DNA from: Nostoc sp. UHCC 0302
GTDB lineage: Bacteria > Cyanobacteriota > Cyanobacteriia > Cyanobacteriales > Nostocaceae
Length of the DNA: 64,000 nucleotides
Direction of reading: 5' to 3'
Assembly: GCF_038096175.1 (NCBI RefSeq)
Contig: NZ_CP151099.1
Location: forward strand, 1,738,501 to 1,802,500
Shown here: positions 1 through 64,000 of the stretch, one piece after another
Layout of the letters: each line of letters begins with the position of its first letter
Position numbering within the stretch: the stretch's first letter is position 1
Notes under the pieces: model-generated
Told to the model about the DNA's origin: nothing
Seen by the model: only the letters and a program-made list of their open reading frames with translations
The model's database searches: none
Position numbers and translations under genes: made by a program

Positions 1-129
1 TTGTTGGAAAATCTCTTTAGGTTCGGCAGTAATAAACACTTGATGACCCCCCAAGCGTTCGATTAGCTTGGCGGTTCCCTTAGCCAGGAGTTGGTTATCT
101 TCAACCAGTAGGATGTTCAAGATTGTCAC
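1..129 (-). CDS. Response regulator, N-terminal part (runs off the window)
   Basis: This is the start of a receiver-domain protein whose remainder lies beyond the window edge. The visible residues read ILLVEDNQLLAKGTAKLIER, the first beta strand and acidic pocket (ED) typical of CheY-like receivers; the phospho-acceptor Asp is not in view. A GTG at 127-129 or an in-frame TTG at 118-120 could be the start; I chose GTG because it is longer and still in frame. The gene overlaps the 3' end of the upstream histidine kinase by about 20-30 bases, which implies translational coupling and makes that kinase its likely partner. Output domain unknown. Confidence 0.8.
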   Translation of the reverse strand, partial: MTILNILLVEDNQLLAKGTAKLIERLGGHQVFITAEPKEIFQQ

Positions 130-2215
130 CTATGATCTGACTCGGTTCGTTTAGGGGCAGGGTAAAGGTCACCGTGCTTCCCTGTCCTAGTCCAGGACTT
201 TCAAGCCATATCTTACCACCCATCAGTTCCACCAATCGCTTGCAGATAGTTAGCCCTAAACCAGTACCTCCGTGGGAGCGCTGGGCAGAACCATCAGCTT
301 GCACAAATGGGGCAAATAGCTTCTCTGAGCTTTCCATCTCAATCCCCATGCCTGTGTCGCGCACTGAGATTTGAGCCATTGCCCCCGTACTATCGATGAC
401 GGCCCGGACATCAATTTGACCTTCATCTGTAAATTTGAAGGCGTTATCCAGCAGGTTCGTCATCACCTGACGGACTTTGATCTTGTCGGCGAAAACAGTC
501 TCGATTTCACAGTGGAGTTTTAGAGGAATTGCCTTGTAGCGGCTTTCGGCTCCAGAAAGAAAACATTGCTCTTTTAAAAGCTGTTGCAGATAAACTGTCT
601 CTAAATCTAAGGCTATGCGCCCGTCTTCAATCTTGGCAATGTCAAGTACATCGTTAATAATGGTAACCAGATTTTGCGTTGATTGGTAAGCGCCGTCGAT
701 ATATTGGCGCAACTCTTCTTCATCTTCATAAAGGCGCTCTTTGAGCAACTTTAAGTAGTTTAAGGTCGAGGCTAGAGGGGTTCGTAGTTCGTGGCTAGTA
801 GAGGCCAAGAAGTTGCTCTTGAGGCGACTCACTTCCTCCGCCGCCGCTCGGGCATGAGAAAGGGCCTGGTTGTGCATCTCAACTACCAGGCGTTGCTGCC
901 GTTCGCGCTCATAGAGGCGGTTTTGCAGCACAGCTAGCGATAGGTGAATGTTCAGAGACTGGATGAGTTCCATCTCTTCGATGCTCCAGGGGTGAGCTTT
1001 GTTTTGTTTGAGCGCCTGCCATTGCGCCAGCGACTGGCGGGGCCGCTGTTGGCGTTCATCCCCCTCCTCATAGCCCGACCAAAGACCTTCTGTGCCGATT
1101 TGGTCACGAAAGAACGTCAAATACCCCAGAAATTCTTTACCATAATACAAAGGTTGAACAATCAAACCCCGAATTGGTGTGGTCTGGAAGGATTCAATCA
1201 GTTGGTGCAGACGCGGTTCTTCCTGAAGATTAATTACTACTCGCACAGCAGGTCTATCTTCTTGGGACAAGCTAGGGACGATGGAAGCAGGTGAGACTGG
1301 CTTTACCTCTTGCCAGAGGGGATGATTTTCTAATAAGTCTGGATGTTCAAGCTGGGATGGGGTCGGCTGATTTCCGTAAGTATAAACATGGGCTGGTAAA
1401 GCCTCATCCGGGGAAGTGAGGTACAACCTTCCTCCGGAACTGCCAGAAGCTTTTACTGCTTGCTCCAGAACGTTATGCAAAATCTGCTCAGGGGCCAGAG
1501 GCGCGTGCAGCAAAGTGGCAATCTGATTGATGATCGCTTCGCGCTGCTGCTGTTCTTGCACCTGACTCAGCAGGCTCGCCTGAGTAATTGCCAGTGAAAC
1601 CTGGTCAGCGAGCAATTGGACGACCTGCAAATCCTCAGATGTAATCTCTCTGGGTTCGGCATGATGAGAGATCAACAGCCCCCAAAGTTCCTGTTGATAA
1701 ATGATTGGCACTACCAGAGAAGATTGCACACCCATCTGGGTGAGATAGTCTACATGGCAGGGGTCTACAGGACGGCTTAAGATATCTTCGAGGGATTGCT
1801 CTTGCACTTCTGCAACAGTCAAGTCCCCGATTGCGGTTGTTTTGGGAGTCGGCAGCGAGTTGAGGATAATGCGCTGCTCGTTGACATTGACAATGGAGCG
1901 GGTACGTGCTTTGACAAATAAAGCCCGTGCTTGAGGCGGAATGTCATCAGATGGATAGTGCAATCCCAGCAAAGAAGGCAGACGATTGGGGGCGCTTGCT
2001 TCCGCAACGACGTGTCCATGCCCGTCGTGATCAAAGCGGTAGACCTTAGTTCGGTCGGTTTGCAAAAATGCACGCAACTCGACCACAGTTGCATCCAAAA
2101 TCTCTTGGAGGTTAAGTGATTGCCGGATGCGGTTCGCCATGCGAGCCAGCATTGCTTCTTTGCGTTCTGGAAGGAACTGATCCTTTAGCATTTTAAAACC
2201 GGAATTTATACCCAA
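101..2215 (-). CDS. Cyanobacteriochrome-like GAF sensor histidine kinase
   Basis: A 704-residue sensor kinase. Residues about 30-215 form a phytochrome-type GAF domain with the DDIPPQAR signature and a Cys-His pair, C153-H154 (motif DPCHVDYL). This pair aligns with the bilin-attaching Cys-His of cyanobacterial phytochromes and cyanobacteriochromes, so a covalently bound bilin is likely (inference). A second GAF-like segment spans about 225-435. The HisKA box has H475 (STSHELRTP), followed by a HATPase domain with N, G1 and G2 boxes (DNAFKFT, DTGMGIE, GGTGLGLTI). No membrane segment is visible, so it is probably cytoplasmic. It lies 35 bp downstream of a hybrid kinase and overlaps a response regulator, so the three are probably one operon. 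The light response cannot be deduced from sequence. Confidence 0.88.
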   Translation of the reverse strand: MGINSGFKMLKDQFLPERKEAMLARMANRIRQSLNLQEILDATVVELRAFLQTDRTKVYRFDHDGHGHVVAEASAPNRLPSLLGLHYPSDDIPPQARALFVKARTRSIVNVNEQRIILNSLPTPKTTAIGDLTVAEVQEQSLEDILSRPVDPCHVDYLTQMGVQSSLVVPIIYQQELWGLLISHHAEPREITSEDLQVVQLLADQVSLAITQASLLSQVQEQQQREAIINQIATLLHAPLAPEQILHNVLEQAVKASGSSGGRLYLTSPDEALPAHVYTYGNQPTPSQLEHPDLLENHPLWQEVKPVSPASIVPSLSQEDRPAVRVVINLQEEPRLHQLIESFQTTPIRGLIVQPLYYGKEFLGYLTFFRDQIGTEGLWSGYEEGDERQQRPRQSLAQWQALKQNKAHPWSIEEMELIQSLNIHLSLAVLQNRLYERERQQRLVVEMHNQALSHARAAAEEVSRLKSNFLASTSHELRTPLASTLNYLKLLKERLYEDEEELRQYIDGAYQSTQNLVTIINDVLDIAKIEDGRIALDLETVYLQQLLKEQCFLSGAESRYKAIPLKLHCEIETVFADKIKVRQVMTNLLDNAFKFTDEGQIDVRAVIDSTGAMAQISVRDTGMGIEMESSEKLFAPFVQADGSAQRSHGGTGLGLTICKRLVELMGGKIWLESPGLGQGSTVTFTLPLNEPSQIIGDNLEHPTG

Positions 2216-2250
2216 CTGTGTACTCCTAACTTCTTAGGATAACTATTTTA

Positions 2251-4014
2251 TTATTTAACTAGGCTAGCAATTACCATAGCTAACTGAGCTGGTTCTATTG
2301 GCTTAGTCAAATGTTTTTGGAATCCTGCTTGGAGAATTTTTTGCTGGTTAATCTCTCCAGCATAGGCTGTCAGTGCGATCGCTCGAATTTCTCCTCCTTG
2401 CTCAGGTGGTAGCGATGTCTGACGACAAGCCGCTTCGCGTCTACGAATTTCCCGAATCAGCATATAGCCATCCATTTCTGGCATACCAATATCACTTAAG
2501 AGAATATCTGGCTTATGCAGTGCAAAGGCGTTTAGTGCTTGCGAAGCTGAGGCAGCGGCATACACAGAAGCACCATAGTCTTTGAGGATGAGGGCTATTA
2601 GGTCGCGGGTGTCAACTTCATCGTCCACGACCAGCACCTTTACCCCCTGAAGATTAGGGGATTTTTCAGGCAAATCCTTGTCTTCACATGCTTCAGGCTC
2701 GGCATTCCTGATGGGTAACAACACAGTAAAGGTAGAACCTTTATCATCTCCCTCGCTTTCTGCTTTGACTGTTCCACCGTGCATTTCAACGATTTGACGA
2801 ACGATCGCCAGACCAAGCCCCAAGCCGCCAAAGGTTCTTGTTGTGCTATTGTCAGCTTGCCGGAAGTAATCAAACACGTGAGGCAGAAATTCTGGGTTGA
2901 TGCCCTTACCCGTGTCACTCACCCGGATTTGCGCTTGTGTACCCACGTACTCAAGTCGTATTTCCACTTTACCCCCGGTCTGTGTGAACTTAACGGCGTT
3001 AGACAGTAAATTCCAGACAACTTGCTGCAAGCGGCTGGGATCACCCAGAACTTTCTCGACATTCGGTTCTACTATTGTCTTAAGTTGAATTGACTTTGCT
3101 TGAGCCGCTAAACGCACAGTATCAAGCGCTACTTCAATAACGGCGGACAGATCAACAGAACTGATATTCAGACTGAGCTTGCTTTGAAGAATGCGGGAAA
3201 CATCCAGTAAATCTTCCATCAACTGAGACTGCAACTTGGCATTGCGCTCAATAGTTGCTAAAGCATAAGCCGTCTTTGCTTCATCAAATTTGCGGGTTTG
3301 TAAGAGTTTTGACCAGCCTAAGATCGGGTTGAGGGGGGAACGTAGTTCGTGAGATAGAACAGCGAGGAACTCGTCTTTGAGACGATTGGCAGATTCTGCT
3401 GCTCGTGCTGCTCGCTCGCTGCGTGCAAATTCTTCGGCTGCTTGATTGGCCTTGTTACTGTAGAGGGCAGCTGCTATAAAATTTGCGAGGCTTGTCATCA
3501 GCCGTAAGTCTTCTCCATCAAACCGCCGATGCTCATTGTGAGATACAATCCAAATCGTACCAACTGGTTGATTGGCAATTAATAAAGGAACCACGAGTAT
3601 CTCAACGATTGTTGGCTTAAACTGTTGCAAATAAGTAAAATACCGTTCTGGATAGGAATAGAGCAGTGGGGCTTGAAGTTCTAGGCAGATGCCGCAGCAA
3701 CTAAAGGTGTAAAGAGTGGGAGTTTGTTCATAGGCTTCTAACATCCCGGCTAGTGCGACCCAGCGGCAAATTTCTTCCCCGCTCTGAGTTACTTCAAGTA
3801 AGCTTACACCTGCTGTTTCTGCCCGACATAGTTGAGTAGTTATTGTTACAAGCTTCTTTAGCAGAATTTCAGGCTGCTCAACGAGCTGCTGTACCAGGGC
3901 ATGAAGTGCATTATTCTCTTCTTTGAGGTCAGTGGTTCTGGGTACTCGACGGGACAGCTCTTCAGTAATGAGAATATCGTCTAAACATATCTGCTCCACT
4001 TCCTCATTCGTCAT
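2251..4014 (-). CDS. Hybrid histidine kinase, GAF-HisKA-HATPase-REC
   Basis: A 587-residue hybrid sensor kinase. An N-terminal GAF-like sensor region covers about 35-190 and contains a cysteine cluster (SCCGICLE, near 105-112) that could bind a ligand or metal (inference). A coiled-coil-like linker leads to HisKA with H222 (LSHELRSP), then HATPase (NLLSNAVKFT, DTGKGI, GGLGLGLAI). The C-terminal receiver (about 458-585) has the DDE pocket, phospho-acceptor D508 (LLSDIGMPEMDGY), and the conserved Thr and Lys (ALTAY, LTKP). No transmembrane helix is seen. It is the first gene of a probable three-gene minus-strand unit with the phytochrome-like kinase and the response regulator. The signal is unknown. 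Confidence 0.88.
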   Translation of the reverse strand: MTNEEVEQICLDDILITEELSRRVPRTTDLKEENNALHALVQQLVEQPEILLKKLVTITTQLCRAETAGVSLLEVTQSGEEICRWVALAGMLEAYEQTPTLYTFSCCGICLELQAPLLYSYPERYFTYLQQFKPTIVEILVVPLLIANQPVGTIWIVSHNEHRRFDGEDLRLMTSLANFIAAALYSNKANQAAEEFARSERAARAAESANRLKDEFLAVLSHELRSPLNPILGWSKLLQTRKFDEAKTAYALATIERNAKLQSQLMEDLLDVSRILQSKLSLNISSVDLSAVIEVALDTVRLAAQAKSIQLKTIVEPNVEKVLGDPSRLQQVVWNLLSNAVKFTQTGGKVEIRLEYVGTQAQIRVSDTGKGINPEFLPHVFDYFRQADNSTTRTFGGLGLGLAIVRQIVEMHGGTVKAESEGDDKGSTFTVLLPIRNAEPEACEDKDLPEKSPNLQGVKVLVVDDEVDTRDLIALILKDYGASVYAAASASQALNAFALHKPDILLSDIGMPEMDGYMLIREIRRREAACRQTSLPPEQGGEIRAIALTAYAGEINQQKILQAGFQKHLTKPIEPAQLAMVIASLVK

Positions 4015-4622
4015 TAGACTACTCCGCTTCTAAGAAATATTGCCTCAGCAGCTCCTGTCCAGGTTCACCCAAGTTCCATAATATTTATTCAATCTGCTTC
4101 AGTGCCAATTGCGAAGGTACTTACTCTCAAACAAAGATACCAGCGTCAACACCCAGAACTACTACACACAACAAGCAATTAAGAATAAGGCTGGCATCTT
4201 TTTAAAGCGGTCTCCCCTAATTCTGCAATTTCTAAGCGCTTAGTTTCTAACATTGCCTTTGCTTATTCTGAATATTACAGACCGAAGAATACGACAAATG
4301 GCGTGGCGTTTCTGACTTTCTTAGGGAAGAATTTGAAAGTTAGTTAGACATATATCACTAAATGCCCTCATCTTCATGTTTCTAGATACCTGCCCGACTT
4401 ACGGCATAGCCAGATAGAAGGGGCGTACTTTTGTCTTTGTTTGAGTACAGTTATCTACCCAATTATAACTGTACATCACCTTTGTTTTTCCTGCGCTAGG
4501 GTAGACCGTTTTAAGAAAATTAGTAGGCGAATACTCATTTACAGTTCAGCAGTTACAACTAGTGGTACGCTTTTTTGAACAAGGTTTTTAATTCTTTTCT
4601 CTTTCTCCTTTAACCTTTTCCC
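4015..4622. other. Intergenic region, no gene seen
   Basis: About 600 bases upstream of the hybrid kinase with no convincing open frame. It presumably contains the promoter of the minus-strand signalling operon, but I could not pick a specific site. It ends at the 10-bp direct repeat ACCTTTTCCC (4613-4622) that flanks the interrupted mini-element. Confidence 0.5.
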
Positions 4623-4776
4623 TAATACGTTTCAGTTAAGGGCTACTCGTACAAAATTTTGGGTTTTCGAGACGCGATAAATCGCCGATCTCTACAAGTT
4701 TTTTGGTCTTATACCAATTCTCTGAAATAAGGCTACAGATGAGATAATAAGATGAAACTAGATACAAAGATGAACA

Positions 4777-5846
4777 ATGTCAGGGGTATATCAACTAGAA
4801 ATTAAAGAGACTGTCGCAGAACTCAAAGATTTACTGGCAATACAAAAAACTGCGACGGCTAAAGAAAGAGTGCAGCTACTATATTTACTCAAAACAGGGC
4901 ATGGTCAAACAATTTCTCAAACCGCAGAAATTATTGGTCGAAATCGAGTGACCCTACACAAGTGGATTCGACAGTACAAAGCAGGCGGTATTGAAGGACT
5001 ATTAAAACAAAAATCTTCGCCAGGAAGACCAAGAACCATCCCAAACTGGGCAGAAAAAGCATTAGAGAAAAGATTGCAAGAACCACTTGGATTTAATGGT
5101 TATCAAGAAATTGTAGAGTGGCTAGAACAAAACTTGGGAGTCAATTCTTGCTACAAGACAGTTCACAAACTGGTTTATTACCGTTTGGAGTCATCGCCAA
5201 AAGTACCACGCCCCAAAAGCGTTGAACAAAAACAACCACAAGTAGAGGCATTTAAAAAAACCTTGCACACAACTTAGCAATGCTGTCTTGGTTTTGCTTA
5301 ACAGTTTTATGCACAACGAAAACGATTCGTTTTTGGTGCGAGGACGAAACTCGAATTGGATTGAAAACAATCACAGGACGGAAAATCACAGGCAAGGGTG
5401 TCAAACCCGTTGGTGTACACCAGTGGCAGTTCAAAGCAACATATTTATATGGAATCATCGAACCACTGACTGGCGAAAGCTTTTTTTGGGAATTTTCACA
5501 TCTTAATACTGACTGTTTTCAGATATTCCTCAATCTAATTTCTCAACATTTTACTGATTCAGTACTAATTATTCAACTGGATAATGGTGCCTTTCATAAA
5601 GCCAAACGTCTTCAAGTACCAGATAACATCATTTTATTATTTCAGCCTGCACATTCTCCCGAGTTAAACCCAATTGAGCAGGTTTGGCAATATATTAAGC
5701 GCCGACTGCGTTGGTTATTACCTAAAAAACTTGATGATTTACGTACTGCTCTCTACGCTGAAATTGGGAAATTAACCAAACAAATTATTGTATCTATTGC
5801 CCGAAGACAATATATTTTAGAGGCACTATCTGTAGCTAGCTTTTAG
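4777..5846 (+). CDS. IS630-family transposase, made by -1 frameshift
   Basis: Two overlapping frames form one transposase. The first (4777-5277) carries N-terminal helix-turn-helix domains (NRVTLHKWIRQYKAGG) and stops after FKKTLHTT. A -1 slip on the A7 run at 5254-5260 instead gives FKKNLAHNLAML and continues into the catalytic frame to 5846. The DDE residues are visible: D in CEDETRIGLKT, D in IQLDNGAFHKA, and E in SPELNPIEQVWQYIKRR. No other defect is seen, so the element may be active. IS630 elements are known to use programmed frameshifting; its use here is inferred from the slippery run and the in-frame match across it. Confidence 0.88.
5254..5260 (+). promoter_or_regulatory. Predicted -1 ribosomal frameshift site (A7)
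   Basis: TTT followed by seven A residues and CC. Reading back one base after the two Lys codons restores the transposase frame. The damaged IS630 copy has the same TTTAAAAAAAC context at the matching position (near 28128), so the site is conserved between elements. Confidence 0.75.
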
Positions 5847-6022
5847 AGAATTGGTATTATCTGAACCGTATTGACCTTTTCCCAACCTCCACCCGGCATT
5901 CTTAGTTTGGCAGACTACTAGTAAAAGATTCTGCTCTAGTTTTTCCCGATTATCTGGTTTTTTGGCTCAACCTAAGCCTGTAATGCATTTGAGAAATTAT
6001 GAACTACGAATTACTATAAACT

Positions 6023-9000
6023 TCACCACTGCGGATTCGCCGCCATTAATAACGTTGCAGCTGAGCTATCGAGTGGGGTAGAGAAAAAATATCCTTGCCC
6101 ATATTCACAGTTCAACTTTCTCATCAGTGCTAATTGCTCTTTTGTCTCTACTCCTTCGGTGGTTACATCAACATTTAATTTGTGTGCCAACGTGACAATT
6201 ATTTCAACAATTTCTAAATTTCTGCTATCAGCATCCATTGGGCTAACGAAGGAGCGGTCAATCTTTAACACACTAATTGGAAACCGATAAAGACGACCTA
6301 ATGAAGAGTAGCCCGTCCCAAAGTCATCAATTGATAACTCAATGCCCAAGTCTCGAAGTTGTGAAAGTTGAGCAATGGCTTCATCACCGTTTTCTACAAT
6401 TGCGCTTTCAGTAATCTCTAGTACTAGGCTGCCAGCATCAAGACCAGTCGAGTGCAAAATTTCTTCAATCTGCTTAATCAAATCAGACTGAGAGAATTGT
6501 TTGACAGAGAGATTAACGCTGATTTTATTTGGTGAGTTGGTAGGATGGCTCACTCGCCAAGCTTGCATCTGGCGGCACGCCTCATGTAACACCCAGTAAC
6601 CAATCTCGACAATCAGTCCAGTTTCTTCGGCGATGGGAATAAAATCTGCCGGAGAAACTAGACCTCGCTCTGGATGCTGCCAGCGCAGCAGAGCTTCAAA
6701 ACTTGAGATTCTACCATTAGTGAGCGAAACAATCGGTTGGTAATAAACCCGGAACTCTTGACGTTCAATTGCTCGGCGTAAATCAGTCTCTAATTGCAAT
6801 CTATCGAGAGCATCAACATACATCTCTGGGTTGAATAGTTCATAACGCGCTCTGCCCAAGGCTTTGGCTCGGTACATCGCTGCGTCAGCATCTCTTAACA
6901 AGTTTTCTGGTTGGTCGTAGTCTACTGTCGAACTTAAAGCAATACCAATACTTGCTGTTGTGAACACTTCTTGTCCATCCAGTTCAAAAGGTAATGCCAG
7001 TTGTTGTTGAATCCGCTCAACCACTTTAATGGCATCTGCTACATTCTGGATTCCCTCAAGCAAGATTGTAAATTCGTCTCCACCAAACCGGGCGACTATA
7101 TCCATAGAGCGAATGCATACTCGTACTCTATCTGCAATAGTCAATAGAAATTTGTCTCCCATTAAGTGTCCAAGACTGTCATTGATTACCTTAAACCGAT
7201 CCAGGTCGAGAAAAAGTACAGCAAATAAATAATTTTCCTGCCGTTTGGCTTGCTCAAGCGCGTGTTTTAAGCGCTCCATAAATAAAGCGCGGTTTGGTAG
7301 ACCTGTAAGTGCATCATAAAATGCATTTTGCAGCAATTGTTCTTCTGCTCGTTTACGCTCAGTAATATCTCGATTAACCTCTAAAATTCCTTTTACTTGA
7401 CCTTCTGCATCTTGCATTAACACCTGACGACTTTCGACAATAATTTGGCTCCCATCTCGTCGCGTGTGAGTTAGTTCACCTTCCCAATGTCCTTGCTGAC
7501 GCAGGATATCATCAAGGTTCAAACAGCTTGGTGTAAATTGAGTCTGCAATAGGGAATGAGGAATCTTGCCGATCGCTTCTGCACTCGTCCAACCATACAG
7601 TTCTTCGGCGCTATGATTCCAATAAGCGATCGCATTGTTGGCATCGCGGACAAAGATGGCTTCATAAACTAGGTCTAACAACTGGGCTTGCTCTTGGAGG
7701 GTGTACTCAACTTGCTTGCGTTTGGTGATATCGGAACGAATTGCAATGTACTGATATGGTTTGCCTGCGGCATCCAAAAAAGGCACTATGGTAGTCGCCA
7801 CCCAGTAAAATGTATTGTCTTTGGCACGATTTTTGATTTCTCCTTGCCAAACCTGCCCCGTTGAAATCGTAGCCCACATCTGCTGAAAGAAGGCTTTCGA
7901 GTGATAGCCGGAATTAATTATTCGATGGTTCTGTCCAATCAATTCTTCTCTAGAATACTTAGAAAGTTCGCAGAATTTATCGTTGACGTAAGTAATGATT
8001 CCTTTGCCATCTGTAATCGCAACAATTGAGGAATGATCGAGTGCAAACTTCATCTCTGCTAACTCTTTCAGGGATTGTTGTAATGCTGCTTCTGCCTGCT
8101 TGCGTTGTTGAACATCGCGAGCAACAGTTGCTAGGTTGATTGGTTTTCCTGTTTTTGGCTCACGGGTAACAAAAATTGTTTGCAGAACGGGAATCAATTC
8201 GCCAGTTTGGAAATGGCGGAAAATAGTTTCACCTTCCCACCGCCCTTGCTCTAAAACAATTGGCAAAACTTCTTGTTTTACATAGTTCCAAGATTCTGGC
8301 TCGTAGTAATCTGCAAACTGAGTTTGCTGCACTGCCATAGCTTCTAAACCAACTATTTCCTGTGCCGCACAGTTAATAATCATAGTTTGACCATCAAGCG
8401 TGTAAAAACCAACGAAGTGCGGGCTGTTTTCCACAATTGACGCGAGTCGTTGCTGTTGCAGTTGGGCTTGTCTAAGTTCGGTGATATCGGTCGATATCCC
8501 TCCTATGCCATAAAGCGCTTGATTTGCATCATACAAGGGAAACTTGATCGAGAGGTAAGTACGTAACTCATTAGAAAGCAAAACAGTTTCTTCAAAATTC
8601 AACGCCTCCCCGCTTGTTATTACCAAGAGATCATTTTCCCGATAAGTCGCTGCCTGTTCTTCTGGAAAAAGCTCAAAGTCGCGCTTGCCAATAATCTGCT
8701 CTCGCTGCATCCCAAACAACATCTCGAATTGCCGATTTACCAGTAGAAGTTGACCTTCTAAAGTTTTGAGATAAATGACTGTTGGGGCATTGTCAGCAAC
8801 TGCCCGGAGTTTATCTTCACTTTCTCGCAAAGCTGCTTCTACTCGCCTTCGCTCTTCAATTTGTTGCTCTAAAACTTGATTTGCTTGAAATAACTCTGCT
8901 GTGCGTTGCTCTACTTTTACTTCTAGTTCAGCATAAGCAACTCTCAATGCTTCTTCTGCTTGTTGACGCTGGATATCTACTCCATAAAGCCGTTTGGCAC

Positions 9001-9826
9001 AGTACCAAATTAAACCCATGAAGGCAATTACATTACCAATCACGTGCAGGGACAATCCAAAGGCAGTATCAAACAACCCCAGTTGTTCCCCTAGCACCCG
9101 GAGCCATCCTAAGCCAAAGGGAATGGCGATCGCCGCAGGTAGTAACACTCTGGCTGTGGTTCCACCAGCGCTATTGCTGACTACTAGGCTCATCCAGCCC
9201 TCAGAGGGAGCTATAAACAACGTGCCAAGCGAGAGTACAATAAACGTAATAGCTGTATGAATAGCTGAGTGCGTCAAATGTGCCAGCCCAAATAGTGCTT
9301 TGGCTCCATAAATGTAGCTCATCAAAACCTGTAGGGAAGTCAGTGTGGTGAGCAGTGCCAATAGCTGAACTAGCTGATAACGTAACCTGGCGGAAGTTGA
9401 AAGCCATAAAGCAAAGCCAATCAAGACAAAGTTGAATGCTGATATAGGTGACATTCGCCCAGGGGTGGAAATCGCTGAGTTATCGAAAAATAGCAGTTGA
9501 TCAATTCCCAAATTCCAGCCAAATGTGTATTCACTGATTGTCAGTAAGCCCAAGATGGTTACTGCTAAAGCAAACCCCTGAGCTAATCTACGTTTGAGTT
9601 TTGCTGTTGACTTGAGAAAATTTAATGTCAGACCAGATAGCACAAAGCCTAAAGCAGTATTAGGTTTCATAGCTATCCACTCTGGTAATATACTTTTTAA
9701 AGTTTGATTATCAACTAACCAGCCAACCAGTACGGCGCAGCCAACCAGAGCTACAAACATACCTGCAATTTGTGAAGTTGCTTTTAGCACTGTAAGAAGA
9801 CGGCGATCTGATTGAACAACAGTCAT
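6023..9826 (-). CDS. Membrane-anchored PAS-GGDEF-EAL protein (c-di-GMP turnover)
   Basis: A 1267-residue protein predicted to make and break cyclic di-GMP. The N-terminal ~280 residues contain about eight hydrophobic segments, an integral membrane sensor of MASE type. A coiled coil follows, then four PAS/PAC domains. The GGDEF domain near residue 914 has an intact FGGDEF loop and a product-inhibition I-site, RSMD, five residues before it. The EAL domain (about 1020-1260) keeps FEALLRW, NLSVKQF, DDFGTGYSS, KIDRSFV and EGVET, so both activities look intact; which one dominates cannot be told. It stands alone, about 230 bp from its upstream neighbour. Confidence 0.92.
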   Translation of the reverse strand: MTVVQSDRRLLTVLKATSQIAGMFVALVGCAVLVGWLVDNQTLKSILPEWIAMKPNTALGFVLSGLTLNFLKSTAKLKRRLAQGFALAVTILGLLTISEYTFGWNLGIDQLLFFDNSAISTPGRMSPISAFNFVLIGFALWLSTSARLRYQLVQLLALLTTLTSLQVLMSYIYGAKALFGLAHLTHSAIHTAITFIVLSLGTLFIAPSEGWMSLVVSNSAGGTTARVLLPAAIAIPFGLGWLRVLGEQLGLFDTAFGLSLHVIGNVIAFMGLIWYCAKRLYGVDIQRQQAEEALRVAYAELEVKVEQRTAELFQANQVLEQQIEERRRVEAALRESEDKLRAVADNAPTVIYLKTLEGQLLLVNRQFEMLFGMQREQIIGKRDFELFPEEQAATYRENDLLVITSGEALNFEETVLLSNELRTYLSIKFPLYDANQALYGIGGISTDITELRQAQLQQQRLASIVENSPHFVGFYTLDGQTMIINCAAQEIVGLEAMAVQQTQFADYYEPESWNYVKQEVLPIVLEQGRWEGETIFRHFQTGELIPVLQTIFVTREPKTGKPINLATVARDVQQRKQAEAALQQSLKELAEMKFALDHSSIVAITDGKGIITYVNDKFCELSKYSREELIGQNHRIINSGYHSKAFFQQMWATISTGQVWQGEIKNRAKDNTFYWVATTIVPFLDAAGKPYQYIAIRSDITKRKQVEYTLQEQAQLLDLVYEAIFVRDANNAIAYWNHSAEELYGWTSAEAIGKIPHSLLQTQFTPSCLNLDDILRQQGHWEGELTHTRRDGSQIIVESRQVLMQDAEGQVKGILEVNRDITERKRAEEQLLQNAFYDALTGLPNRALFMERLKHALEQAKRQENYLFAVLFLDLDRFKVINDSLGHLMGDKFLLTIADRVRVCIRSMDIVARFGGDEFTILLEGIQNVADAIKVVERIQQQLALPFELDGQEVFTTASIGIALSSTVDYDQPENLLRDADAAMYRAKALGRARYELFNPEMYVDALDRLQLETDLRRAIERQEFRVYYQPIVSLTNGRISSFEALLRWQHPERGLVSPADFIPIAEETGLIVEIGYWVLHEACRQMQAWRVSHPTNSPNKISVNLSVKQFSQSDLIKQIEEILHSTGLDAGSLVLEITESAIVENGDEAIAQLSQLRDLGIELSIDDFGTGYSSLGRLYRFPISVLKIDRSFVSPMDADSRNLEIVEIIVTLAHKLNVDVTTEGVETKEQLALMRKLNCEYGQGYFFSTPLDSSAATLLMAANPQW

Positions 9827-10057
9827 AAATATTACTAGCTATTTATGTAAATTTATAACAGCCAGGAGACTGTTAAAGTCATACTTCTCTGGGTAGATAA
9901 GGCTCTTACGTGGTCAATCGTAAATATTACAACTATAGCTAGTAGTAAATAAAGTTACTCTCTTTAAGTAAGGGCGCACAGATGTGCGCCCCTACTGTAT
10001 TCATCTGTGGCTAATTATTTCTTTACTGTAGATAAGCAGTAACCGCTATAATAAGTA

Positions 10058-12325
10058 CTATTGAGAATTGACTGATTCTGCAATAAGTTTTAAATCGTGT
10101 AAAACTGCGGCGGCTGATTGATAGCGATCGCTAAAATGATAACAAACCATCTTATCTAAAATTGCCGCTAACTCTTCACTAACTTGCGCCATTTCACGCC
10201 ATATTACATTACCCGTTTCTGGGTTTGGCTGGAGTTCTTGCGGTGGGATTCCAGTTATTGCTTGAATACCAATAATTCCTAAAGCATAAATATCACTACA
10301 CAAGCGGGGATGTCCCGCAAATTGCTCTGGTGGCGTGTAACCCCGCGTCCCGATCGCCACTGTGGCTAATTCTGTTTTTTCACTCGGCGGTTGCATCAAT
10401 TTGACTGCACCAAAGTCAATTAACACTAAGCGATTGTCTAGAGCGCGTCTTATAATATTAGCTGGCTTGATATCTCGATGAATTACACGATGCTGGTGAA
10501 CAAACACCAAAACTTCTAAAACTCCTTTGAGCATATTTATTACAAAGGATTCGTTTTGTAAGTTCATTACAGGTGGTAATTCCTCGGTTAAAGTATGTCC
10601 TTGAATGTATTCTTCAACTAAATAAAATTCTTGCTCATCTTCAAAATATGCTAGCAGTGCCGGAATTTGATCATGTTTACCCAAGGTTTCTAAAATCTCG
10701 GCTTCAGTATTAAATAATCTGCGAGCAACTTGTAAAAATTTGCTATCTTGGCGGGCTGGCATTAATTGTTTAACTACACAAATAGGATTACCTGGCCGCT
10801 GAGTATCTGTTGCCAAATAAACGCGACCGAATCCACCTGTACCGAGGATTTGGGAAATTTTGTAGCGTCTGCTTAAAAGGAAGTCACCAACTCTTTTTTC
10901 TGGTGTATCAATTGTAGGAACTAGGTCAAGTTCTGAGTCGGAAATTGCTGTTTTGTCTTGTAAAAGGATATTTAATTGCGCGATCGCTTCTTGTTGCTTT
11001 TCAACTTGCAGAATAATTACCCTAGTTTGCTGCTGGGTTTGGTAGCTAGTGTAAGCCATAACACCAACACCACTAATTACCAACGCCAGGGCTGGCGGAA
11101 TGATTGGTATCCATCCAGCTAAGAAAAATAAACCAATGCAGATTCCTCCCAAGCCAATTAAAGTTATGCCTCCTAGAGTTAGCAATAGTAAAGGATGTTG
11201 CCACCGCCATACTAAAAGACTGCCGATTAGTGACCAACCCCATATCCAAATAAGTTCAGCCCAGTCTGGCCAGTACCAAATTAGCCGCCGTCTATCTAAG
11301 ACTGTACTGATAATTTGACTTGCTATCTCTGCATGAATGATCATTGCAGACATTCTTGCTGGTTGGTCTGGTAAAGTGCTGTAAGGTGTGTAGAAGCTGC
11401 CTGGAGAAAGACTAGCCGCTGTACTGCCTATAATTACAAGATGGTCTTTAACTAAATTGGGGTTAATGCGATCGCTAAGAACATCCAAAAGGCTGACTTC
11501 TTGAGCAAGGTGAGCTGGATGACGGTAATTTAACAGCATTTGATAGCCAGCCGCATCCAGATGTTTATAGCTACCAGAATTAGCTTCTAGGCGTGGAAAG
11601 AGAATTTTACCTACCTGAAAGTTTCCTTCTTGAGTAAAGTTGTATTTAATACCTTGCTTTGCTAAATAATTAATCGCAATTAACGAGCCAAAAGAAAATC
11701 CTGTTGTACATTTCTTGTCTGGAGAGTTAGCAAATAACAAACTGCGGCGGAGAATTTGATCACTTTCATTATCAGTAACTATATCGCTAAAGCCGACATT
11801 ATCAATAGGAAAATTATGTGGTGGTGGAATTTCATCTCTACCTATGCTACTGAATAAGCAAGTGCTAATGATGTTATTTCGATTTTGAAGGTTAGCCGCT
11901 AAGTTTTTCTGCCCTGGTCGGAAAAGATATAAACCAATAACACGAGGTTGATACGAATTTAGTTTTTCTAATAGCTGATTAATTGTGCGGTCTGACAGAT
12001 TCCCTTGCTCTCGTTGCAGATCCTCTTCAGTTATTTTTACCAGTAAAATCCGCTGATCAGGCGTTTCTGGGGGACGCGATCGCAACATCTCGTCATAAAC
12101 TCTTAACTCCCAAGGCTGCAACCATTTGAGTTCCCGAACTCCCCAGATCAAGGCGGTGACTCCCACACTAGTAACCACAATAATTTGCACCCACTGATTG
12201 CTGGGAGAAGTTTCACGAGAACTCTTATCTTTAACGAACGCGGCACGGAGTTTTTCTAATAGTTCACTAATCACAGCGTTGCAGCAGGAGGCAGAGGGAA
12301 AACTTGCTTTCTCAGAAGATTTCAA
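10058..12325 (-). CDS. CHASE2-domain serine/threonine protein kinase
   Basis: A 755-residue membrane kinase. After one N-terminal hydrophobic segment comes an extracytoplasmic CHASE2 sensor (about 85-340; WELRVYDEMLRSRPPETPD). Two or three membrane helices follow (about 350-420), then a short coiled coil and a C-terminal eukaryotic-type kinase. Kinase motifs are intact: GTGGFGRVYLATD (P-loop), VVKQL (Lys), VIHRDIKPANII (catalytic Asp), LIDFGAVK (DFG) and GTRGYTPPEQ. The CHASE2-transmembrane-kinase order is a common cyanobacterial arrangement. The ligand and substrate are unknown. It diverges from the catalase-like gene, with about 135 bp between them. Confidence 0.92.
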   Translation of the reverse strand: MKSSEKASFPSASCCNAVISELLEKLRAAFVKDKSSRETSPSNQWVQIIVVTSVGVTALIWGVRELKWLQPWELRVYDEMLRSRPPETPDQRILLVKITEEDLQREQGNLSDRTINQLLEKLNSYQPRVIGLYLFRPGQKNLAANLQNRNNIISTCLFSSIGRDEIPPPHNFPIDNVGFSDIVTDNESDQILRRSLLFANSPDKKCTTGFSFGSLIAINYLAKQGIKYNFTQEGNFQVGKILFPRLEANSGSYKHLDAAGYQMLLNYRHPAHLAQEVSLLDVLSDRINPNLVKDHLVIIGSTAASLSPGSFYTPYSTLPDQPARMSAMIIHAEIASQIISTVLDRRRLIWYWPDWAELIWIWGWSLIGSLLVWRWQHPLLLLTLGGITLIGLGGICIGLFFLAGWIPIIPPALALVISGVGVMAYTSYQTQQQTRVIILQVEKQQEAIAQLNILLQDKTAISDSELDLVPTIDTPEKRVGDFLLSRRYKISQILGTGGFGRVYLATDTQRPGNPICVVKQLMPARQDSKFLQVARRLFNTEAEILETLGKHDQIPALLAYFEDEQEFYLVEEYIQGHTLTEELPPVMNLQNESFVINMLKGVLEVLVFVHQHRVIHRDIKPANIIRRALDNRLVLIDFGAVKLMQPPSEKTELATVAIGTRGYTPPEQFAGHPRLCSDIYALGIIGIQAITGIPPQELQPNPETGNVIWREMAQVSEELAAILDKMVCYHFSDRYQSAAAVLHDLKLIAESVNSQ

Positions 12326-12462
12326 GTGTTGGCATTTTACATTTAATTATGTTCACCTGTTTATAAAGTAAATCTTAACTAATAGATAATTTTTGAGCCT
12401 ATATACTCATCTAAGTATTTCAATTTTATTTGTTCAAAATTTGTAGTCAAGGAAACAAAAAC

Positions 12463-13479
12463 ATGAGCGATTTGAGCTTATCTACTGCCACACAAGAGGC
12501 AGCGACCGATGCCATATTAGCAAGCACCTTAAAAGAACAAGCAGAGAGAGGGCCAGACCTGCGCCAGCTACATCCTAAAAGTCATGGTTTGGTTTGGGGA
12601 GAATTCATTGTTGAAGACGATATACCCGAATCATTGCAGGTAGGTGTGTTTGCTAAAAAACGGACTTATCCAATTTGGCTGCGTTTATCTAATGCTTCTA
12701 CCCCGGAAAAACGCGGCAAATTAAAATCTGATTTAGAACCAGATATCCGTGGTTTAGCCATCAAACTTCTCGAAGTAGAAGGACAAAAGGTATTTGATGA
12801 CGAGAAGCATACACAAGACTTTATTTTTCTCAATCATCCAGTCTTCATAGCGCGAGATGCCCAACAGTTTGCTGATTTAGGGAAAGCTGGTAGCGGTCAG
12901 GCTGATCCAGAATTGTTGCGATCGCTTGCGCCAGTTTTTGAAATTCTCCAAGCTGCGAGTAGCAGGCAGGTAGCTAATCCCTTACTCATTCAATACTGGG
13001 GTACTACTCCTTTTAAGCTTGGCTCTCGTGTCATTAAGTTTTCACTAAAGCCACACCAACAGGATCAAGTTCCTGATGCGAAACCTGATTCCGAAAATTA
13101 TCTGCGTGAGGCAGCAGTCAAATATCTCACCCAGGAAGGCAAAGAAGCAAAGTTTGATTTTCTAGTACAGTTTTTTGTAGACGAGGAAAAGACGTCAATC
13201 GAAGATGCAACTAAAGAGTGGAAAGAAGAAGATTCACCATTTATTAAGCTGGCAACTGTGAGAATCCCTGCTCAGAAGTTCGACTTTGAAGAGCGCAAGC
13301 GGTTAGATGAGGGGTTAGCTTTCTCCCCTTGGCACACCTTACCTGAACATGAACCGTTAGGTAGTATTAATTTAGCTCGTAAAATATACTTGCAAACTGC
13401 CAAGTCTCGCCATGACTATAGTGAACAGCGCCTCAGAGAGCCTCAACCATATACTGCCGTTCTAGATGAGCCTAAATAA
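12463..13479 (+). CDS. Catalase-family (SrpA-like) haem protein
   Basis: About 338 residues from the ATG at 12463, preceded by AAGGAA; an upstream in-frame ATG at 12430 has no ribosome-binding site. It matches the small catalase-related family. H37 in QLHPKSHGLVWGEF corresponds to the distal haem His region of catalases. RLSNAS, DIRGLAIKLLE and NHPVFIARDAQQF follow in the catalase order. It is shorter than classical catalases (about 480 residues) and lacks their C-terminal parts, and I could not confirm the proximal Tyr ligand. Peroxide or lipid-peroxide metabolism is likely, but true catalase activity is uncertain. No signal peptide is seen. Confidence 0.78.
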   Translation: MSDLSLSTATQEAATDAILASTLKEQAERGPDLRQLHPKSHGLVWGEFIVEDDIPESLQVGVFAKKRTYPIWLRLSNASTPEKRGKLKSDLEPDIRGLAIKLLEVEGQKVFDDEKHTQDFIFLNHPVFIARDAQQFADLGKAGSGQADPELLRSLAPVFEILQAASSRQVANPLLIQYWGTTPFKLGSRVIKFSLKPHQQDQVPDAKPDSENYLREAAVKYLTQEGKEAKFDFLVQFFVDEEKTSIEDATKEWKEEDSPFIKLATVRIPAQKFDFEERKRLDEGLAFSPWHTLPEHEPLGSINLARKIYLQTAKSRHDYSEQRLREPQPYTAVLDEPK

Positions 13480-13631
13480 TGCGTAATTCGTAATTAGTCT
13501 AGACAGTCCAGTAGGGTGTGTTATGCCAAAGGCTAACGCACCTATGTTATTGGCACAAGCTATAGAGATTTTAGGCGTTGCTAAATTACGAATTACGTTA
13601 GCGTAGCGGGGCGGAGCATCGTTACAAATTA

Positions 13632-13919
13632 CTATTGCTCTGCTTCAGATGCTTGATCATCTTTAACAGAACTGGGAATTGGAAAGGAAATTGGCGCAGT
13701 AGATTGTCCGAGTGAATCTAACTGAGGTTGTTCTATTAGTGCTTCGATGCTAGTAGTATCACTGAAATAGGAGCCAAAAATTTTGTCGTAGTTAGAAGCA
13801 ACGGCTAAAAAAGCCCCTCCCAAAATATAGATCGGCAATGGTAGATTAAATTCTTGCAACCAATCAAAGAATTCTGCTAAGGCAAACAGCACCAAAAAGC
13901 AGGCAAGCCAGACCTTCAT
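13632..13919 (-). CDS. Small membrane protein, unknown function
   Basis: A 95-residue protein with two hydrophobic helices (about 3-20 and 28-44) and a soluble acidic, Ser/Pro-rich C-terminal half. I recognise no catalytic motif. The composition and a clear N-terminal membrane anchor support a real gene. It stands alone between the catalase-like gene and a transposon remnant. The 150 bases downstream are filled with a short dispersed repeat (AATTACGAATTACG type). Confidence 0.6.
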   Translation of the reverse strand: MKVWLACFLVLFALAEFFDWLQEFNLPLPIYILGGAFLAVASNYDKIFGSYFSDTTSIEALIEQPQLDSLGQSTAPISFPIPSSVKDDQASEAEQ

Positions 13920-14081
13920 TTTTTCATTCCTTGCATTGAAACAACTCTATATCTTAAGGTAATCACATCATAACGGGCAGGGGAGCAGGCTGACAGGTGT
14001 AGGTTTTTTATAAGGGTGTGAGTATTCATTCACTATCGACAAAAAATAAAAGCAGACTCACACAAGAAAACAGAGGCTCAA

Positions 14082-14364
14082 ATGCTAAAAAATGAGTACC
14101 TCAAACAGTGGACAAATATAGTGTCACAGAAAATGCCACATAGTCACGCTACCACAAGTAGTAGGACTGGCAAGATGGAGTTTTGGCATAGTGATGACAA
14201 AATCAAGTAGCTTGAGCAAAGTGTCAAAATTCATTGCCAAAGTCAACTCACAAAAGGCAAGTACAGTACATCAACGATTAAAACAATGGTATCAGGAAGC
14301 AAAAGCCAAAAAAGGAAAGTTGCGTCCCACTCTAGATGTGAGTAGTTGTTTTGCGCCATTGCTT
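14082..14364 (+). pseudogene. Transposase remnant (N-terminal part, frameshifted)
   Basis: The ATG at 14082 opens a frame reading MLKNEYLKQWTNIVSQKMPH. One frameshift near 14145 then joins LPQVVGLARWSFGIVMTK and a stretch through STVHQRLKQWYQEAK and LDVSSCFAPLL. The composition and order resemble the N-terminus of cyanobacterial DDE transposases; the catalytic part is absent. The frame runs into a mini-element at 14379. The family is not certain. Confidence 0.6.
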
Positions 14365-14378
14365 TTTTCCTCATACTC

Positions 14379-14477
14379 CAATACGGTTCAGATAAGACCA
14401 AAACACTCGTAGAGACAGCGTATCGCGTCTCGAAAACCCAAAATTTTGTACGAGTAGCCCTTAACTGAACCGTATTG
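14379..14477 (-). repeat. Intact MITE copy, 99 bp
   Basis: The ends are perfect inverted repeats, CAATACGGTTCAG at 14379-14391 and CTGAACCGTATTG at 14465-14477. A 10-bp direct repeat, CCTCATACTC, flanks it at 14369-14378 and 14478-14487. The interior matches the interrupted element at 4623-5873 on the other strand, including the GTACAAAATTTTGGG and GAGACGCGATA segments. It has no coding capacity. Confidence 0.85.
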
Positions 14478-14569
14478 CCTCATACTCCTGTTGACGATTT
14501 CTATTGCTTCAATTCCTCCTAATTGTAAAAAACCTATACCTGTCAGCCTGCCCCCTGCCCTTCTGCCTC

Positions 14570-16405
14570 TTATTCCCCACTCCCTTGACTCACAGGCTGA
14601 CTCGGTGGAATCTGTTCTATAGGAATCAGCGCTTCCATTACAGCCTTAACAATCGGTGCGGCGACAGTAGAACCGTAAGCACTTTCTCCTTTTGGCTCAT
14701 CTACCAATGCCAAGACTACATAACGAGGAGATTCTACTGGCAGAATACCCACGAAACTGGTGATTCTAGCACCTTTGATATAGCCGCCTGTGGGACTAGC
14801 TTTTTGAGCTGTCCCAGTCTTACCAGCTATGCGATACCCCGGAATTTGTGAAGCTTTGCCAGAACCGTCAGTGACCACACTTTCCATCATTTTCACTACT
14901 GTGTGGGCTGTCTCAGGGGAAAAAATTTGCCGCGGTGTGGAGCGATTGGGAAGGTAATGCATTTGCCCTTTACTGTCAATCAGTCCTCGGACTACATGAG
15001 GTGTGACTAACTTACCGCCATTGGCTAAAGCGCCATGCATTTGCACCAGTTGTATTGGTGTCAGAGAAAAGCCTTGGCCAAAGGAGGTAGTAGCTGGTTC
15101 AATTGGCGACGAGATAAACTTTTCTTGACTTTTGAGGCTACCACTAACTTCAAAAGGCAAATCTGTATCAACAGTTTGTCCTAAACCCAAGCGTTCCAGC
15201 CAGTTGTAGTAAACTGAAGGCTGCAATCGTTGGATAATTTGCACCATGCCAATATTGCTGGAATATTGCAAAATCTGAGCAATGCTGATCCGCCCATAGC
15301 CATTATTCATCGCATTTTTGATTGTGCGGTCAGCTACGCGAATGAAACCAGGATCATTAAATGTATCATCTGGTTTGATGACATGATTTTCTAAAGCGAT
15401 CGCTACATTTAAAGGTTTGAAAGTCGAACCTGGTTCATAAAGATCCGCCACCGTCCAGTTTTTAAATAGTGAAATATCAGATGTAGAGTATTTATTAGGG
15501 TTATAAGTAGGCTGAGAAACCAAAGCTAGTAAAGAACCATCGAACGCATCCATGACAATAACTGCCCCACGTTTCGCGCCAAACTTCTCCATTTGTTGTT
15601 TCAGCGCCGTGCGGGCTGCCCTTTGCAGACGGCTATCGATTGTCAGTTGCAGTCGCAGGTCATCAAAATGCAGAAAACCTTCCGGGGCATGCTCTGGCAT
15701 CAGCGCCCCGTTACCCGCTCGACTGAGCCGCACCGTTTGCACTGGACGTTCTAGCAACTTCTCTTGAGAGTATTCCACACCAGCTTGACCACGACGGTCT
15801 ACATTTACGTAGCCCACCACATCAGCAAGCAAATCATCTGATGGATAAAAGCGGGAGTATTTTTGAATTAACTCTAAGCCATTTAAGCGAAAAGAATTAA
15901 TGCGATCGCCAAGTTCTTCCGGCACGGCAGGATCAAGAATAATCCCACTTTTTTTACTTTGAAAGGTTTTCACCAGTTCAGTAGGTTCTTTAGCCAAAAT
16001 TGGCGCAAGTTGCTGTGCCATCTCCTCATTAGACTTATTAAACAGCTTAGGATGCGCGTACAAAGTATACACAGGACGGTCAATCGCCAACACATTATTA
16101 CCGCGATCTACCACAGGACGACGGGGCATAAAAGGACGCAAATTGACCATTTGCTGATTTCGCGCCTTCTGAGTTAACTTTGGCCCAAGTACAATTTGCA
16201 AGTTATACAAGTTAACAGCTAACCCCAACCCTGCCAGCATCAACACGCCCCATACTATAAACAGCCGGGATTTGCTATTGCTTGTTTGCTCTTGAGCCTG
16301 AGAGGTTAGTCTCTCTAATAACCCTCGTCTAGAACCCTTCTGCCGCCTTGTAAAAGCTGGCTTCCGAAAATTTCTGAATCTTGTTTTGCTTGGTGACTTC
16401 TGCAT
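14570..16405 (-). CDS. ftsI: Peptidoglycan transpeptidase FtsI (PBP3 class)
   Basis: A 611-residue class B penicillin-binding protein that cross-links septal peptidoglycan. It has a basic cytoplasmic N-terminus, one membrane helix (about 47-68), a dimerisation/pedestal domain (about 85-240), and a transpeptidase domain with the three active-site motifs: S327-T-F-K330, S382-S-N384 and K529-T-G531. The length fits the FtsI/PBP2 family. An FtsL-like gene lies 96 bp upstream on the same strand, the usual division-gene arrangement. The short spacer is made of GTCATTTGTC-type tandem repeats. No C-terminal PASTA domains are present. Confidence 0.93.
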   Translation of the reverse strand: MQKSPSKTRFRNFRKPAFTRRQKGSRRGLLERLTSQAQEQTSNSKSRLFIVWGVLMLAGLGLAVNLYNLQIVLGPKLTQKARNQQMVNLRPFMPRRPVVDRGNNVLAIDRPVYTLYAHPKLFNKSNEEMAQQLAPILAKEPTELVKTFQSKKSGIILDPAVPEELGDRINSFRLNGLELIQKYSRFYPSDDLLADVVGYVNVDRRGQAGVEYSQEKLLERPVQTVRLSRAGNGALMPEHAPEGFLHFDDLRLQLTIDSRLQRAARTALKQQMEKFGAKRGAVIVMDAFDGSLLALVSQPTYNPNKYSTSDISLFKNWTVADLYEPGSTFKPLNVAIALENHVIKPDDTFNDPGFIRVADRTIKNAMNNGYGRISIAQILQYSSNIGMVQIIQRLQPSVYYNWLERLGLGQTVDTDLPFEVSGSLKSQEKFISSPIEPATTSFGQGFSLTPIQLVQMHGALANGGKLVTPHVVRGLIDSKGQMHYLPNRSTPRQIFSPETAHTVVKMMESVVTDGSGKASQIPGYRIAGKTGTAQKASPTGGYIKGARITSFVGILPVESPRYVVLALVDEPKGESAYGSTVAAPIVKAVMEALIPIEQIPPSQPVSQGSGE

Positions 16406-16501
16406 TTGCGTCGTCCTTTATCATTTGATGTCTTTTGTCAATTGTCATTTGTCCTTATTAGTGACCAATGCCCAATGACAAATGACAAATGACTCTTAAC
16501 C

Positions 16502-17206
16502 TTAATATCCCAATGGCGAGGACGTTTGCTCTTGCGTTTTAGAATTTGGCGTTGTGGTAGATGATGCCGGATTAGGACTCTGAGATGCTGGAGGTAAGAA
16601 AATCGTTCCTTCTGGAGTTGCGGATAATAGCCCAGCTGTTGGTTGTTCAGCTTCGTCAGCCATTTTATTTCTTAGCGTTGCGTTGGTAGTCGTCAATAGT
16701 CGCTCATGACGCCGCAGATTTTGTACTCTGTGGTATCCCTGATTCCAAAGCTCTTGGGTATATACTGTCCAGCCATAAACCGCAAGTGTCGCTGCTACGA
16801 ACAAAAATGTCACAACTGAGGAATAACGATGTAAGGTGTGTAAACGCAGCAACCACAAAGGCGTCGATTCAGAGCTAGGCATTACAGGAACGCTTCCGCT
16901 TCGTAAATCCTCCTTTGGACTCTTGTGTTTTGTACCCGACTGTTTATTTAAGTTAGAGAATTGTTGCTTACCCGGCTTTTTCCCTACTTTGGGCATAATC
17001 GCCTCGTTCGTGAGAGAAACTGATGAATTTTTTGGGGAATGCCGTTGTTTTTGAGAAGATACTGATGCGCTTTGAGCAGCAGGTGTAGAAGCGCTTGGCA
17101 CTGCTGACTCTTGACGCGCTGCGCGTCGCTTCCCTGAACGCAAGGTAGAATCTCGCCGGAACCAAGTTCCCTTTCCAGAAGCAGCTGATTTACGAGCAAC
17201 AACCAT
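16502..17206 (-). CDS. FtsL-like division protein candidate
   Basis: A 234-residue protein with a long, basic, Ser/Lys-rich cytoplasmic region (1-125), one membrane helix (about 130-150; VVTFLFVAATLAVYGWTVY), a short alpha-helical, possibly coiled-coil segment (RVQNLRRHERLLTTTNATL), and a Pro/Ser/Thr-rich tail. The topology and the place directly upstream of ftsI match FtsL/Slr-type division proteins of cyanobacteria. The identification rests on context and topology, not sequence motif. The extended N-terminus is longer than in E. coli FtsL (about 120 residues). Confidence 0.65.
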   Translation of the reverse strand: MVVARKSAASGKGTWFRRDSTLRSGKRRAARQESAVPSASTPAAQSASVSSQKQRHSPKNSSVSLTNEAIMPKVGKKPGKQQFSNLNKQSGTKHKSPKEDLRSGSVPVMPSSESTPLWLLRLHTLHRYSSVVTFLFVAATLAVYGWTVYTQELWNQGYHRVQNLRRHERLLTTTNATLRNKMADEAEQPTAGLLSATPEGTIFLPPASQSPNPASSTTTPNSKTQEQTSSPLGY

Positions 17207-17724
17207 AACTTTTTTTGGATTGTAAATACAGTATTTTAGATTGATTGTCTGTTTTTGCTAACGTTAAAATCGCTTTTTGTGTAATAAGCACACATAATAC
17301 CCTACACCCTTTTAATTGTTGCGATAGCTCGCCGTACTGATGTTTGCTAGCCTCTATTGAATATTGCAATGTCTACATCAGTGAACAATAACTGGATAGA
17401 TTCACTGTGTAGGTATCGCATCTGCATCTAAAGTATGGCAACCCAGAGGAGTAAGGTGCAATACTCTGCCAAAAAAATAAAAATATTTGTTATCATATGT
17501 CCGTTCGCTACCAAAATTGGTAATCTCTGTTTGCTGATTAAGTAACCTTGCTTGTGAGTTAGGAGAAACCAATCAGCTAGCTGTATGACACTTAGACAAA
17601 AAAAATTAGTTCAAAGGATTACTTTTAAATATGTAATCTGATGAATTTAAAAAAACGCAATAAATACGGTATCGTATTCAACAGGCGAAAAATTGTTCTA
17701 GCCACAATTGGTGAAAGAGGAGTT

Positions 17725-17961
17725 ATGAAAACAAAAATCTTAGGTTTGGCTCTAATGTTAAGTCTGGCTACAATTCTCGGTGCTTGCGAAGGTGGTGGTG
17801 GTGATGCTGGTACTACCAGTTCTCCAGCAGCTACAGGCGCAGCTGAGCCGACTGATACTGGGTCTACCCCAGCAGCTACGACATCGCCCGCCACTACACC
17901 CGCTGTTACACCTGCTAGTCCCACTGCTAGTCCTACTACTAGTCCTACCAAAAAACCCTAA
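17725..17961 (+). CDS. Small Thr/Ser/Pro/Ala-rich lipoprotein
   Basis: 78 residues from the ATG at 17725, which has AGAGGAG just upstream; an earlier in-frame ATG at 17641 lacks one. Residues 1-18 are a lipoprotein signal peptide with a clear lipobox (ILGAC), so the mature protein starts at Cys and is lipid-anchored. The rest is low-complexity, with repeated TSPATTP and SPTASPTT units and no folded domain visible. Probably a surface or periplasmic linker-type lipoprotein; function unknown. Confidence 0.7.
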   Translation: MKTKILGLALMLSLATILGACEGGGGDAGTTSSPAATGAAEPTDTGSTPAATTSPATTPAVTPASPTASPTTSPTKKP

Positions 17962-19220
17962 ACTCAGTCTAAATAACGCCCAAAACAGCTTAGTAACAAC
18001 GCTCCTCCTACATAACTAGGTTCTCTGAGGTTTGCGTCAAACACTGAGCTACTTAATCTTTGAACATCAAAACTTGGAATTGGCTACAATATTCAGCTAA
18101 GTGGGGCAGCCCCTAAAGGACACTGGTGAGGACTATATTCTGCCGCTACCAAGTGTCCGCCTGAAATTTTTCCACGAGAAAATCTTCTTCCAAGACCAAG
18201 TAAAGTTAAGTCCTGAAAGTTTTAACTGTCTTGTGGCTACCTTAATGCCATTAGCGTAGACTCTTGAGTTTTGATAGGGCAAAAAAATCTATTACCTATT
18301 TAGTGCTGGCATTGCTCTTGACCATTTCCTACAGTCCATTCCATATTGGGATAAGTGACTTGGTGTGTTTCTCGGCATTGCCAGATTTTTATTGGGAAAA
18401 TTTGCTGCGATTATCTTTGCTTTATTTATATACAGCAGAATTCAGAATTCAGGAGCGGAGCCGGAGACGCTCGCGGCCTAGCGTCAGAATGGGCTACGCC
18501 CCGCTATGCTAACAGAAGGTAAAAAGGCTTTATACATGACTTTACTTCGACTCCTTTCGGCTTCTCTGCGAGACCGGAGGCGTAGCTTGCTTCCCCGTAG
18601 GGGTACGCTCAAGGCAAGCCGCTCAGTAACCATGAGACCTATGTTGTGTACTTCATCAACTTGAAATCTCCTGTATTATCATGAATTCATCACCATATTT
18701 TTTTCACTAAACTGCTAGAGTAGCTTTATATTAACTAGTGCAGCTTGGTCATTATTGACAATTGTTGCTAAGCCGAGCTAGTTCTGGGCTATAAGCAAAT
18801 TAATGACAACAAACAAAATATAGCTTTCGGCTTGTATATCTTGAAAATCAAGCCGCTGACTAGTTTGACAATTCTGTAACTTTTCTTACCCCAAATTGAG
18901 AAATAACAAAAAGTAATGTCCTAGTAAAAGCTACTATGCTACCCCTATGGTTCTCCTTTAGGTAAGGCAAAGAAAAAGTTAAGCGCATCTACACCAACTC
19001 CACACAAATTTTCCCACTTAAGAGATAATACTTAATAAAAAAAGCATTATTTTTACCGAGATAAATTCAGCAGATGCCGCAGGGATGGGAGAAAATTGCT
19101 TTGAACGCTAACTGCTGATGAGCCACTACGTTGGTGAGGTAGCCCTGTCTTATGCTTTGGCGTAGCACAGCGTCTCCAACGAAGAAGCGAGTGGCGTTGC
19201 TAAGAGAGGGAGATGGAAGA
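17962..19220. repeat. Gene-poor region with dispersed repeats
   Basis: About 1.25 kb without a convincing gene. It contains two dispersed GC-rich repeats: 18449-18511 (GGAGCGGAGCCGGAGACGCT onward) and 18550-18633 (TTTCGGCTTCTCTGCGAGAC to CAAGCCGCTCAGTAACC). The second matches the repeat downstream of dnaB at 60617-60760. A third fragment at about 19145-19180 (GGCGTAGCACAGCGTCTCC) is of the same type. The rest is AT-rich with nothing recognisable. Confidence 0.7.
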
Positions 19221-19544
19221 GTGAAAACAAGAAAAGCAATCAAATTTTTGGTATTAATTGGGAGTATCGCTACCTTCGTGGGGCTAAGTAGCCATTGGGA
19301 AGCAGCAGTAATAGCATTACCGCCCCCAGAAGATATACCGGAAGAAGTATTGCGATCGCAGATTATTGTAGATGCGCGATCGCCTATTGATGGTAAACCC
19401 CTGACTGCCGCCGAATATGCCGAATTGCAAGCACAGCTACAAACAGCTCCCCCACCAAAACTGACTCCCAACATCCGACAAAACATTTACCTCATACGTA
19501 TACGTAATGCGTTACGCCAGTTTTTACCGTTTTTAAATTTTTGA
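19221..19544 (+). CDS. Small exported/anchored cyanobacterial protein
   Basis: 107 residues from the GTG at 19221, preceded by GAGGGAGATGG; longer upstream starts run through a repeat and are not credible. Residues 5-28 are a hydrophobic signal or anchor. The mature part includes PPPEDIPEEVLRSQIIVDAR and SPIDGKPLTAAEYAEL, a pattern I associate with conserved cyanobacterial hypothetical proteins, and a basic C-terminus. No function can be assigned. It lies about 310 bp upstream of glgB, separated by tandem repeats. Confidence 0.7.
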   Translation: MKTRKAIKFLVLIGSIATFVGLSSHWEAAVIALPPPEDIPEEVLRSQIIVDARSPIDGKPLTAAEYAELQAQLQTAPPPKLTPNIRQNIYLIRIRNALRQFLPFLNF

Positions 19545-19578
19545 CAAATTTGTCATTTGTCATTCTTCCCCACTCCCT

Positions 19579-19711
19579 ACACAGACGCCTAGACGCTCGA
19601 AGAGCGGCTTCTCGTAAGGATATAATCGCGTCTCTACTCCCCTACTCCCTGCACAGACGCGTAGACGCTCGAAGAGCGGCTTTTCGTAAGAGTAGAATCG
19701 CGTCTCTACCC
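19579..19711 (+). repeat. Two tandem copies of a dispersed ~57-bp repeat
   Basis: Copies begin at about 19579 and 19655. Each reads ACAGACGC(C/G)TAGACGCTC, then GAAGAGCGGCTT(C/T)TCGTAAG, then ATCGCGTCTCTAC. The same unit appears at 60799-60857 and, inverted, at 63561-63613. The unit is itself partly palindromic (GTAGAGACGCG / CGCGTCTCTAC). Confidence 0.85.
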
Positions 19712-19856
19712 CCCACTCCTTTCTCTACCAAAAGGATTGATGACTAATTCTGAGGTACGATAACTGTGGCGACAAATTGCAAATAAATGTAAAGAATATA
19801 TATAGATAATAAAACAACACATTTAGTCAATAACGTTATTTTACGTAGGTAGCCTC

Positions 19857-22151
19857 ATGTCCATAACCACGATTGCCCCCGAACAGGTTAACCGGATAGT
19901 TTGGAATCAGCATCACGATCCATTTGAAATACTAGGGTCTCATCCCATAGAACTAAATGGCAAAACTGTCTGGGCTGTGCGAGCCTATCTACCAAATGCG
20001 AGTGCTGCATGGGTAGTCCTTCCTGAACAACGGCAGGAATATCCAATGCAAACAGTGCATCATCCAAACTTTTTTGAATGCACAATTGAAACGGCAGAAC
20101 TGACAAATTACCAATTGCGGATTAAAGAAGGGGAACATGAGCGTGTTACGTACGATCCTTATGCTTTTCGTTCTCCCCGTTTGACTGAGTTTGACTTGCA
20201 TTTATTTGGTGAAGGTAACCATCATCGGCTTTACGAAAAACTGGGAGCGCACCCCACCGACATAGACGGCGTTAAAGGTGTTTATTTTGCTGTTTGGGCC
20301 CCCAATGCCCGAAATGTTTCAGTACTAGGAGATTTTAACCTCTGGGACGGGCGCAAACACCAAATGCGTAAAGGCCCCACCGGAGTTTGGGAATTGTTTA
20401 TTCCCGAAATCGGGGTGGGAGAGCATTACAAATATGAAATCAAAAATTTAGAAGGACACATTTACGAAAAATCTGATCCTTACGGTTTTGGGCAAGAACC
20501 CCGTCCGAAAACAGCATCCATTGTCACCGACTTAGATAAGTACAAATGGAGTGACGAAGAGTGGCTAGAAAAACGGCGTCACACTGACCCTTTAACTCAA
20601 CCAGTCTCAGTTTACGAAGTACATATAGGCTCTTGGTTACACGCTTCTAGTTCAGAACCAGCTAAACTACCAAATGGTGAAACTGAACCTGTAGTTATTG
20701 TTTCTGAACTCAAGCCAGGCGCGCGCTTTCTTACCTACCGAGAACTAGCAGACAGGCTTATTCCCTACGCCAAAGAATTGGGGTATACCCATCTAGAACT
20801 GCTGCCCATTGCAGAGCATCCTTTTGATGGCTCTTGGGGTTATCAAGTAACTGGGTACTTTGCTCCCACATCTCGTTTTGGTAGTCCAGAAGATTTCATG
20901 TATTTTGTGGACAAATGCCACCAAAACGGCATTGGTGTAATAGTAGATTGGGTTCCTGGTCACTTTCCTAAAGATGGTCATGGTTTAGCCTTCTTTGATG
21001 GTAGTCACCTTTATGAACACTCTGACCCGCGCAAAGGCGAACATAAAGAATGGGGTACGTTGGTATTTAACTACAGCCGCCACGAAGTTAGGAATTTCCT
21101 AGTAGCAAATGCCCTCTTCTGGTTTGACAAGTACCACATTGATGGCATCCGCGTAGATGCTGTCGCCTCAATGCTGTACAATGATTACTGCCGTGAGCCG
21201 GGAGAATGGTTGCCTAACCAATATGGTGGCAGAGAAAACCTAGAGGCAGCAGATTTCCTGCGTCAAGTAAATCACACCATTTTCAGCTATTTCCCTGGTG
21301 TTCTTTCAATTGCAGAAGAATCCACCTCCTGGCCGATGGTATCTTGGCCTACCTATACAGGTGGACTAGGCTTTAACTTGAAGTGGAATATGGGCTGGAT
21401 GCACGATATGCTGGATTACTTCAGCATGGATCCCTGGTTCCGCCAGTTCCACCAAAACAATATCACCTTCAGTATGTGGTACAACCACAGCGAGAACTTC
21501 ATGCTGGCTCTGTCTCACGATGAAGTGGTGCATGGCAAGAGCAATATTATTGGCAAAATGCCAGGAGATACATGGCAGAAGTTAGCTAATGTGCGTTGTT
21601 TATTTTCCTATATGTTTGCTCACCCTGGCAAGAAAACCATGTTTATGAGCATGGAGTTTGGGCAGTGGACTGAGTGGAATGTTTGGGCTGATTTAGACTG
21701 GCAGTTATTGCAGTATGAACCACACCAACAGTTAAAAACGTTTTTCCAAGAACTGAACCATCTCTATCGTTCTGAACCAATTTTGTACACTCAGGATTTT
21801 GCTGAGCCGGGGTTTGAGTGGATTGACTGTAGCGATAATCGTCATAGCGTTGTTTCTTTCATCCGTCGTGAGAAAGATTCTGATAATTTTGTGGTTGTGA
21901 TTTGCAACTTCACACCTCAACCTCATTCTCATTACCGTATAGGTGTACCAGAACATGGATTCTACACTGAGTTGTTCAATAGCGATGCTCGTCAGTATGG
22001 CGGCAGTAATATGGGCAACTTAGGCGGTAAGTGGACGGATGATTGGTCTTTGCATAGTCGTCCTTATTCGTTGGATTTGTGTCTACCACCTTTGGGTGTG
22101 TTGATTCTCAAGTTGGATAAGCAGAAGACTGCTCAAGCACTGAAATCTTAA
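19857..22151 (+). CDS. glgB: 1,4-alpha-glucan (glycogen) branching enzyme
   Basis: A 764-residue GH13 enzyme that forms alpha-1,6 branches in glycogen. N-terminal carbohydrate-binding/E-set modules (about 1-250; [20 protein letters not shown]) precede the (beta/alpha)8 barrel. Catalytic residues by motif are D434 ([11 protein letters not shown]), E487 (IAEEST) and D555 (SHDEVVHGK), with spacing identical to E. coli GlgB. A C-terminal beta domain completes it. Full length, no defect. It is followed by a strong terminator. With pgm elsewhere in the window it belongs to glycogen metabolism. Confidence 0.97.
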
Positions 22152-22156
22152 TTGAG

Positions 22157-22182
22157 AGGGTGGGACTATACCCACCCTTTTT
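22157..22182 (+). terminator. Rho-independent terminator of glgB
   Basis: An 8-bp perfect stem, AGGGTGGG / CCCACCCT, with a 6-base loop, followed by a T run, six bases after the glgB stop codon. Confidence 0.88.
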
Positions 22183-22397
22183 AAGCTTTTACATTTCTGA
22201 ATTTTGAATAATTGTAGTTAAAACTATCTTAATCTGACAGGTATAACCACGAGCGATCGCACCTACCTTTTGTATACCTCTTTGAGAGTTAATCTTTCTT
22301 TATAACCCTGGAAAGATGTAAAAGACGCTACGAGTGTGGATATTAAGGTATTAGAGGTGAAACTAATTTCACTCTTTGCAAAGCTACCGAAGATTCC

Positions 22398-23504
22398 ATG
22401 CAAAGCAATTTAGTTAAGTTTCCTAGCGTTAAAACTGGGGACAAAAGTACGCAACAAAAGGAAAGAGCCGCTACCAAGTACGACCGTGCAGAGCAGCAAT
22501 TTATAAGACTGCTGGCAACGGAGGATTTGGATAATCAACTAGATGCGGAAACGATAGATGCTAATGAGTTTGAACGGACGCTCTTTTCGGCGATTCGCGC
22601 TGCTTACCAAAACGGTTATGGTAACGAACAAGCTCACCGTTTTCTGCAACGGATACTTTATCGAATTAATCGGCTGAAGCTGTTTTGGTACGACGATTTG
22701 CAGCACTATACTAATGAGCGATCGCTTTATTTGCTCTCCTGTCGTAACCAAATTGAAGCTGCTTGGCAAGAGTGGGAATTGGCACAAATCGATGTCGCAG
22801 CACTACAAAAGCTAAATGTAAAACAAGCTTTAACTGAGCGTGCGAATGCTGATTTAGATCCGCCTTTGTCAGAAAATAGCCGCTATATCCGCGAGGAAAT
22901 GACGGTAGCTGGCTATTGTCACTTGTTGGCGATCGCTTCTTTTGATGGTTTGGTGGAAGGTAGTCGCCTTTCTCGCATTCTGGGCGGTGCTGCTAATGAA
23001 ATGCAGTGTACTCTGGTGCGCGTATTACTGGAAGAATATGGCAATGGTCGCTTCTCTCGCAAGCACTCGACATTTTTTGCCCAAATGCTCACAGAGTTTG
23101 ACATGAATACTGAACCCGAAGGATATTTTGATTTAGTACCTTGGGAAGTCTTAGCTTGTGACAATCATAACTTTCTGACGACCGAACGCAAACGCTATTT
23201 TCTGCGTTACAACGGTGCGTTGACATATTTTGAGGTAGCTGGGCCAGCAGCTTACAGAAATTATCTCACGGCAGCGCAACGACTGGGACTGTCGGAAGCG
23301 GCGATGGGTTACTGGGAACTGCACATCAAGGAAGATGAACGCCACGGGCGCTGGATGCTGGATGATGTGGCTTTGCCTTTGGCAGAACACTATCCCGATG
23401 ATGCCTGGGAATTGGTACTTGGCTACGACCAGGAAAAGCTAATGGGCGATCGCGCAGCTCAAGCTGTAGTCCGCTCAATACGCGCAGCCGAATTAGCTGT
23501 CTAA
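22398..23504 (+). CDS. Haem-oxygenase-like diiron (iron-containing redox) protein
   Basis: A 368-residue predicted all-helical protein. The C-terminal ~220 residues show the metal-ligand pattern of the haem-oxygenase-like diiron oxidase/oxygenase fold: LEEYGNGRFSRKHSTFF (Glu then His) and, about 125 residues later, HIKEDERHGRWM (Glu/Asp then His). Families of this type do oxidative chemistry on amines, fatty acids or tryptophan. The N-terminal ~130 residues are a separate helical region of unknown role. No neighbour suggests the substrate; glgB upstream is separated by a terminator. Assignment is by motif spacing only. Confidence 0.72.
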   Translation: MQSNLVKFPSVKTGDKSTQQKERAATKYDRAEQQFIRLLATEDLDNQLDAETIDANEFERTLFSAIRAAYQNGYGNEQAHRFLQRILYRINRLKLFWYDDLQHYTNERSLYLLSCRNQIEAAWQEWELAQIDVAALQKLNVKQALTERANADLDPPLSENSRYIREEMTVAGYCHLLAIASFDGLVEGSRLSRILGGAANEMQCTLVRVLLEEYGNGRFSRKHSTFFAQMLTEFDMNTEPEGYFDLVPWEVLACDNHNFLTTERKRYFLRYNGALTYFEVAGPAAYRNYLTAAQRLGLSEAAMGYWELHIKEDERHGRWMLDDVALPLAEHYPDDAWELVLGYDQEKLMGDRAAQAVVRSIRAAELAV

Positions 23505-23732
23505 CTCATGTGATTAATCCAAACAACAAATAATTAGAAATTAAAAATGGCAGATTATTTCTGGCGTTTTTAATTTGATAATTCTCAACCATTACTATCG
23601 CTAATCCATCTAAAACACAATTTCTTTAGTAAGCAAGTTGTTACTAAAGGAAAAATTTTTATTGCCTTATTTTAAGGCAGCAAAGAACCTCCTATTACAT
23701 TGATTCTACCTTACACATTGAAGTGCAGTCAA

Positions 23733-24428
23733 ATGAAAGACATCTTTTTTTGTCCAGAAGAATCTAATTTCTACTCCAATTGCCTAGAAAATCTTGTATT
23801 AAGAAACTGTAAAAATGCTGCGTCTATTGTTGAGTTTGGTTCGGGTGACGGTAGCCCTGTAATTAACTCGTTACTGAGAAACAAGTTTGATGGTGTAATA
23901 CGTGGATTTGAATTAAATACTTCTGCATGGAAAGCTGCAAATTCAACCATTGATGAATATAATCTCACAAATAAATATGTAATTTATAATTCATGTTTGT
24001 TTGAGTCTTCTAAACCCGAAGCTAATTACCTTGTAGCTAATCCGCCCTATCTACCTGCACCAGATCAAGATATTTATATGCCCTTATTATTTGGTGGTAT
24101 AGACGGAGCTACAGTTACTAATGAGCTTTTATCGTTGGGTTACGATAATGTTTTAGTTTTAGTATCTAGCTATTCTAACCCAAAAAGTACAATTGAACAG
24201 GCACAAAAAAACGGTTACAGTGTTAATAATTTTGTAGTCTTGCCTTTGAAATTTGGTTATTATAGCTCAGAACCAAAAGTCAAAAAACATATAGAAGAAT
24301 TACGAGGAAACAACATGGCATTTTATTCTGGCGATTATTACTTTTTAGCTGGTGTTTTGTTTAGTAAAAGCCAAGAATCAGCAAATGATTTATCTAATCA
24401 GCTAGCTCAAGTAATGACAAGTTTGTGA
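23733..24428 (+). CDS. SAM-dependent methyltransferase, HemK/PrmC-like fold
   Basis: About 231 residues from the ATG at 23733; an in-frame TTG at 23700 would add 11. The SAM-binding motif I is IVEFGSGDGSPV, the acidic loop is GFELN, and motif IV is ANPPYLP. NPPY is the signature of enzymes methylating amide or ring nitrogens (PrmC, N6-adenine MTases). Length is short for PrmC and there is no target-recognition domain, so the substrate could be a small molecule or protein. It is AT-rich and stands alone. Confidence 0.72.
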   Translation: MKDIFFCPEESNFYSNCLENLVLRNCKNAASIVEFGSGDGSPVINSLLRNKFDGVIRGFELNTSAWKAANSTIDEYNLTNKYVIYNSCLFESSKPEANYLVANPPYLPAPDQDIYMPLLFGGIDGATVTNELLSLGYDNVLVLVSSYSNPKSTIEQAQKNGYSVNNFVVLPLKFGYYSSEPKVKKHIEELRGNNMAFYSGDYYFLAGVLFSKSQESANDLSNQLAQVMTSL

Positions 24429-24965
24429 GTAAGGAATATTTAACCAAGCCGTCATCGTAGAGATGTTGCATTGCACGTCTCTACTCATAATACCAAGGGT
24501 TATTCTTGGCGATCGCTCAAAATATAGCAGTTGACAAAGCTGTTAGGAAAAGCCTATTGAAACACAAAAGGCCGCAAAGTTTATTTTTGGTCTATTCGCT
24601 ACGAATTAATGAAACACTCTACTAAACTTACTGTCCGTTGTTATAAAACCAGACGAGACTATGATTGTATCTGAATGATTAGAAGGTATAAAAAATAATC
24701 TCTGATACCATTTCACAAAATATCTGATACAAATAATTGGTCTCTAATTCTTTCCACCTACCCTCGAACTTCTGCCTTTCTTGTTAAAATCACCCATTAA
24801 GGTCACCCAAGTGTAGGAGGCTCAAACCAGCAAAAAAGAATACTCTATGAAGAGCGAACGTTTTTGATGGTTCTGTGCAGATAGATGCAGAAAAATAACT
24901 GATTAACTTACCTTGGCATTCTGGCTCTAGAATACAAACCCTAACAAATAAACAGATTAAAATCC
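24429..24965. other. Intergenic region with a hairpin repeat
   Basis: About 540 bases with no gene. An imperfect inverted repeat GTAGAGATGT...ACGTCTCTAC lies at 24457-24484, a relative of the GTAGAGACGCG repeat family seen elsewhere in the window, and could serve as a terminator. Nothing else recognisable. Confidence 0.5.
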
Positions 24966-25190
24966 ATGAATAATAGAGAGATTATGAAGTCTATAGAACT
25001 TACTCTAGAACAGCAATTTCAGCTAAAAGTTTTAGAAATGCATATTCAAGGATTAAGTCAAGAGCAAGCACAAAAGCTATTGGTCAAGTTTGTAAAAATA
25101 GGTATGATTAAAGACAATATCATTAGTCATAGCAAAGATATACAATCAATACAATCTACATCGTTATCTTTGTCGTCAATCTCTGATTAA
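24966..25190 (+). CDS. NblA-like phycobilisome degradation protein
   Basis: A 74-residue protein matching the NblA family, small adaptors that bring phycobilisomes to the Clp protease under nutrient stress. It has the N-terminal LTLEQQF signature, then the helix LKVLEMHIQGLSQEQAQKLL and a second short helix. A paralog at 58316-58513 is identical over most of this core. Starting at this ATG makes the N-terminal length equal to the paralog (18 residues to the F of LEQQF); an internal ATG at 24984 is also possible. It differs from canonical NblA in a longer C-terminal tail. Stands alone. Confidence 0.78.
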   Translation: MNNREIMKSIELTLEQQFQLKVLEMHIQGLSQEQAQKLLVKFVKIGMIKDNIISHSKDIQSIQSTSLSLSSISD

Positions 25191-26142
25191 CTAGTACAGC
25201 ACGGCGTAAATAAACCATCCATTGAGAATGCCTGAAACCTTTGTGAAAACGTAATTATGAATTACGTTAGCGTAACGGTACTAGGAACACCTGCACTAAT
25301 CAAGGAACTAGATAAGCCAATCACACCTCATCCTTACGGGTTCGCCAGTTGCTTCTTCCCAAGGTAGACGCAACTGACGAACAAGTTGGGGAACCAGTAA
25401 CTTTGCCATAGATATTAAAAGCAATGCATCTTTGTCATCTACAAATATAATGTAATATCTGTGAGTTTCTCTTCGAGACGCTACGCGAACGTTTTTGAAA
25501 CTTCTCCGAAATACTTTAACTTGCCCAAACTTTTTTAGATACGCTACTAAACCCGATGCCGGAATTTCTAGATTTGAGACTTGGGTAAAATTTTTCCCAT
25601 CAACTAAGCAGAAGCGATTTTTAACTATATTAGTTAAAAATTGCTTCTGCCTTGTTTTTAAAGAACTTCAGATTCTTTTGACTGGAATACTAAGCGTCAG
25701 TAGTTACGCTCCAAACCTCAAGCCCAAACCTCAGTAATCATTTCTCGTAAATAATCGTTTTTTGTTTGACCAAATTTAAGTATATGTAGTGGCGTGACCG
25801 GGCTGATTTTGGACATAAAACATCAAGACAATTTTCTTTTCTCTCTCTGTGTCGCGCCAGTTGCTACAACGGGGGGAACCCCCGCAACGCACTGGCTTCT
25901 CTGTGCCTCTGCGGTTTATTAATCCACTATTTTAATCCGGTCACGCCAATACGTGTATTTCAACAATCAAATATGAGTCCTGTAGGTTTCAAATCTAAGT
26001 ATAAAGGCTGTTTTACTTCTGAATTCTGACTTCTAGCCGGGGGCGGAGCGTCTCCGGCTCCGCTTCGGAATTCTGCTATATCTCAATGCATAACTGGAAA
26101 GATGTCAACTGAGCAAATGTAGGAGGGTAAATAAATCTTTGA
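25191..26142. other. Gene-poor region with hairpin and repeats
   Basis: About 950 bases. At 25608-25650 a long inverted repeat (GCAGAAGCGATTTTTAACTA, TATT loop, then its near-perfect complement) forms a stable hairpin. Dispersed GC-rich repeats are at about 25855-25910 and 26036-26070 (GGCGGAGCGTCTCCGGCTCC). A short open frame at 25495-25737 spans the hairpin and is not credible as a gene. Confidence 0.55.
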
Positions 26143-26499
26143 ATGGGTATGTTTATGAACAATGCAAAAATTCTTTGGCCAGTAAAAGTAAATTGGCGAA
26201 CTGCCGGGGCTTATGATGCAACTAAAGTTATTATCGAAGGGTTAAAAAATATATCTCAAGAGTCAAACACACAAGAACTACGATACAAATTACAACAGCA
26301 AGTAAAAAATACTAATAAGTTATGCGGTGTAACAGGTGCAATTAGCTTTACATCAGGTGAACGAAATGAACATCCAGCATTTATCATTAAAGTTGTTAAG
26401 GATGAAAATTCAGATACAGGTTATAAGTTTGAACTAGACTCAAGTGCAAATGATAATTACATAACTGAACCTAAATGTTATCCAGTTGCAACTGAATAA
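26143..26499 (+). pseudogene. C-terminal remnant of a branched-chain amino-acid binding protein
   Basis: 118 residues that read like the last third of a type 1 periplasmic binding protein (LivJ/receptor-ligand family): AYDATKVIIEGLK, a coiled helix, CGVTGAISFTSGERN and FIIKVV. The first two lobes and any signal peptide are missing; the DNA upstream is repeat, not coding. A livF-type ATPase gene lies 160 bp away on the opposite strand, consistent with a once-complete transporter locus. The next 120 bases hold a possible second fragment (VYCFPKSPVAALRDRLKPKG). Confidence 0.6.
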
Positions 26500-26657
26500 T
26501 TAGGTAAATAGCTATCCTATAGTCAACTCAAATTCGCTGATTAAATCCGGCATAGGTAATGTTTATTGTTTTCCAAAATCTCCGGTTGCTGCTTTAAGAG
26601 ATAGACTAAAACCAAAAGGTTTTACCATATATTTACACCTACAAAGTGTTTGTTTGA

Positions 26658-27404
26658 TTATCCTAAATAGGCTTTTTTAACTCGCTCATCACTAATTAAT
26701 TCGGATGCCGCACCTGTTAAAGTAATACAACCAGCTTCTAAAACATATCCTCTATCGGCAATTTGTAGGGCAAGATTAGCGTTTTGTTCAACTAGCAAAA
26801 TAGTAACGCCTGTGGCACGCAAATTTTGAATAATCGAGAAAATTTCTCGGACGATCGCAGGTGCTAAACCTAAGCTAGGCTCATCTAAGAGTAACAGTTG
26901 TGGTTTACTCATTAAAGCACGGGCGATCGCTAACATTTGTTGTTCACCACCACTGAGAGTTCCTGCTAGCTGATGACGTCGTTGTGCTAAACGCGGAAAT
27001 AAGTCAAACTGGTGTTGAATATCTGCTTTTACCTCTGCTTGATTAGAGCGAATATAAGCACCCAATAGTAAATTATCTAAAACTGTTTGCCGTGCTAATA
27101 CTCTTCTCCCTTCAGGAGAATGAGCGATACCAAGTTTTACAACTTCGTGTGCTTGACGACGAGTAATATTACGTCCGCTATAGATAATTTTGCCACTTTT
27201 AGGGTTAACTATCTTAGATATAGCGCGAAGAGTTGTGCTTTTGCCTGCACCATTAGCACCAATTAAACTGACTACCTCACCTTGTTGAATAGTTAAATTA
27301 ATCTTTTTTAGAGCTTGAATACCACCATAATTTACATCAAGTTCTTGAACTTCTAAAATTGTGAAATTTGGTTTATCTTCGTATCGGCGTTCATCTACGT
27401 TCAT
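26658..27404 (-). CDS. Branched-chain amino-acid ABC transporter ATPase (LivF type)
   Basis: About 248 residues from the ATG at 27404; a TTG at 27449 is a weaker start. It is an ABC nucleotide-binding subunit of the LivF/NatE class: Walker A GANGAGKST, the Q-loop region, the LSGGEQQ signature, Walker B LLLLDEPSLGL and a switch His region (ILLVEQNANLAL). The SPEGR motif (HSPEGRRVL) is characteristic of LivF. No permease (LivH/LivM) or LivG gene is adjacent, only the binding-protein remnant, so it must work with subunits encoded elsewhere or be an orphan. Confidence 0.92.
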   Translation of the reverse strand: MNVDERRYEDKPNFTILEVQELDVNYGGIQALKKINLTIQQGEVVSLIGANGAGKSTTLRAISKIVNPKSGKIIYSGRNITRRQAHEVVKLGIAHSPEGRRVLARQTVLDNLLLGAYIRSNQAEVKADIQHQFDLFPRLAQRRHQLAGTLSGGEQQMLAIARALMSKPQLLLLDEPSLGLAPAIVREIFSIIQNLRATGVTILLVEQNANLALQIADRGYVLEAGCITLTGAASELISDERVKKAYLG

Positions 27405-27579
27405 TAGAAGTCTATTTACATCCAGAAATATTGAATGTTGACACAACAATTAACATACATCAATAATATAGTCTTTGGTAATGACACACTTCAAGTTACG
27501 ATAAATCTCACTTCTTAAGTGAATCTACAACCCGATGTCAAAACCTGCCGATGTCAGTACCAAAAAATTAATCAGCTTA

Positions 27580-28735
27580 TACCAAGTCTAAATGAGCGTG
27601 CATATAAATGTAGAATAAAGAATATGGAAGATAGAGACTCATGAGGAACCGATGGCACGCCCTTTCAATCTAGAAGTTCAAGAAAGTGCTGAGTATTTGT
27701 CAAAAAGCTTGAAAAATACGCGCACAGCATTTGAAAAAGAGCGTTTACAGATGCTGTGGTGGATAAAAACAGAACAAGTGACACAGCATCAAGAATTGAG
27801 CCGAAGATTGGGCAGAGATGGGTCAACAGTAACACGGTGGTTGCAAAGGTATCGGCAAGGGGGATTATCCAAGCTTCTAGAAGTAAAAACTGCACCAGGA
27901 GCAACTCCTGTAATTCAAGGAGAAATGCTTTCGGAGTTAGTGTCAAAGTTAGAATCCCTGGAGGGATTTAGTAGTTATGGGCAAATTGTCGAATGGATAG
28001 AGCAAAAATGGAATGTGCAAGTAAAGTACAAAACAGTTTATAGTTTAGTACGCTATAAACTAGGGGCAAAACTAAAAGTACCTCGACCCATAAGCTCGTC
28101 TATTGATGAGCAAGCTATAAGCCTTTTTAAAAAAACATTCCCTTAGCCTTGGTAGCTTTACAAAACCTATTGGGTGGCGGAAAACGATTACGTTATTTGT
28201 GCCAGGATGAGACCAGATTAGGTTTGAAAACCGAAACTGGGCGAGTAATTACGGCACGCGCAAGTCAAGCCCATAGTTAAGGTGCAGTGGCCAAGAAAAG
28301 CATATTGGCTTTATGGAGTAGTTGAACCCATATCAGGATGGCATTTTTGCCAAGAATATTCTCATTTAAACAGTGAAAATTTTCAGAAATTTCTTGATTC
28401 CCTTTCTCTTGAATTAGGCTCAGATATGGCCTTAATACAAATGGATAGAGCCTCAGCACATCAAGCCTTAGCACTCACTTGGCCTGAAAATATTATCCCA
28501 ATTTTTCAACCATCTCATAGTCCTCAACTTAATCCTATAGAGAGATTATGGCAGTTTATTAAACGCCAGTTCAAAGGCGAGAACTTCTCAAATTTAGACC
28601 AGTTGCGTCAACGGGTTCAAGATGAATTAGCTCAATTATCTTCTGAGTTAGTATCAACTCTTACAAGTTATGATTTCATTCTTGAAGCTCTTTTTCATCA
28701 ATCTCTATTTTATGCAGGCTCATAGAGAATTGGTA
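27580..28735 (+). mobile_element. IS630-family element, second copy, degraded
   Basis: The ends are imperfect inverted repeats of about 28 bp (TACCAAGTCTAAATGAGCGT at left; the right end 28708-28735 reads back as TACCAATTCTCTATGAGCCT), flanked by TTA at 27577-27579 and 28736-28738. The interrupted host gene reads through once the element and one TTA are removed, which fixes the insertion point. It is related to but clearly diverged from the element at 4712-5856. Confidence 0.85.
27652..28725 (+). pseudogene. IS630 transposase with extra frameshift
   Basis: The N-terminal frame 27652-28146 (helix-turn-helix, STVTRWLQRYRQGG) reaches the TTTAAAAAAAC slip site; a -1 shift gives FKKNIPLALVALQNLL and on to CQDETRLGLKTETGR. 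A one-base insertion near 28260 then breaks the catalytic frame before VKVQWPRKAYW, which resumes in the other frame at about 28282 and ends at 28725 with the second Asp (QMDRASAH) and the Glu (LNPIERLWQFIKRQ). The insertion is not at a slippery sequence, so the gene is judged inactive. Confidence 0.82.
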
Positions 28736-28807
28736 TTAGCACCTGACAATTGGGTAAAATGGGTAACAGACATTCCTGATGTTGTTGCAGGAGAAATTCT
28801 GAACTCA

Positions 28808-29738
28808 GAGACCATTTATAAAGTAAATCTTTAGACAACAAGACGACGTAACATAATACGAGTCATGACAGCATATATAGCTACTTCACTCATTTCTGGG
28901 AGACGCTCATAATCCTTACTAAGACGGCGGTACTGGTTAAACCACCCAAATGTTCTTTCTACTACCCAACGTTTGGGCAAAATCTGAAATTCTTGCTCAG
29001 TACGCCGCATTACCTCAACATGAGCTTGAATCATTAACCAAACACAAAGCGCAAATTTATCCCCGTCATAACCGGAATCAACCCACATGACTTCAACTTT
29101 TTCCAACAATTCTGGACGTTCCTCTAGCAGTTCCATCAAAGCGTAGGCAGCAAGTAATCTTTCTGGGGCATTTGCTTCACTAACCACCACTTTCAACAAG
29201 AGTCCTAGACTATCAACCAAAGTCTGGCGTTTTCGTCCTTTTACCTTTTTACCCCCATCAAAGCCATACACATCCCCCTTTTTTCAGCCGTCTTTACTGA
29301 TTGGCTGTCTGCTGCGATGCCTACGGCGAGCTTTGCTAACGCAGTTGGTTGTGTTGATTTACCTAATTTCAAGCGAACCTGACCACGTAGTGTATGGTTT
29401 AATTTTTCCCAAACCCCTTTGCGCTGCCATTTCCTGTAGTAGCTGTAAACTGTTGAACTGGGAGGAAAGTCTGCTGGAAGCATATTCCATTGACATCCAG
29501 TTTTTAAGTGATAGTAGATCGCATTGCATACTGAGCGCATATCAGTTGTGCGCGGATGCCCTCCTCCTTTGGCTGGTGGAATTAAGGGTGCCAGGATTTC
29601 CCACTCCATATCATTCAAGTCTGTGGGATAAGACTTTCGTGCCATGAGCAACTATGTAAATATACTGTACATGAGGTATTTTAATCCTTGTGGTAATCCC
29701 CGCCTGGTCGCCTTTTGATTTACTTTATAAATAGCCTC
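28808..29738 (-). mobile_element. IS5-family insertion sequence
   Basis: A 931-bp element with terminal inverted repeats of 22 bp (GAGACCATTTATAAAGTAAA at 28808 onward, and GATTTACTTTATAAATAGCC at 29717-29738 in inverse). It is flanked by TCA at left and TTA at right, a T-N-A target as in the IS427 group, though the duplication is imperfect. It inserted into the already disrupted small gene that also holds the IS630 copy. Confidence 0.85.
28831..29645 (-). CDS. IS5-family transposase, made by -1 frameshift
   Basis: Two overlapping frames. The first starts at the ATG at 29645 (MARKSYPTDLNDMEWEIL, the IS5/IS427 DUF4096 start) and stops after VKTAEKRGMCMALMGVKR. A -1 slip in the A6G5 run (29274-29284 on the plus strand) gives KRGDVYGFDGGKKVKGRKR and continues to 28831. 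DDE residues are present: D in IAADSQSVKT, D in MWVDSGYDGDKF, and E in VVERTFGWFNQYRRL. It is probably functional, since no other break is seen. Confidence 0.87.
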
Positions 29739-30455
29739 TTAGCAATTAGGCGCTATTTACTATGCCTCTATTGTTTACAATTAGAGCTTAAAAATCCTCG
29801 TTCTAGAGAATTATTTCTAAGTTTAAGATAGTATGACTTTCGATATTCTCACAATATCATCCGATATAAGCAAGATGAATCTGCGGTTTTATTATGTTGT
29901 TGAAAGAACTAAATATTTAGGTTTTAAGTGAGTGAACACAATAAAATAGAATACGGTTACTGCGAGTGAAACGTAGGCATTCGCATAACGTATCCCGTAG
30001 GGTAGCATTTGCAAAGATTTGAGATTGCTTAGCTTTGCTCGCAATGACACAATTTATTCTTGTCTTCCTACTTAACCCTCTCCTGTCACTTTGGGAAAAG
30101 TCAATTACTGAAAGCCTTGGGAGCTTTAATTTCCAGGTTTGGACTATAAATTTCATTTACTGTTCAATACCTCTGCCAAAATAAGAGCATGAAGAGGTAG
30201 AGCGCTTCGTAGTAGAGTTATTGTCTCTCACAACGACAACAAATTCCTGAGCCTATTTTATTAGCCCAGATTTTTGCCAAGCTTACTTATGCAAGGACGG
30301 ATTCATGCCGTCTCCACAGACTTTGGCCCCTCGTAAATTGGCTAAGGTATTGCTGTTAGAAAATATTTATCCCAAAGACTTACCTGCTCGACCTCCTGCT
30401 GTTTTTTAGTTCTGTCGAACTCACGTTAAGTTAAGCAAAATTGTACTACATTAGC
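29739..30455. other. Intergenic region with repeats and coding debris
   Basis: About 700 bases. A dispersed repeat lies at about 29955-30050 (GCGAGTGAAACGTAGGCATT onward). A 34-codon open frame at 30305-30409 (MPSPQTLAPRKLAKVLLLEN onward) is probably a gene fragment. At 30415-30434 a half-copy of the TCGAACTCACGTT repeat end, known from 53751-54004, is present. No intact gene. Confidence 0.5.
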
Positions 30456-31307
30456 TTATAGCCAGAACTGCTGATAGTCCTTGACATACTGCCGTATAGT
30501 CAACGGTGAACGATTGAGCAATTGCTCTGTATCAGATGTGATGTTGCCCGCCAATCCTAAACGAGCGGTTGTGTAGATTGCTACCATCACTAAAACAAAG
30601 TCTATTGGCAACCCCGATGAGCGCATTTGTCGAACAAACTTTAGCAAAGAGGGATTATAGCATACCCGTTTACCTAAAAACGATGTGAAGATGTCTGCAA
30701 CTTCATAATAGGTCAAGGCTTCCCCACCCGTAAGCGCATAGGCTCTCTTCTGATGCCCATCTTCAATTAAAGTACGAACTGCAACAGCAGCAATATCTCG
30801 CACATCAATGAAACTTGTTTTACCTTTACCTGCGGGAAGAAGCAATTCACCACGAGTTTTGATGTCCTCTCGGTGTGTAGTGTTAAGATTTTGCATAAAA
30901 AAGCTGCACCGTAAAAAGGTGGCTTTAATGCCCAATTGGTCGATATAGCGTTCAATTTTTGAGTGCGGCACAAAACGGTTGCGTTCGGCTCCCAGTATTG
31001 AAAGAAATACGATATGTTCAACACCTGCAAGTTTTGCAGCATTTAGCGCTGGGGCAATTTGTTTGCGAACATTAGCAAGGGCAGGTGGACGCACTAAAAA
31101 AAGTTTATTGATATTCTTAAAAGCATTTACAAAGGTGTCAGGATTGGTAAAGTCGAACGCGACGCTCTGGATACTTTTGCCTAATATCTGTTTAGCGCTC
31201 TTTGGGTTTCTAACTGCGGCACAGACATCACAATCTTGGGATAGCAGTAAGCGAAGAACTTCTTGATCGACATTTCCAGTCGCACCCGTTACTAAAATTT
31301 TCAGCAT
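30456..31307 (-). CDS. NmrA-like NAD(P)-binding protein
   Basis: About 283 residues from the ATG at 31307, with AGGA upstream; a TTG at 31316 is less likely. It has the Rossmann fold of atypical short-chain dehydrogenases: ILVTGATGNVDQEV at the N-terminus, an acidic strand end (AFDFTNPDTF), and an NmrA-type core (LFLVRPPA, VEHIVFLSILGAE, FLRCSFFMQN). The third Gly of GxxGxxG is Asp (GATGNVD), so cofactor binding may be altered. It lacks the usual Tyr-x3-Lys active site, so a redox-sensing or regulatory role is plausible. Stands alone. Confidence 0.8.
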   Translation of the reverse strand: MLKILVTGATGNVDQEVLRLLLSQDCDVCAAVRNPKSAKQILGKSIQSVAFDFTNPDTFVNAFKNINKLFLVRPPALANVRKQIAPALNAAKLAGVEHIVFLSILGAERNRFVPHSKIERYIDQLGIKATFLRCSFFMQNLNTTHREDIKTRGELLLPAGKGKTSFIDVRDIAAVAVRTLIEDGHQKRAYALTGGEALTYYEVADIFTSFLGKRVCYNPSLLKFVRQMRSSGLPIDFVLVMVAIYTTARLGLAGNITSDTEQLLNRSPLTIRQYVKDYQQFWL

Positions 31308-31625
31308 TATCAGCAAATCCTGTTAGAGTGTACTAAATTTCATGCAATACCTTAGACCTACACTCGAATGGCACTGTCGTTAAAGTAAAACCCTTAACTG
31401 ATAAGCCCTTGGTCAAATACACTTCTACAAGTCTACAAGTATTCTAAATACGAATAAAATTTCAATCACTCAATCTCCTTAATCTAACGGACAACAATAC
31501 TCTAGAGATAGAGATTTGTATGGTAATAGAACAAGTTTCTTACAGGGATGAAAAATTTTGGTTATGTGGTAAAAGCCACCGATGATAGCAAAAGCGATTT
31601 AGCAAAATCTAGTATTTTTCAAGTA

Positions 31626-32036
31626 TTAATTTATTTTTGTGCCAACTATTGTTTTACCTCCATATATTATGAGAAATTTATCTCTATTAATTTTACTGAT
31701 TTTATAATTTTCTATAATAAACAAAGAACTGAAGCTAGCTATTATATCTACAGCAGAAACCTCAACTAATAGAGATAGATGTAAATTTAGAAGACATTTT
31801 GGAACAGTTTTAACAATTAAACACAATTTTTTATCATTTACGTGCCATACACCAGTAAATTTATTGCTTGTTATAAATTCTTTAGGCTTAGATAAAAAGA
31901 ATGTTTGAATTTTGGTTTGTTCATAAGTCATATCATCTTTAAATTCAATATAATTTTTTTCCCAATCTGTATCAAAGCGCCATTTTCCACACAGTAAAAT
32001 CTCTATATCTTTATCAGAGATACTAATATTATTCAT
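31626..32036 (-). CDS. Hypothetical protein, possible lipocalin-like beta barrel
   Basis: A 136-residue AT-rich gene. The sequence alternates hydrophobic and polar residues with a GKWRFDTDWEKNYIEF start and FTGVWHVNDKKLCLIV later, a pattern like small beta-barrel proteins of the lipocalin-like type (weak inference). No signal peptide or catalytic motif. It is divergent from the adjacent transposase fragment. Not recognised. Confidence 0.5.
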   Translation of the reverse strand: MNNISISDKDIEILLCGKWRFDTDWEKNYIEFKDDMTYEQTKIQTFFLSKPKEFITSNKFTGVWHVNDKKLCLIVKTVPKCLLNLHLSLLVEVSAVDIIASFSSLFIIENYKISKINRDKFLIIYGGKTIVGTKIN

Positions 32037-32108
32037 ATTTATAGCGTTTATCTATCTAATGAAGTACACTTAATCAAATAAAGGTGCGTATCCTAGTGAA
32101 AGGTAAAA

Positions 32109-32474
32109 ATGAAAGCATATTCCCTCGATTTACGCCAAAAAATTCTGGATACATATTTACAAGGGGGAATATCACAACGTCAATTAGCCAAAAGATTTTG
32201 TGTAACTTTAAGTTTTATCGAGAAATTACTAAAACAGTATAGAGAAACAGGTAGTATCGCACCTAAAATCAGGACGGAACAAACACCACCAAAACTCAAC
32301 TCTGAACAATTTAATATTCTCAAAGAAATAGTAGAAGCCAATAATGATGCTACTTTATCAGAAATTCGCTCAATTTTGGCAGAAAAAACAGGAGTCATAA
32401 TTGGTATTTCTACAGTAGATAGAATGTTACAGAAGATGGAAATCAGCCTTAAAAAAATTCAAATATTACAGTGA
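32109..32474 (+). pseudogene. IS630-type transposase, N-terminal fragment only
   Basis: 121 residues starting MKAYSLDLRQKILDTYLQGG, the typical N-terminus of another IS630 group, with paired helix-turn-helix domains (SQRQLAKRFCVTLSFIEKLL and GISTVDRMLQKM). The DDE catalytic half is missing after 32474. It is different in sequence from the two IS630 elements above, so it is a third, independent remnant. Confidence 0.82.
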
Positions 32475-33591
32475 GATGTTATGAATAATTTTTTGTTTTC
32501 ACCACATCAAGCAAAAGCAGGTAAATTCTCAAACCATTGCTATTAAAAGGTCATTCTACTTTATATACCTTTCTCCTGAATATTACCTCTTAATGCAATA
32601 CAAAAACCAAGAGGCAGCTCTTAGCTAAATGGGTCAATTAAAAAATTTGCCAGCAGCAACTAAATAAATAATAGTAGATGAATACCAGAAGAGTTAATAG
32701 ACAGGCAACAGTCATGAAACAGCCAGACTCTTTTGATATTTCTGCATATAATTATTGATTTATAGATGAGATGTGTGAACGTGAGATGTCAAAATTTACT
32801 ATAATTTTCTCGATTATAAATAATATTGTAGGCACGGATATCGGTTAATCTATTAACTAGTTTTGTTTCAAAAAAAGTCTTGCCTTTCCAATAAGTAAGA
32901 AGGCAAGAAAATTTATAACTATGGAGTGAAATATTAACAGCAGAATTTGAGTTAAATTCAGTACTTAGCTTTATTTTTGTGTAATTTATTACTACAAATA
33001 GTTGTATTTCTAAGTATTATTTTGTCGTTATTTTTGAGACTGATTAATGTTAAGATATAATCTTTTTCTTAAAGAGTACTTATTACTTTAAAACGTCAGT
33101 GTATCTCTACTTTAGTCTAATAGTTTTAGCTAAATAGAAAAAAAATGATAAAATACAGGGTTTTCTCCAACTTACTTGGAGAAATCTGTCAATTTTGCCT
33201 GGAACTAGAATAATTATTTATCGTCATTTCAGATTATTGTCACTAGAGTGCTAATCTTTCTTAGGCAGGATAATGTTAAAGCTGTTTTTATTTTTGCAGC
33301 ATCTCTGCTTTCCGAAAAATTTAATATCAAATCTGAAATCCTATTCTTTCAGATTGAAGTTAAATATTATGTCCCTACAAAATTGAGATATATCCTGATA
33401 AACTCATGCACGTTCTCTGTTGCATATTTTTTTGTCAAACAGTTAGTAGGCAGTGGTTTTTGAAGTTCACACCACCGACTTATCTCTTTGTTAATTCAGA
33501 AACAACCTATACTGATATAACGTCAGTAAACAAGATTAAACATGAATCAGCTTCTAACACTAAATTTATCAGTCAATAAAGGAGGTTAAAA
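32475..33591. other. AT-rich gene desert
   Basis: About 1.1 kb with no convincing gene. Two simple hairpins are visible: TCTTGCCTT...AAGGCAAGA at about 32879-32909 and TTCTCCAACTTACTTGGAGAA at about 33163-33183, both possible terminators. A GTG-started 71-codon frame at 33248-33463 shows no credible start or motif and is left out. Confidence 0.55.
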
Positions 33592-34056
33592 GTGATCAAA
33601 ATTTTAGTTGATGCTGATTTAATATTAGAAGCTCTGATGAATCGTAACGAATGTGTAGAAGATGTTAGAGAATTATTAGATAGAGTTAATCCATCGATTC
33701 AAATCCATTTAACAGATGTAGGATGGCAAAAAATTTATGCTTACGCCAGCCGTTTACGGAATAATAAGATTGCTGAGATTGTCGTCAGTTGGTTACAAGT
33801 GAAAATTCAGATTTGTTCTGTAGACCAAAGTATTTTACAGCAAGCACGTTCATCACCATTAAAAGATTTTGAATCTGCTGTAGAACTAGTATGTGTCAAT
33901 TATCAAAAACTTGATGCAATTGTCACCCATAAATATGAAGATTTTGCCAAAGCTCCCAACAAGTGTTGGGTTTGGTCAGTAGCTGAGTTATGGGTGCGTG
34001 CAAACCTAGAAAATCAGCTACAAGCAACAATATCTAGTACACAACGGCGAAAATAA
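33592..34056 (+). CDS. PIN-domain-like protein
   Basis: 154 residues from a GTG with a strong upstream AAAGGAGG. PIN-fold features: an N-terminal hydrophobic strand ending in Asp (KILVDADLILEAL), a middle acidic motif (LKDFESAVELVC) and a late Asp (LDAIVTHKYEDF), in the order of the metal-binding acids of PIN ribonucleases. No antitoxin-like small gene precedes it, so a classic toxin-antitoxin pair is not supported. In Nostocales such single PIN-like domains also occur at the start of larger signalling proteins. Endonuclease activity is inferred. Confidence 0.65.
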   Translation: MIKILVDADLILEALMNRNECVEDVRELLDRVNPSIQIHLTDVGWQKIYAYASRLRNNKIAEIVVSWLQVKIQICSVDQSILQQARSSPLKDFESAVELVCVNYQKLDAIVTHKYEDFAKAPNKCWVWSVAELWVRANLENQLQATISSTQRRK

Positions 34057-34128
34057 AGCTACATTTTAAAATCATTAATAATGTCACGTTGAATTATTCT
34101 ATGCAGTGGTACTAGCTAAGTGTATAAT

Positions 34129-34650
34129 TTAATTATTTTGAATCGGCTGTTGTAAGCGCTGTAAACGAATAGTTGCTTCATCAATTTGTTTCTGTAGTAA
34201 AGTCAGATTTGCCTCCATTGTTTTCTTTTGGGTTTCGAGCAATTCTGTTTCCTTACGCAGACGAGTCATTCTTATGTTATGATCCTCTGTTCGTCCGGGT
34301 TGATAAATGATACCGACGTAAATCGTGAGATTCGCAGTATCTAATGTATTTACCCCGGCAGAAAGATTAAAGCCAAAGTCATTTTCAGTATTGACAAAAG
34401 CATTAGGAACGTTATTTAAAGGGAAAATATTGGGGTAGTTAATCGTGTTATTGTTATTAACAGGTACTTGGGGGCTAGACTGCAATATTTGATTAAAGCT
34501 GGCGTCATTGCCGACATTACTTGTTTGATTGCTAGTTGCTGACTGAGGATAAGCAGGAGCGATCGCTAAAATTTCTAGGATGCAGATAACGGAAAAAATA
34601 GGTATAACATTTAACAATTTTTGAGCAATTACCAAGAGCAAAGCTTTCAT
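34129..34650 (-). CDS. Exported Asn/Gln-rich protein with C-terminal coiled coil
   Basis: About 173 residues from the ATG at 34650; a TTG at 34665 is in frame. A signal peptide or anchor covers residues 1-36, with likely cleavage near APAYPQS. The mature N-terminal part is Asn/Gln-rich (SNQTSNVGNDASFNQIL; VNNNNTINYPN). It is followed by a short beta-like segment (LTIYVGIIYQPG) and a coiled coil (about 125-170; TELLETQKKTMEANLTLLQK). It is last in a row of five exported proteins on the same strand, spacing about 380 bp to the next. Function unknown. Confidence 0.68.
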   Translation of the reverse strand: MKALLLVIAQKLLNVIPIFSVICILEILAIAPAYPQSATSNQTSNVGNDASFNQILQSSPQVPVNNNNTINYPNIFPLNNVPNAFVNTENDFGFNLSAGVNTLDTANLTIYVGIIYQPGRTEDHNIRMTRLRKETELLETQKKTMEANLTLLQKQIDEATIRLQRLQQPIQNN

Positions 34651-35028
34651 AATCTTTTCTGGCAAAACTTCAATCCAAGCTTGCTAAATAGTTTACCTTA
34701 TAGCGCTCTAAGTAAGTAAAATTATTGACCGCAGATGTTTGATTGTTCTAAAAATTAACAAATTGTCAGAAGTTGCTTATGCTACTACTCTGTCAATGAA
34801 AAATTGAGAAGTATATACTGTCTGTAACTTTAGCGAAGACAGCGCAACTACGAACTTATCCAATCAAACTTGACACAATACTACTACAGTAAGTCCAGTG
34901 TAAATCGAGGTAAGAGCAGGTATGATAAAATAGCGGTTTTTGAACTTCATCTACCTGCTGATAGCCGAGAAAAACCAAAAACTATTAAATAGAAAAAAAT
35001 CTATTAGTGCGACAGCTTGTGAAGATAT

Positions 35029-35418
35029 TTATCTGCGAGGGAGAAAATTTGGATCGTAAGCTGGACTCTCTATATTCACTTGTACTCCTACTGGAATTTT
35101 AATAGTTGGAATTTTCACTCCAGTTGGATTGTTACCTCCAACAACATATTGATTACTATTTCGGGTTTGTTGCACTGAGCCTGAACCAGTATAAACTTGA
35201 GTTCCTGTAGTAGTAACAGCATTACCAAAGCAATCATCAGCAGCTTGCTGATTAACATTATTACTTTGGTTAGCAGTACTATTGCGGCCATGAATTGCCA
35301 CCTGCACACCCACATCAGCTAAGACACAGGCTGCCTTTGCAGAAGGCGTAAACGCAGGTATAAACGATGATACGCTTGCTAAAGTAAATAAACTTAGGGG
35401 AAGTAATTTGAGATTCAT
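35029..35418 (-). CDS. Exported Asn/Gln-rich protein with paired Cys
   Basis: 129 residues with a clear signal peptide (about 1-29, ending SAKAA). The mature part starts with Cys (CVLADVGVQVAIHGRN), has a second Cys (ADDCFGN) after a NQSNNVNQQ tract, then TGTQVYTGSGSVQQTRN, and ends Pro-rich (GVKIPTIKIPVGVQV). The Q/N spacing loosely resembles the repeats of the upstream proteins but is less regular. Part of the exported-protein row. Function unknown. Confidence 0.7.
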   Translation of the reverse strand: MNLKLLPLSLFTLASVSSFIPAFTPSAKAACVLADVGVQVAIHGRNSTANQSNNVNQQAADDCFGNAVTTTGTQVYTGSGSVQQTRNSNQYVVGGNNPTGVKIPTIKIPVGVQVNIESPAYDPNFLPRR

Positions 35419-35508
35419 TATTATCTCCTAATAAAGATTGTGATAATGGTCAAAGTAATTCGTAACTTTTACTCTATAACTGTTCACACCATCTCACTAT
35501 GAAATGAG

Positions 35509-35543
35509 GAATTACGAGTTACGAATTACGAATTACGAATTAC
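35509..35543. repeat. Heptamer tandem repeat (ACGAATT type)
   Basis: About five units of the 7-bp motif ATTACGA, with one variant unit, lie between two exported-protein genes. Such short tandemly repeated heptamers are common in heterocystous cyanobacteria. Confidence 0.85.
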
Positions 35544-35551
35544 TTAGTTCG

Positions 35552-35914
35552 CTATTGGCACGTAGTTACAGTTGTAGAATTGGAAGCGTAGTTGATAGCC
35601 CTACCATAGCGATCGCTGTAAGTTTGATTCCGGGTATACTCCCTCTGCCTACACAAGAGAACTGGTGTTCTTCTTGATGATTTCAAAATCCGAAAACGCT
35701 GATTTTTGTAAATAGGTACTACTGATGTGGTCTGGCGTTGGGGAAGAATAGTTGTTCCAGTTGTAGCTGAATTAATTATAATTCCACCATCACGATCAAC
35801 TATTACCCTAGCGTTTTCAGTTTGAATATCAATATCACCTGCTCTAACTATATCCGCAGGTAATATCATCAGTGCAGGCAGGGCAAGTAGTGAAATGCAT
35901 TGTTTGGTGAGCAT
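35552..35914 (-). CDS. Exported protein, unknown function
   Basis: 120 residues with a signal peptide (about 1-25, ending DIVRAGD). The mature part begins DIDIQTENARVIVDRDGGII, an alternating beta-strand pattern. It has two Cys (VLLCRQRE and the C-terminal TTCQ) that could pair. It lacks the Q-x5-G repeat of its upstream neighbours but shares the strand, the export signal and the C-terminal Cys. Spacing is about 90 bp to the next gene upstream, so it may be co-transcribed. Confidence 0.68.
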   Translation of the reverse strand: MLTKQCISLLALPALMILPADIVRAGDIDIQTENARVIVDRDGGIIINSATTGTTILPQRQTTSVVPIYKNQRFRILKSSRRTPVLLCRQREYTRNQTYSDRYGRAINYASNSTTVTTCQ

Positions 35915-36001
35915 AACTTTATCACCATACTAATAGTAAAATAACCGATTTTTTAGCTTTGCTAGCTAGGAAATCGGTAAAACCTATAGAGTTAATTGTT
36001 G

Positions 36002-36352
36002 TTAGCGACAAAAGCGATTCCTGGCAGCATTAATTTGACGCTGGATATTTTCTTGGCTGGCATTTTGTGCCACGGTATTACCAGAACCAATTGCGATCGC
36101 TTCTTGGTTTAAAATCTGATTATTCGCTTGAATTTGGTTACCAGGGTTGCAAAATGAGCTATTTCCTCGCTGATTTTGGCTTTGGTTGCTAAACTGAGAG
36201 CCTTGTTGACCAACAACATTATTGTTGCCGTAAACAGTAGCACTTTGATTTAGAATCTGCTGACCACCTTGATTTTGTTCAGCAAAGGCAGCGGTTGGCG
36301 CTATGATCAAAGCTGCTGCTAAAAAACCGAAAGTAGAGGTTTTCTTGAGCAT
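36002..36352 (-). CDS. Exported Q/N-rich two-repeat protein (curlin-like)
   Basis: 116 residues with a signal peptide (1-24, ending AAFAE). The mature protein is two repeats. Repeat 1 is ILNQSATVYGNNNVVGQQ, repeat 2 is ILNQEAIAIGSGNTVAQN, and both fit Q-x5-G-x2-N-x3-Q. One Cys lies between them (SSFCNPGNQIQ) and one near the end (RFCR). The pattern resembles the amyloid-forming curlin repeat but with different spacing. Paralogs are at 36480-36827 and 37048-37395. Surface fibre or adhesion function is inferred. Confidence 0.75.
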   Translation of the reverse strand: MLKKTSTFGFLAAALIIAPTAAFAEQNQGGQQILNQSATVYGNNNVVGQQGSQFSNQSQNQRGNSSFCNPGNQIQANNQILNQEAIAIGSGNTVAQNASQENIQRQINAARNRFCR

Positions 36353-36479
36353 ATTTATCTTTTTGAATTTAATTAAGTGATAATTAGTAGTTTCCTGGTT
36401 ATTAAGGGTTGGCGCTGCTCAAATTTTCAAAGGTTTAGCAACGCCTAGAGCCTCATTTAACCAATTAGTAACTTGAAAT

Positions 36480-36827
36480 TTAGCGGCACAAGTAACCTTG
36501 AGCTTTAGCAATTTGTCTCTGGTAAGTATCTGTAGAAGCAGTTTGACCTGTGACGTTAGATATTCCAGCAAGAGCAATAGCTTGATCCGCATTGGCACTG
36601 GAGGCTTGAATTTGGTTGCCAGAGTTGCAGAAAGGATTACTCTTATTAATTTGTTGTTGGGCAGTTCTGGTGCTGGAAGATTGAGCAGCAACATTGTTAT
36701 TACCAGAAGTCACAGAAGTTTGAGTAGTGTTGCTAGAACTACCTTGAACTTGATCTGCAAATGCGGCAGCAGGTGAAACCGCCAAAGCAGCGGCTAACAG
36801 TCCAAAAACATGAGCTTTTTTCAACAT
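36480..36827 (-). CDS. Exported Q/N-rich two-repeat protein (curlin-like), copy 2
   Basis: 115 residues, signal peptide 1-24 ending AAFAD. Repeat 1 is TTQTSVTSGNNNVAAQSS, repeat 2 is ADQAIALAGISNVTGQTA; both fit Q-x5-G-x2-N-x3-Q, with a trailing T-x-T-x-Q-x-Q in common. Cys residues are placed as in the neighbours (NPFCNSGNQIQ; GYLCR). It is nearly identical to the 37048-37395 protein over the signal peptide and C-terminus, so the pair is a recent tandem duplication. An IS630-type mini-element lies in the gap upstream of it. Confidence 0.78.
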   Translation of the reverse strand: MLKKAHVFGLLAAALAVSPAAAFADQVQGSSSNTTQTSVTSGNNNVAAQSSSTRTAQQQINKSNPFCNSGNQIQASSANADQAIALAGISNVTGQTASTDTYQRQIAKAQGYLCR

Positions 36828-36885
36828 GGTGTAGACCTTGTTTAATGGTATGTGTGGAACTTGGTTAAAAATTGGTCAAAAGGTA

Positions 36886-36986
36886 ATACCAATTCTCTAA
36901 ATGAAAGCAACATATCGTTTGTAGTAGCGCTTCAGCGCAATTACAAGTCTGATTTAATCTGTCGTCATATTTTAGAGAAACGGTAT
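36886..36986. repeat. IS630-derived mini-element (about 101 bp)
   Basis: The left end ATACCAATTCTCT (36886-36898) is identical to the IS630 terminal repeat at 4711-4723. The right end AGAGAAACGGTAT (36974-36986) is its inverse with two mismatches. The interior is non-coding. A parent IS630 transposase could in principle move it. It lies between the two duplicated exported-protein genes. Confidence 0.75.
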
Positions 36987-37047
36987 AAATACCTTTGAAT
37001 ATTAAAAAGTCAAACTAGAATCCAAAGATTTAAATCTGCACTGGGGT

Positions 37048-37395
37048 TTATCGGCACAAATAGCCTTGAGCTTTAGCAATTTGTCTCTGGTAAGTATCTG
37101 TTGAGGCAGTTTGACCAGTGACATTGTACAGACCAGCAAGCGCACTGGCTTGAGCCGCACTAGCATTGGAGGCTTGGATTTGGTTGCCAGAGCTGCAGAA
37201 AGGACTACCCTTCTGACTTTGCTGTTGAGCTGTTCTGGTGTTGGCAGATTGAGCTGTAACGTTATTGATACCAGAAGTCACAGAAGTTTGAGTAGTGTTA
37301 CTAGAACTACCTTGAACTTGATCTGCCAAAGCAGCGGCAGGTGCAACTGCCAAAGCAGCGGCTAACAGCCCAAACACATGAGCTTTTCTCAACAT
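37048..37395 (-). CDS. Exported Q/N-rich two-repeat protein (curlin-like), copy 3
   Basis: 115 residues, signal peptide 1-24 ending AALAD. Repeat 1 is TTQTSVTSGINNVTAQSA, repeat 2 is AAQASALAGLYNVTGQTA; both fit Q-x5-G-x2-N-x3-Q. Cys residues are in SPFCSSGNQIQ and GYLCR. It is the first gene of the minus-strand row. The divergent XRE regulator begins about 320 bp upstream. Because the gaps between the five genes are 90-380 bp, each may have its own promoter. Confidence 0.78.
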   Translation of the reverse strand: MLRKAHVFGLLAAALAVAPAAALADQVQGSSSNTTQTSVTSGINNVTAQSANTRTAQQQSQKGSPFCSSGNQIQASNASAAQASALAGLYNVTGQTASTDTYQRQIAKAQGYLCR

Positions 37396-37712
37396 GGTAT
37401 TAAACCTCGTAGTGGTGTATATTTAAACTCGGTTGAAAATTGACCAGAAGCTACACTCCTTAAACTCTTTAAAGAGTTTTCAGGAATTTATTCCGCTTCC
37501 ACAATCTATTGAGAGATAGAAAATAAATTAGCATCATTCTAAACAGAAAAATGAATGTCTGCGTTTCATTTACCTCCCTACCTAAATATCTTAACCAAAG
37601 AACTTGAGTGTGTCAAGAGTTTAGGCTTAAGTTTTTTTGGTGATTTCCTGGGCGGGAGTTTTTTTTGATGTTAGGATCTACCACTATAGATAAAATATAA
37701 AGTGCTATAGCT

Positions 37713-38051
37713 GTGAAACAAAAGCCAAAACCAAGGATTGCTTTGCTTCGAGAAAAGGCAGGGTTAACCCAGCTTGAGTTGTCACGTCTTGTAGGCGTGA
37801 CTGAAAGCACTATCCAAAACTGGGAAAGCGGCAGGACTGGCACAGATCATATTGAAAGAATCATTAGGTTTTGCAAAGCCCTGAATTGCCCAGTAGAAGA
37901 ACTAATTGAGTATGCGAGTGATTCATCAGAAGAACCAGCTGCAAAACCGAGTTCATTAAGTGAGATACATACTCTATTAGGGACTGATGATCTGCCTAAA
38001 ACACCTAGCTTGCAACCTGAAGTCACTCAACAGCAACAGGCTAGGAGTTAG
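37713..38051 (+). CDS. XRE-family helix-turn-helix regulator
   Basis: 112 residues from a GTG; no good ribosome-binding site is visible. The N-terminal 65 residues are a Cro/CI-type HTH (IALLREKAGLTQLELSRLVG, then VTESTIQNWESGRTG). The C-terminal half is acidic, then Pro/Gln-rich and unstructured, with no sensor domain. It is divergent from the exported-protein row, so it is a candidate regulator of that row (context only). Confidence 0.85.
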   Translation: MKQKPKPRIALLREKAGLTQLELSRLVGVTESTIQNWESGRTGTDHIERIIRFCKALNCPVEELIEYASDSSEEPAAKPSSLSEIHTLLGTDDLPKTPSLQPEVTQQQQARS

Positions 38052-38067
38052 GAGAAAACAAGGGAAT

Positions 38068-38115
38068 AGGTTACAGGGTAGAGGTTACATTCAAGAAAAT
38101 TATCCCCTGTAACCT
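38068..38115. terminator. Inverted repeat between converging genes
   Basis: AGGTTACAGGG at 38068-38078 and CCCTGTAACCT at 38105-38115 form an 11-bp perfect stem with a 26-base loop, placed between the stop codons of the XRE gene and the deacetylase gene. There is no T run, so the termination role is only likely. Confidence 0.5.
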
Positions 38116-38156
38116 CATAGAATGCCTGTTATTCTGTGTTTTGAGTCTTTAATTGC

Positions 38157-38834
38157 TTATTTGGTTTGAGATTGCTGCCATAAGGTATCAACAGTAACAA
38201 ACTCGTAACCTTGTTGTAGCAATTGCGGAATGAGGATTTTGATTGTGGCAGCAACATCTTGCCCGCCGCAGACACCATCATGTAAGACAATTAGTGAGCC
38301 GTTTTGCACTTGGTTGATAACTCGCTGTGCCACAGTAGCAACTCCCGGACGCACCCAATCTTCTGGTACGACACTCCACATTACTGGTCGGTAATACCAC
38401 TGAGAGAAGAGTTTTAAGATAGCGGGTGTAAAGAAACCATTGGGGGGACGGACATCGCGCACTTGTTGAGGTTGCAGGTTGCAAGCGCTATGAATAGCAA
38501 CTTGGGTTTTTTCTAAACTTTCTTTGAGGTCATTGGGGGAAAGCATGGGAAAAGAGCGATGATCATAGCCATGCAATCCGATCCAGTGTCCGCGATCGCT
38601 AACTGCTTTGGCGATTCCAGGTGAACGGTTAACGCAAACACCCAACCAAAAAAAATTAGCTGTGATTTTGTAACGGTCTAAAACAGTCAATACTTCTGGT
38701 GTGTATTGGGGATGGGGGCCATCATCAAACGTCAGTGCGATCGCTTTGGAATTGCGATCACCACTCCAAAGACAGTTGGGAAAAGTCGGTTGAAGAAAGC
38801 GATATAAAATCGGGTAAAGAGGAGCAAACTGCAT
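38157..38834 (-). CDS. Polysaccharide deacetylase (NodB homology domain)
   Basis: A 225-residue carbohydrate esterase 4 protein that removes N-acetyl groups from a glycan, probably peptidoglycan or exopolysaccharide. Motif 1 TFDDGPHP (catalytic and metal Asp), motif 2 HGYDHRS (metal His pair), motif 3 RPPNGF (usually RPPYG; Asn replaces Tyr), and motif 5 IVLHDG are present in order. No clear cleavable signal peptide; the N-terminus is mildly hydrophobic. Monocistronic. Confidence 0.9.
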   Translation of the reverse strand: MQFAPLYPILYRFLQPTFPNCLWSGDRNSKAIALTFDDGPHPQYTPEVLTVLDRYKITANFFWLGVCVNRSPGIAKAVSDRGHWIGLHGYDHRSFPMLSPNDLKESLEKTQVAIHSACNLQPQQVRDVRPPNGFFTPAILKLFSQWYYRPVMWSVVPEDWVRPGVATVAQRVINQVQNGSLIVLHDGVCGGQDVAATIKILIPQLLQQGYEFVTVDTLWQQSQTK

Positions 38835-39313
38835 CTCAATTTTTGGCGTAGCTTTTAATATCTTGTTGTGGAAAGCAAGCTAAATTTTCTGTTAATAAAC
38901 AGTCAATTATGGTGTGACTAAAAAATAATACAGAGATAAGTAGAAGGGCTAAATTAAACCTAACTTGAAATTGCCGGGTTTCGACTGCGCTCAACCCTCT
39001 TCTAGTCAGGCTAACGAGCATTGAGCGAAGTTGAAATGCGTCTTCTAAATAATTGTACCCACTTACTTAGGGTAACGAGGTAACAAAAATTTATAGCAAA
39101 ATTCAGAATGAAAACAGGCTTTATACCTGACTTTGAGACTTATATTGTATTCTTTCAACTACATCTTAACGTGACATTTGCCCACCCTGCCTAGAGAGCA
39201 AACAGCAGCTTGCTGTATGTGTTTGTAACAAAATCTGTAACAACAATATTATTTCTGCCTGTACTCGTCTAAATTGATGAGAAATATAGGGGAAATCCCC
39301 GAAATATGGGGTA
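38835..39313. other. Intergenic region with a dispersed repeat
   Basis: About 480 bases. At about 38970-39040 a dispersed repeat contains TTTCGACTGCGCTCAACCC and AGCATTGAGCGAAGTTGAAA, which pair as an imperfect inverted repeat. A 61-codon minus-strand frame (38836-39021) overlaps this repeat and is not credible. Confidence 0.5.
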
Positions 39314-40159
39314 ATGCTATTCAAAGATATACGAGATTATCAAATTTTATTTCTGGGCTTGTTTCTAGTCTTGGGAATCGGTACTAGAGACTGGACGCTG
39401 CGACCAGAGTTAATTGCGGTAGCGATCGCAACTTGTTTATCAACGCAATGGATATTGTCATCAGTCATTTGCAAAGGACAAATAACGAATCTCCGCAGTG
39501 CCTTAATTAGCTCTTTAGGACTTAGCCTGCTTTTGCGAACCGACCACTGGACAACAATGGCTTTCGCCGCAGCAATTGCGATCGCTAGTAAATTTATCTT
39601 TAAAGTTGGCGATAAACATTTCTTTAACCCTGCTAATTTTGGGATCATTTCCGCCTTGGTTTTGACCCCCGATGCTTGGGTTTCTCCAGGACAGTGGGGC
39701 GAGGATTGGTGGTATGGGTTATTATTTGCTGGCACTGGTGGCATGATTTTGCAGCGGGTTGGCCGCTGGGACACAACAGCAGCTTTTTTGGGTGCTTACT
39801 CCTTATTAGAAGCAATTCGTAATCTTTGGCTGGGTTGGACTTGGGATGTTTACTGCCATCGATTGATGAGCGGTTCTTTGCTGCTGTTTGCCCTATTTAT
39901 GGTCACCGATCCGCGATCTATTCCCAACAACCAAATCGGGCGTATAGTTTGGGCAATATGCATCGCCATCTTGACTTTTATCTTACGGAATTATTTCTTT
40001 GTCTCCACCGCAGTTTTCTGGGCGCTATTCACCCTTGCCCCATTGACCATCCTGATAGATGTTCTCTGGTCAGCGCCACGATTTTCTTGGTTTTGGGAGA
40101 GTAGCACAGATAAAGGAGATTCCTGTAGAGACGCGATTAATCGCGTCTCTACAGGATAA
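39314..40159 (+). CDS. NqrB/RnfD-family membrane protein
   Basis: A 281-residue integral membrane protein with about eight helices. The motifs KHFFNPANFGI and MVTDPRSIPNN are those of the NqrB/RnfD family, subunits of sodium-pumping NADH:quinone or ferredoxin:NAD oxidoreductases. No other Rnf or Nqr subunit is nearby, so it is a standalone relative. A DUF2330 gene follows 34 bp downstream, and the two are probably an operon. The last 12 residues (SCRDAINRVSTG) and the stop are supplied by a dispersed palindromic repeat at 40122-40155. Confidence 0.85.
   Translation: MLFKDIRDYQILFLGLFLVLGIGTRDWTLRPELIAVAIATCLSTQWILSSVICKGQITNLRSALISSLGLSLLLRTDHWTTMAFAAAIAIASKFIFKVGDKHFFNPANFGIISALVLTPDAWVSPGQWGEDWWYGLLFAGTGGMILQRVGRWDTTAAFLGAYSLLEAIRNLWLGWTWDVYCHRLMSGSLLLFALFMVTDPRSIPNNQIGRIVWAICIAILTFILRNYFFVSTAVFWALFTLAPLTILIDVLWSAPRFSWFWESSTDKGDSCRDAINRVSTG
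40122..40155. repeat. Perfect 34-bp palindrome within a coding region
   Basis: CCTGTAGAGACGCGATT followed by its exact complement. The same GTAGAGACGCG core occurs in the dispersed repeats at 19579-19711, 60799-60857 and 63561-63613. It overlaps the 3' end of the NqrB/RnfD-like gene. Confidence 0.92.
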
Positions 40160-40193
40160 TCGTGTCTCTCCTATTTATTTATAGAGGTATAAA

Positions 40194-41567
40194 ATGAAAC
40201 TTTTTAGACTTTTAACACCATTACTGCTGACAGTTGTAGCTGTGCTGTGCTTTGCACCGGCAGCTTGGGCATTTTGTGGATTTTATGTAGCTAAAGCAGA
40301 TACAAAGCTATATAACAAAGCTTCTCAGGTAGTGATGGCGCGGGATGGCGATCGCACTGTTCTGACGATGGCAAACGACTTCCAGGGCGAAGTCAAAGAT
40401 TTTGCAATGGTAGTACCTGTGCCAACAGTGCTGCAAAAAGAGCAAGTTCATGTAGCTGAACCTAAAATTATCGAGCGCTTGGATGCTTTTAGCGCACCAC
40501 GATTAGTAGAATATTTTGATTCTGATCCCTGCGCTGCCACCGATTGGGTTGAGCAAGCGCCTGCACCCAGTGCAGCAGTAAGAGGTGGCGCAGCTAGAGA
40601 GAGGGGCGGGGATGCTAATTTGGGTGTCACAGTCGAAGCCCGTTTTAACGTGGGCGAATACGACATTTTGATTCTGAGTGCTAAAGAATCTGGAGGATTG
40701 GAAACTTGGCTTAAACGCAACGGCTACAAAATTCCTAGAGGAGCAAAACAGTTACTACAGCCCTACATTCGCTCCTCAATGAAGTTCTTTGTTGCTAAAG
40801 TCAATCTAGATAAATTCGAGCAATCTGGCTACCAGTTTCTTCGTCCGCTGCAAATTTCCTATCAGTCACCGAAGTTCATGTTGCCAATACGTTTGGGCAT
40901 GATCAATGCTACGACAGAGCAGGATTTGATTGTCTACATCCTCTCCTCGAAAGGAGGTGCAGAAATCACTAACTACCGAACAGTGAAAATCCCTTCCGAC
41001 ACCAACATTCCCTTATTTGTTAAAGATGAATTTGGTGAATTCTACAAGTCAATGTTCCAAACTGCCTACACTAAAGAAGATAAAAAAGTCGGTTTTCTGG
41101 AATACGCCTGGGATATGGGTAGTTGCGACCCCTGTTCTGCCGAACCTTTAACCCCACAAGAACTTAAACAAGCAGGCGTATTTTGGCTAGATGATAATTC
41201 TGAAAATAATCTGTCAGTACCCCCAAACTTTCGTCGCTTTCCTAGCAGTAATGTGTTTATTACTCGTCTGCATATCCGCTACACCCGCAATAAATTCCCT
41301 GAAGACCCGATGTTTCAACAAACTTCCAATCAAGAATCTTTTCAAGGACGTTATATTTTGCAACATCCTTTTACAGGGGAAATTAAGTGTCAGGCTGGTA
41401 GAGAGTATAAGCGGTCTTTACCCAAGCGTTTTGAACAAGAAGCACAAACTCTTGCCAAGCTAACCAACTGGAATATCCAAGAAATTCGTAACAAAATGAA
41501 ACTGAGTGTTGGTAATCTAACTTATTCTTGGTGGGAAAATTTCTGGTCTTGGCTAGGATTATATTAA
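40194..41567 (+). CDS. DUF2330 secreted protein
   Basis: A 457-residue exported protein. A signal peptide (1-27, ending AWAFCG) leads into the DUF2330 domain, recognisable from CGFYVAKADTKLYNKASQVV and MVVPVPTVL. Two pairs of Cys (SDPCAATDW; MGSCDPCSAEP) may form disulfides. A second predicted hydrophobic segment near the C-terminus (SWWENFWSWLGLY) could peripherally anchor it. The family has no known function. It is downstream of the NqrB/RnfD-like gene with a 34-bp gap; I expect co-transcription. Confidence 0.88.
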   Translation: MKLFRLLTPLLLTVVAVLCFAPAAWAFCGFYVAKADTKLYNKASQVVMARDGDRTVLTMANDFQGEVKDFAMVVPVPTVLQKEQVHVAEPKIIERLDAFSAPRLVEYFDSDPCAATDWVEQAPAPSAAVRGGAARERGGDANLGVTVEARFNVGEYDILILSAKESGGLETWLKRNGYKIPRGAKQLLQPYIRSSMKFFVAKVNLDKFEQSGYQFLRPLQISYQSPKFMLPIRLGMINATTEQDLIVYILSSKGGAEITNYRTVKIPSDTNIPLFVKDEFGEFYKSMFQTAYTKEDKKVGFLEYAWDMGSCDPCSAEPLTPQELKQAGVFWLDDNSENNLSVPPNFRRFPSSNVFITRLHIRYTRNKFPEDPMFQQTSNQESFQGRYILQHPFTGEIKCQAGREYKRSLPKRFEQEAQTLAKLTNWNIQEIRNKMKLSVGNLTYSWWENFWSWLGLY

Positions 41568-41905
41568 AGGAACGTAAACAAATAGACATAGGAGAAGGAT
41601 TCTCCTACCGACTCTTCTGTGTTGAGGTCAACTTCTAGGTTCGCAAGTTCGGACTTAACGGAAACTCAAAACTGTGCATTACAGAGTGCAAGCGCGTCTG
41701 CCGTTTCCGTGTCATTTTTTCCTGGTGGAAACACCTGTATGGCTTAGTACTTCTAACACCACTTGCTGCTAGATTTTTCTACCTCTGGATAGATATTTTT
41801 AGCAACAAAATTAAAAAAAGAAGCAGGATTACGATAAAGGGTCATTTGCTGGAACATCTTTATACGTAATACTAAGATATCCGTGCTTTGTTCGCCAAGA
41901 TTGCT
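41568..41905. other. Intergenic region
   Basis: About 340 bases with only a small hairpin just after the DUF2330 stop (GGAGAAGGATTCTCC, about 41591-41605), a possible weak terminator. Nothing else recognised. Confidence 0.45.
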
Positions 41906-42559
41906 ATGGTTGTTGAATTCGATGAACAGCTACGTGGCTTAGTTGTCCAAGCCTGTGGACACCCACCTGGAAGCATTCAGCGTCAGAAGCTGCTCACGCA
42001 AATTATTCGCCTGACTTCCAGAAAACTATGGAGGGAAAGTACTCCTTACTATCAAGATGCACTGCAACAAACTTGGTTGTATTTCTGTCGCAACGTCTGT
42101 GAAGGTTTGACAGGTCAAACCTATGACCCTACTTATGGCAGTGTTATTACTTGGCTGAATGCTTACCTAAAACGCAGATTACAAGACTTTTACCTAAACC
42201 TGCACCGGGAACAAGCCACAACAGTCTCTCTTAGGCATTATCAGTCTACATCGGGTGACAGAAATGAAACTATTGACCCTATAGATAACTTGCCTGCCAC
42301 CCCCCAAGCACCTCCCATTTTGGAAAACTTGGAGATATGGATCAAAACAGACTCTGATGGAGAACTGCGTCATACTCACATTAAAGGGCGTCCAGACGTA
42401 AATTGTCAGGTGTTGATTTTAAAACGCCTACCCCCAGAAGTTAGCTGGAGAGAGTTGTCTGAGGAGTTCGGGTTGCCAATCCCGACATTGAGCAGTTTTT
42501 ATCAACGTCAGTGTCTACCACGCTTACGAAAATTTGCTGAGTTGGAGGGTTTGTTATGA
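41906..42559 (+). CDS. Sigma-70-like helix-turn-helix protein
   Basis: About 217 residues from the ATG at 41906; a TTG at 41888 would add six. The N-terminal half resembles sigma region 2 (DALQQTWLYFCRNVCEGL; YDPTYGSVITWLNAYLKRRL). The C-terminus is a region-4 type HTH (EVSWRELSEEFGLPIPTLSS, then FYQRQCLPRLRKF). The acidic middle replaces region 3. It looks like the ECF-like proteins of cyanobacteria. Whether it works as a true sigma factor is not shown by sequence. Confidence 0.72.
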   Translation: MVVEFDEQLRGLVVQACGHPPGSIQRQKLLTQIIRLTSRKLWRESTPYYQDALQQTWLYFCRNVCEGLTGQTYDPTYGSVITWLNAYLKRRLQDFYLNLHREQATTVSLRHYQSTSGDRNETIDPIDNLPATPQAPPILENLEIWIKTDSDGELRHTHIKGRPDVNCQVLILKRLPPEVSWRELSEEFGLPIPTLSSFYQRQCLPRLRKFAELEGLL

Positions 42560-42897
42560 AGCTAGATTTTTGAAACTTTTTATCAGCTAATATTTTTAAT
42601 TCAGATTAGCGATCGCCTATTCAATGAGGAATTTAAAGTGCGATCGCTTTTTATTTTACATAAATTTATTTGACTTTTGTTAATTAATAATGCAACTTGT
42701 AAACACGATAGCTAATACCAATTCATCACTTTCATTTATCAAATAGAAAAAAAATAATATTTGCTTCTATCGTTATTCGTCTTTAAACTGGGATCAACTA
42801 GCCCTCAAAAGTTGAATCTTTAGCTTTCCTGAGCAAAAGTTTAGGAAAACAGAGGCAGTCACTTTGTAGTATGAAATAAATTTAAAACATTACACCT
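42560..42897. other. Intergenic region
   Basis: About 340 bases. Two HIP1-type sites (GCGATCGC) at about 42608 and 42641 flank an A/T-rich spacer and can pair into a hairpin with a downstream T run, a possible terminator. At 42717 a partial IS630-type end (ATACCAATTCATCA) is seen. No gene. Confidence 0.5.
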
Positions 42898-43332
42898 GTG
42901 GTACTCTCTAACAAATCAGAATATGCACTTCTAGCCCTGTTAGAGCTGGCAACCTGCTACCCTAACGGGGAATCTCTACAAATTCGAGAAATAGCGGCAT
43001 TACAAAATATCCCAAACCGCTATTTGGAACAACTTTTGGCAACGTTAAGACGGCAAGGCCTGATTAAGAGCATACGTGGAGCCAAAGGTGGCTATGTTCT
43101 GGCAAGAGACCCACGGACAATTACAGTTTTAGATGCTTTAAGCTGTATGGAAGGCTTAGACGCTGCTGTCCCTACTGATGAGCCGACTCCCAACACCATA
43201 GAAAACCAGTTGATTCAGGAAGTCTGGCAGGAAGCACGTCAAGCAGCGAACTTAGTTTTGCAAAAACATACACTCCAAGACCTTTGTGAAAGGCGAGCCA
43301 GCCGAGCGCAGGAGTTAATGTATTATATCTAG
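42898..43332 (+). CDS. Rrf2-family transcriptional regulator
   Basis: 144 residues from a GTG. A winged-helix HTH (NKSEYALLALLELATCYPNG; IPNRYLEQLLATLRRQGLIK; RGAKGGYVLARDP) is diagnostic for Rrf2/IscR. The three-Cys cluster of IscR is not conserved: only one Cys in SCMEGLD and one in DLCERR remain in the second half. It probably does not bind a [2Fe-2S] cluster by the IscR pattern. It converges with pgm. Target genes are unknown. Confidence 0.88.
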   Translation: MVLSNKSEYALLALLELATCYPNGESLQIREIAALQNIPNRYLEQLLATLRRQGLIKSIRGAKGGYVLARDPRTITVLDALSCMEGLDAAVPTDEPTPNTIENQLIQEVWQEARQAANLVLQKHTLQDLCERRASRAQELMYYI

Positions 43333-43424
43333 CAAGAAAGGAAGCAGGAAGCAGGGAGCAGGGAGAATAAAACACTAGAGATGAGAAACTGAGGATTTTT
43401 CTCATCCCTAATATTTCATCCCTC

Positions 43425-45068
<1,644 letters not shown>

Positions 45069-45317
45069 TCACAAATAAGGCATTTTCTTTTGCCAAATGC
45101 TCATTATAAGAATTTCTACTGTTCATTTAGTTAAGAAAATTTTTCGTCTTGGCTAGACGCTTGGCAAGAGACCAAGATTGTCAAGCTTTTACCCTGCTTG
45201 CACAAGTGCATTGCCAGTAGTACGGTTGTCCACAGGCAGAGCGAATTTAATAGTTCTGAAAACAATCGACGTAGCACCATGACAATTAGACCGTTTCGCC
45301 CAAATAGGGTAACAAAC

Positions 45318-46127
45318 TTAGGCTGACCAAGGCTCTCGGAAATCGGCATAGAGGGTTAGTCCACCATCGATAAACAGTGTTTGTCCAGTGATGTAAGCTG
45401 CTTCCTCGGATACTAAGAAAGCGACCGCAGCCGCCATTTCATCGGAATTACCTGCTCGCCCCATTGGAATGTGACTCTCTACTACTGCTTTCTTTTCAGG
45501 GTCATCTACCCAAGCTTGATTGATCGGAGTAATAGTTGCTCCGGGGGCGATCGCATTCACACGAATTCCCCGGTTTGCGTACTCCAGTGCTAAAGTCTTC
45601 GTCAAATTTTCCATACCTCCCTTACTAATGGAATAGCTGACGTATAACGGACGAGGAATAATTTCATGCACACTGGAAATATTAATGATCGCGCCGCCCT
45701 GATTACGAGAAAGAAAATGCCGGATTACTTCTCGCGCACAAAGATAAGCACCCCGCAAGTTGACTGAAATAACTTTGTCAAATTCGTCTGCTGTGATTTC
45801 ATGAGATGCTTTTTCGATTTGAATTCCGGCATTATTGACTAAAATGTCAAGACTGCCAAATTTCTCGACAACTGTATTCACCATTTTGATAATGTCTTGT
45901 TCTTGAGAAACATCTCCTTGAACCAAAAGAGAGCGCAGGCTGCATTCTTCTACTTGTCCGCAAGCTTTTTGCATTGCTATTTCTTCTGTGTCTTGTGCTT
46001 CTTCTTCACTCTTACGGTAATTGATTGCAATGTTGCAGCCTTCTTGTGCAAGACGAATGGCGATCGCCTGCCCAATACCGGAACTCGCTCCTGTAATCAG
46101 CGCATTTTTCCCTGCTAATCCTTTCAT
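45318..46127 (-). CDS. Short-chain dehydrogenase (glucose 1-dehydrogenase-like)
   Basis: 269 residues. Classical SDR motifs: cofactor loop TGASSGIG (12-19), NNAG (98-101), catalytic S152 and Y165-x3-K169 (SYSISKGG), and the PGATITP region. The N-terminal and overall pattern is closest to glucose 1-dehydrogenase/3-oxoacyl reductase types; the substrate is not certain. There is an insertion of about 12 residues (ACGQVEECSLRS) between beta strands 2 and 3. It is 258 bp from pgm and not obviously in the same operon. Confidence 0.9.
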   Translation of the reverse strand: MKGLAGKNALITGASSGIGQAIAIRLAQEGCNIAINYRKSEEEAQDTEEIAMQKACGQVEECSLRSLLVQGDVSQEQDIIKMVNTVVEKFGSLDILVNNAGIQIEKASHEITADEFDKVISVNLRGAYLCAREVIRHFLSRNQGGAIINISSVHEIIPRPLYVSYSISKGGMENLTKTLALEYANRGIRVNAIAPGATITPINQAWVDDPEKKAVVESHIPMGRAGNSDEMAAAVAFLVSEEAAYITGQTLFIDGGLTLYADFREPWSA

Positions 46128-46161
46128 GACAAGTTTTTCTCCAAAACACAGAATGCTAACT

Positions 46162-46365
46162 TCAGGTAGTAGATGATGTTTCCCCTGAGTTGTAACCCGT
46201 AGTTAAGTTTGTTTCATCTGCCTGAGAAAATAATTTTTTCTCAGAGCTTGCAGGTGCTTTTGTTAACTCTGGTTGCCCATCAATCGTATTCATCCCACAC
46301 AAACTGATTAATCTACCTTTAGTAGTAGCTACAAATGCCCCTCGTCGACTCCATATTGCTCTCAT
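46162..46365 (-). CDS. Small hypothetical protein
   Basis: About 67 residues from an ATG at 46365; an in-frame TTG at 46413 would add 16. The N-terminus is basic (MRAIWSRRGAFVATTKG), the middle has SLCGMNTIDGQP, and the tail is Ser/Thr-rich. No motif recognised. It lies 35 bp upstream of the SDR gene on the same strand, so it may be the first gene of a two-gene unit. Low certainty that it is a real gene. Confidence 0.4.
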   Translation of the reverse strand: MRAIWSRRGAFVATTKGRLISLCGMNTIDGQPELTKAPASSEKKLFSQADETNLTTGYNSGETSSTT

Positions 46366-46717
46366 AATTGACTGAAAAAACTCAACTAGCGTAACAGTAA
46401 GACGAGAGTGCAAACTCTGGTAAGTCTCAGGAAGTACTACTATTAGGTTTATTTGGATGATGCGATAGTGTTAAGATAAATTATTAGATTTACTAAAAAC
46501 AAATAAGCTTCTATCTCCTTTAGATAAAATCTTTTGGAAATAGCAGTAATTGTATTTTGCAGTATCTGCTTTAACTTGATAATTAGGTAGACATGAAGAA
46601 ATTAAATTTTGTAATTAGTGCTAAAACACAAACTACGAACCACAAAATATTTTCAGTTTAATTAGGTCTACTTAATTAACGCTAGCTGACAATTAAGGAA
46701 CTGTGCTTTTATTTACT

Positions 46718-46966
46718 ATGAAACCCAGAGATAACACAATAAAGTTAAATCAATTTTTAAAGTTGATGGGTATAGTGCCAACTGGAGGGCAAGCCAAGCT
46801 AATGATTCAAGGTGGTAATGTAAAACTAAATGGTGAAGTGGAAACCCGACGAGGACGGCGATTAGTACCAGGTGATCAAGTGACAGTGGAAGGAAAAACT
46901 TTTGAAGTCAATCTAAACAACAGTGAAGAGCAAGACCCAGTAACAGTTCTTCCAGACGAAACTTGA
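46718..46966 (+). CDS. S4-domain RNA-binding protein (YbcJ/YaaA type)
   Basis: 82 residues from the ATG at 46718; a GTG at 46703, five bases after AAGGAA, is an alternative start. It is a minimal S4 fold: IKLNQFLKLMGIVPTGGQAK, then GGNVKLNGEVETRRGRRL and PGDQVTVEGK. The pattern matches the single-domain S4 family of ribosome-associated RNA-binding proteins. The acidic tail (EEQDP) is variable. Confidence 0.88.
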   Translation: MKPRDNTIKLNQFLKLMGIVPTGGQAKLMIQGGNVKLNGEVETRRGRRLVPGDQVTVEGKTFEVNLNNSEEQDPVTVLPDET

Positions 46967-47165
46967 GGAAGGCGTTGCAACCTCGACAAGTCAAGCAACG
47001 TTAGCATACAGCAGGCGATTCTCCCAAAAGGGAGACGCTACGCGATCGCATGAGTAATGCATTTGAATAGTTAACAATTCTAGGTGCGGCGCTTGGTGAC
47101 AAAGCACCCTTGTATCTTAGAGAAAGTAGTAGCGCCGACTTACTTACAAAGCTAATGAAAAAGCA

Positions 47166-50100
47166 TTAAGAATACCCAGGAAAAGGTCGCCCAGATACAA
47201 CTATGAAACCGACAGAATCAAGTTGAATCTCCGGTTCACGAATTCCCTGGAGAATGGCTGCACTTAAAGCAGTTTCTATCTCCAGTTCTTCAGCTAGAGT
47301 CTTATTCAAAGGTTGCCGATTCAAGCGTAAACGTAATTGTTCTACTCTGTGCGCTAATTTTTGCTCAGCAACTTGAGCATAATGTTCGGATAATTTAACA
47401 AAATCGGGACGTTCGGTAAGTAACTTCTTAGACGTATCACGCACTTGATAGCAAATGTTTTGCCAATTATTAACAGCAATAAAATTGTCAATAATCTCTA
47501 TACGTTCCTTTGCCAGATTATAATCTTGTGTTCCCTTACTATTTTTATCTTTACTATATGGACGTTGTAAAATATTTAAGAGCAATTCATCTTGAACACC
47601 ACATAGTACTTCAGAGCGAGTATCAATAAAGATAGTTTCAACTATTGGAGGAAATAAAGCATTGACACGCCGCTTCCAGATACTGGATTGAAAATTATCT
47701 AGTTGATAATCTGCTAAAATTTGTTTGACAACTTTGAGATTGCCCTCAACTAAATAGTTACATCCAAAACCAAACCACTCCTTTCCTTTACTAGTATCCC
47801 AAGATGTATCTTGACGCCAAAGAGCAAAAGCTTGACCTCGGTCATCCCATTCTACATAGTTCAAGAGTCCATCTACCAATCCTTCTCCAATTCTAAAAAG
47901 CTTGATGCCAGGATTCTGGTTGGCTACTCTGCGATTATAAGTACCAAATTGGTCTATATTGCTATTAGCAAAGTGAGTTTTAAATTCATCCGCAGCAACT
48001 AAGGTTTGCTTTGTTGCTTGATAAGATTTCACATCTGATAATTCTGGGCTATAAATTGATTTGAAGTGTAGTGCCTGCTCAATCCAACCTTCCACAGCTT
48101 GTTTGATTTCAAGATGTTTACTATCATAATTATCTAACTCTTGAAAATATCTACTACCATGCTCTTGAGCGTTAATTTCATCTAAAGCATTTTCTTCACT
48201 GATTTTTATCTCCTCTTCAGAAATTTCTTGTTGAATTGTTTCTGTAGCTTTTAATAGTCCACTAGCTCCTGAATCAAATAGAATCGTTTCTAATTCTGGT
48301 AACTTCGTACTAATATAAAACTGGAAACTGGCAATTGATTGATTAAAGATAGACAGTCCGTCTTTGAGGAAGTTATACCAAGCAGCATGAAGACTATCTT
48401 CTAAATCAGCGCCAACTAAGACAGTAAAGTTAAAATCTGTAGAATGACCAATCCGGTCAACTCTGCCAATTCTTTGGTCTAGTTGATTGGGTTTCCAAGG
48501 AATGTCAAAATTAATCATCCAATCGATGAATTGGAAGTTATGACCGTTCTCAGCAGAAGAGTCACAAACTAAAATAAAACAATTAGGATTAGTTTGAAAC
48601 TGGTTTAAATTTTTCTCAATTTGTGCAACGGTTTGTTCTGATTGATGAACAGCAACACTTGCCTTATCAAAAGTCATGGATAAGCAACGAGCAATTTCTA
48701 AACAACTTTGTTTAAAACCAGTGAATATCACAGTTTTTGGCAAAGAATCACCAGGAATAGGTCTTTGAATTCTTTGTTTTATTCTCTCGCTTAGTTGGTT
48801 AATATTGCTACGAAATGATTGCAACCCCAGAATTTCTGATAAGCGATAGAGGAGGATAATTTTTAGTAATTCGATGCGGTCTCCATCTTCCGATGGTTGA
48901 CTAATAATTTGTTGCAAGGATATCAAAATCTCTTTTTCTCCAGTAAACTTTGGAGTTTGAATCAAGATATTGATATCATCATTGCCAAACTCTTTGATGA
49001 GTGCAGGATGAGAAATCCCATTTAAACGTGCTGCAATTACCTGTTCTAAAATGCCTAACCACGTACCAGCAGCCAAGAACAACAGCAGAAAAATACGTCT
49101 ATAATCCTCTTGATTAGGAGCGACACTACGCCATTTCTCAATCAGTTCGTGGATGTCTGGGGAGCGCTCATCTAAATCGTATTCTTCTTTAGGTGTAATC
49201 TTGCGATTAAATATGACATCTGTTACGGAAGCACGACGGTTAGAAAGTACTCGGCGGTGTAGCCTATAGGTATTACTAACGTGTGTACAAATGGACTGGA
49301 TAATTGTATCTTGTTCAGCGGAGTTTGTTGGTAAACAATTTTTCCAATTTTCTGTCAGATTTAGTAAATACTTATCTTCAGGTAATAAATTTTGGAGTTG
49401 CTCTAAGTTGGTTTTAATTTTGGAAGGATTTGTATCTTTTCTTAGTGAGAGGATAACTCGGCCAAGGAGTTGACGACTTTGGTCTTGAGCATGAAAACTT
49501 ACTAAATCATCAAGTTTATAAGTTGTTGGTTCAAGTAAGTGTAGCATTACCAGAAAATCTTGTTCATGCCTAAGAACAGGGCTGGCAGATAATAAAAGTA
49601 AACGTTCGCTTCTATGAGCCAGATGTTTGTAAGTTTCAAAACGCTGGCGCACTGCTGTTTCGTCAGAATTAGCCATTACTGCAACTTGCTGAGCTTCATC
49701 TAGAATCAGCAAGCCAATATTCGCTTTCGGGTTGATTTTGTGTATATCATCAAATGCCAGCACTACTACTCGTTTTGGAAAATGAGAGATGTAAAATTTC
49801 TTTTCTAATTCATTGCGCCATTGTTGAAGTAAATGTCCTGGGACAAGTACCACTGCACCTTTTTTTGGTTCATCTAGGAGATATTGACGTAGAATTACAC
49901 CTGCTTCAATAGTTTTTCCTAGTCCCCCCTCATCTGCGAGTAAGTAACGTTGAGTGACATCTTCTAGTACGCGGCGGACAACTTCAACTTGATGAGGATA
50001 AAGATTAATATTAGCCGAAATCAATCCCGTCATTCCACGACTAACAGCACGCTGCTTAACTAAACATTTAAGCAAAGCCAATCTTCTGTCGTGCAAGTAA

Positions 50101-50474
50101 GGCGTTTCGTGACCTTTGATTGCTAAAGTTTCAATAGGGTCTTTTATAGCTAGATTGCAACGGACGTAAATTTCTTGTTCACTAATAATTACAGTTTTTT
50201 TATCTGGCAAATCAACCTGATACTTTTGAGTGTCTTCGTCCCAAGCAAAAATTCTGCCAGTTATACATTTATCCTGGTTTTTTAACTTGATATAGCATCG
50301 AGTCTGACACTGTAGTTTAACTTGAGACAGTGAATTTAAAGGCAAAGATTTTTGCAAACGTTGCCCTAATGAGCAGAAATACTCAACAAGGATATCACCA
50401 TGAGTGATGTCAATAACCTTTCCAATCCCCAAAGAATTGTTCGAGGACTTTACTAGTGAGCCAAGCTTAATCAT
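47166..50474 (-). CDS. SNF2-family helicase, defence type (DpdE/RapA-like)
   Basis: A 1102-residue helicase. An N-terminal SH3-like beta domain (LGIGKVIDITHGDILVEYF) is followed by the SF2/SNF2 core: Walker A ADEGGLGKTIEAG, motif II LLILDEAQQ, motif III LLLSASPV, and motif VI LDQRIGRVDRIGH. Then come about 400 residues of helical C-terminal domain. The size and domain order resemble DpdE of the 7-deazapurine DNA system and DISARM/RapA-type helicases; I favour DpdE but cannot prove it. No DpdA or other partner gene is in the window, so it is either an isolated member or part of a scattered system. Confidence 0.72.
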   Translation of the reverse strand: MIKLGSLVKSSNNSLGIGKVIDITHGDILVEYFCSLGQRLQKSLPLNSLSQVKLQCQTRCYIKLKNQDKCITGRIFAWDEDTQKYQVDLPDKKTVIISEQEIYVRCNLAIKDPIETLAIKGHETPYLHDRRLALLKCLVKQRAVSRGMTGLISANINLYPHQVEVVRRVLEDVTQRYLLADEGGLGKTIEAGVILRQYLLDEPKKGAVVLVPGHLLQQWRNELEKKFYISHFPKRVVVLAFDDIHKINPKANIGLLILDEAQQVAVMANSDETAVRQRFETYKHLAHRSERLLLLSASPVLRHEQDFLVMLHLLEPTTYKLDDLVSFHAQDQSRQLLGRVILSLRKDTNPSKIKTNLEQLQNLLPEDKYLLNLTENWKNCLPTNSAEQDTIIQSICTHVSNTYRLHRRVLSNRRASVTDVIFNRKITPKEEYDLDERSPDIHELIEKWRSVAPNQEDYRRIFLLLFLAAGTWLGILEQVIAARLNGISHPALIKEFGNDDINILIQTPKFTGEKEILISLQQIISQPSEDGDRIELLKIILLYRLSEILGLQSFRSNINQLSERIKQRIQRPIPGDSLPKTVIFTGFKQSCLEIARCLSMTFDKASVAVHQSEQTVAQIEKNLNQFQTNPNCFILVCDSSAENGHNFQFIDWMINFDIPWKPNQLDQRIGRVDRIGHSTDFNFTVLVGADLEDSLHAAWYNFLKDGLSIFNQSIASFQFYISTKLPELETILFDSGASGLLKATETIQQEISEEEIKISEENALDEINAQEHGSRYFQELDNYDSKHLEIKQAVEGWIEQALHFKSIYSPELSDVKSYQATKQTLVAADEFKTHFANSNIDQFGTYNRRVANQNPGIKLFRIGEGLVDGLLNYVEWDDRGQAFALWRQDTSWDTSKGKEWFGFGCNYLVEGNLKVVKQILADYQLDNFQSSIWKRRVNALFPPIVETIFIDTRSEVLCGVQDELLLNILQRPYSKDKNSKGTQDYNLAKERIEIIDNFIAVNNWQNICYQVRDTSKKLLTERPDFVKLSEHYAQVAEQKLAHRVEQLRLRLNRQPLNKTLAEELEIETALSAAILQGIREPEIQLDSVGFIVVSGRPFPGYS

Positions 50475-50859
50475 AGTTTCAGTCCCCTAAGCGTACTAAA
50501 ATAACTTTCCAGAATGTTTTCAAAACTCATGTCTGGAAATTTTGCAGAATTTCAATTGTAACTGGTTTCTGCCAGTTACATTATAGTGCTGGCAAGTTTT
50601 GAAAGTTCTGTTTCGTATACCACGTAAAAACCAGGACTTCCGCACTCACATTGCCTAACCCCCTTAAAATTGATACTGCGTGTGTTAGTGCAAAAACTTG
50701 TGCTGGGTGGATGGTTTGATTTGCCCTTGCTCACCATCAACCAAAAGCAAAACTATACGCAAAGCAAGGGTTGTAGATGAAGCGAAAGCAGATATATCCC
50801 GACTCATCTTAATTATCGCCAGTCAGAATGTGGGACTAGCTGATTCTCTATGTTAGGTT
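50475..50859. other. Intergenic region
   Basis: About 385 bases between two minus-strand genes, holding the promoter region of the SNF2 gene. I see no gene, no clear terminator and no known repeat. Confidence 0.45.
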
Positions 50860-52260
50860 TCAGTTTTTCTCAGGTAGGTTCCTTGGAGGTACGGCTCGTC
50901 CATCATAAAACTGCTTTTGGAGTTTATTCAGTCCTATCCATACTACTCCAAAGATTAAGGGAGCTACAGTTTCAATGACAACTGCTAAAACTGATGTTGT
51001 GTTAAATAACGTCAGCATTGGAACACTTGCTAAAGCAAGTACTGCTGCAACTCCACTCCAGAATTTCAGTTGCTCAATTTTAGCTAGCGCCGAGCTACAA
51101 CTGGCACACTTCTCTGTATGCGAATGGTATCTTTCTAGCAGTTTATCTTTTGGCAGTGGGGGAGAAAAAGTTTCTTTGGGAAATGGTTCGGCGTTATATT
51201 GGTTTACCCACTGACGCAACTCAAAAACAAAACTATCTGCTTTGGTAGGGAGGTAAAACGCTTTAGTAAAGTTAGGGCTACCTCCTTTGGCTTCAAGATA
51301 CCTTTCCTGATAGTGCAGGAAAATTTGATCATCTTCTAAAACACCATTTTGTCCTATGTGATAATACCAACGCGGTCTTAGCTTAATAAATAAACTCGGA
51401 AGAACAGAAGGAAACTTGAAGGGAAAACGGGCGAACAGACGACATTCTCCTTTACGGATAGGTGTAGCGTAGACAACAGTTAAAATTCTGCCACGTTGGG
51501 AGTTGATGTCATGCCACATTAAAGAAGGAGCGACGAAGGTTGTAGATAATTCTCCTGATTGCCCTGGTTGTAAACCTTGTTTCCAAATACCTTTGAATCC
51601 ATGTTTTCCAGATTCTGTTACTTCAAGTTCTAAAGGTGCTGCATTTGCCCTATTTCCTACCGTTTGGTGATGTGTGAAGGATACGTGGCTAGGGTCTAGT
51701 ATATTTTCTAAAAGCGTTAGCGCATCATAAGGCACATCCCTAAATGTATTAATTAGAACCCATCCTTCGGGAGATTCTTCTAATGGCTGAATAACCGGAA
51801 CTTTGGTTTTGGCAGCATTTTCGGACATACCAGCGTATACAAACAGGAGTCCTTGCTTTTCAATAGTAGGTAATGATACTACGCAAGCTCGTTTAGAAAT
51901 CTCTGCTGTTCCACCTTTTTGTTGCTGGGGAATCCTTTGGCAATCTCCATCTCCAGAAAAAGTCCAACCGTGATATGGACACTCCAACAACCCATCATTA
52001 GTAAGCCTGCCTTCCGATAACGGCGCTAAACGATGAGGACACTGGTCTTCAAAGCTCCTCCAAGATTCGGCAAGTCTATCCCACCAAATTACAATATCTC
52101 TTCCCAACAGTGTAAAAGGGGTTGGTTTTGATTTGTCTAAGTCCTCAAGGTAATGGACGGGATACCATGCCTCTTTACTATCAAAACTATCCGCTTTATT
52201 ACCACCCGGAGATATTTCCTCCTGAAAACCATCTATTAAATTAAGTTCTTTCTCAAGCAT
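50860..52260 (-). CDS. Rieske oxygenase, pheophorbide a oxygenase (PAO/Tic55)-like
   Basis: 466 residues. The Rieske centre is C74-x-H76 (CPHR) with C94-x2-H97 (CPYHGW). The mononuclear iron site NILDPSHVSFTHH supplies H192 and H197 with the nearby acid D189. The C-terminal CxxC (EKCASC) followed by two membrane helices is the hallmark of the PAO/ACD1/Tic55 plant-and-cyanobacterial family. In plants PAO opens the chlorophyll macrocycle during senescence; the cyanobacterial substrate is uncertain. It is probably a thylakoid or plasma-membrane protein. Confidence 0.9.
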   Translation of the reverse strand: MLEKELNLIDGFQEEISPGGNKADSFDSKEAWYPVHYLEDLDKSKPTPFTLLGRDIVIWWDRLAESWRSFEDQCPHRLAPLSEGRLTNDGLLECPYHGWTFSGDGDCQRIPQQQKGGTAEISKRACVVSLPTIEKQGLLFVYAGMSENAAKTKVPVIQPLEESPEGWVLINTFRDVPYDALTLLENILDPSHVSFTHHQTVGNRANAAPLELEVTESGKHGFKGIWKQGLQPGQSGELSTTFVAPSLMWHDINSQRGRILTVVYATPIRKGECRLFARFPFKFPSVLPSLFIKLRPRWYYHIGQNGVLEDDQIFLHYQERYLEAKGGSPNFTKAFYLPTKADSFVFELRQWVNQYNAEPFPKETFSPPLPKDKLLERYHSHTEKCASCSSALAKIEQLKFWSGVAAVLALASVPMLTLFNTTSVLAVVIETVAPLIFGVVWIGLNKLQKQFYDGRAVPPRNLPEKN

Positions 52261-52653
52261 TTTTATATTGATTAATCTTGATCACAAACTCTTAGGTGTA
52301 TTGTATACATCCAGCATTCTCGCGTTTCCTGTTAAACAGGGGTAATTTCCCTACTGCCAATGAACTATCCAGGACATGAGGGTGAGTATAGCCAAACCGA
52401 GAACGACAGTGATCCTCAAAGATTGAGTGCGTTGAGCGATATAATTAGCGATCGCCTATGGCACTGAAAAGAAAAGCGATCGCCTTTGCCATTCGCCCAT
52501 CAAAAAAGCATTATTGACTTAATCCTCACAATGCCTTAACCTGCAATGGTTTGAGCATTTCTTAACTATCGAAATTACCAAACTTGATTGAGCTATTTGA
52601 TTTATACTTTTAAGTCCCCCTGATTGTCAAAAGAGAATTAAGTTTTAAGTTGT
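52261..52653. other. Intergenic region with possible membrane-ORF remnant
   Basis: About 390 bases. On the minus strand 52351-52455 is an open frame of 34 codons ending RITVVLGLAILTLMSWIVHW, a strong membrane helix, but it has no start codon and opens just after a stop that overlaps a HIP1 site. It may be a fragment of a small membrane gene. Two HIP1 sites lie at about 52449 and 52477. The sigma-factor promoter must be near 52600. Confidence 0.4.
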
Positions 52654-53604
52654 ATGTCCAGCCTCAGTTCAGACATGGTTCGCATTTATTTGCAAGAAAT
52701 TGGTCAATATCCTTTATTAAAACCAGATGAAGAAATTGCTTATGGTAGACAGGTACAACAAATGATTGCCATTGAGCAATCTAAAAATGAACTCAGCCAA
52801 CAGCTAGAGCGTGAACCAACTTTGAGCGAATTAGCGACTTTTGTTGAAAAAACCGAAACACAAGTCCAATCTATACTTCAGCAGGGTCACAGAGCTAAAC
52901 AAAAAATGGTAACAGCCAACCTGCGGCTGGTAGTTTCGATTGCCAAAAAATATCAACGTCGTAATCTCGAATTTTTAGATTTGATTCAAGAAGGAGCAAT
53001 TGGTTTACAAAGGGGGATAGAGAAGTTTGATCCGAATCGTGGTTATAAATTATCTACCTACGCATATTGGTGGATTAGTCAAGCCATGACAAGAGCGATC
53101 GCAGAAAAATCAAGAACAGTTCGCTTACCCGTTCATTTGACTGAAATACTTAACAAAATTAAGAAAGTTCAGCGGGAACTGTCTGTGACATTGGGACGTC
53201 CAGCTACGATCGCAGAAATTGCCGCTGTGATGGATTTATCACCAGAACAAATCCGTGAATATTACAGTGCATCTCGTCAGCCTTTTTCTTTAGATGTTCG
53301 GGTGGGAGAAAATCAAGATACGGAACTCGGTGAACTTTTGGCAGATGAAGGTATTTCCCCAAGCGAACAGATAACCATCGAACTTCTACGCCAAGATATG
53401 AATAATTTGTTGGCATCACTCAAACCGATGCAGCGCGATGTCTTAATTTGGCGCTTTGGACTTGAGGATGATCAAGAGCTAAGTTTAGCCCAAATTGGGC
53501 TACGGTTAAATGTCAGCAGAGAGCGAGTTCGTCAAATCCAGCAGCAAGCTATGACTATTTTGCGTCGTCAACAACCAGAACTTGGACAGTATTTGTCTTC
53601 TTAA
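52654..53604 (+). CDS. Group 2-type RNA polymerase sigma factor
   Basis: A 316-residue sigma-70 factor. Region 1.2 (MVRIYLQEIGQYPLLKPDEE), region 2 (ANLRLVVSIAKKYQ, then LEFLDLIQEGAIGLQRGIEK and YAYWWISQAMTRAI), region 3 (RLPVHLTEILNKIKKVQREL) and region 4 (LRLNVSRERVRQIQQQAM) are all complete. Without a long N-terminal region 1.1, it fits the non-essential group 2 factors that respond to nutrient or light stress in cyanobacteria. The exact paralog letter cannot be assigned. Confidence 0.93.
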   Translation: MSSLSSDMVRIYLQEIGQYPLLKPDEEIAYGRQVQQMIAIEQSKNELSQQLEREPTLSELATFVEKTETQVQSILQQGHRAKQKMVTANLRLVVSIAKKYQRRNLEFLDLIQEGAIGLQRGIEKFDPNRGYKLSTYAYWWISQAMTRAIAEKSRTVRLPVHLTEILNKIKKVQRELSVTLGRPATIAEIAAVMDLSPEQIREYYSASRQPFSLDVRVGENQDTELGELLADEGISPSEQITIELLRQDMNNLLASLKPMQRDVLIWRFGLEDDQELSLAQIGLRLNVSRERVRQIQQQAMTILRRQQPELGQYLSS

Positions 53605-53750
53605 GATAATCGCTCTGATCATTTCACTAGGAATAGCTACCGTCCATGATCTGGTAACAGGAGCTATTTTTAGTGAGGTACTCCTTCTCGCAGTTCTTTT
53701 TCTTGGAGGAGTGACAATTATGTAATTTATTTTGCATAAGTAATTACTAC

Positions 53751-54004
53751 TGAATTAACGTGAGTTCGACAAGTGCTATGTTGACCTCTCCCCTAGCCCC
53801 TCTCCTACGAGGAGCTACCGTGTACAGACAAGTCGGCAGACCTCTCCCCACACCCCTCTCCGATGCGGAGAGGGGCTTTGAGGATTGGCTCCCCTTCCCT
53901 ACCAGGGAAGGGGCTGGGGGTTAGGTCTCTTGTGTGTCACCGTAGCTCCGCTTCGGAGAGGCAGGTTGGAAGGGAGAGGTTCATCGAACTCACGTTGAAT
54001 TAAC
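53751..54004. repeat. Non-coding repeat, about 254 bp, with inverted ends
   Basis: The left end TGAATTAACGTGAGTTCGA (53751-53769) and right end TCGAACTCACGTTGAATTAA (from 53985) are inverted copies. The interior is C/T-rich and contains several GC-rich hairpins (for example CCCTTCCCTACCAGGGAAGG). A half end occurs at 30415-30434. It lies between the sigma gene and the O-methyltransferase gene. Confidence 0.75.
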
Positions 54005-54037
54005 TAACGAAACACCTCAAAATAAAAAAGAGGATTT

Positions 54038-54709
54038 ATGGCTCAAGAGCAATGGACTGCGGTCGATAGCTACATCACCGATTTGTTTGTGCCGCCCGAC
54101 CCCGCTCTGGATGCGGCGCTCGAAGCCAGTGCGACGGAGGGTCTACCACCGCACAACGTTTCGCCAAATCAGGGCAAGCTACTACTGCTGTTAGCGCAGA
54201 TTCATAGGGCAAACAGCATATTAGAGATTGGTACGCTAGGCGGCTACAGCACAATCTGGCTGGCACGGGCGCTACCCACCGACGGTCGCTTAATCACACT
54301 GGAGGCAGACCCAAAGCACGCCGAAATTGCCCGCGCCAATATTGCGCGTGCTGGTCTTGCCAAAGTTGTTGACTTGCGCCTCGGTCGGGCGCTGGATACT
54401 TTGCCGCAACTCGCCGCCGAAGGTTGTGGCCCATTTGACCTAATTTTCATTGACGCCGATAAGCCAAGCAATCCAGATTACTTCGCGTGGGCGCTCAAGC
54501 TTTCCCGGCGTGGCACGTTAATCATCGCGGATAATGTCGTGCGTAACGGAGCGGTAATCGATGCCGCTAGCAGTGATCTCAGTGTCCAAGGAGTGCGTCG
54601 CTTCAACGAGCTACTCGCGATTGAACCACGTGTTAGTGCTACCGCAATCCAAACTGTGGGCAGCAAAGGGTATGATGGTTTTGCGATCGCGATCGTTACC
54701 GCTGACTAA
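54038..54709 (+). CDS. O-methyltransferase (CCoAOMT-like family)
   Basis: 223 residues, preceded by AAAGAGG. It is a class I SAM methyltransferase of the caffeoyl-CoA/catechol OMT type: EIGTLGGYSTIWLARALP (motif I), ITLEADPKHAEIAR, the metal-binding IFIDADKPSNPDYF, and LIIADNVVRNG. The base composition is clearly more GC-rich than the neighbours (runs such as GCGCTGGATACTTTGCCGC), which points to recent transfer. It catalyses methylation of catechol-type hydroxyls; the substrate is unknown. Confidence 0.92.
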   Translation: MAQEQWTAVDSYITDLFVPPDPALDAALEASATEGLPPHNVSPNQGKLLLLLAQIHRANSILEIGTLGGYSTIWLARALPTDGRLITLEADPKHAEIARANIARAGLAKVVDLRLGRALDTLPQLAAEGCGPFDLIFIDADKPSNPDYFAWALKLSRRGTLIIADNVVRNGAVIDAASSDLSVQGVRRFNELLAIEPRVSATAIQTVGSKGYDGFAIAIVTAD

Positions 54710-54749
54710 ATTCAAGTGTGTATTTACTCCATAGGAATCGTTAAGCTGC

Positions 54750-54893
54750 CTATTTTTGACCAACAGCCATGATATGAGTGCTCACTCCTAATATGATGGA
54801 TGGTTCGGTTTCTAGCCAACGGATGGATTTTAAAAGGCGATCGCGACGACCTGGATCATTCCAGTGTTCATCAAAGTTTTGTGGTACTAAGAT
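54750..54893 (-). pseudogene. C-terminal remnant of a SAM methyltransferase
   Basis: A 47-residue open frame ending in a stop, FDEHWNDPGRRDRLLKSIRW followed by LETEPSIILGVSTHIMAVGQ, typical of the C-terminus of a cyanobacterial class I SAM-dependent methyltransferase family. No N-terminal part is visible upstream at 54894-55000. It is probably a fragment. Confidence 0.55.
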
Positions 54894-55000
54894 ATTCTTC
54901 AATATAGATAGAATGAAGGGATAGTATATTTGTTAAATGACAAATTAAACGTCAACATTAATGATTGACATATAATGTGCGAATGTACAAATATACAAAA

Positions 55001-55071
55001 GCGGGTGATGGGACTCGAACCCACGACGTTCACCTTGGGAAGGTGACATTCTACCACTGAATTACACCCGC
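55001..55071 (-). tRNA. tRNA-Gly (anticodon CCC)
   Basis: 71 nt on the minus strand. Acceptor GCGGGTG/CACCCGC, D arm ATTC/GAAT, anticodon stem TCACC/GGTGA with loop TTCCCAA (anticodon CCC), and TPsiC arm GTGGG-TTCGAGT-CCCAT. CCA is not encoded. Confidence 0.95.
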
Positions 55072-55903
55072 AAACAGAACTTTAATTTCTAATAACAACA
55101 CATAGTATTATACTACTTGTTTTTGCCAAATTAGAATTTAAAAAGTAAATTTTTAACTAAGTGTTGTCAATGAATTTATATATCTTTACTAAATATCTGA
55201 GTCTGGCGGTTTTTTATCAAAACTAGAGTGTAATGTATGTATTACACTACTTGCACTACTCGTAGCGAGACAGGAATCAATTCATCGTCTTATTGACTAG
55301 TTGGATAATGACTACGCCTATCTCACTAAGAAGGCTAAGAAGCGATCGCCGTCCCAAAATTTTGTTTTTCTTAATAAAACTGAAATTTGTGCTTATTTTT
55401 CGACTTGGCCCTTTTCTTGGGTACTTATCTGTGGCTTAGCTTAATTAGTATATTATAAACCGATTATATGCTTTTCATACGAGTAATTACCAAGTTGAAA
55501 GCTTTAAAACAGTATACTTAAGTTATCAATTATACAGCTATTTTATAACCACATTTATCTTATCTAGGTCACACAGTATATCTATTTGGATCACTGCCAA
55601 CCAAAGGTCATAGATGAAAAAATGGTTAATCTAAATGTTGTATCCAATCAATTCACAGAGTACGAGCATTTTAATATACAAAATTATTATTTGGTTTACG
55701 CGTCAGGTAATTCTTTTGAAACCCCATCCCTGTGAGAAATTCACAGCATATAATGACAATCCAGGCATACGGAAATCTAGCGCCTACGCCTATACCTGAG
55801 TTACAAAGGAGCAGCCTGGATTATTCTAAATTCCCATCAAGGCAACTCTAAGTTATGCCATTTGAAATCAATACATAATTTATATCCACCTGAGTAACCA
55901 GAT
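55072..55903. other. Intergenic region
   Basis: About 830 AT-rich bases between the tRNA and the HD gene. No credible gene; one HIP1-like site near 55342. The promoter of the HD gene must be here but I cannot place it. Confidence 0.45.
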
Positions 55904-56779
55904 ATGTTCAATGCCACTGAGATTCTAATTGATGCCTTTGTAAATCAAATTCGAGAAGGCTATCATCGCACCTACGGCTGCTTAAAAAATGATTATCAGG
56001 ATATTATCGCTTGGGCAGGTAGCATGGCTTTGGAAAACATTGCCAATAGTGATGCCCTTTATCACAATGTTGAACACACAGTCCTTGTCACCTTGGTGGG
56101 TCAAGAGATTTTACGTGGTAAACACATTAGAGAAGGCGGTGTTTCCAGTGAAGATTGGTTACATTTTATTATCTCCTTAGTTTGCCATGATATTGGCTAT
56201 GTTAAGGGAGTGTGCCGCCAAGACCGAGAGGCAGCAGGTTTCTATGCCACAGGTAAAAATGGCAGAATGATTTCTGTCGCTCCTGGCGCTTCTGATGCGA
56301 GTCTTACACCCTATCATGTTGACCGAGCAAAGCTGTTTATCGATGAGCGTTTTGGTGGTCATAAGTTAATAGATGCTGAAGCGATTAAGAGCAATATTGA
56401 ATTAACTCGTTTTCCTGTGCCTACAGCCGAAGATCATCAAGATTCAAAGTGCTTTGCTGGGTTAGTACGTGCTGCTGATTTAATTGGTCAATTAAGCGAC
56501 CCACGTTACTTAAAAAAAATTACTTCTTTGTTCTACGAGTTTGAAGAAACGGGGATGAACAAAGTTTTGGGTTACAAAACGCCTGCCGATTTACGGAATA
56601 ACTACGCTAAGTTTTATTGGAATGGAGTCTATCCGTATATCCAAGAGGGGCTACACTACCTTTCCCTGACACAGCAGGGAAAACAAATTCTTGCTAATCT
56701 TTACTCAAATGTGTTTGTTGTAGAACATGAAAAACAACAGGAAGAACAAAGGTATTTAATTGAGCAGCGACATGGTTAG
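55904..56779 (+). CDS. HD-domain metal-dependent phosphohydrolase
   Basis: 291 residues. An HD domain with the pattern YHNVEHTVLV, then LVCHDIGYVKG and a later D in VRAADLIGQL. This fits the phosphodiesterase/phosphohydrolase superfamily whose members cleave nucleotides or cyclic nucleotides. The arrangement NVEHT...CHDIGY is like PDEase-type HD domains. No other domain is present. Function not assignable further. Stands alone. Confidence 0.85.
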   Translation: MFNATEILIDAFVNQIREGYHRTYGCLKNDYQDIIAWAGSMALENIANSDALYHNVEHTVLVTLVGQEILRGKHIREGGVSSEDWLHFIISLVCHDIGYVKGVCRQDREAAGFYATGKNGRMISVAPGASDASLTPYHVDRAKLFIDERFGGHKLIDAEAIKSNIELTRFPVPTAEDHQDSKCFAGLVRAADLIGQLSDPRYLKKITSLFYEFEETGMNKVLGYKTPADLRNNYAKFYWNGVYPYIQEGLHYLSLTQQGKQILANLYSNVFVVEHEKQQEEQRYLIEQRHG

Positions 56780-56973
56780 ATATTAGTCAAGAGTCAGTAG
56801 CTAAAACAGGAGTTACGCACTCTCGACGTAAAATAAAGGTTTGAGATTGCTTGTCTGCAACACCAAGGCGAACACTTCGCTATCACTGCGTAAAGCCCTT
56901 CGGGCATGGCTACGCTTAACGCAATGACTTGATTTCGTCACTGTGCGTAAGTTCATATAAAAGTCTAGAGTTT

Positions 56974-57029
56974 TTGACCCTTGACTCTTGACCCTTGACT
57001 GTTGACTCTTAACCCTTAACCCTTGACTC
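56974..57029. repeat. Heptamer tandem repeat (TTGACYC, 8 units)
   Basis: Eight consecutive 7-bp units: TTGACCC, TTGACTC, TTGACCC, TTGACTG, TTGACTC, TTAACCC, TTAACCC, TTGACTC. It ends seven bases before the start codon of the permease gene. It leaves no obvious ribosome-binding site for that gene. Confidence 0.92.
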
Positions 57030-57035
57030 AAAATT

Positions 57036-58151
57036 ATGGATTGGTGGCGACGACTAAAGAAAAATCCTTTGGCACGATTTGGGGCAATTTTACTGTTAAT
57101 TTTCTATTTAGCTGTAATTGCGGCTGATTTCGTGGCCCCTTACGACCCTTATGTCTCACAACCTAATGGTTCGTTACTGCCACCAACTAAGATATACTGG
57201 GGTTCTCAGTCAGGGCAGTTTATCGGGCCTCATGTTTATCCAACGACTCAGGGAAATACAAACTTAGAAACAGGCGATCGCAAACTGATTGTAGACTTTA
57301 CAAAACCCTCACCTTTGCGCTTATTTGTTTCTGGGCCAGAATACCGATTGTTCCAGGTTAGTTTCCCACTACCCCCAAGTTGGGATGAAGTCACAGTAAT
57401 TCCTGGTATTCCTTTAAATTGGCATTTATTTGGTACAACAGGTACAGCAAAATTCAACCTTTTAGGTACAGATGACCAAGGACGCGACCAATTCAGCCGC
57501 TTAGTACACGGTGGTCGCATCAGTATGTTTATCGGTATTTTCGGCGTTGCTATTTCCTTTCCTCTTGGTTTGCTAATAGGTGGAATTTCCGGTTACTTCG
57601 GAGGTGTGACTGATACCATCATCATGCGCTTAGCAGAAGTGCTGATGACTTTCCCTAGTATTTATCTTTTGGTTACTTTGGGAGCCGTCTTACCAGCAGG
57701 TTTAAGCAGTACCCAGCGCTTTTTGTTGATTGTGATAATTACTTCGATTATTGGTTGGGCTGGCTTATCACGAGTAATTCGTGGACAGGTACTATCAATT
57801 AAAGAGCGAGAATTTGTACAAGCAGCACGCGCAATGGGTGGTAACCCGCTGTATATCATCCTCCGCCACGTTTTACCGCAAACTGCTACTTATATAGTCA
57901 TTTCTGCTACTCTTGCAGTTCCTAGCTTTATTGGCGCAGAAGCGATACTGAGTCTCATTGGCTTGGGGATTCAACAACCAGACCCTTCTTGGGGTAATAT
58001 GCTTTCTTTAGCAAGCAATGCTTCTATCTTGGTGCTACAACCTTGGTTAATCTGGCCGCCAGCGGTGTTAATTATCCTTACAGTGCTAGCATTCAACTTA
58101 CTTGGTGATGGGCTAAGAGATGCTCTTGACCCTCGCAGTTTAAGAAGATAG
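57036..58151 (+). CDS. Peptide-type ABC transporter permease (DppC/OppC)
   Basis: A 371-residue permease with six predicted helices. An N-terminal helix (about 16-33) is followed by a large periplasmic loop, about 100 residues longer than usual. The cytoplasmic coupling motif EFVQAARAMGGNPLYIILRH is the EAA loop of the family. The DDQGRDQFSRLVHGGRISM stretch is typical of OppC/DppC. It has no adjacent ATPase or binding protein, so it must pair with genes elsewhere. The heptamer repeat directly precedes the start codon, so translation may be unusual. Confidence 0.9.
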   Translation: MDWWRRLKKNPLARFGAILLLIFYLAVIAADFVAPYDPYVSQPNGSLLPPTKIYWGSQSGQFIGPHVYPTTQGNTNLETGDRKLIVDFTKPSPLRLFVSGPEYRLFQVSFPLPPSWDEVTVIPGIPLNWHLFGTTGTAKFNLLGTDDQGRDQFSRLVHGGRISMFIGIFGVAISFPLGLLIGGISGYFGGVTDTIIMRLAEVLMTFPSIYLLVTLGAVLPAGLSSTQRFLLIVIITSIIGWAGLSRVIRGQVLSIKEREFVQAARAMGGNPLYIILRHVLPQTATYIVISATLAVPSFIGAEAILSLIGLGIQQPDPSWGNMLSLASNASILVLQPWLIWPPAVLIILTVLAFNLLGDGLRDALDPRSLRR

Positions 58152-58211
58152 CTTTGACTAATGCCCTGAAATTGGACAAAATAGCAATCCAAAAAATTCG
58201 TAAGAAACAAT

Positions 58212-58244
58212 AACCCCAGTTTTTCAAAAAAACCGGGGTTTTTA
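58212..58244 (+). terminator. Rho-independent terminator of the permease gene
   Basis: Stem AACCCC with complement GGGGTT, extended by paired GTTTTT/AAAAAC, followed by TTTT, about 60 bp after the stop codon. Confidence 0.8.
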
Positions 58245-58315
58245 AACTTCAAATTTTTACCAATCAACTGGGATTACCATAGCAGTATCAGAGCTAATTT
58301 CACACAGTCTAAAAA

Positions 58316-58513
58316 TTAATACGAATCTATTGATTTAATGCCTTTATAATTACTAATAATATTATCTTTGAGCATAGCTATTTGAGCAAATTTGACTAAT
58401 AGCTTTTGTGCTTGCTGTTGGTTTAAACCTTGAATATGTATTTCTAAAACTTTTAGTTTGAAATGCTGTTCTAGACTCAGTTGTGTAGAGTTATTAATAT
58501 TTACTTTACTCAT
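58316..58513 (-). CDS. NblA-like phycobilisome degradation protein (paralog)
   Basis: A 65-residue protein. LSLEQHFKLKVLEIHIQGLN and AQKLLVKFAQIAMLKDNIIS follow the same plan as the 24966-25190 protein, with identity over most of the core. The conserved LEQQF motif is LEQHF here. It lies on the opposite strand from the permease gene with about 160 bp between. It shares the ~18-residue N-terminus length with its paralog. Role as in canonical NblA: an adaptor for phycobilisome breakdown (inference). Confidence 0.75.
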   Translation of the reverse strand: MSKVNINNSTQLSLEQHFKLKVLEIHIQGLNQQQAQKLLVKFAQIAMLKDNIISNYKGIKSIDSY

Positions 58514-59664
58514 TGCTTTGAATACCTTTTATTTTGCTAGTTGACTGCATTTTTGGAATTTAAACTATTTCCCAAAAAAATATGTATTTCATAAATTTGG
58601 ATGTTAGCCATTAGTTTTCTCTTTGTTATAAAGGGTGTTTTTAGCAAAAGTACAATTAGAAGGAAGATATTTGGTCTAAGTTCAGTTTTGATCTTGACAA
58701 TTTATTTGGGATAAATCAAGCCTATAAAATTGGTTTTTGAGACATAATTTACAGAATTTTGTCTACATATATTTTAGTATGTCATTCAAGTCAAAAATGA
58801 ATAAAATTATTGCAAAAAGAATAATTTTTAGTTAAAAACTAATTTAATTAAGCTAACAACTAAAGCTTAGAACTGGTTTTATACTACAACAGCTATAAAC
58901 TTACGTGGAAGTATTTCTTTATAAGATGCCTGCTTTGAGCCTCGCTCAGTGAGAATTTGCGCTAATAACCAAATTAAAAACACAGGCATAACTACTTTAG
59001 TTATGTCTTTTAAAATGAATGATATTTAAACACAGAAATATAGTTTACAATACGGCACTTTTAGCACATATACTAAAAGCGATCGCCTATGCAAAAAAGG
59101 CGCTCTGGACTTGGAAGAAGATTCAATCCCTACTGGACTGGATCAGCTATTTTGTCACACCTGTTATAAGAAAAGTTATAAAAATTGAAGATTTGTAAAA
59201 ATAAAGTCAAAAAACTGTTTTTATATGGCTGTTTGATTGCTCTTTCCAGAAAATAAAAGAGACTCAATTTACTTTTAAGTTTCCTGATTACTGTAAAAAT
59301 CAAGAAATAAAATACCAAGTAATAGACGTATAAAAATCAGTTTCTCTTTGATTTAGACATCGCCTTTATTATCAACTATGGAGTAATTTCCGTACCTGCT
59401 ACTCTGCTGACTCATAATTGGCTAAAAATCCAGGAGGCTGAACCAGCACCCTATCCAAATGTCCTCATCCTTGACAATAAAATTTCCCGTAATGGGGTTA
59501 ACCATAAACTTAAGGAGTTTTACTACAACGCTCTTTGCTCTCTGTGTTTGCCAATTTGCCAAAATAGAGCTGTAGGCTAGAATAACTAGGCTTCCAGCAT
59601 AGCTTGATTGGGTACACTCACGAGCAAGGGTCGGCTGGTTTGAAATAAGTAAGAGGAAGGGAGT
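58514..59664. other. AT-rich gene desert
   Basis: About 1.15 kb with no convincing gene. One HIP1 site lies at about 59079. Short minus-strand frames at 59130-59318 and 59422-59688 lack motifs and start signals and are not reported as genes. Confidence 0.55.
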
Positions 59665-59988
59665 ATGGACAGCAACAACTGGTTGCAACAGCTAATGATG
59701 GTGGGGATTGGCACAACGTCGTTAGTAGCTGATAAATTGCGGCAAGTCAGCGATGATTTGGTAAAAGACGGTAAGCTAAATCCTGAACAAGCCAAGGCGG
59801 TAATCGATGATCTTGCACAGCAGTTAAAGTCAGAACAGGGAAACTGGGATGCCCAAATGCAACGGCAAATGCGAAATATGTTGCAGGATTTAGGAGTACC
59901 TCGCCAGTCGGAAGTGGATGAACTGCGGGGTAGAATTGACCGTTTAGAGCGTCAACTGCGTGATTTAGAAAATAAGCTTTGGCGTTAG
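59665..59988 (+). CDS. Phasin-like coiled-coil protein
   Basis: A 107-residue protein, predominantly helical: an N-terminal amphipathic region with GIGTTSLVADKLRQV, then KLNPEQAKAVIDDLAQQLKS and a terminal coiled coil (DELRGRIDRLERQLRDLENK). The pattern matches the phasin-related family (PhaF/PhaI-type) annotated in cyanobacteria, although no polyhydroxyalkanoate gene is nearby. A granule-surface or membrane-associated role is only inferred. Good ribosome-binding site (AGGAAGGGAG). Confidence 0.7.
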   Translation: MDSNNWLQQLMMVGIGTTSLVADKLRQVSDDLVKDGKLNPEQAKAVIDDLAQQLKSEQGNWDAQMQRQMRNMLQDLGVPRQSEVDELRGRIDRLERQLRDLENKLWR

Positions 59989-60067
59989 GATATCTTTTCT
60001 GATTTAAACTAAATGTGTCCTGTTGATAATCCTTTTACCAGGCTACCTAAATAGGGAGAACTGAATT

Positions 60068-60589
60068 TTGAAAGCAATTTTCCTCAGCGTGGCGTTTATG
60101 CTGGTAAGTGTTGTGCTTTTGGTGTTGGTGCAAGTAGGCAGTAAACAGGATACTGCTATTGCTACCCAAATAACCCAAACGACGCCAGCGCCCACAGCTA
60201 TAACTGAAAACAATATCCTAATAGCGAACAAACCTATGTCTGATGCCAATACCATAACTACCCCCTCTGGACTGAAGTATGTCGATGAAAAAGAAGGGAC
60301 TGGAGCGACTCCTGAGCCTGGACAAACAGTTGAGGTTCATTACACCGGCACTCTAGAAAATGGTAAGAAATTTGATAGTTCACGCGATCGCAACCAAACC
60401 TTCAAATTTAAAATCGGTGCTGGACAAGTAATCAAAGGTTGGGATGAAGGACTTAGCACGATGAAAGTAGGCGGTAGTCGTAAGTTAATTATTCCTCCTG
60501 AATTAGGTTACGGCGCTCGTGGTGCTGGTGGCGTGATTCCACCCAACGCCACCCTAATTTTTGATGTGGAATTGGTAGGAGTTAAATAG
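60068..60589 (+). CDS. FKBP-type peptidyl-prolyl isomerase, exported
   Basis: 173 residues from a TTG with AGGGAGAA upstream; no ATG gives a signal peptide as complete. Residues 1-22 are hydrophobic, a signal peptide or anchor. The FKBP domain (about 68-173) has [54 protein letters not shown] and [14 protein letters not shown]. Peptidyl-prolyl isomerase and chaperone in the periplasm or thylakoid lumen. 80 bp downstream of the phasin-like gene, in the same direction. Confidence 0.93.
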
Positions 60590-60616
60590 AAAATAGGGAA
60601 TGGGGCATTGGGCATG

Positions 60617-60857
60617 GGAGCATACTGCTCTATGAGAGGCTGCGCTCTAAGCGTAGCTATGCCGCAGGCTTTACGACTGCTTTCGGCTTCTCTGCGAGAC
60701 CAAGGCGTTAGCGGAGCTTTCGCTTTAGCGATACGCTCAAGGCAAGCCGCTCAGTAACCGAGGAGCAGGGGAGACAAGTAGAATAACTCCTAACTTTTGT
60801 ACAGACGCGCAGACGCTCGAAGAGCGGCTTCTCGTAAGAGTCTAATCGCGTCTCTAC
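60617..60857 (+). repeat. Dispersed repeats A and B downstream of dnaB
   Basis: Repeat A (60617-60760) runs from GAGCATACTGCTCTATGAG through TTTCGGCTTCTCTGCGAGAC to GCCGCTCAGTAACC. Repeat B (60799-60857) is a copy of the ACAGACGCGCAGACGCTC to ATCGCGTCTCTAC unit also seen at 19579-19711. Both recur, inverted and in mirrored order, at 63561-63806. Confidence 0.85.
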
Positions 60858-60893
60858 TCTTAACTCCTAACTCAGCACTCTCAATGCCCCATT

Positions 60894-63536
60894 TCAATAA
60901 TGGCTTGGTCTAGCTAAGTTTTTAAACTTTGTAAACTGTGGATCAAATAGAAGTTTCACAGTGCCTGTCGGCCCGTTACGGTGTTTTGCTACTATCACTT
61001 CTGCAATGCCGCGATCGGGGCTGTCAGGATTATAATAATCATCGCGATAGAGCATTACTACTAAGTCCGCATCTTGTTCAATAGAATTGTGAACAACAAT
61101 GTTATTAGCAACAAAATTATGCAAGCCAGGAACCGTCAGATCAAACACTTCTTCCTCGCCGCTATATTCAATTGAAGCTATTTCGTCCCAATAAACATCA
61201 CTGTTGGCAAGAGCAAGTAATTCACTTGATTGAACAACCTTAGCAACTTTTAAAGCTCTTTCTCTACTCAAATTTACTTTGTAAAGCGTCGAGCCGCAAT
61301 AAGAGGTTCCAATATTGGAATGTAATGCTCTCGTTGTCATGCCAACAGCTTTCATTGCAGGAACAACTTGTGTTTTCCAAACATTTTTAGGGATTATATC
61401 TCTATTAGTGTTGTGAATACAGTTTTCAAGGTGTTCAAAAATCTGTTGAAGCGAAGCTAGCTTATATTTTCCTACTGCTCCAACCTTTTGAATAAATAAC
61501 TCAAGGTCAGGCTTACCAGTGATTTTTATATGATACTGATTTTTACCTTTGCCAAATTGAGGAACTATTTTGAGTGTTGCATTAATGCCAAGCCTTAACA
61601 AAAGTGTTTGTACATCAAAAGCCAATCTGTAGCTACTGCTTGCATAATATGCAATAGGTCTTAGCCTTTTGCCTGCAACCAACTTGATAGATCCATCTGT
61701 ACTCCAAAGATGTCTTAAAAAGCAGCCTATTAATTCTTGTGGTTGCGAGAACAAGTCTTGAGGTACAAATTTTTGATAAGATCTTAAACCAAAAACACCA
61801 AGGTAGTCTAGCCATTTGGCTATTGGATTTCTCACACTATGAGTGAGGCGTTGTGCTGCGGATAAGTAAACTTGATACCAGCCACGTTCAGGTGAAATTC
61901 TTGGAACAATTGCATCTCCAAAAACTTCTTTTGCCAAGAAAGCAACATTCTCAGCTAAATCTATCTCCCTGGTAGTGTACTGTATGGCATGACGTGGCAA
62001 TGTACAACCGTCGCCAATTAAATGACCTAATAATGCAACCTCAGCATAAGTCATGGTTTGTTGCCCATGACTAGGTAGATGTCTTGGTAAACACAGATGT
62101 TGTCTAGGGCTTAATTCGTCTAGTCTACACCAACCATCAATTGTTAGAAACTTGTGATTAGCTGTAGCACAAATTTTTCGACCCAATCGAGTTGTTAAGG
62201 TAAATACAGGCTTGATACCTGTAGAAAAAGCATTGCTAACAATTGCTCTCTCTAAGAGCATTGTGGTTTGATTTAACGCCCAAACAGCAAAACCAGATTT
62301 ACCTACTAATTCCCTAATTGGTACTTGCACACCACTATCTGTTAATGTCACCAGACTATCACCAGTTAAACAACCGGATTCCCTCAAATCTGACAACATT
62401 GGACGTTTATTAGTTCGCGATTCCACTCCTCGACTCAGCTGAGAAAGGGCAATCACTGGCACAGATAATTCCCGTGCTAAACCTTTGAGTTGACGTGTAA
62501 TTTTTGATAATTCTTGTACGCGGTTGTCACCTCCTCCTTCCATTAATTGCAAGTAATCTATGACAATTAATCCTAATTCGGTTCCCTGTTCTGCTTGCAG
62601 TCGTCGCGCCTGACTACGCATTTGGGTAACTGTAATATTCGGCGTATCGTCAATATAAATTGGCATTTCCGAGAGGACACCAATTGCACGGCTAAGAGGT
62701 TCCCATTGTGTTTGACTGAGGCGTCCACTACGCAGATAACCACTTTCAATTCCCGCCTCGCTAGCTAACAGACGTTGTGTCAGCTGCTCTTTAGACATCT
62801 CTAAGCTGAAAATAGCAACTGGTAATTTATAAGAAGCGGCGACATTATGACCAAGGTTGAGGCAGAATGCGGTTTTTCCCATTGATGGGCGGCCCGCGAC
62901 AATAATTAAATCAGAACGCTGAAAGCCGCTTGTCATCGCATCCAAATCATAAAATCCGCAAGGAATGCCAGGTAAAGCGATGCCTTGATTTCGCTCTTCG
63001 ATATCCTGAAAATTATTAATTAAAGTGTCAGAAATGTGAACTAAACCTGATTGGGGACGCTCTTGAGTAACGCCGAAAACTTTCTGTTCTGCTTGGTCTA
63101 AGACAACTGGTAATTCGGTTTGAAGCTCGTAACCGAGATGTACAATTTCATTGCCAGCTTTAATTAACTGCCGCCGTAGGTATTTTTCTGTTACCAATAA
63201 AGCTAAGCTATCGATATTAACTGCTGAAACTGTGCGATCTACGAGAGTTGCTAATTTATTTCTGCCGCCAATCCGGGCAAGTAGATCGTTGTCAGCTAAC
63301 CAACTGGTAACTGAGAGCAAGTCTGTGGGTTTACCTTGAGCGTGGAGGCGTAACGCTGCTTGATAGATATCTTTATGAGCGCTAATGTAAAAAGCTTCGG
63401 GAAAAAGGCGATCGCTCACTCGACCAATCGCTTCTGGGTCTAGTAAAATTCCCCCCAAAATCGCTTCTTCCGCTTCAATATTTTGGGGTGGTAGGCGGTC
63501 AATACCATCGCCTTGAAAACTTAGTGCTTCAGCCAT
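60894..63536 (-). CDS. dnaB: Replicative DNA helicase DnaB with in-frame intein
   Basis: An 880-residue precursor; the spliced helicase is about 451 residues. N-terminal extein (1-388): DnaB N domain and RecA-type ATPase with Walker A GRPSMGKT (about 215-222), Walker B LIVIDYLQL and LSRGVESR. The chain then continues RESG | C389 ... N817 | SIEQDADLVVMLYRDD, where the last extein part carries the C-terminal ATPase motif. The downstream neighbour in genome order (plus strand side) is rplI, the usual cyanobacterial order. A start at 63536 gives a normal N-terminus. Confidence 0.96.
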   Translation of the reverse strand: MAEALSFQGDGIDRLPPQNIEAEEAILGGILLDPEAIGRVSDRLFPEAFYISAHKDIYQAALRLHAQGKPTDLLSVTSWLADNDLLARIGGRNKLATLVDRTVSAVNIDSLALLVTEKYLRRQLIKAGNEIVHLGYELQTELPVVLDQAEQKVFGVTQERPQSGLVHISDTLINNFQDIEERNQGIALPGIPCGFYDLDAMTSGFQRSDLIIVAGRPSMGKTAFCLNLGHNVAASYKLPVAIFSLEMSKEQLTQRLLASEAGIESGYLRSGRLSQTQWEPLSRAIGVLSEMPIYIDDTPNITVTQMRSQARRLQAEQGTELGLIVIDYLQLMEGGGDNRVQELSKITRQLKGLARELSVPVIALSQLSRGVESRTNKRPMLSDLRESGCLTGDSLVTLTDSGVQVPIRELVGKSGFAVWALNQTTMLLERAIVSNAFSTGIKPVFTLTTRLGRKICATANHKFLTIDGWCRLDELSPRQHLCLPRHLPSHGQQTMTYAEVALLGHLIGDGCTLPRHAIQYTTREIDLAENVAFLAKEVFGDAIVPRISPERGWYQVYLSAAQRLTHSVRNPIAKWLDYLGVFGLRSYQKFVPQDLFSQPQELIGCFLRHLWSTDGSIKLVAGKRLRPIAYYASSSYRLAFDVQTLLLRLGINATLKIVPQFGKGKNQYHIKITGKPDLELFIQKVGAVGKYKLASLQQIFEHLENCIHNTNRDIIPKNVWKTQVVPAMKAVGMTTRALHSNIGTSYCGSTLYKVNLSRERALKVAKVVQSSELLALANSDVYWDEIASIEYSGEEEVFDLTVPGLHNFVANNIVVHNSIEQDADLVVMLYRDDYYNPDSPDRGIAEVIVAKHRNGPTGTVKLLFDPQFTKFKNLARPSHY
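61086..62372 (-). other. DnaB intein with LAGLIDADG homing endonuclease
   Basis: 429 residues, C389 to N817. It begins CLTGDSLVTL, has the block B pattern ATANHKFLTIDGW, and ends EVFDLTVPGLHNFVANN...VHN, with Ser as the +1 residue. These are complete splicing blocks. The central domain is a two-motif LAGLIDADG endonuclease: LLGHLIGDG (502-510) and LIGCFLRHLWSTDG (602-615), with both acidic residues, D509 and D614. The site and total length match the Synechocystis DnaB intein. Splicing and cutting are expected from motifs, not shown. Confidence 0.95.
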
Positions 63537-63560
63537 ATAAAAATAGGAGTCAGGAGTAGA

Positions 63561-63806
63561 GCGCGATTATACTCTTACGAGAAGCCGAAGCAGAGCGTCT
63601 ACGCGTCTCTACAAAAGTTAGGAGTTAGGAGTCACGAGTTAGTGAGAGGATGGAGGGATAGAGAGCGGAGGAGATAGGGGGAATATGCTAATTTCTCTTA
63701 AAGTTTTTTTCCCTCCGCCCCTCTGCCCCCTGGTTACTGAGCGCAGTCGTAAAGCCTGCGGCATAGCTGCGCTTAGGGCGCAGCCTCTCGTAGAGAAGTA
63801 TGCTCC
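63561..63806 (-). repeat. Inverted copies of repeats B and A upstream of dnaB
   Basis: 63561-63613 is repeat B in reverse (GCGCGATTATACTCTTACGA to GCGTCTCTACA). 63731-63806 is part of repeat A in reverse (TGGTTACTGAGCGCAGTCG to GTATGCTCC). They lie between rplI and dnaB. Purine-rich and C/T-rich spacers separate them. Confidence 0.85.
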
Positions 63807-63825
63807 TCTGCCCCTCTATAGCCTT

Positions 63826-64000
63826 CTAGCTGGCGACGACTTGAATATCAACTTGTGCCGTTACTTCAGAATGCAGCTTAATTTCGGCTTGATAAGTACC
63901 AAGGTGGTTAATATCGGGAAGGGTAATCCCGCGACGATCCACTTCTTGACTGATGGCTGCTTGAATTGCATCTGCAACTTCTTGGGTAGTGACTGTACCG
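63826..64000 (-). CDS. rplI: 50S ribosomal protein L9, C-terminal part (runs off the window)
   Basis: The last 58 codons are in view. The sequence [31 protein letters not shown] and [20 protein letters not shown] is the C-domain of L9, which binds 23S rRNA. The frame ends at the TAG at 63826-63828. Upstream neighbour of dnaB. Confidence 0.92.

Follow-up and report, generated by a model that had tools for sequence, protein, structure and literature searches.

What do three small exported proteins, encoded in tandem in the Nostoc sp. UHCC 0302 genome, build, and do they belong to a known fibre system? We analyzed the 64,000-nucleotide stretch of contig NZ_CP151099.1 that contains their genes (hereafter, the window). 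An initial annotation had read the locus as a row of five exported proteins, three of which carry six Q-x5-G-x2-N-x3-Q repeats between them, and had proposed a secreted fibre system, perhaps amyloid or adhesive, distinct from curli. The three tandem proteins, their six repeats and all six minus-strand ORFs were recovered as described. The row exists but has six members, because the product of the ORF at 35552 also looks exported and is part of a conserved cluster; the neighbours do share one strand, but their membership, with a divergent candidate regulator gene, in a single conserved cluster had been missed. Positions in the window are as follows.

37713..38051, plus strand: divergent Xre/HTH_3 gene, candidate regulator (Pfam HTH_3, 1.6e-12)
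37048..37395, minus strand: A1, exported two-repeat protein, 115 aa, first in the tandem array (ORF and motif match)
37219..37320, minus strand: A1 repeat unit 1 (QxQ...GxxN...QxQ), placed by hand with mature positions 2-35 as the guide
37081..37182, minus strand: A1 repeat unit 2, placed by hand
36480..36827, minus strand: A2, exported two-repeat protein, 115 aa (ORF and motif match)
36651..36752, minus strand: A2 repeat unit 1, placed by hand
36513..36614, minus strand: A2 repeat unit 2, placed by hand
36002..36352, minus strand: B, two-repeat protein that closes the array and is more divergent, 116 aa (ORF and motif match)
36176..36277, minus strand: B repeat unit 1, placed by hand
36035..36136, minus strand: B repeat unit 2, placed by hand
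35552..35914, minus strand: C, exported-looking, mature part beginning GDIDIQ, 120 aa (conserved upstream of D)
35029..35418, minus strand: D, anchor gene, exported-looking two-repeat protein, 129 aa (recurrent across genomes)
34129..34665, minus strand: E, exported-looking, 178 aa from TTG (ORF)

Each of the proteins encoded at 36002, 36480 and 37048 contains exactly two motif matches (residues 36 and 82 or 83) with one cysteine after each repeat, and no other listed window ORF of at least 45 aa contains a pair. At least two matches arose in fractions of only 0.00165 (36002), 0.00005 (36480) and 0.0001 (37048) of shuffled mature sequences (20,000 trials each). Signal peptides were judged by eye from basic, hydrophobic, AxA-type N-termini; a signal-peptide script that also flagged 354 of 783 background ORFs was set aside as unspecific. 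A1 and A2 are 84% identical (dN/dS 0.18), and by eye the final gene of the array in other loci is often of the B type.

The motif sits inside a longer consensus, Q-x-Q-x3-Q-x3-Q-x5-G-x2-N-x3-Q-x3-Q-x3-Q-x-Q, whose second unit starts about 46-47 aa after the first. We aligned 156 rows from 154 proteins, 85 from the same family as the window strain and 69 from other families. At least two matches to the shorter motif were found in 60 of the 154 relatives (14/85 and 46/69, respectively; shuffle fraction 0.0), and in the part examined 96 relatives had two cysteines and 47 had none. Family libraries gave no name for A, C or D, and a sequence search of solved structures returned nothing relevant for B, A2 or A3. 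As judged from sequence, A/B is a genuine family of repeat proteins; the comparisons below set it apart from curlin.

The genes recur together in the layout A(n)-C-D-[F]-[E], a conserved cluster accompanied in part of the loci by the divergent Xre-type gene. Of 388 genomes sampled from the order, 94 carry D; in a set of 60 genomes, A2 matched in 13, the window genome included, all of which also carry D, while D itself occurred in 17. Among 100 D loci (85 fetched through D and 15 through A), an A gene lay upstream of D in 74 of the D-fetched and all 15 A-fetched loci, leaving 11 of the 85 D-fetched loci without one; the number of upstream A copies was none in 11, one in 55, two in 15 and three to seven in 19. 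In the available portions of the literature, including those of PMC4390875 and PMC3521004, the cluster was not recognised, descriptions under strain locus tags aside. A mobile origin was considered and rejected, as searches of a plasmid collection with D and B, of a phage collection with D (E 1e-3) and of viral contigs with B were all empty.

C precedes D in 65 of the 100 loci (51 of the 85 D-fetched) and has two cysteines that are invariant across 13 aligned members. The cysteines of D at mature positions 2 and 34 have frequencies of 0.99 and 1.0 across 102 aligned rows, and a profile comparison of D with A detected no match, so D was rejected as a profile relative of A. E, which our scripts handled as a 173-aa version from the ATG at 34650, combines an N-terminal Q/N segment with a coiled-coil-like C-terminal helix and is found on the downstream side of D at 14 of the 100 loci (10 of 85 D-fetched), as labelled with a non-iterated profile, since the iterated one pulled in the A family. 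A further gene, F, follows D in 38 of the 85 D-fetched loci; none was found in the window genome by a search run without a positive control. In a check for a CsgC-like Ig chaperone, one of four F members scanned matched the Big_7 Ig family (9.9e-05, just under the curated cut-off), and hhalign of F against E. coli CsgC gave 0.4 percent. The Xre gene is divergent and within 5 kb in 15 of the 100 D loci, and was present in 14 of the 24 D loci from the window strain's own family, L031 included. A promoter and terminator scan stayed below the shuffle mean (8 versus 10.5 and 1 versus 3.6).

Tandem paralogs in variable copy number might point to small diffusible exported proteins for strain recognition or competition, diversified through tandem duplication. 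We regard this as very improbable: dN/dS between neighbouring copies is mostly below 0.5 (0.12-0.50, apart from a value of 1.21 for two nearly identical copies and four cases where it is undefined), no immunity-like partner was recognised, and the cluster is shared with conserved C, D and F.

Curli (CsgA/CsgB, encoded by csgBAC/csgDEFG) is one of the known systems that invite comparison. Like the cluster studied here, it has exported repeat subunits with a G-x2-N turn, glutamines proposed to point inward, residues that would face each other across an arch at constant i+j, and several paralogs clustered with further small exported proteins and with a regulator, which here is a candidate; inward Gln/Asn ladders in stacked arches are described in the portion of PMC10192328 available to us. 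The same source puts the curlin repeat at 23 ± 5 residues and the number of repeats at 4-62 per protein, compared with about 46-47 aa and two repeats in A/B. Glutamine placement also differs, being mirrored in A/B and arranged in N-x-psi-x-psi-x-Q motifs a and b in curli, and no sequence relation was detected. The Pfam model Curlin_rpt (PF07012), proposed with the initial annotation as a check, did not appear among the matches when 28 A/B members were scanned at E ≤ 10, which supports the separation; it was likewise absent from the window genome and from 386 sampled genomes of the phylum, while E. coli CsgA and CsgB scored 1.4e-27 and 1.3e-24. Alignment with hhalign to the single E. coli CsgA and CsgB sequences gave probabilities of 0.1 and 0.0 percent. 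The missing CsgG and CsgF, originally remarked for the window, extend to the whole genome (PF03783 and PF10614; the CsgG controls and the E. coli CsgF control matched). Membership in curli was therefore rejected, because Curlin_rpt, CsgG and CsgF are all lacking from the genome and hhalign failed. As far as PF03783 shows, CsgG-based export is not possible in this strain, nor is CsgG associated with the cluster elsewhere: among 60 relatives, 14 have a CsgG-family protein, comprising 2 of 17 D carriers versus 12 of 43 others.

Could the proteins nevertheless be true curli that have diverged past the models, with insertions in their curlin repeats and export through a CsgG homologue? The shared G-x2-N turn and glutamine-ladder idea would fit, as would the long degenerate curlin repeats included in the available part of PMC10192328 and the presence of CsgG-family proteins in some relatives. 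The minimal curlin motif Q-x-G-x2-N occurs twice in 14 of the 154 A/B relatives (once in 17, never in 123), compared with at least two occurrences in 1.1% of shuffles, but it does not occur in the three repeat proteins of the window. Set against the empty Curlin_rpt and hhalign comparisons, the scarcity of CsgG among D carriers and the lack of CsgG and CsgF in the genome, this makes diverged curli highly unlikely.

Across the 156 rows the glutamines are mirrored about the G-x2-N turn and lie on one face. The mirror symmetry of glutamine frequency is centred at i+j=37 (r 0.93 and 0.96), followed by sums with r 0.73 and 0.71, which stem from the four-residue glutamine spacing. The putative core face is 32-34% glutamine and 2-3% charged, versus 3-5% and 16-20% for the opposite face; V, I and L reach 0.12 on the putative core face, less than the 0.19-0.20 of the opposite one, unlike in a normal hydrophobic core. 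Covariation in the pooled set, computed without a curlin positive control, peaks at the same sum, with a mean z of 0.96 and 0.91 compared with 0.33 and 0.19 for the runner-up sum; permuting within each face gave p 0.0012 and 0.0004. The signal is concentrated in core-facing pairs (z 2.40 and 2.00, versus -0.41 and -0.23 for the others). Sum 37 kept first place when each locus was represented by a single protein (83 rows in three draws, p ≤ 0.0035) and after dropping the I12 rows (p 0.008 and 0.02). When only the 71 other-family rows were used, i+j=37 did not lead (0.11 in repeat 1, outside the best four in repeat 2) and sum 33 did (0.42 and 0.43), although the face contrast persisted; in the strain's own family alone, sums 37 and 39 almost tied in repeat 2 (0.84 and 0.81).

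Between the two repeats, covariation peaks at offset 0 (3.47; other offsets ≤ 0.55), also in the other-family rows. This signal may stem from common descent of the repeats, which are 0.48 identical within a protein versus 0.25 against other loci, even though the closest other-locus relative of repeat 1 is another repeat 1 in 145 of 156 cases. The D alignment (102 rows) gave weaker peaks, at sums 34 and 100 and offsets 33 and 35. AlphaFold2 models were poor, with pLDDT 44.9 and 32.6 from 7 and 2 alignment rows, respectively.

The mirrored one-face glutamines and the pooled covariation would fit, by inference from sequence, a stacked beta-arch that could polymerise. We propose that the products of the cluster are Sec-exported structural proteins in which each A/B repeat would form one arch, with a strand of about 16 residues, the G-x2-N turn and a second strand of about 16 residues, and glutamines at positions 2, 4, 8, 12 and 25, 29, 33, 35 on the core-facing side. 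With the two repeats stacked in register, their glutamines would line up as ladders, and each subunit could stack through its open ends on the next to give a fibre or matrix outside the cell that works as curli do, but with longer rungs and without a relationship in sequence. The major subunit would come from the tandem A genes, and B, D, C and E would be the minor, capping, nucleating or anchoring parts, with the Xre gene controlling the operon where present. We put this account as a whole just short of an even chance. Within the original fibre proposal, the distinctness of the repeat family from curlin holds, while the fibre itself we infer from the glutamine face and covariation.

Alternatively, the two-repeat domains might fold without polymerising, as soluble periplasmic or secreted binders of polysaccharide, peptidoglycan or surfaces, many of them disulfide-stabilised. 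The small number of repeats, the cysteine pairs of C, D and most A relatives, the V/I/L-poor putative core face, and the polysaccharide deacetylase and MltA-type genes near the cluster in several loci all suit such a role. The cysteine-free relatives do not, and arrays of up to seven copies and a very glutamine-rich face would better suit a bulk subunit; moreover, no catalytic or ligand-binding family matched. We consider the binder explanation rather unlikely. It is less probable again that the products stay inside the cell, as a filament in the periplasm or a scaffold of the envelope: the parts look Sec-exported, no pore gene was recognised within the cluster, and the coiled-coil-like tail of E and the Ig match of one F could belong to a scaffold, but nothing points to the periplasm and a pore may be encoded outside the cluster.

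The most specific version of the polymer reading, a new cyanobacterial fibre system whose subunits, encoded by tandem genes, are beta-arches of two rungs bearing glutamine ladders in mirror arrangement, with C, D, F and E as its own conserved partners, a regulator and export independent of the curli pore, is offered tentatively, as somewhat less probable than the general account. If fibres do form, a large cyanobacterial group, from a phylum in which none of the 386 sampled genomes showed curlin repeats, would have a protein matrix system with deletable genes, a glutamine-core beta-arch with rungs longer than in curli would interest structural biologists and material engineers, and genes without a family name, in a cluster whose D gene is so widespread in the order, would gain a testable role.

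Two other systems share features with A/B and were set apart by description. The HET-s type fungal amyloid, a beta-solenoid, also has chains with two repeats each, according to the available part of PMC4518210, but its motif is 21 aa long and it serves fungal cell-death signalling. EbfG1-4 of Synechococcus elongatus are also small cyanobacterial proteins of one operon; the accessible text of PMC9981879 assigns them a biofilm matrix role, with amyloid evidence strongest for EbfG2, and prints a hotspot, A-Phi-N-I-Pi, that differs from the two-copy glutamine repeat of A/B.

Three tandem genes in the window (A1, A2 and B) each encode an exported protein carrying two copies of Q-x5-G-x2-N-x3-Q, as the initial annotation had stated, and the ORFs, motif counts and shuffles all bear this out: in shuffled mature sequences of the three proteins, two or more matches arose at a fraction of at most 0.00165 (20,000 shuffles per protein). 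A Cys stands behind each repeat in all three. The host is probably a filamentous cyanobacterium, its own family probably Nostocaceae; the only named relative matched was a Calothrix contig, at 47% identity. The cluster comprises the following genes.

37713-38051, divergent, ahead of the array: HTH_3 (Xre) gene (Pfam, 1.6e-12)
37048-37395, minus: two-repeat ORF A1, 2 matches to Q-x5-G-x2-N-x3-Q
36480-36827, minus: two-repeat ORF A2, 2 matches to the same motif
36002-36352, minus: two-repeat ORF B, 2 matches to the same motif
35552-35914, minus (array strand): C, signal-peptide-like N-terminus by eye
35029-35418, minus (array strand): D, the anchor gene, signal-peptide-like N-terminus by eye
34129-34665, minus (array strand): E, signal-peptide-like N-terminus by eye
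L042:6658-7146, L072:6027-6467, L078:6514-6948 and others, in loci of other genomes: F, exported-looking, after D

The cluster is real and conserved. The A2 protein was matched in 13 of 60 genomes, all from the organism's own family and mostly in multiple copies, D in 17 of 60 (the 13 with A2 all among them), and E in 12 of 60 (E 0.001), of which 7 matches were strong (six at the cluster, one elsewhere). Within the order, a D profile hit 94 of 388 genomes, representing 47 of 150 genera; phylum-wide it hit 21 of 386, two of the 21 lying outside the order. From 24 mapped loci the usual gene order is a divergent Xre gene, copies of A-type genes (relatives of A1, A2 and B), C, D, F and E. We counted 100 D loci, composed of 85 fetched via D (5 in one set and 80 of 129 listed order-wide places), the window, L031 and 13 fetched via A, with several genomes contributing more than one; 4 of 104 loci lacked D and were left out. 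At 89 of the 100 an A-type gene lay no more than 5 kb upstream of D and on its strand, and C lay upstream at 65; the A and C labels come from profiles (E 0.01) that underwent one round of extension on these very loci. F followed D at 50 and E at 14, and the divergent Xre gene was present at 15. Exceptions to the order were C after D (1 locus), an A-type gene after D (19) and F on the opposite strand (1). By origin, the 85 D-fetched loci held A at 74, C at 51, F at 38, E at 10 and Xre at 6, and the 15 counted as A-fetched held A at 15, C at 14, F at 12, E at 4 and Xre at 9.

To describe the repeat, 201 A-labelled ORFs were reduced to 193 by E and length filters, and removal of identical ones and profile alignment gave 170 stretches; requiring coverage above 75% left 156 rows (154 proteins). 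On either side of G18 and N21, glutamine occurs often at mature positions 2, 4, 8 and 12 and at 25, 29, 33 and 35, and the same pattern recurs 47 positions later in the second repeat. Its frequencies are mirrored about i+j=37 (r 0.93 and 0.96; sums 4 off reach 0.73 and 0.71). The frequent-Q positions form one face of two strands, with 32–34% Q and 2–3% charged residues, against 3–5% and 16–20% on the opposite face; S/T is equal on both. With V/I/L rarer on the Q face (0.12 versus 0.19–0.20), this putative core face does not resemble an ordinary hydrophobic core.

Covariation, measured in the A-type alignment as mutual information with background correction, follows the same mirror. Both repeats have i+j=37 as their leading antidiagonal (mean z 0.96 and 0.91; runner-up sums 0.33 and 0.19), and its signal is borne by Q-face pairs (2.40 and 2.00 versus −0.41 and −0.23). 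Partner permutation within a face put this sum at p 0.0012 and 0.0004. A one-sheet hairpin is expected to couple both faces, and an arch mainly the inner face. The sum i+j=37 stayed on top when each locus was represented by a single protein (three draws of 83) and when Q12-loss rows were removed (p 0.008 and 0.02); I or V occupies position 12 in 29 rows from 9 loci, and the 12/25 pair table holds 29 I/I or I/V pairs. Among other-family rows alone (n=71), i+j=37 was not top (0.11 in the first repeat) and sum 33 led (0.42 and 0.43); within the organism's own family, sums 37 and 39 nearly tied in the second repeat. Between repeats a single offset, 0, leads at 3.47, with all others at most 0.55. 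This signal may partly be common descent of the repeats, whose own first-to-second identity is 0.48 versus 0.25 with other loci. The D alignment (102 rows) gave weaker peaks of like form, and a profile comparison of D with A gave no match. Structure prediction produced no confident model, with pLDDT 44.9 for A2 from an alignment of 7 rows and 32.6 for D from 2.

The best reading is of stacked beta-arch subunits building a fibre or matrix: each exported subunit would contribute two beta-arch rungs, the rungs would stack into glutamine ladders, and subunits would join end to end. We infer a fibre; a periplasmic scaffold in place of an extracellular fibre remains a rival, as does a non-polymerising binding domain. 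It is plausible that the cluster works like curli; ladder stacking is proposed for its subunits as in the curli Gln/Asn ladders described in PMC10192328. It differs in that the repeat unit is about twice as long, the proteins have two repeats only and the Q pattern is mirrored.

The cluster is not a curli, an identity we rejected because the organism's genome lacks Curlin_rpt, CsgG and CsgF. The annotation's view of a system differing from curli holds: Curlin_rpt was found neither in this genome nor in 386 sampled genomes of the phylum (the E. coli control rings), and the suggested search of the genome for a CsgG-like pore detected none. CsgG was found in 14 of 60 relatives (2 of 17 D carriers and 12 of 43 others); these putative exporters coexist with a phylum where the curlin repeat was not found. 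The libraries searched gave no family name to the A, C or D proteins. Pfam and NCBIfam scans of 28 A/B, 20 D and 13 C members gave single-member hits only (best E 0.0037), and the window D had one NCBIfam hit, at E 0.0025, far below the family cut-off; for C and E, NCBIfam was scanned with the window proteins only.

F is absent from the window, and none was found in the organism's genome in a search run without a positive control. One of 4 members scanned gave a weak Big_7 match, by which F could tentatively be Ig-like; this invited comparison with CsgC, which gave no match. Longer proteins adjoin D at L077:7506-9902 and L081:5390-6499, with similar Q...G-D/N-x-N...Q stretches by eye, the former also bearing a 5'-nucleotidase C-terminal domain and DUF4114.

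At the window locus, a PIN-domain gene (33592-34056) faces the cluster; relatives occur at 12 of 24 mapped loci, mostly adjoining an MltA/3D-domain gene. A polysaccharide deacetylase (38157-38834) adjoins the Xre gene, with relatives at 10 of the 24. Signalling genes occupy 101-12325: a GAF/PHY histidine kinase, a hybrid kinase, a PAS-GGDEF-EAL protein and a CHASE2 Ser/Thr kinase.
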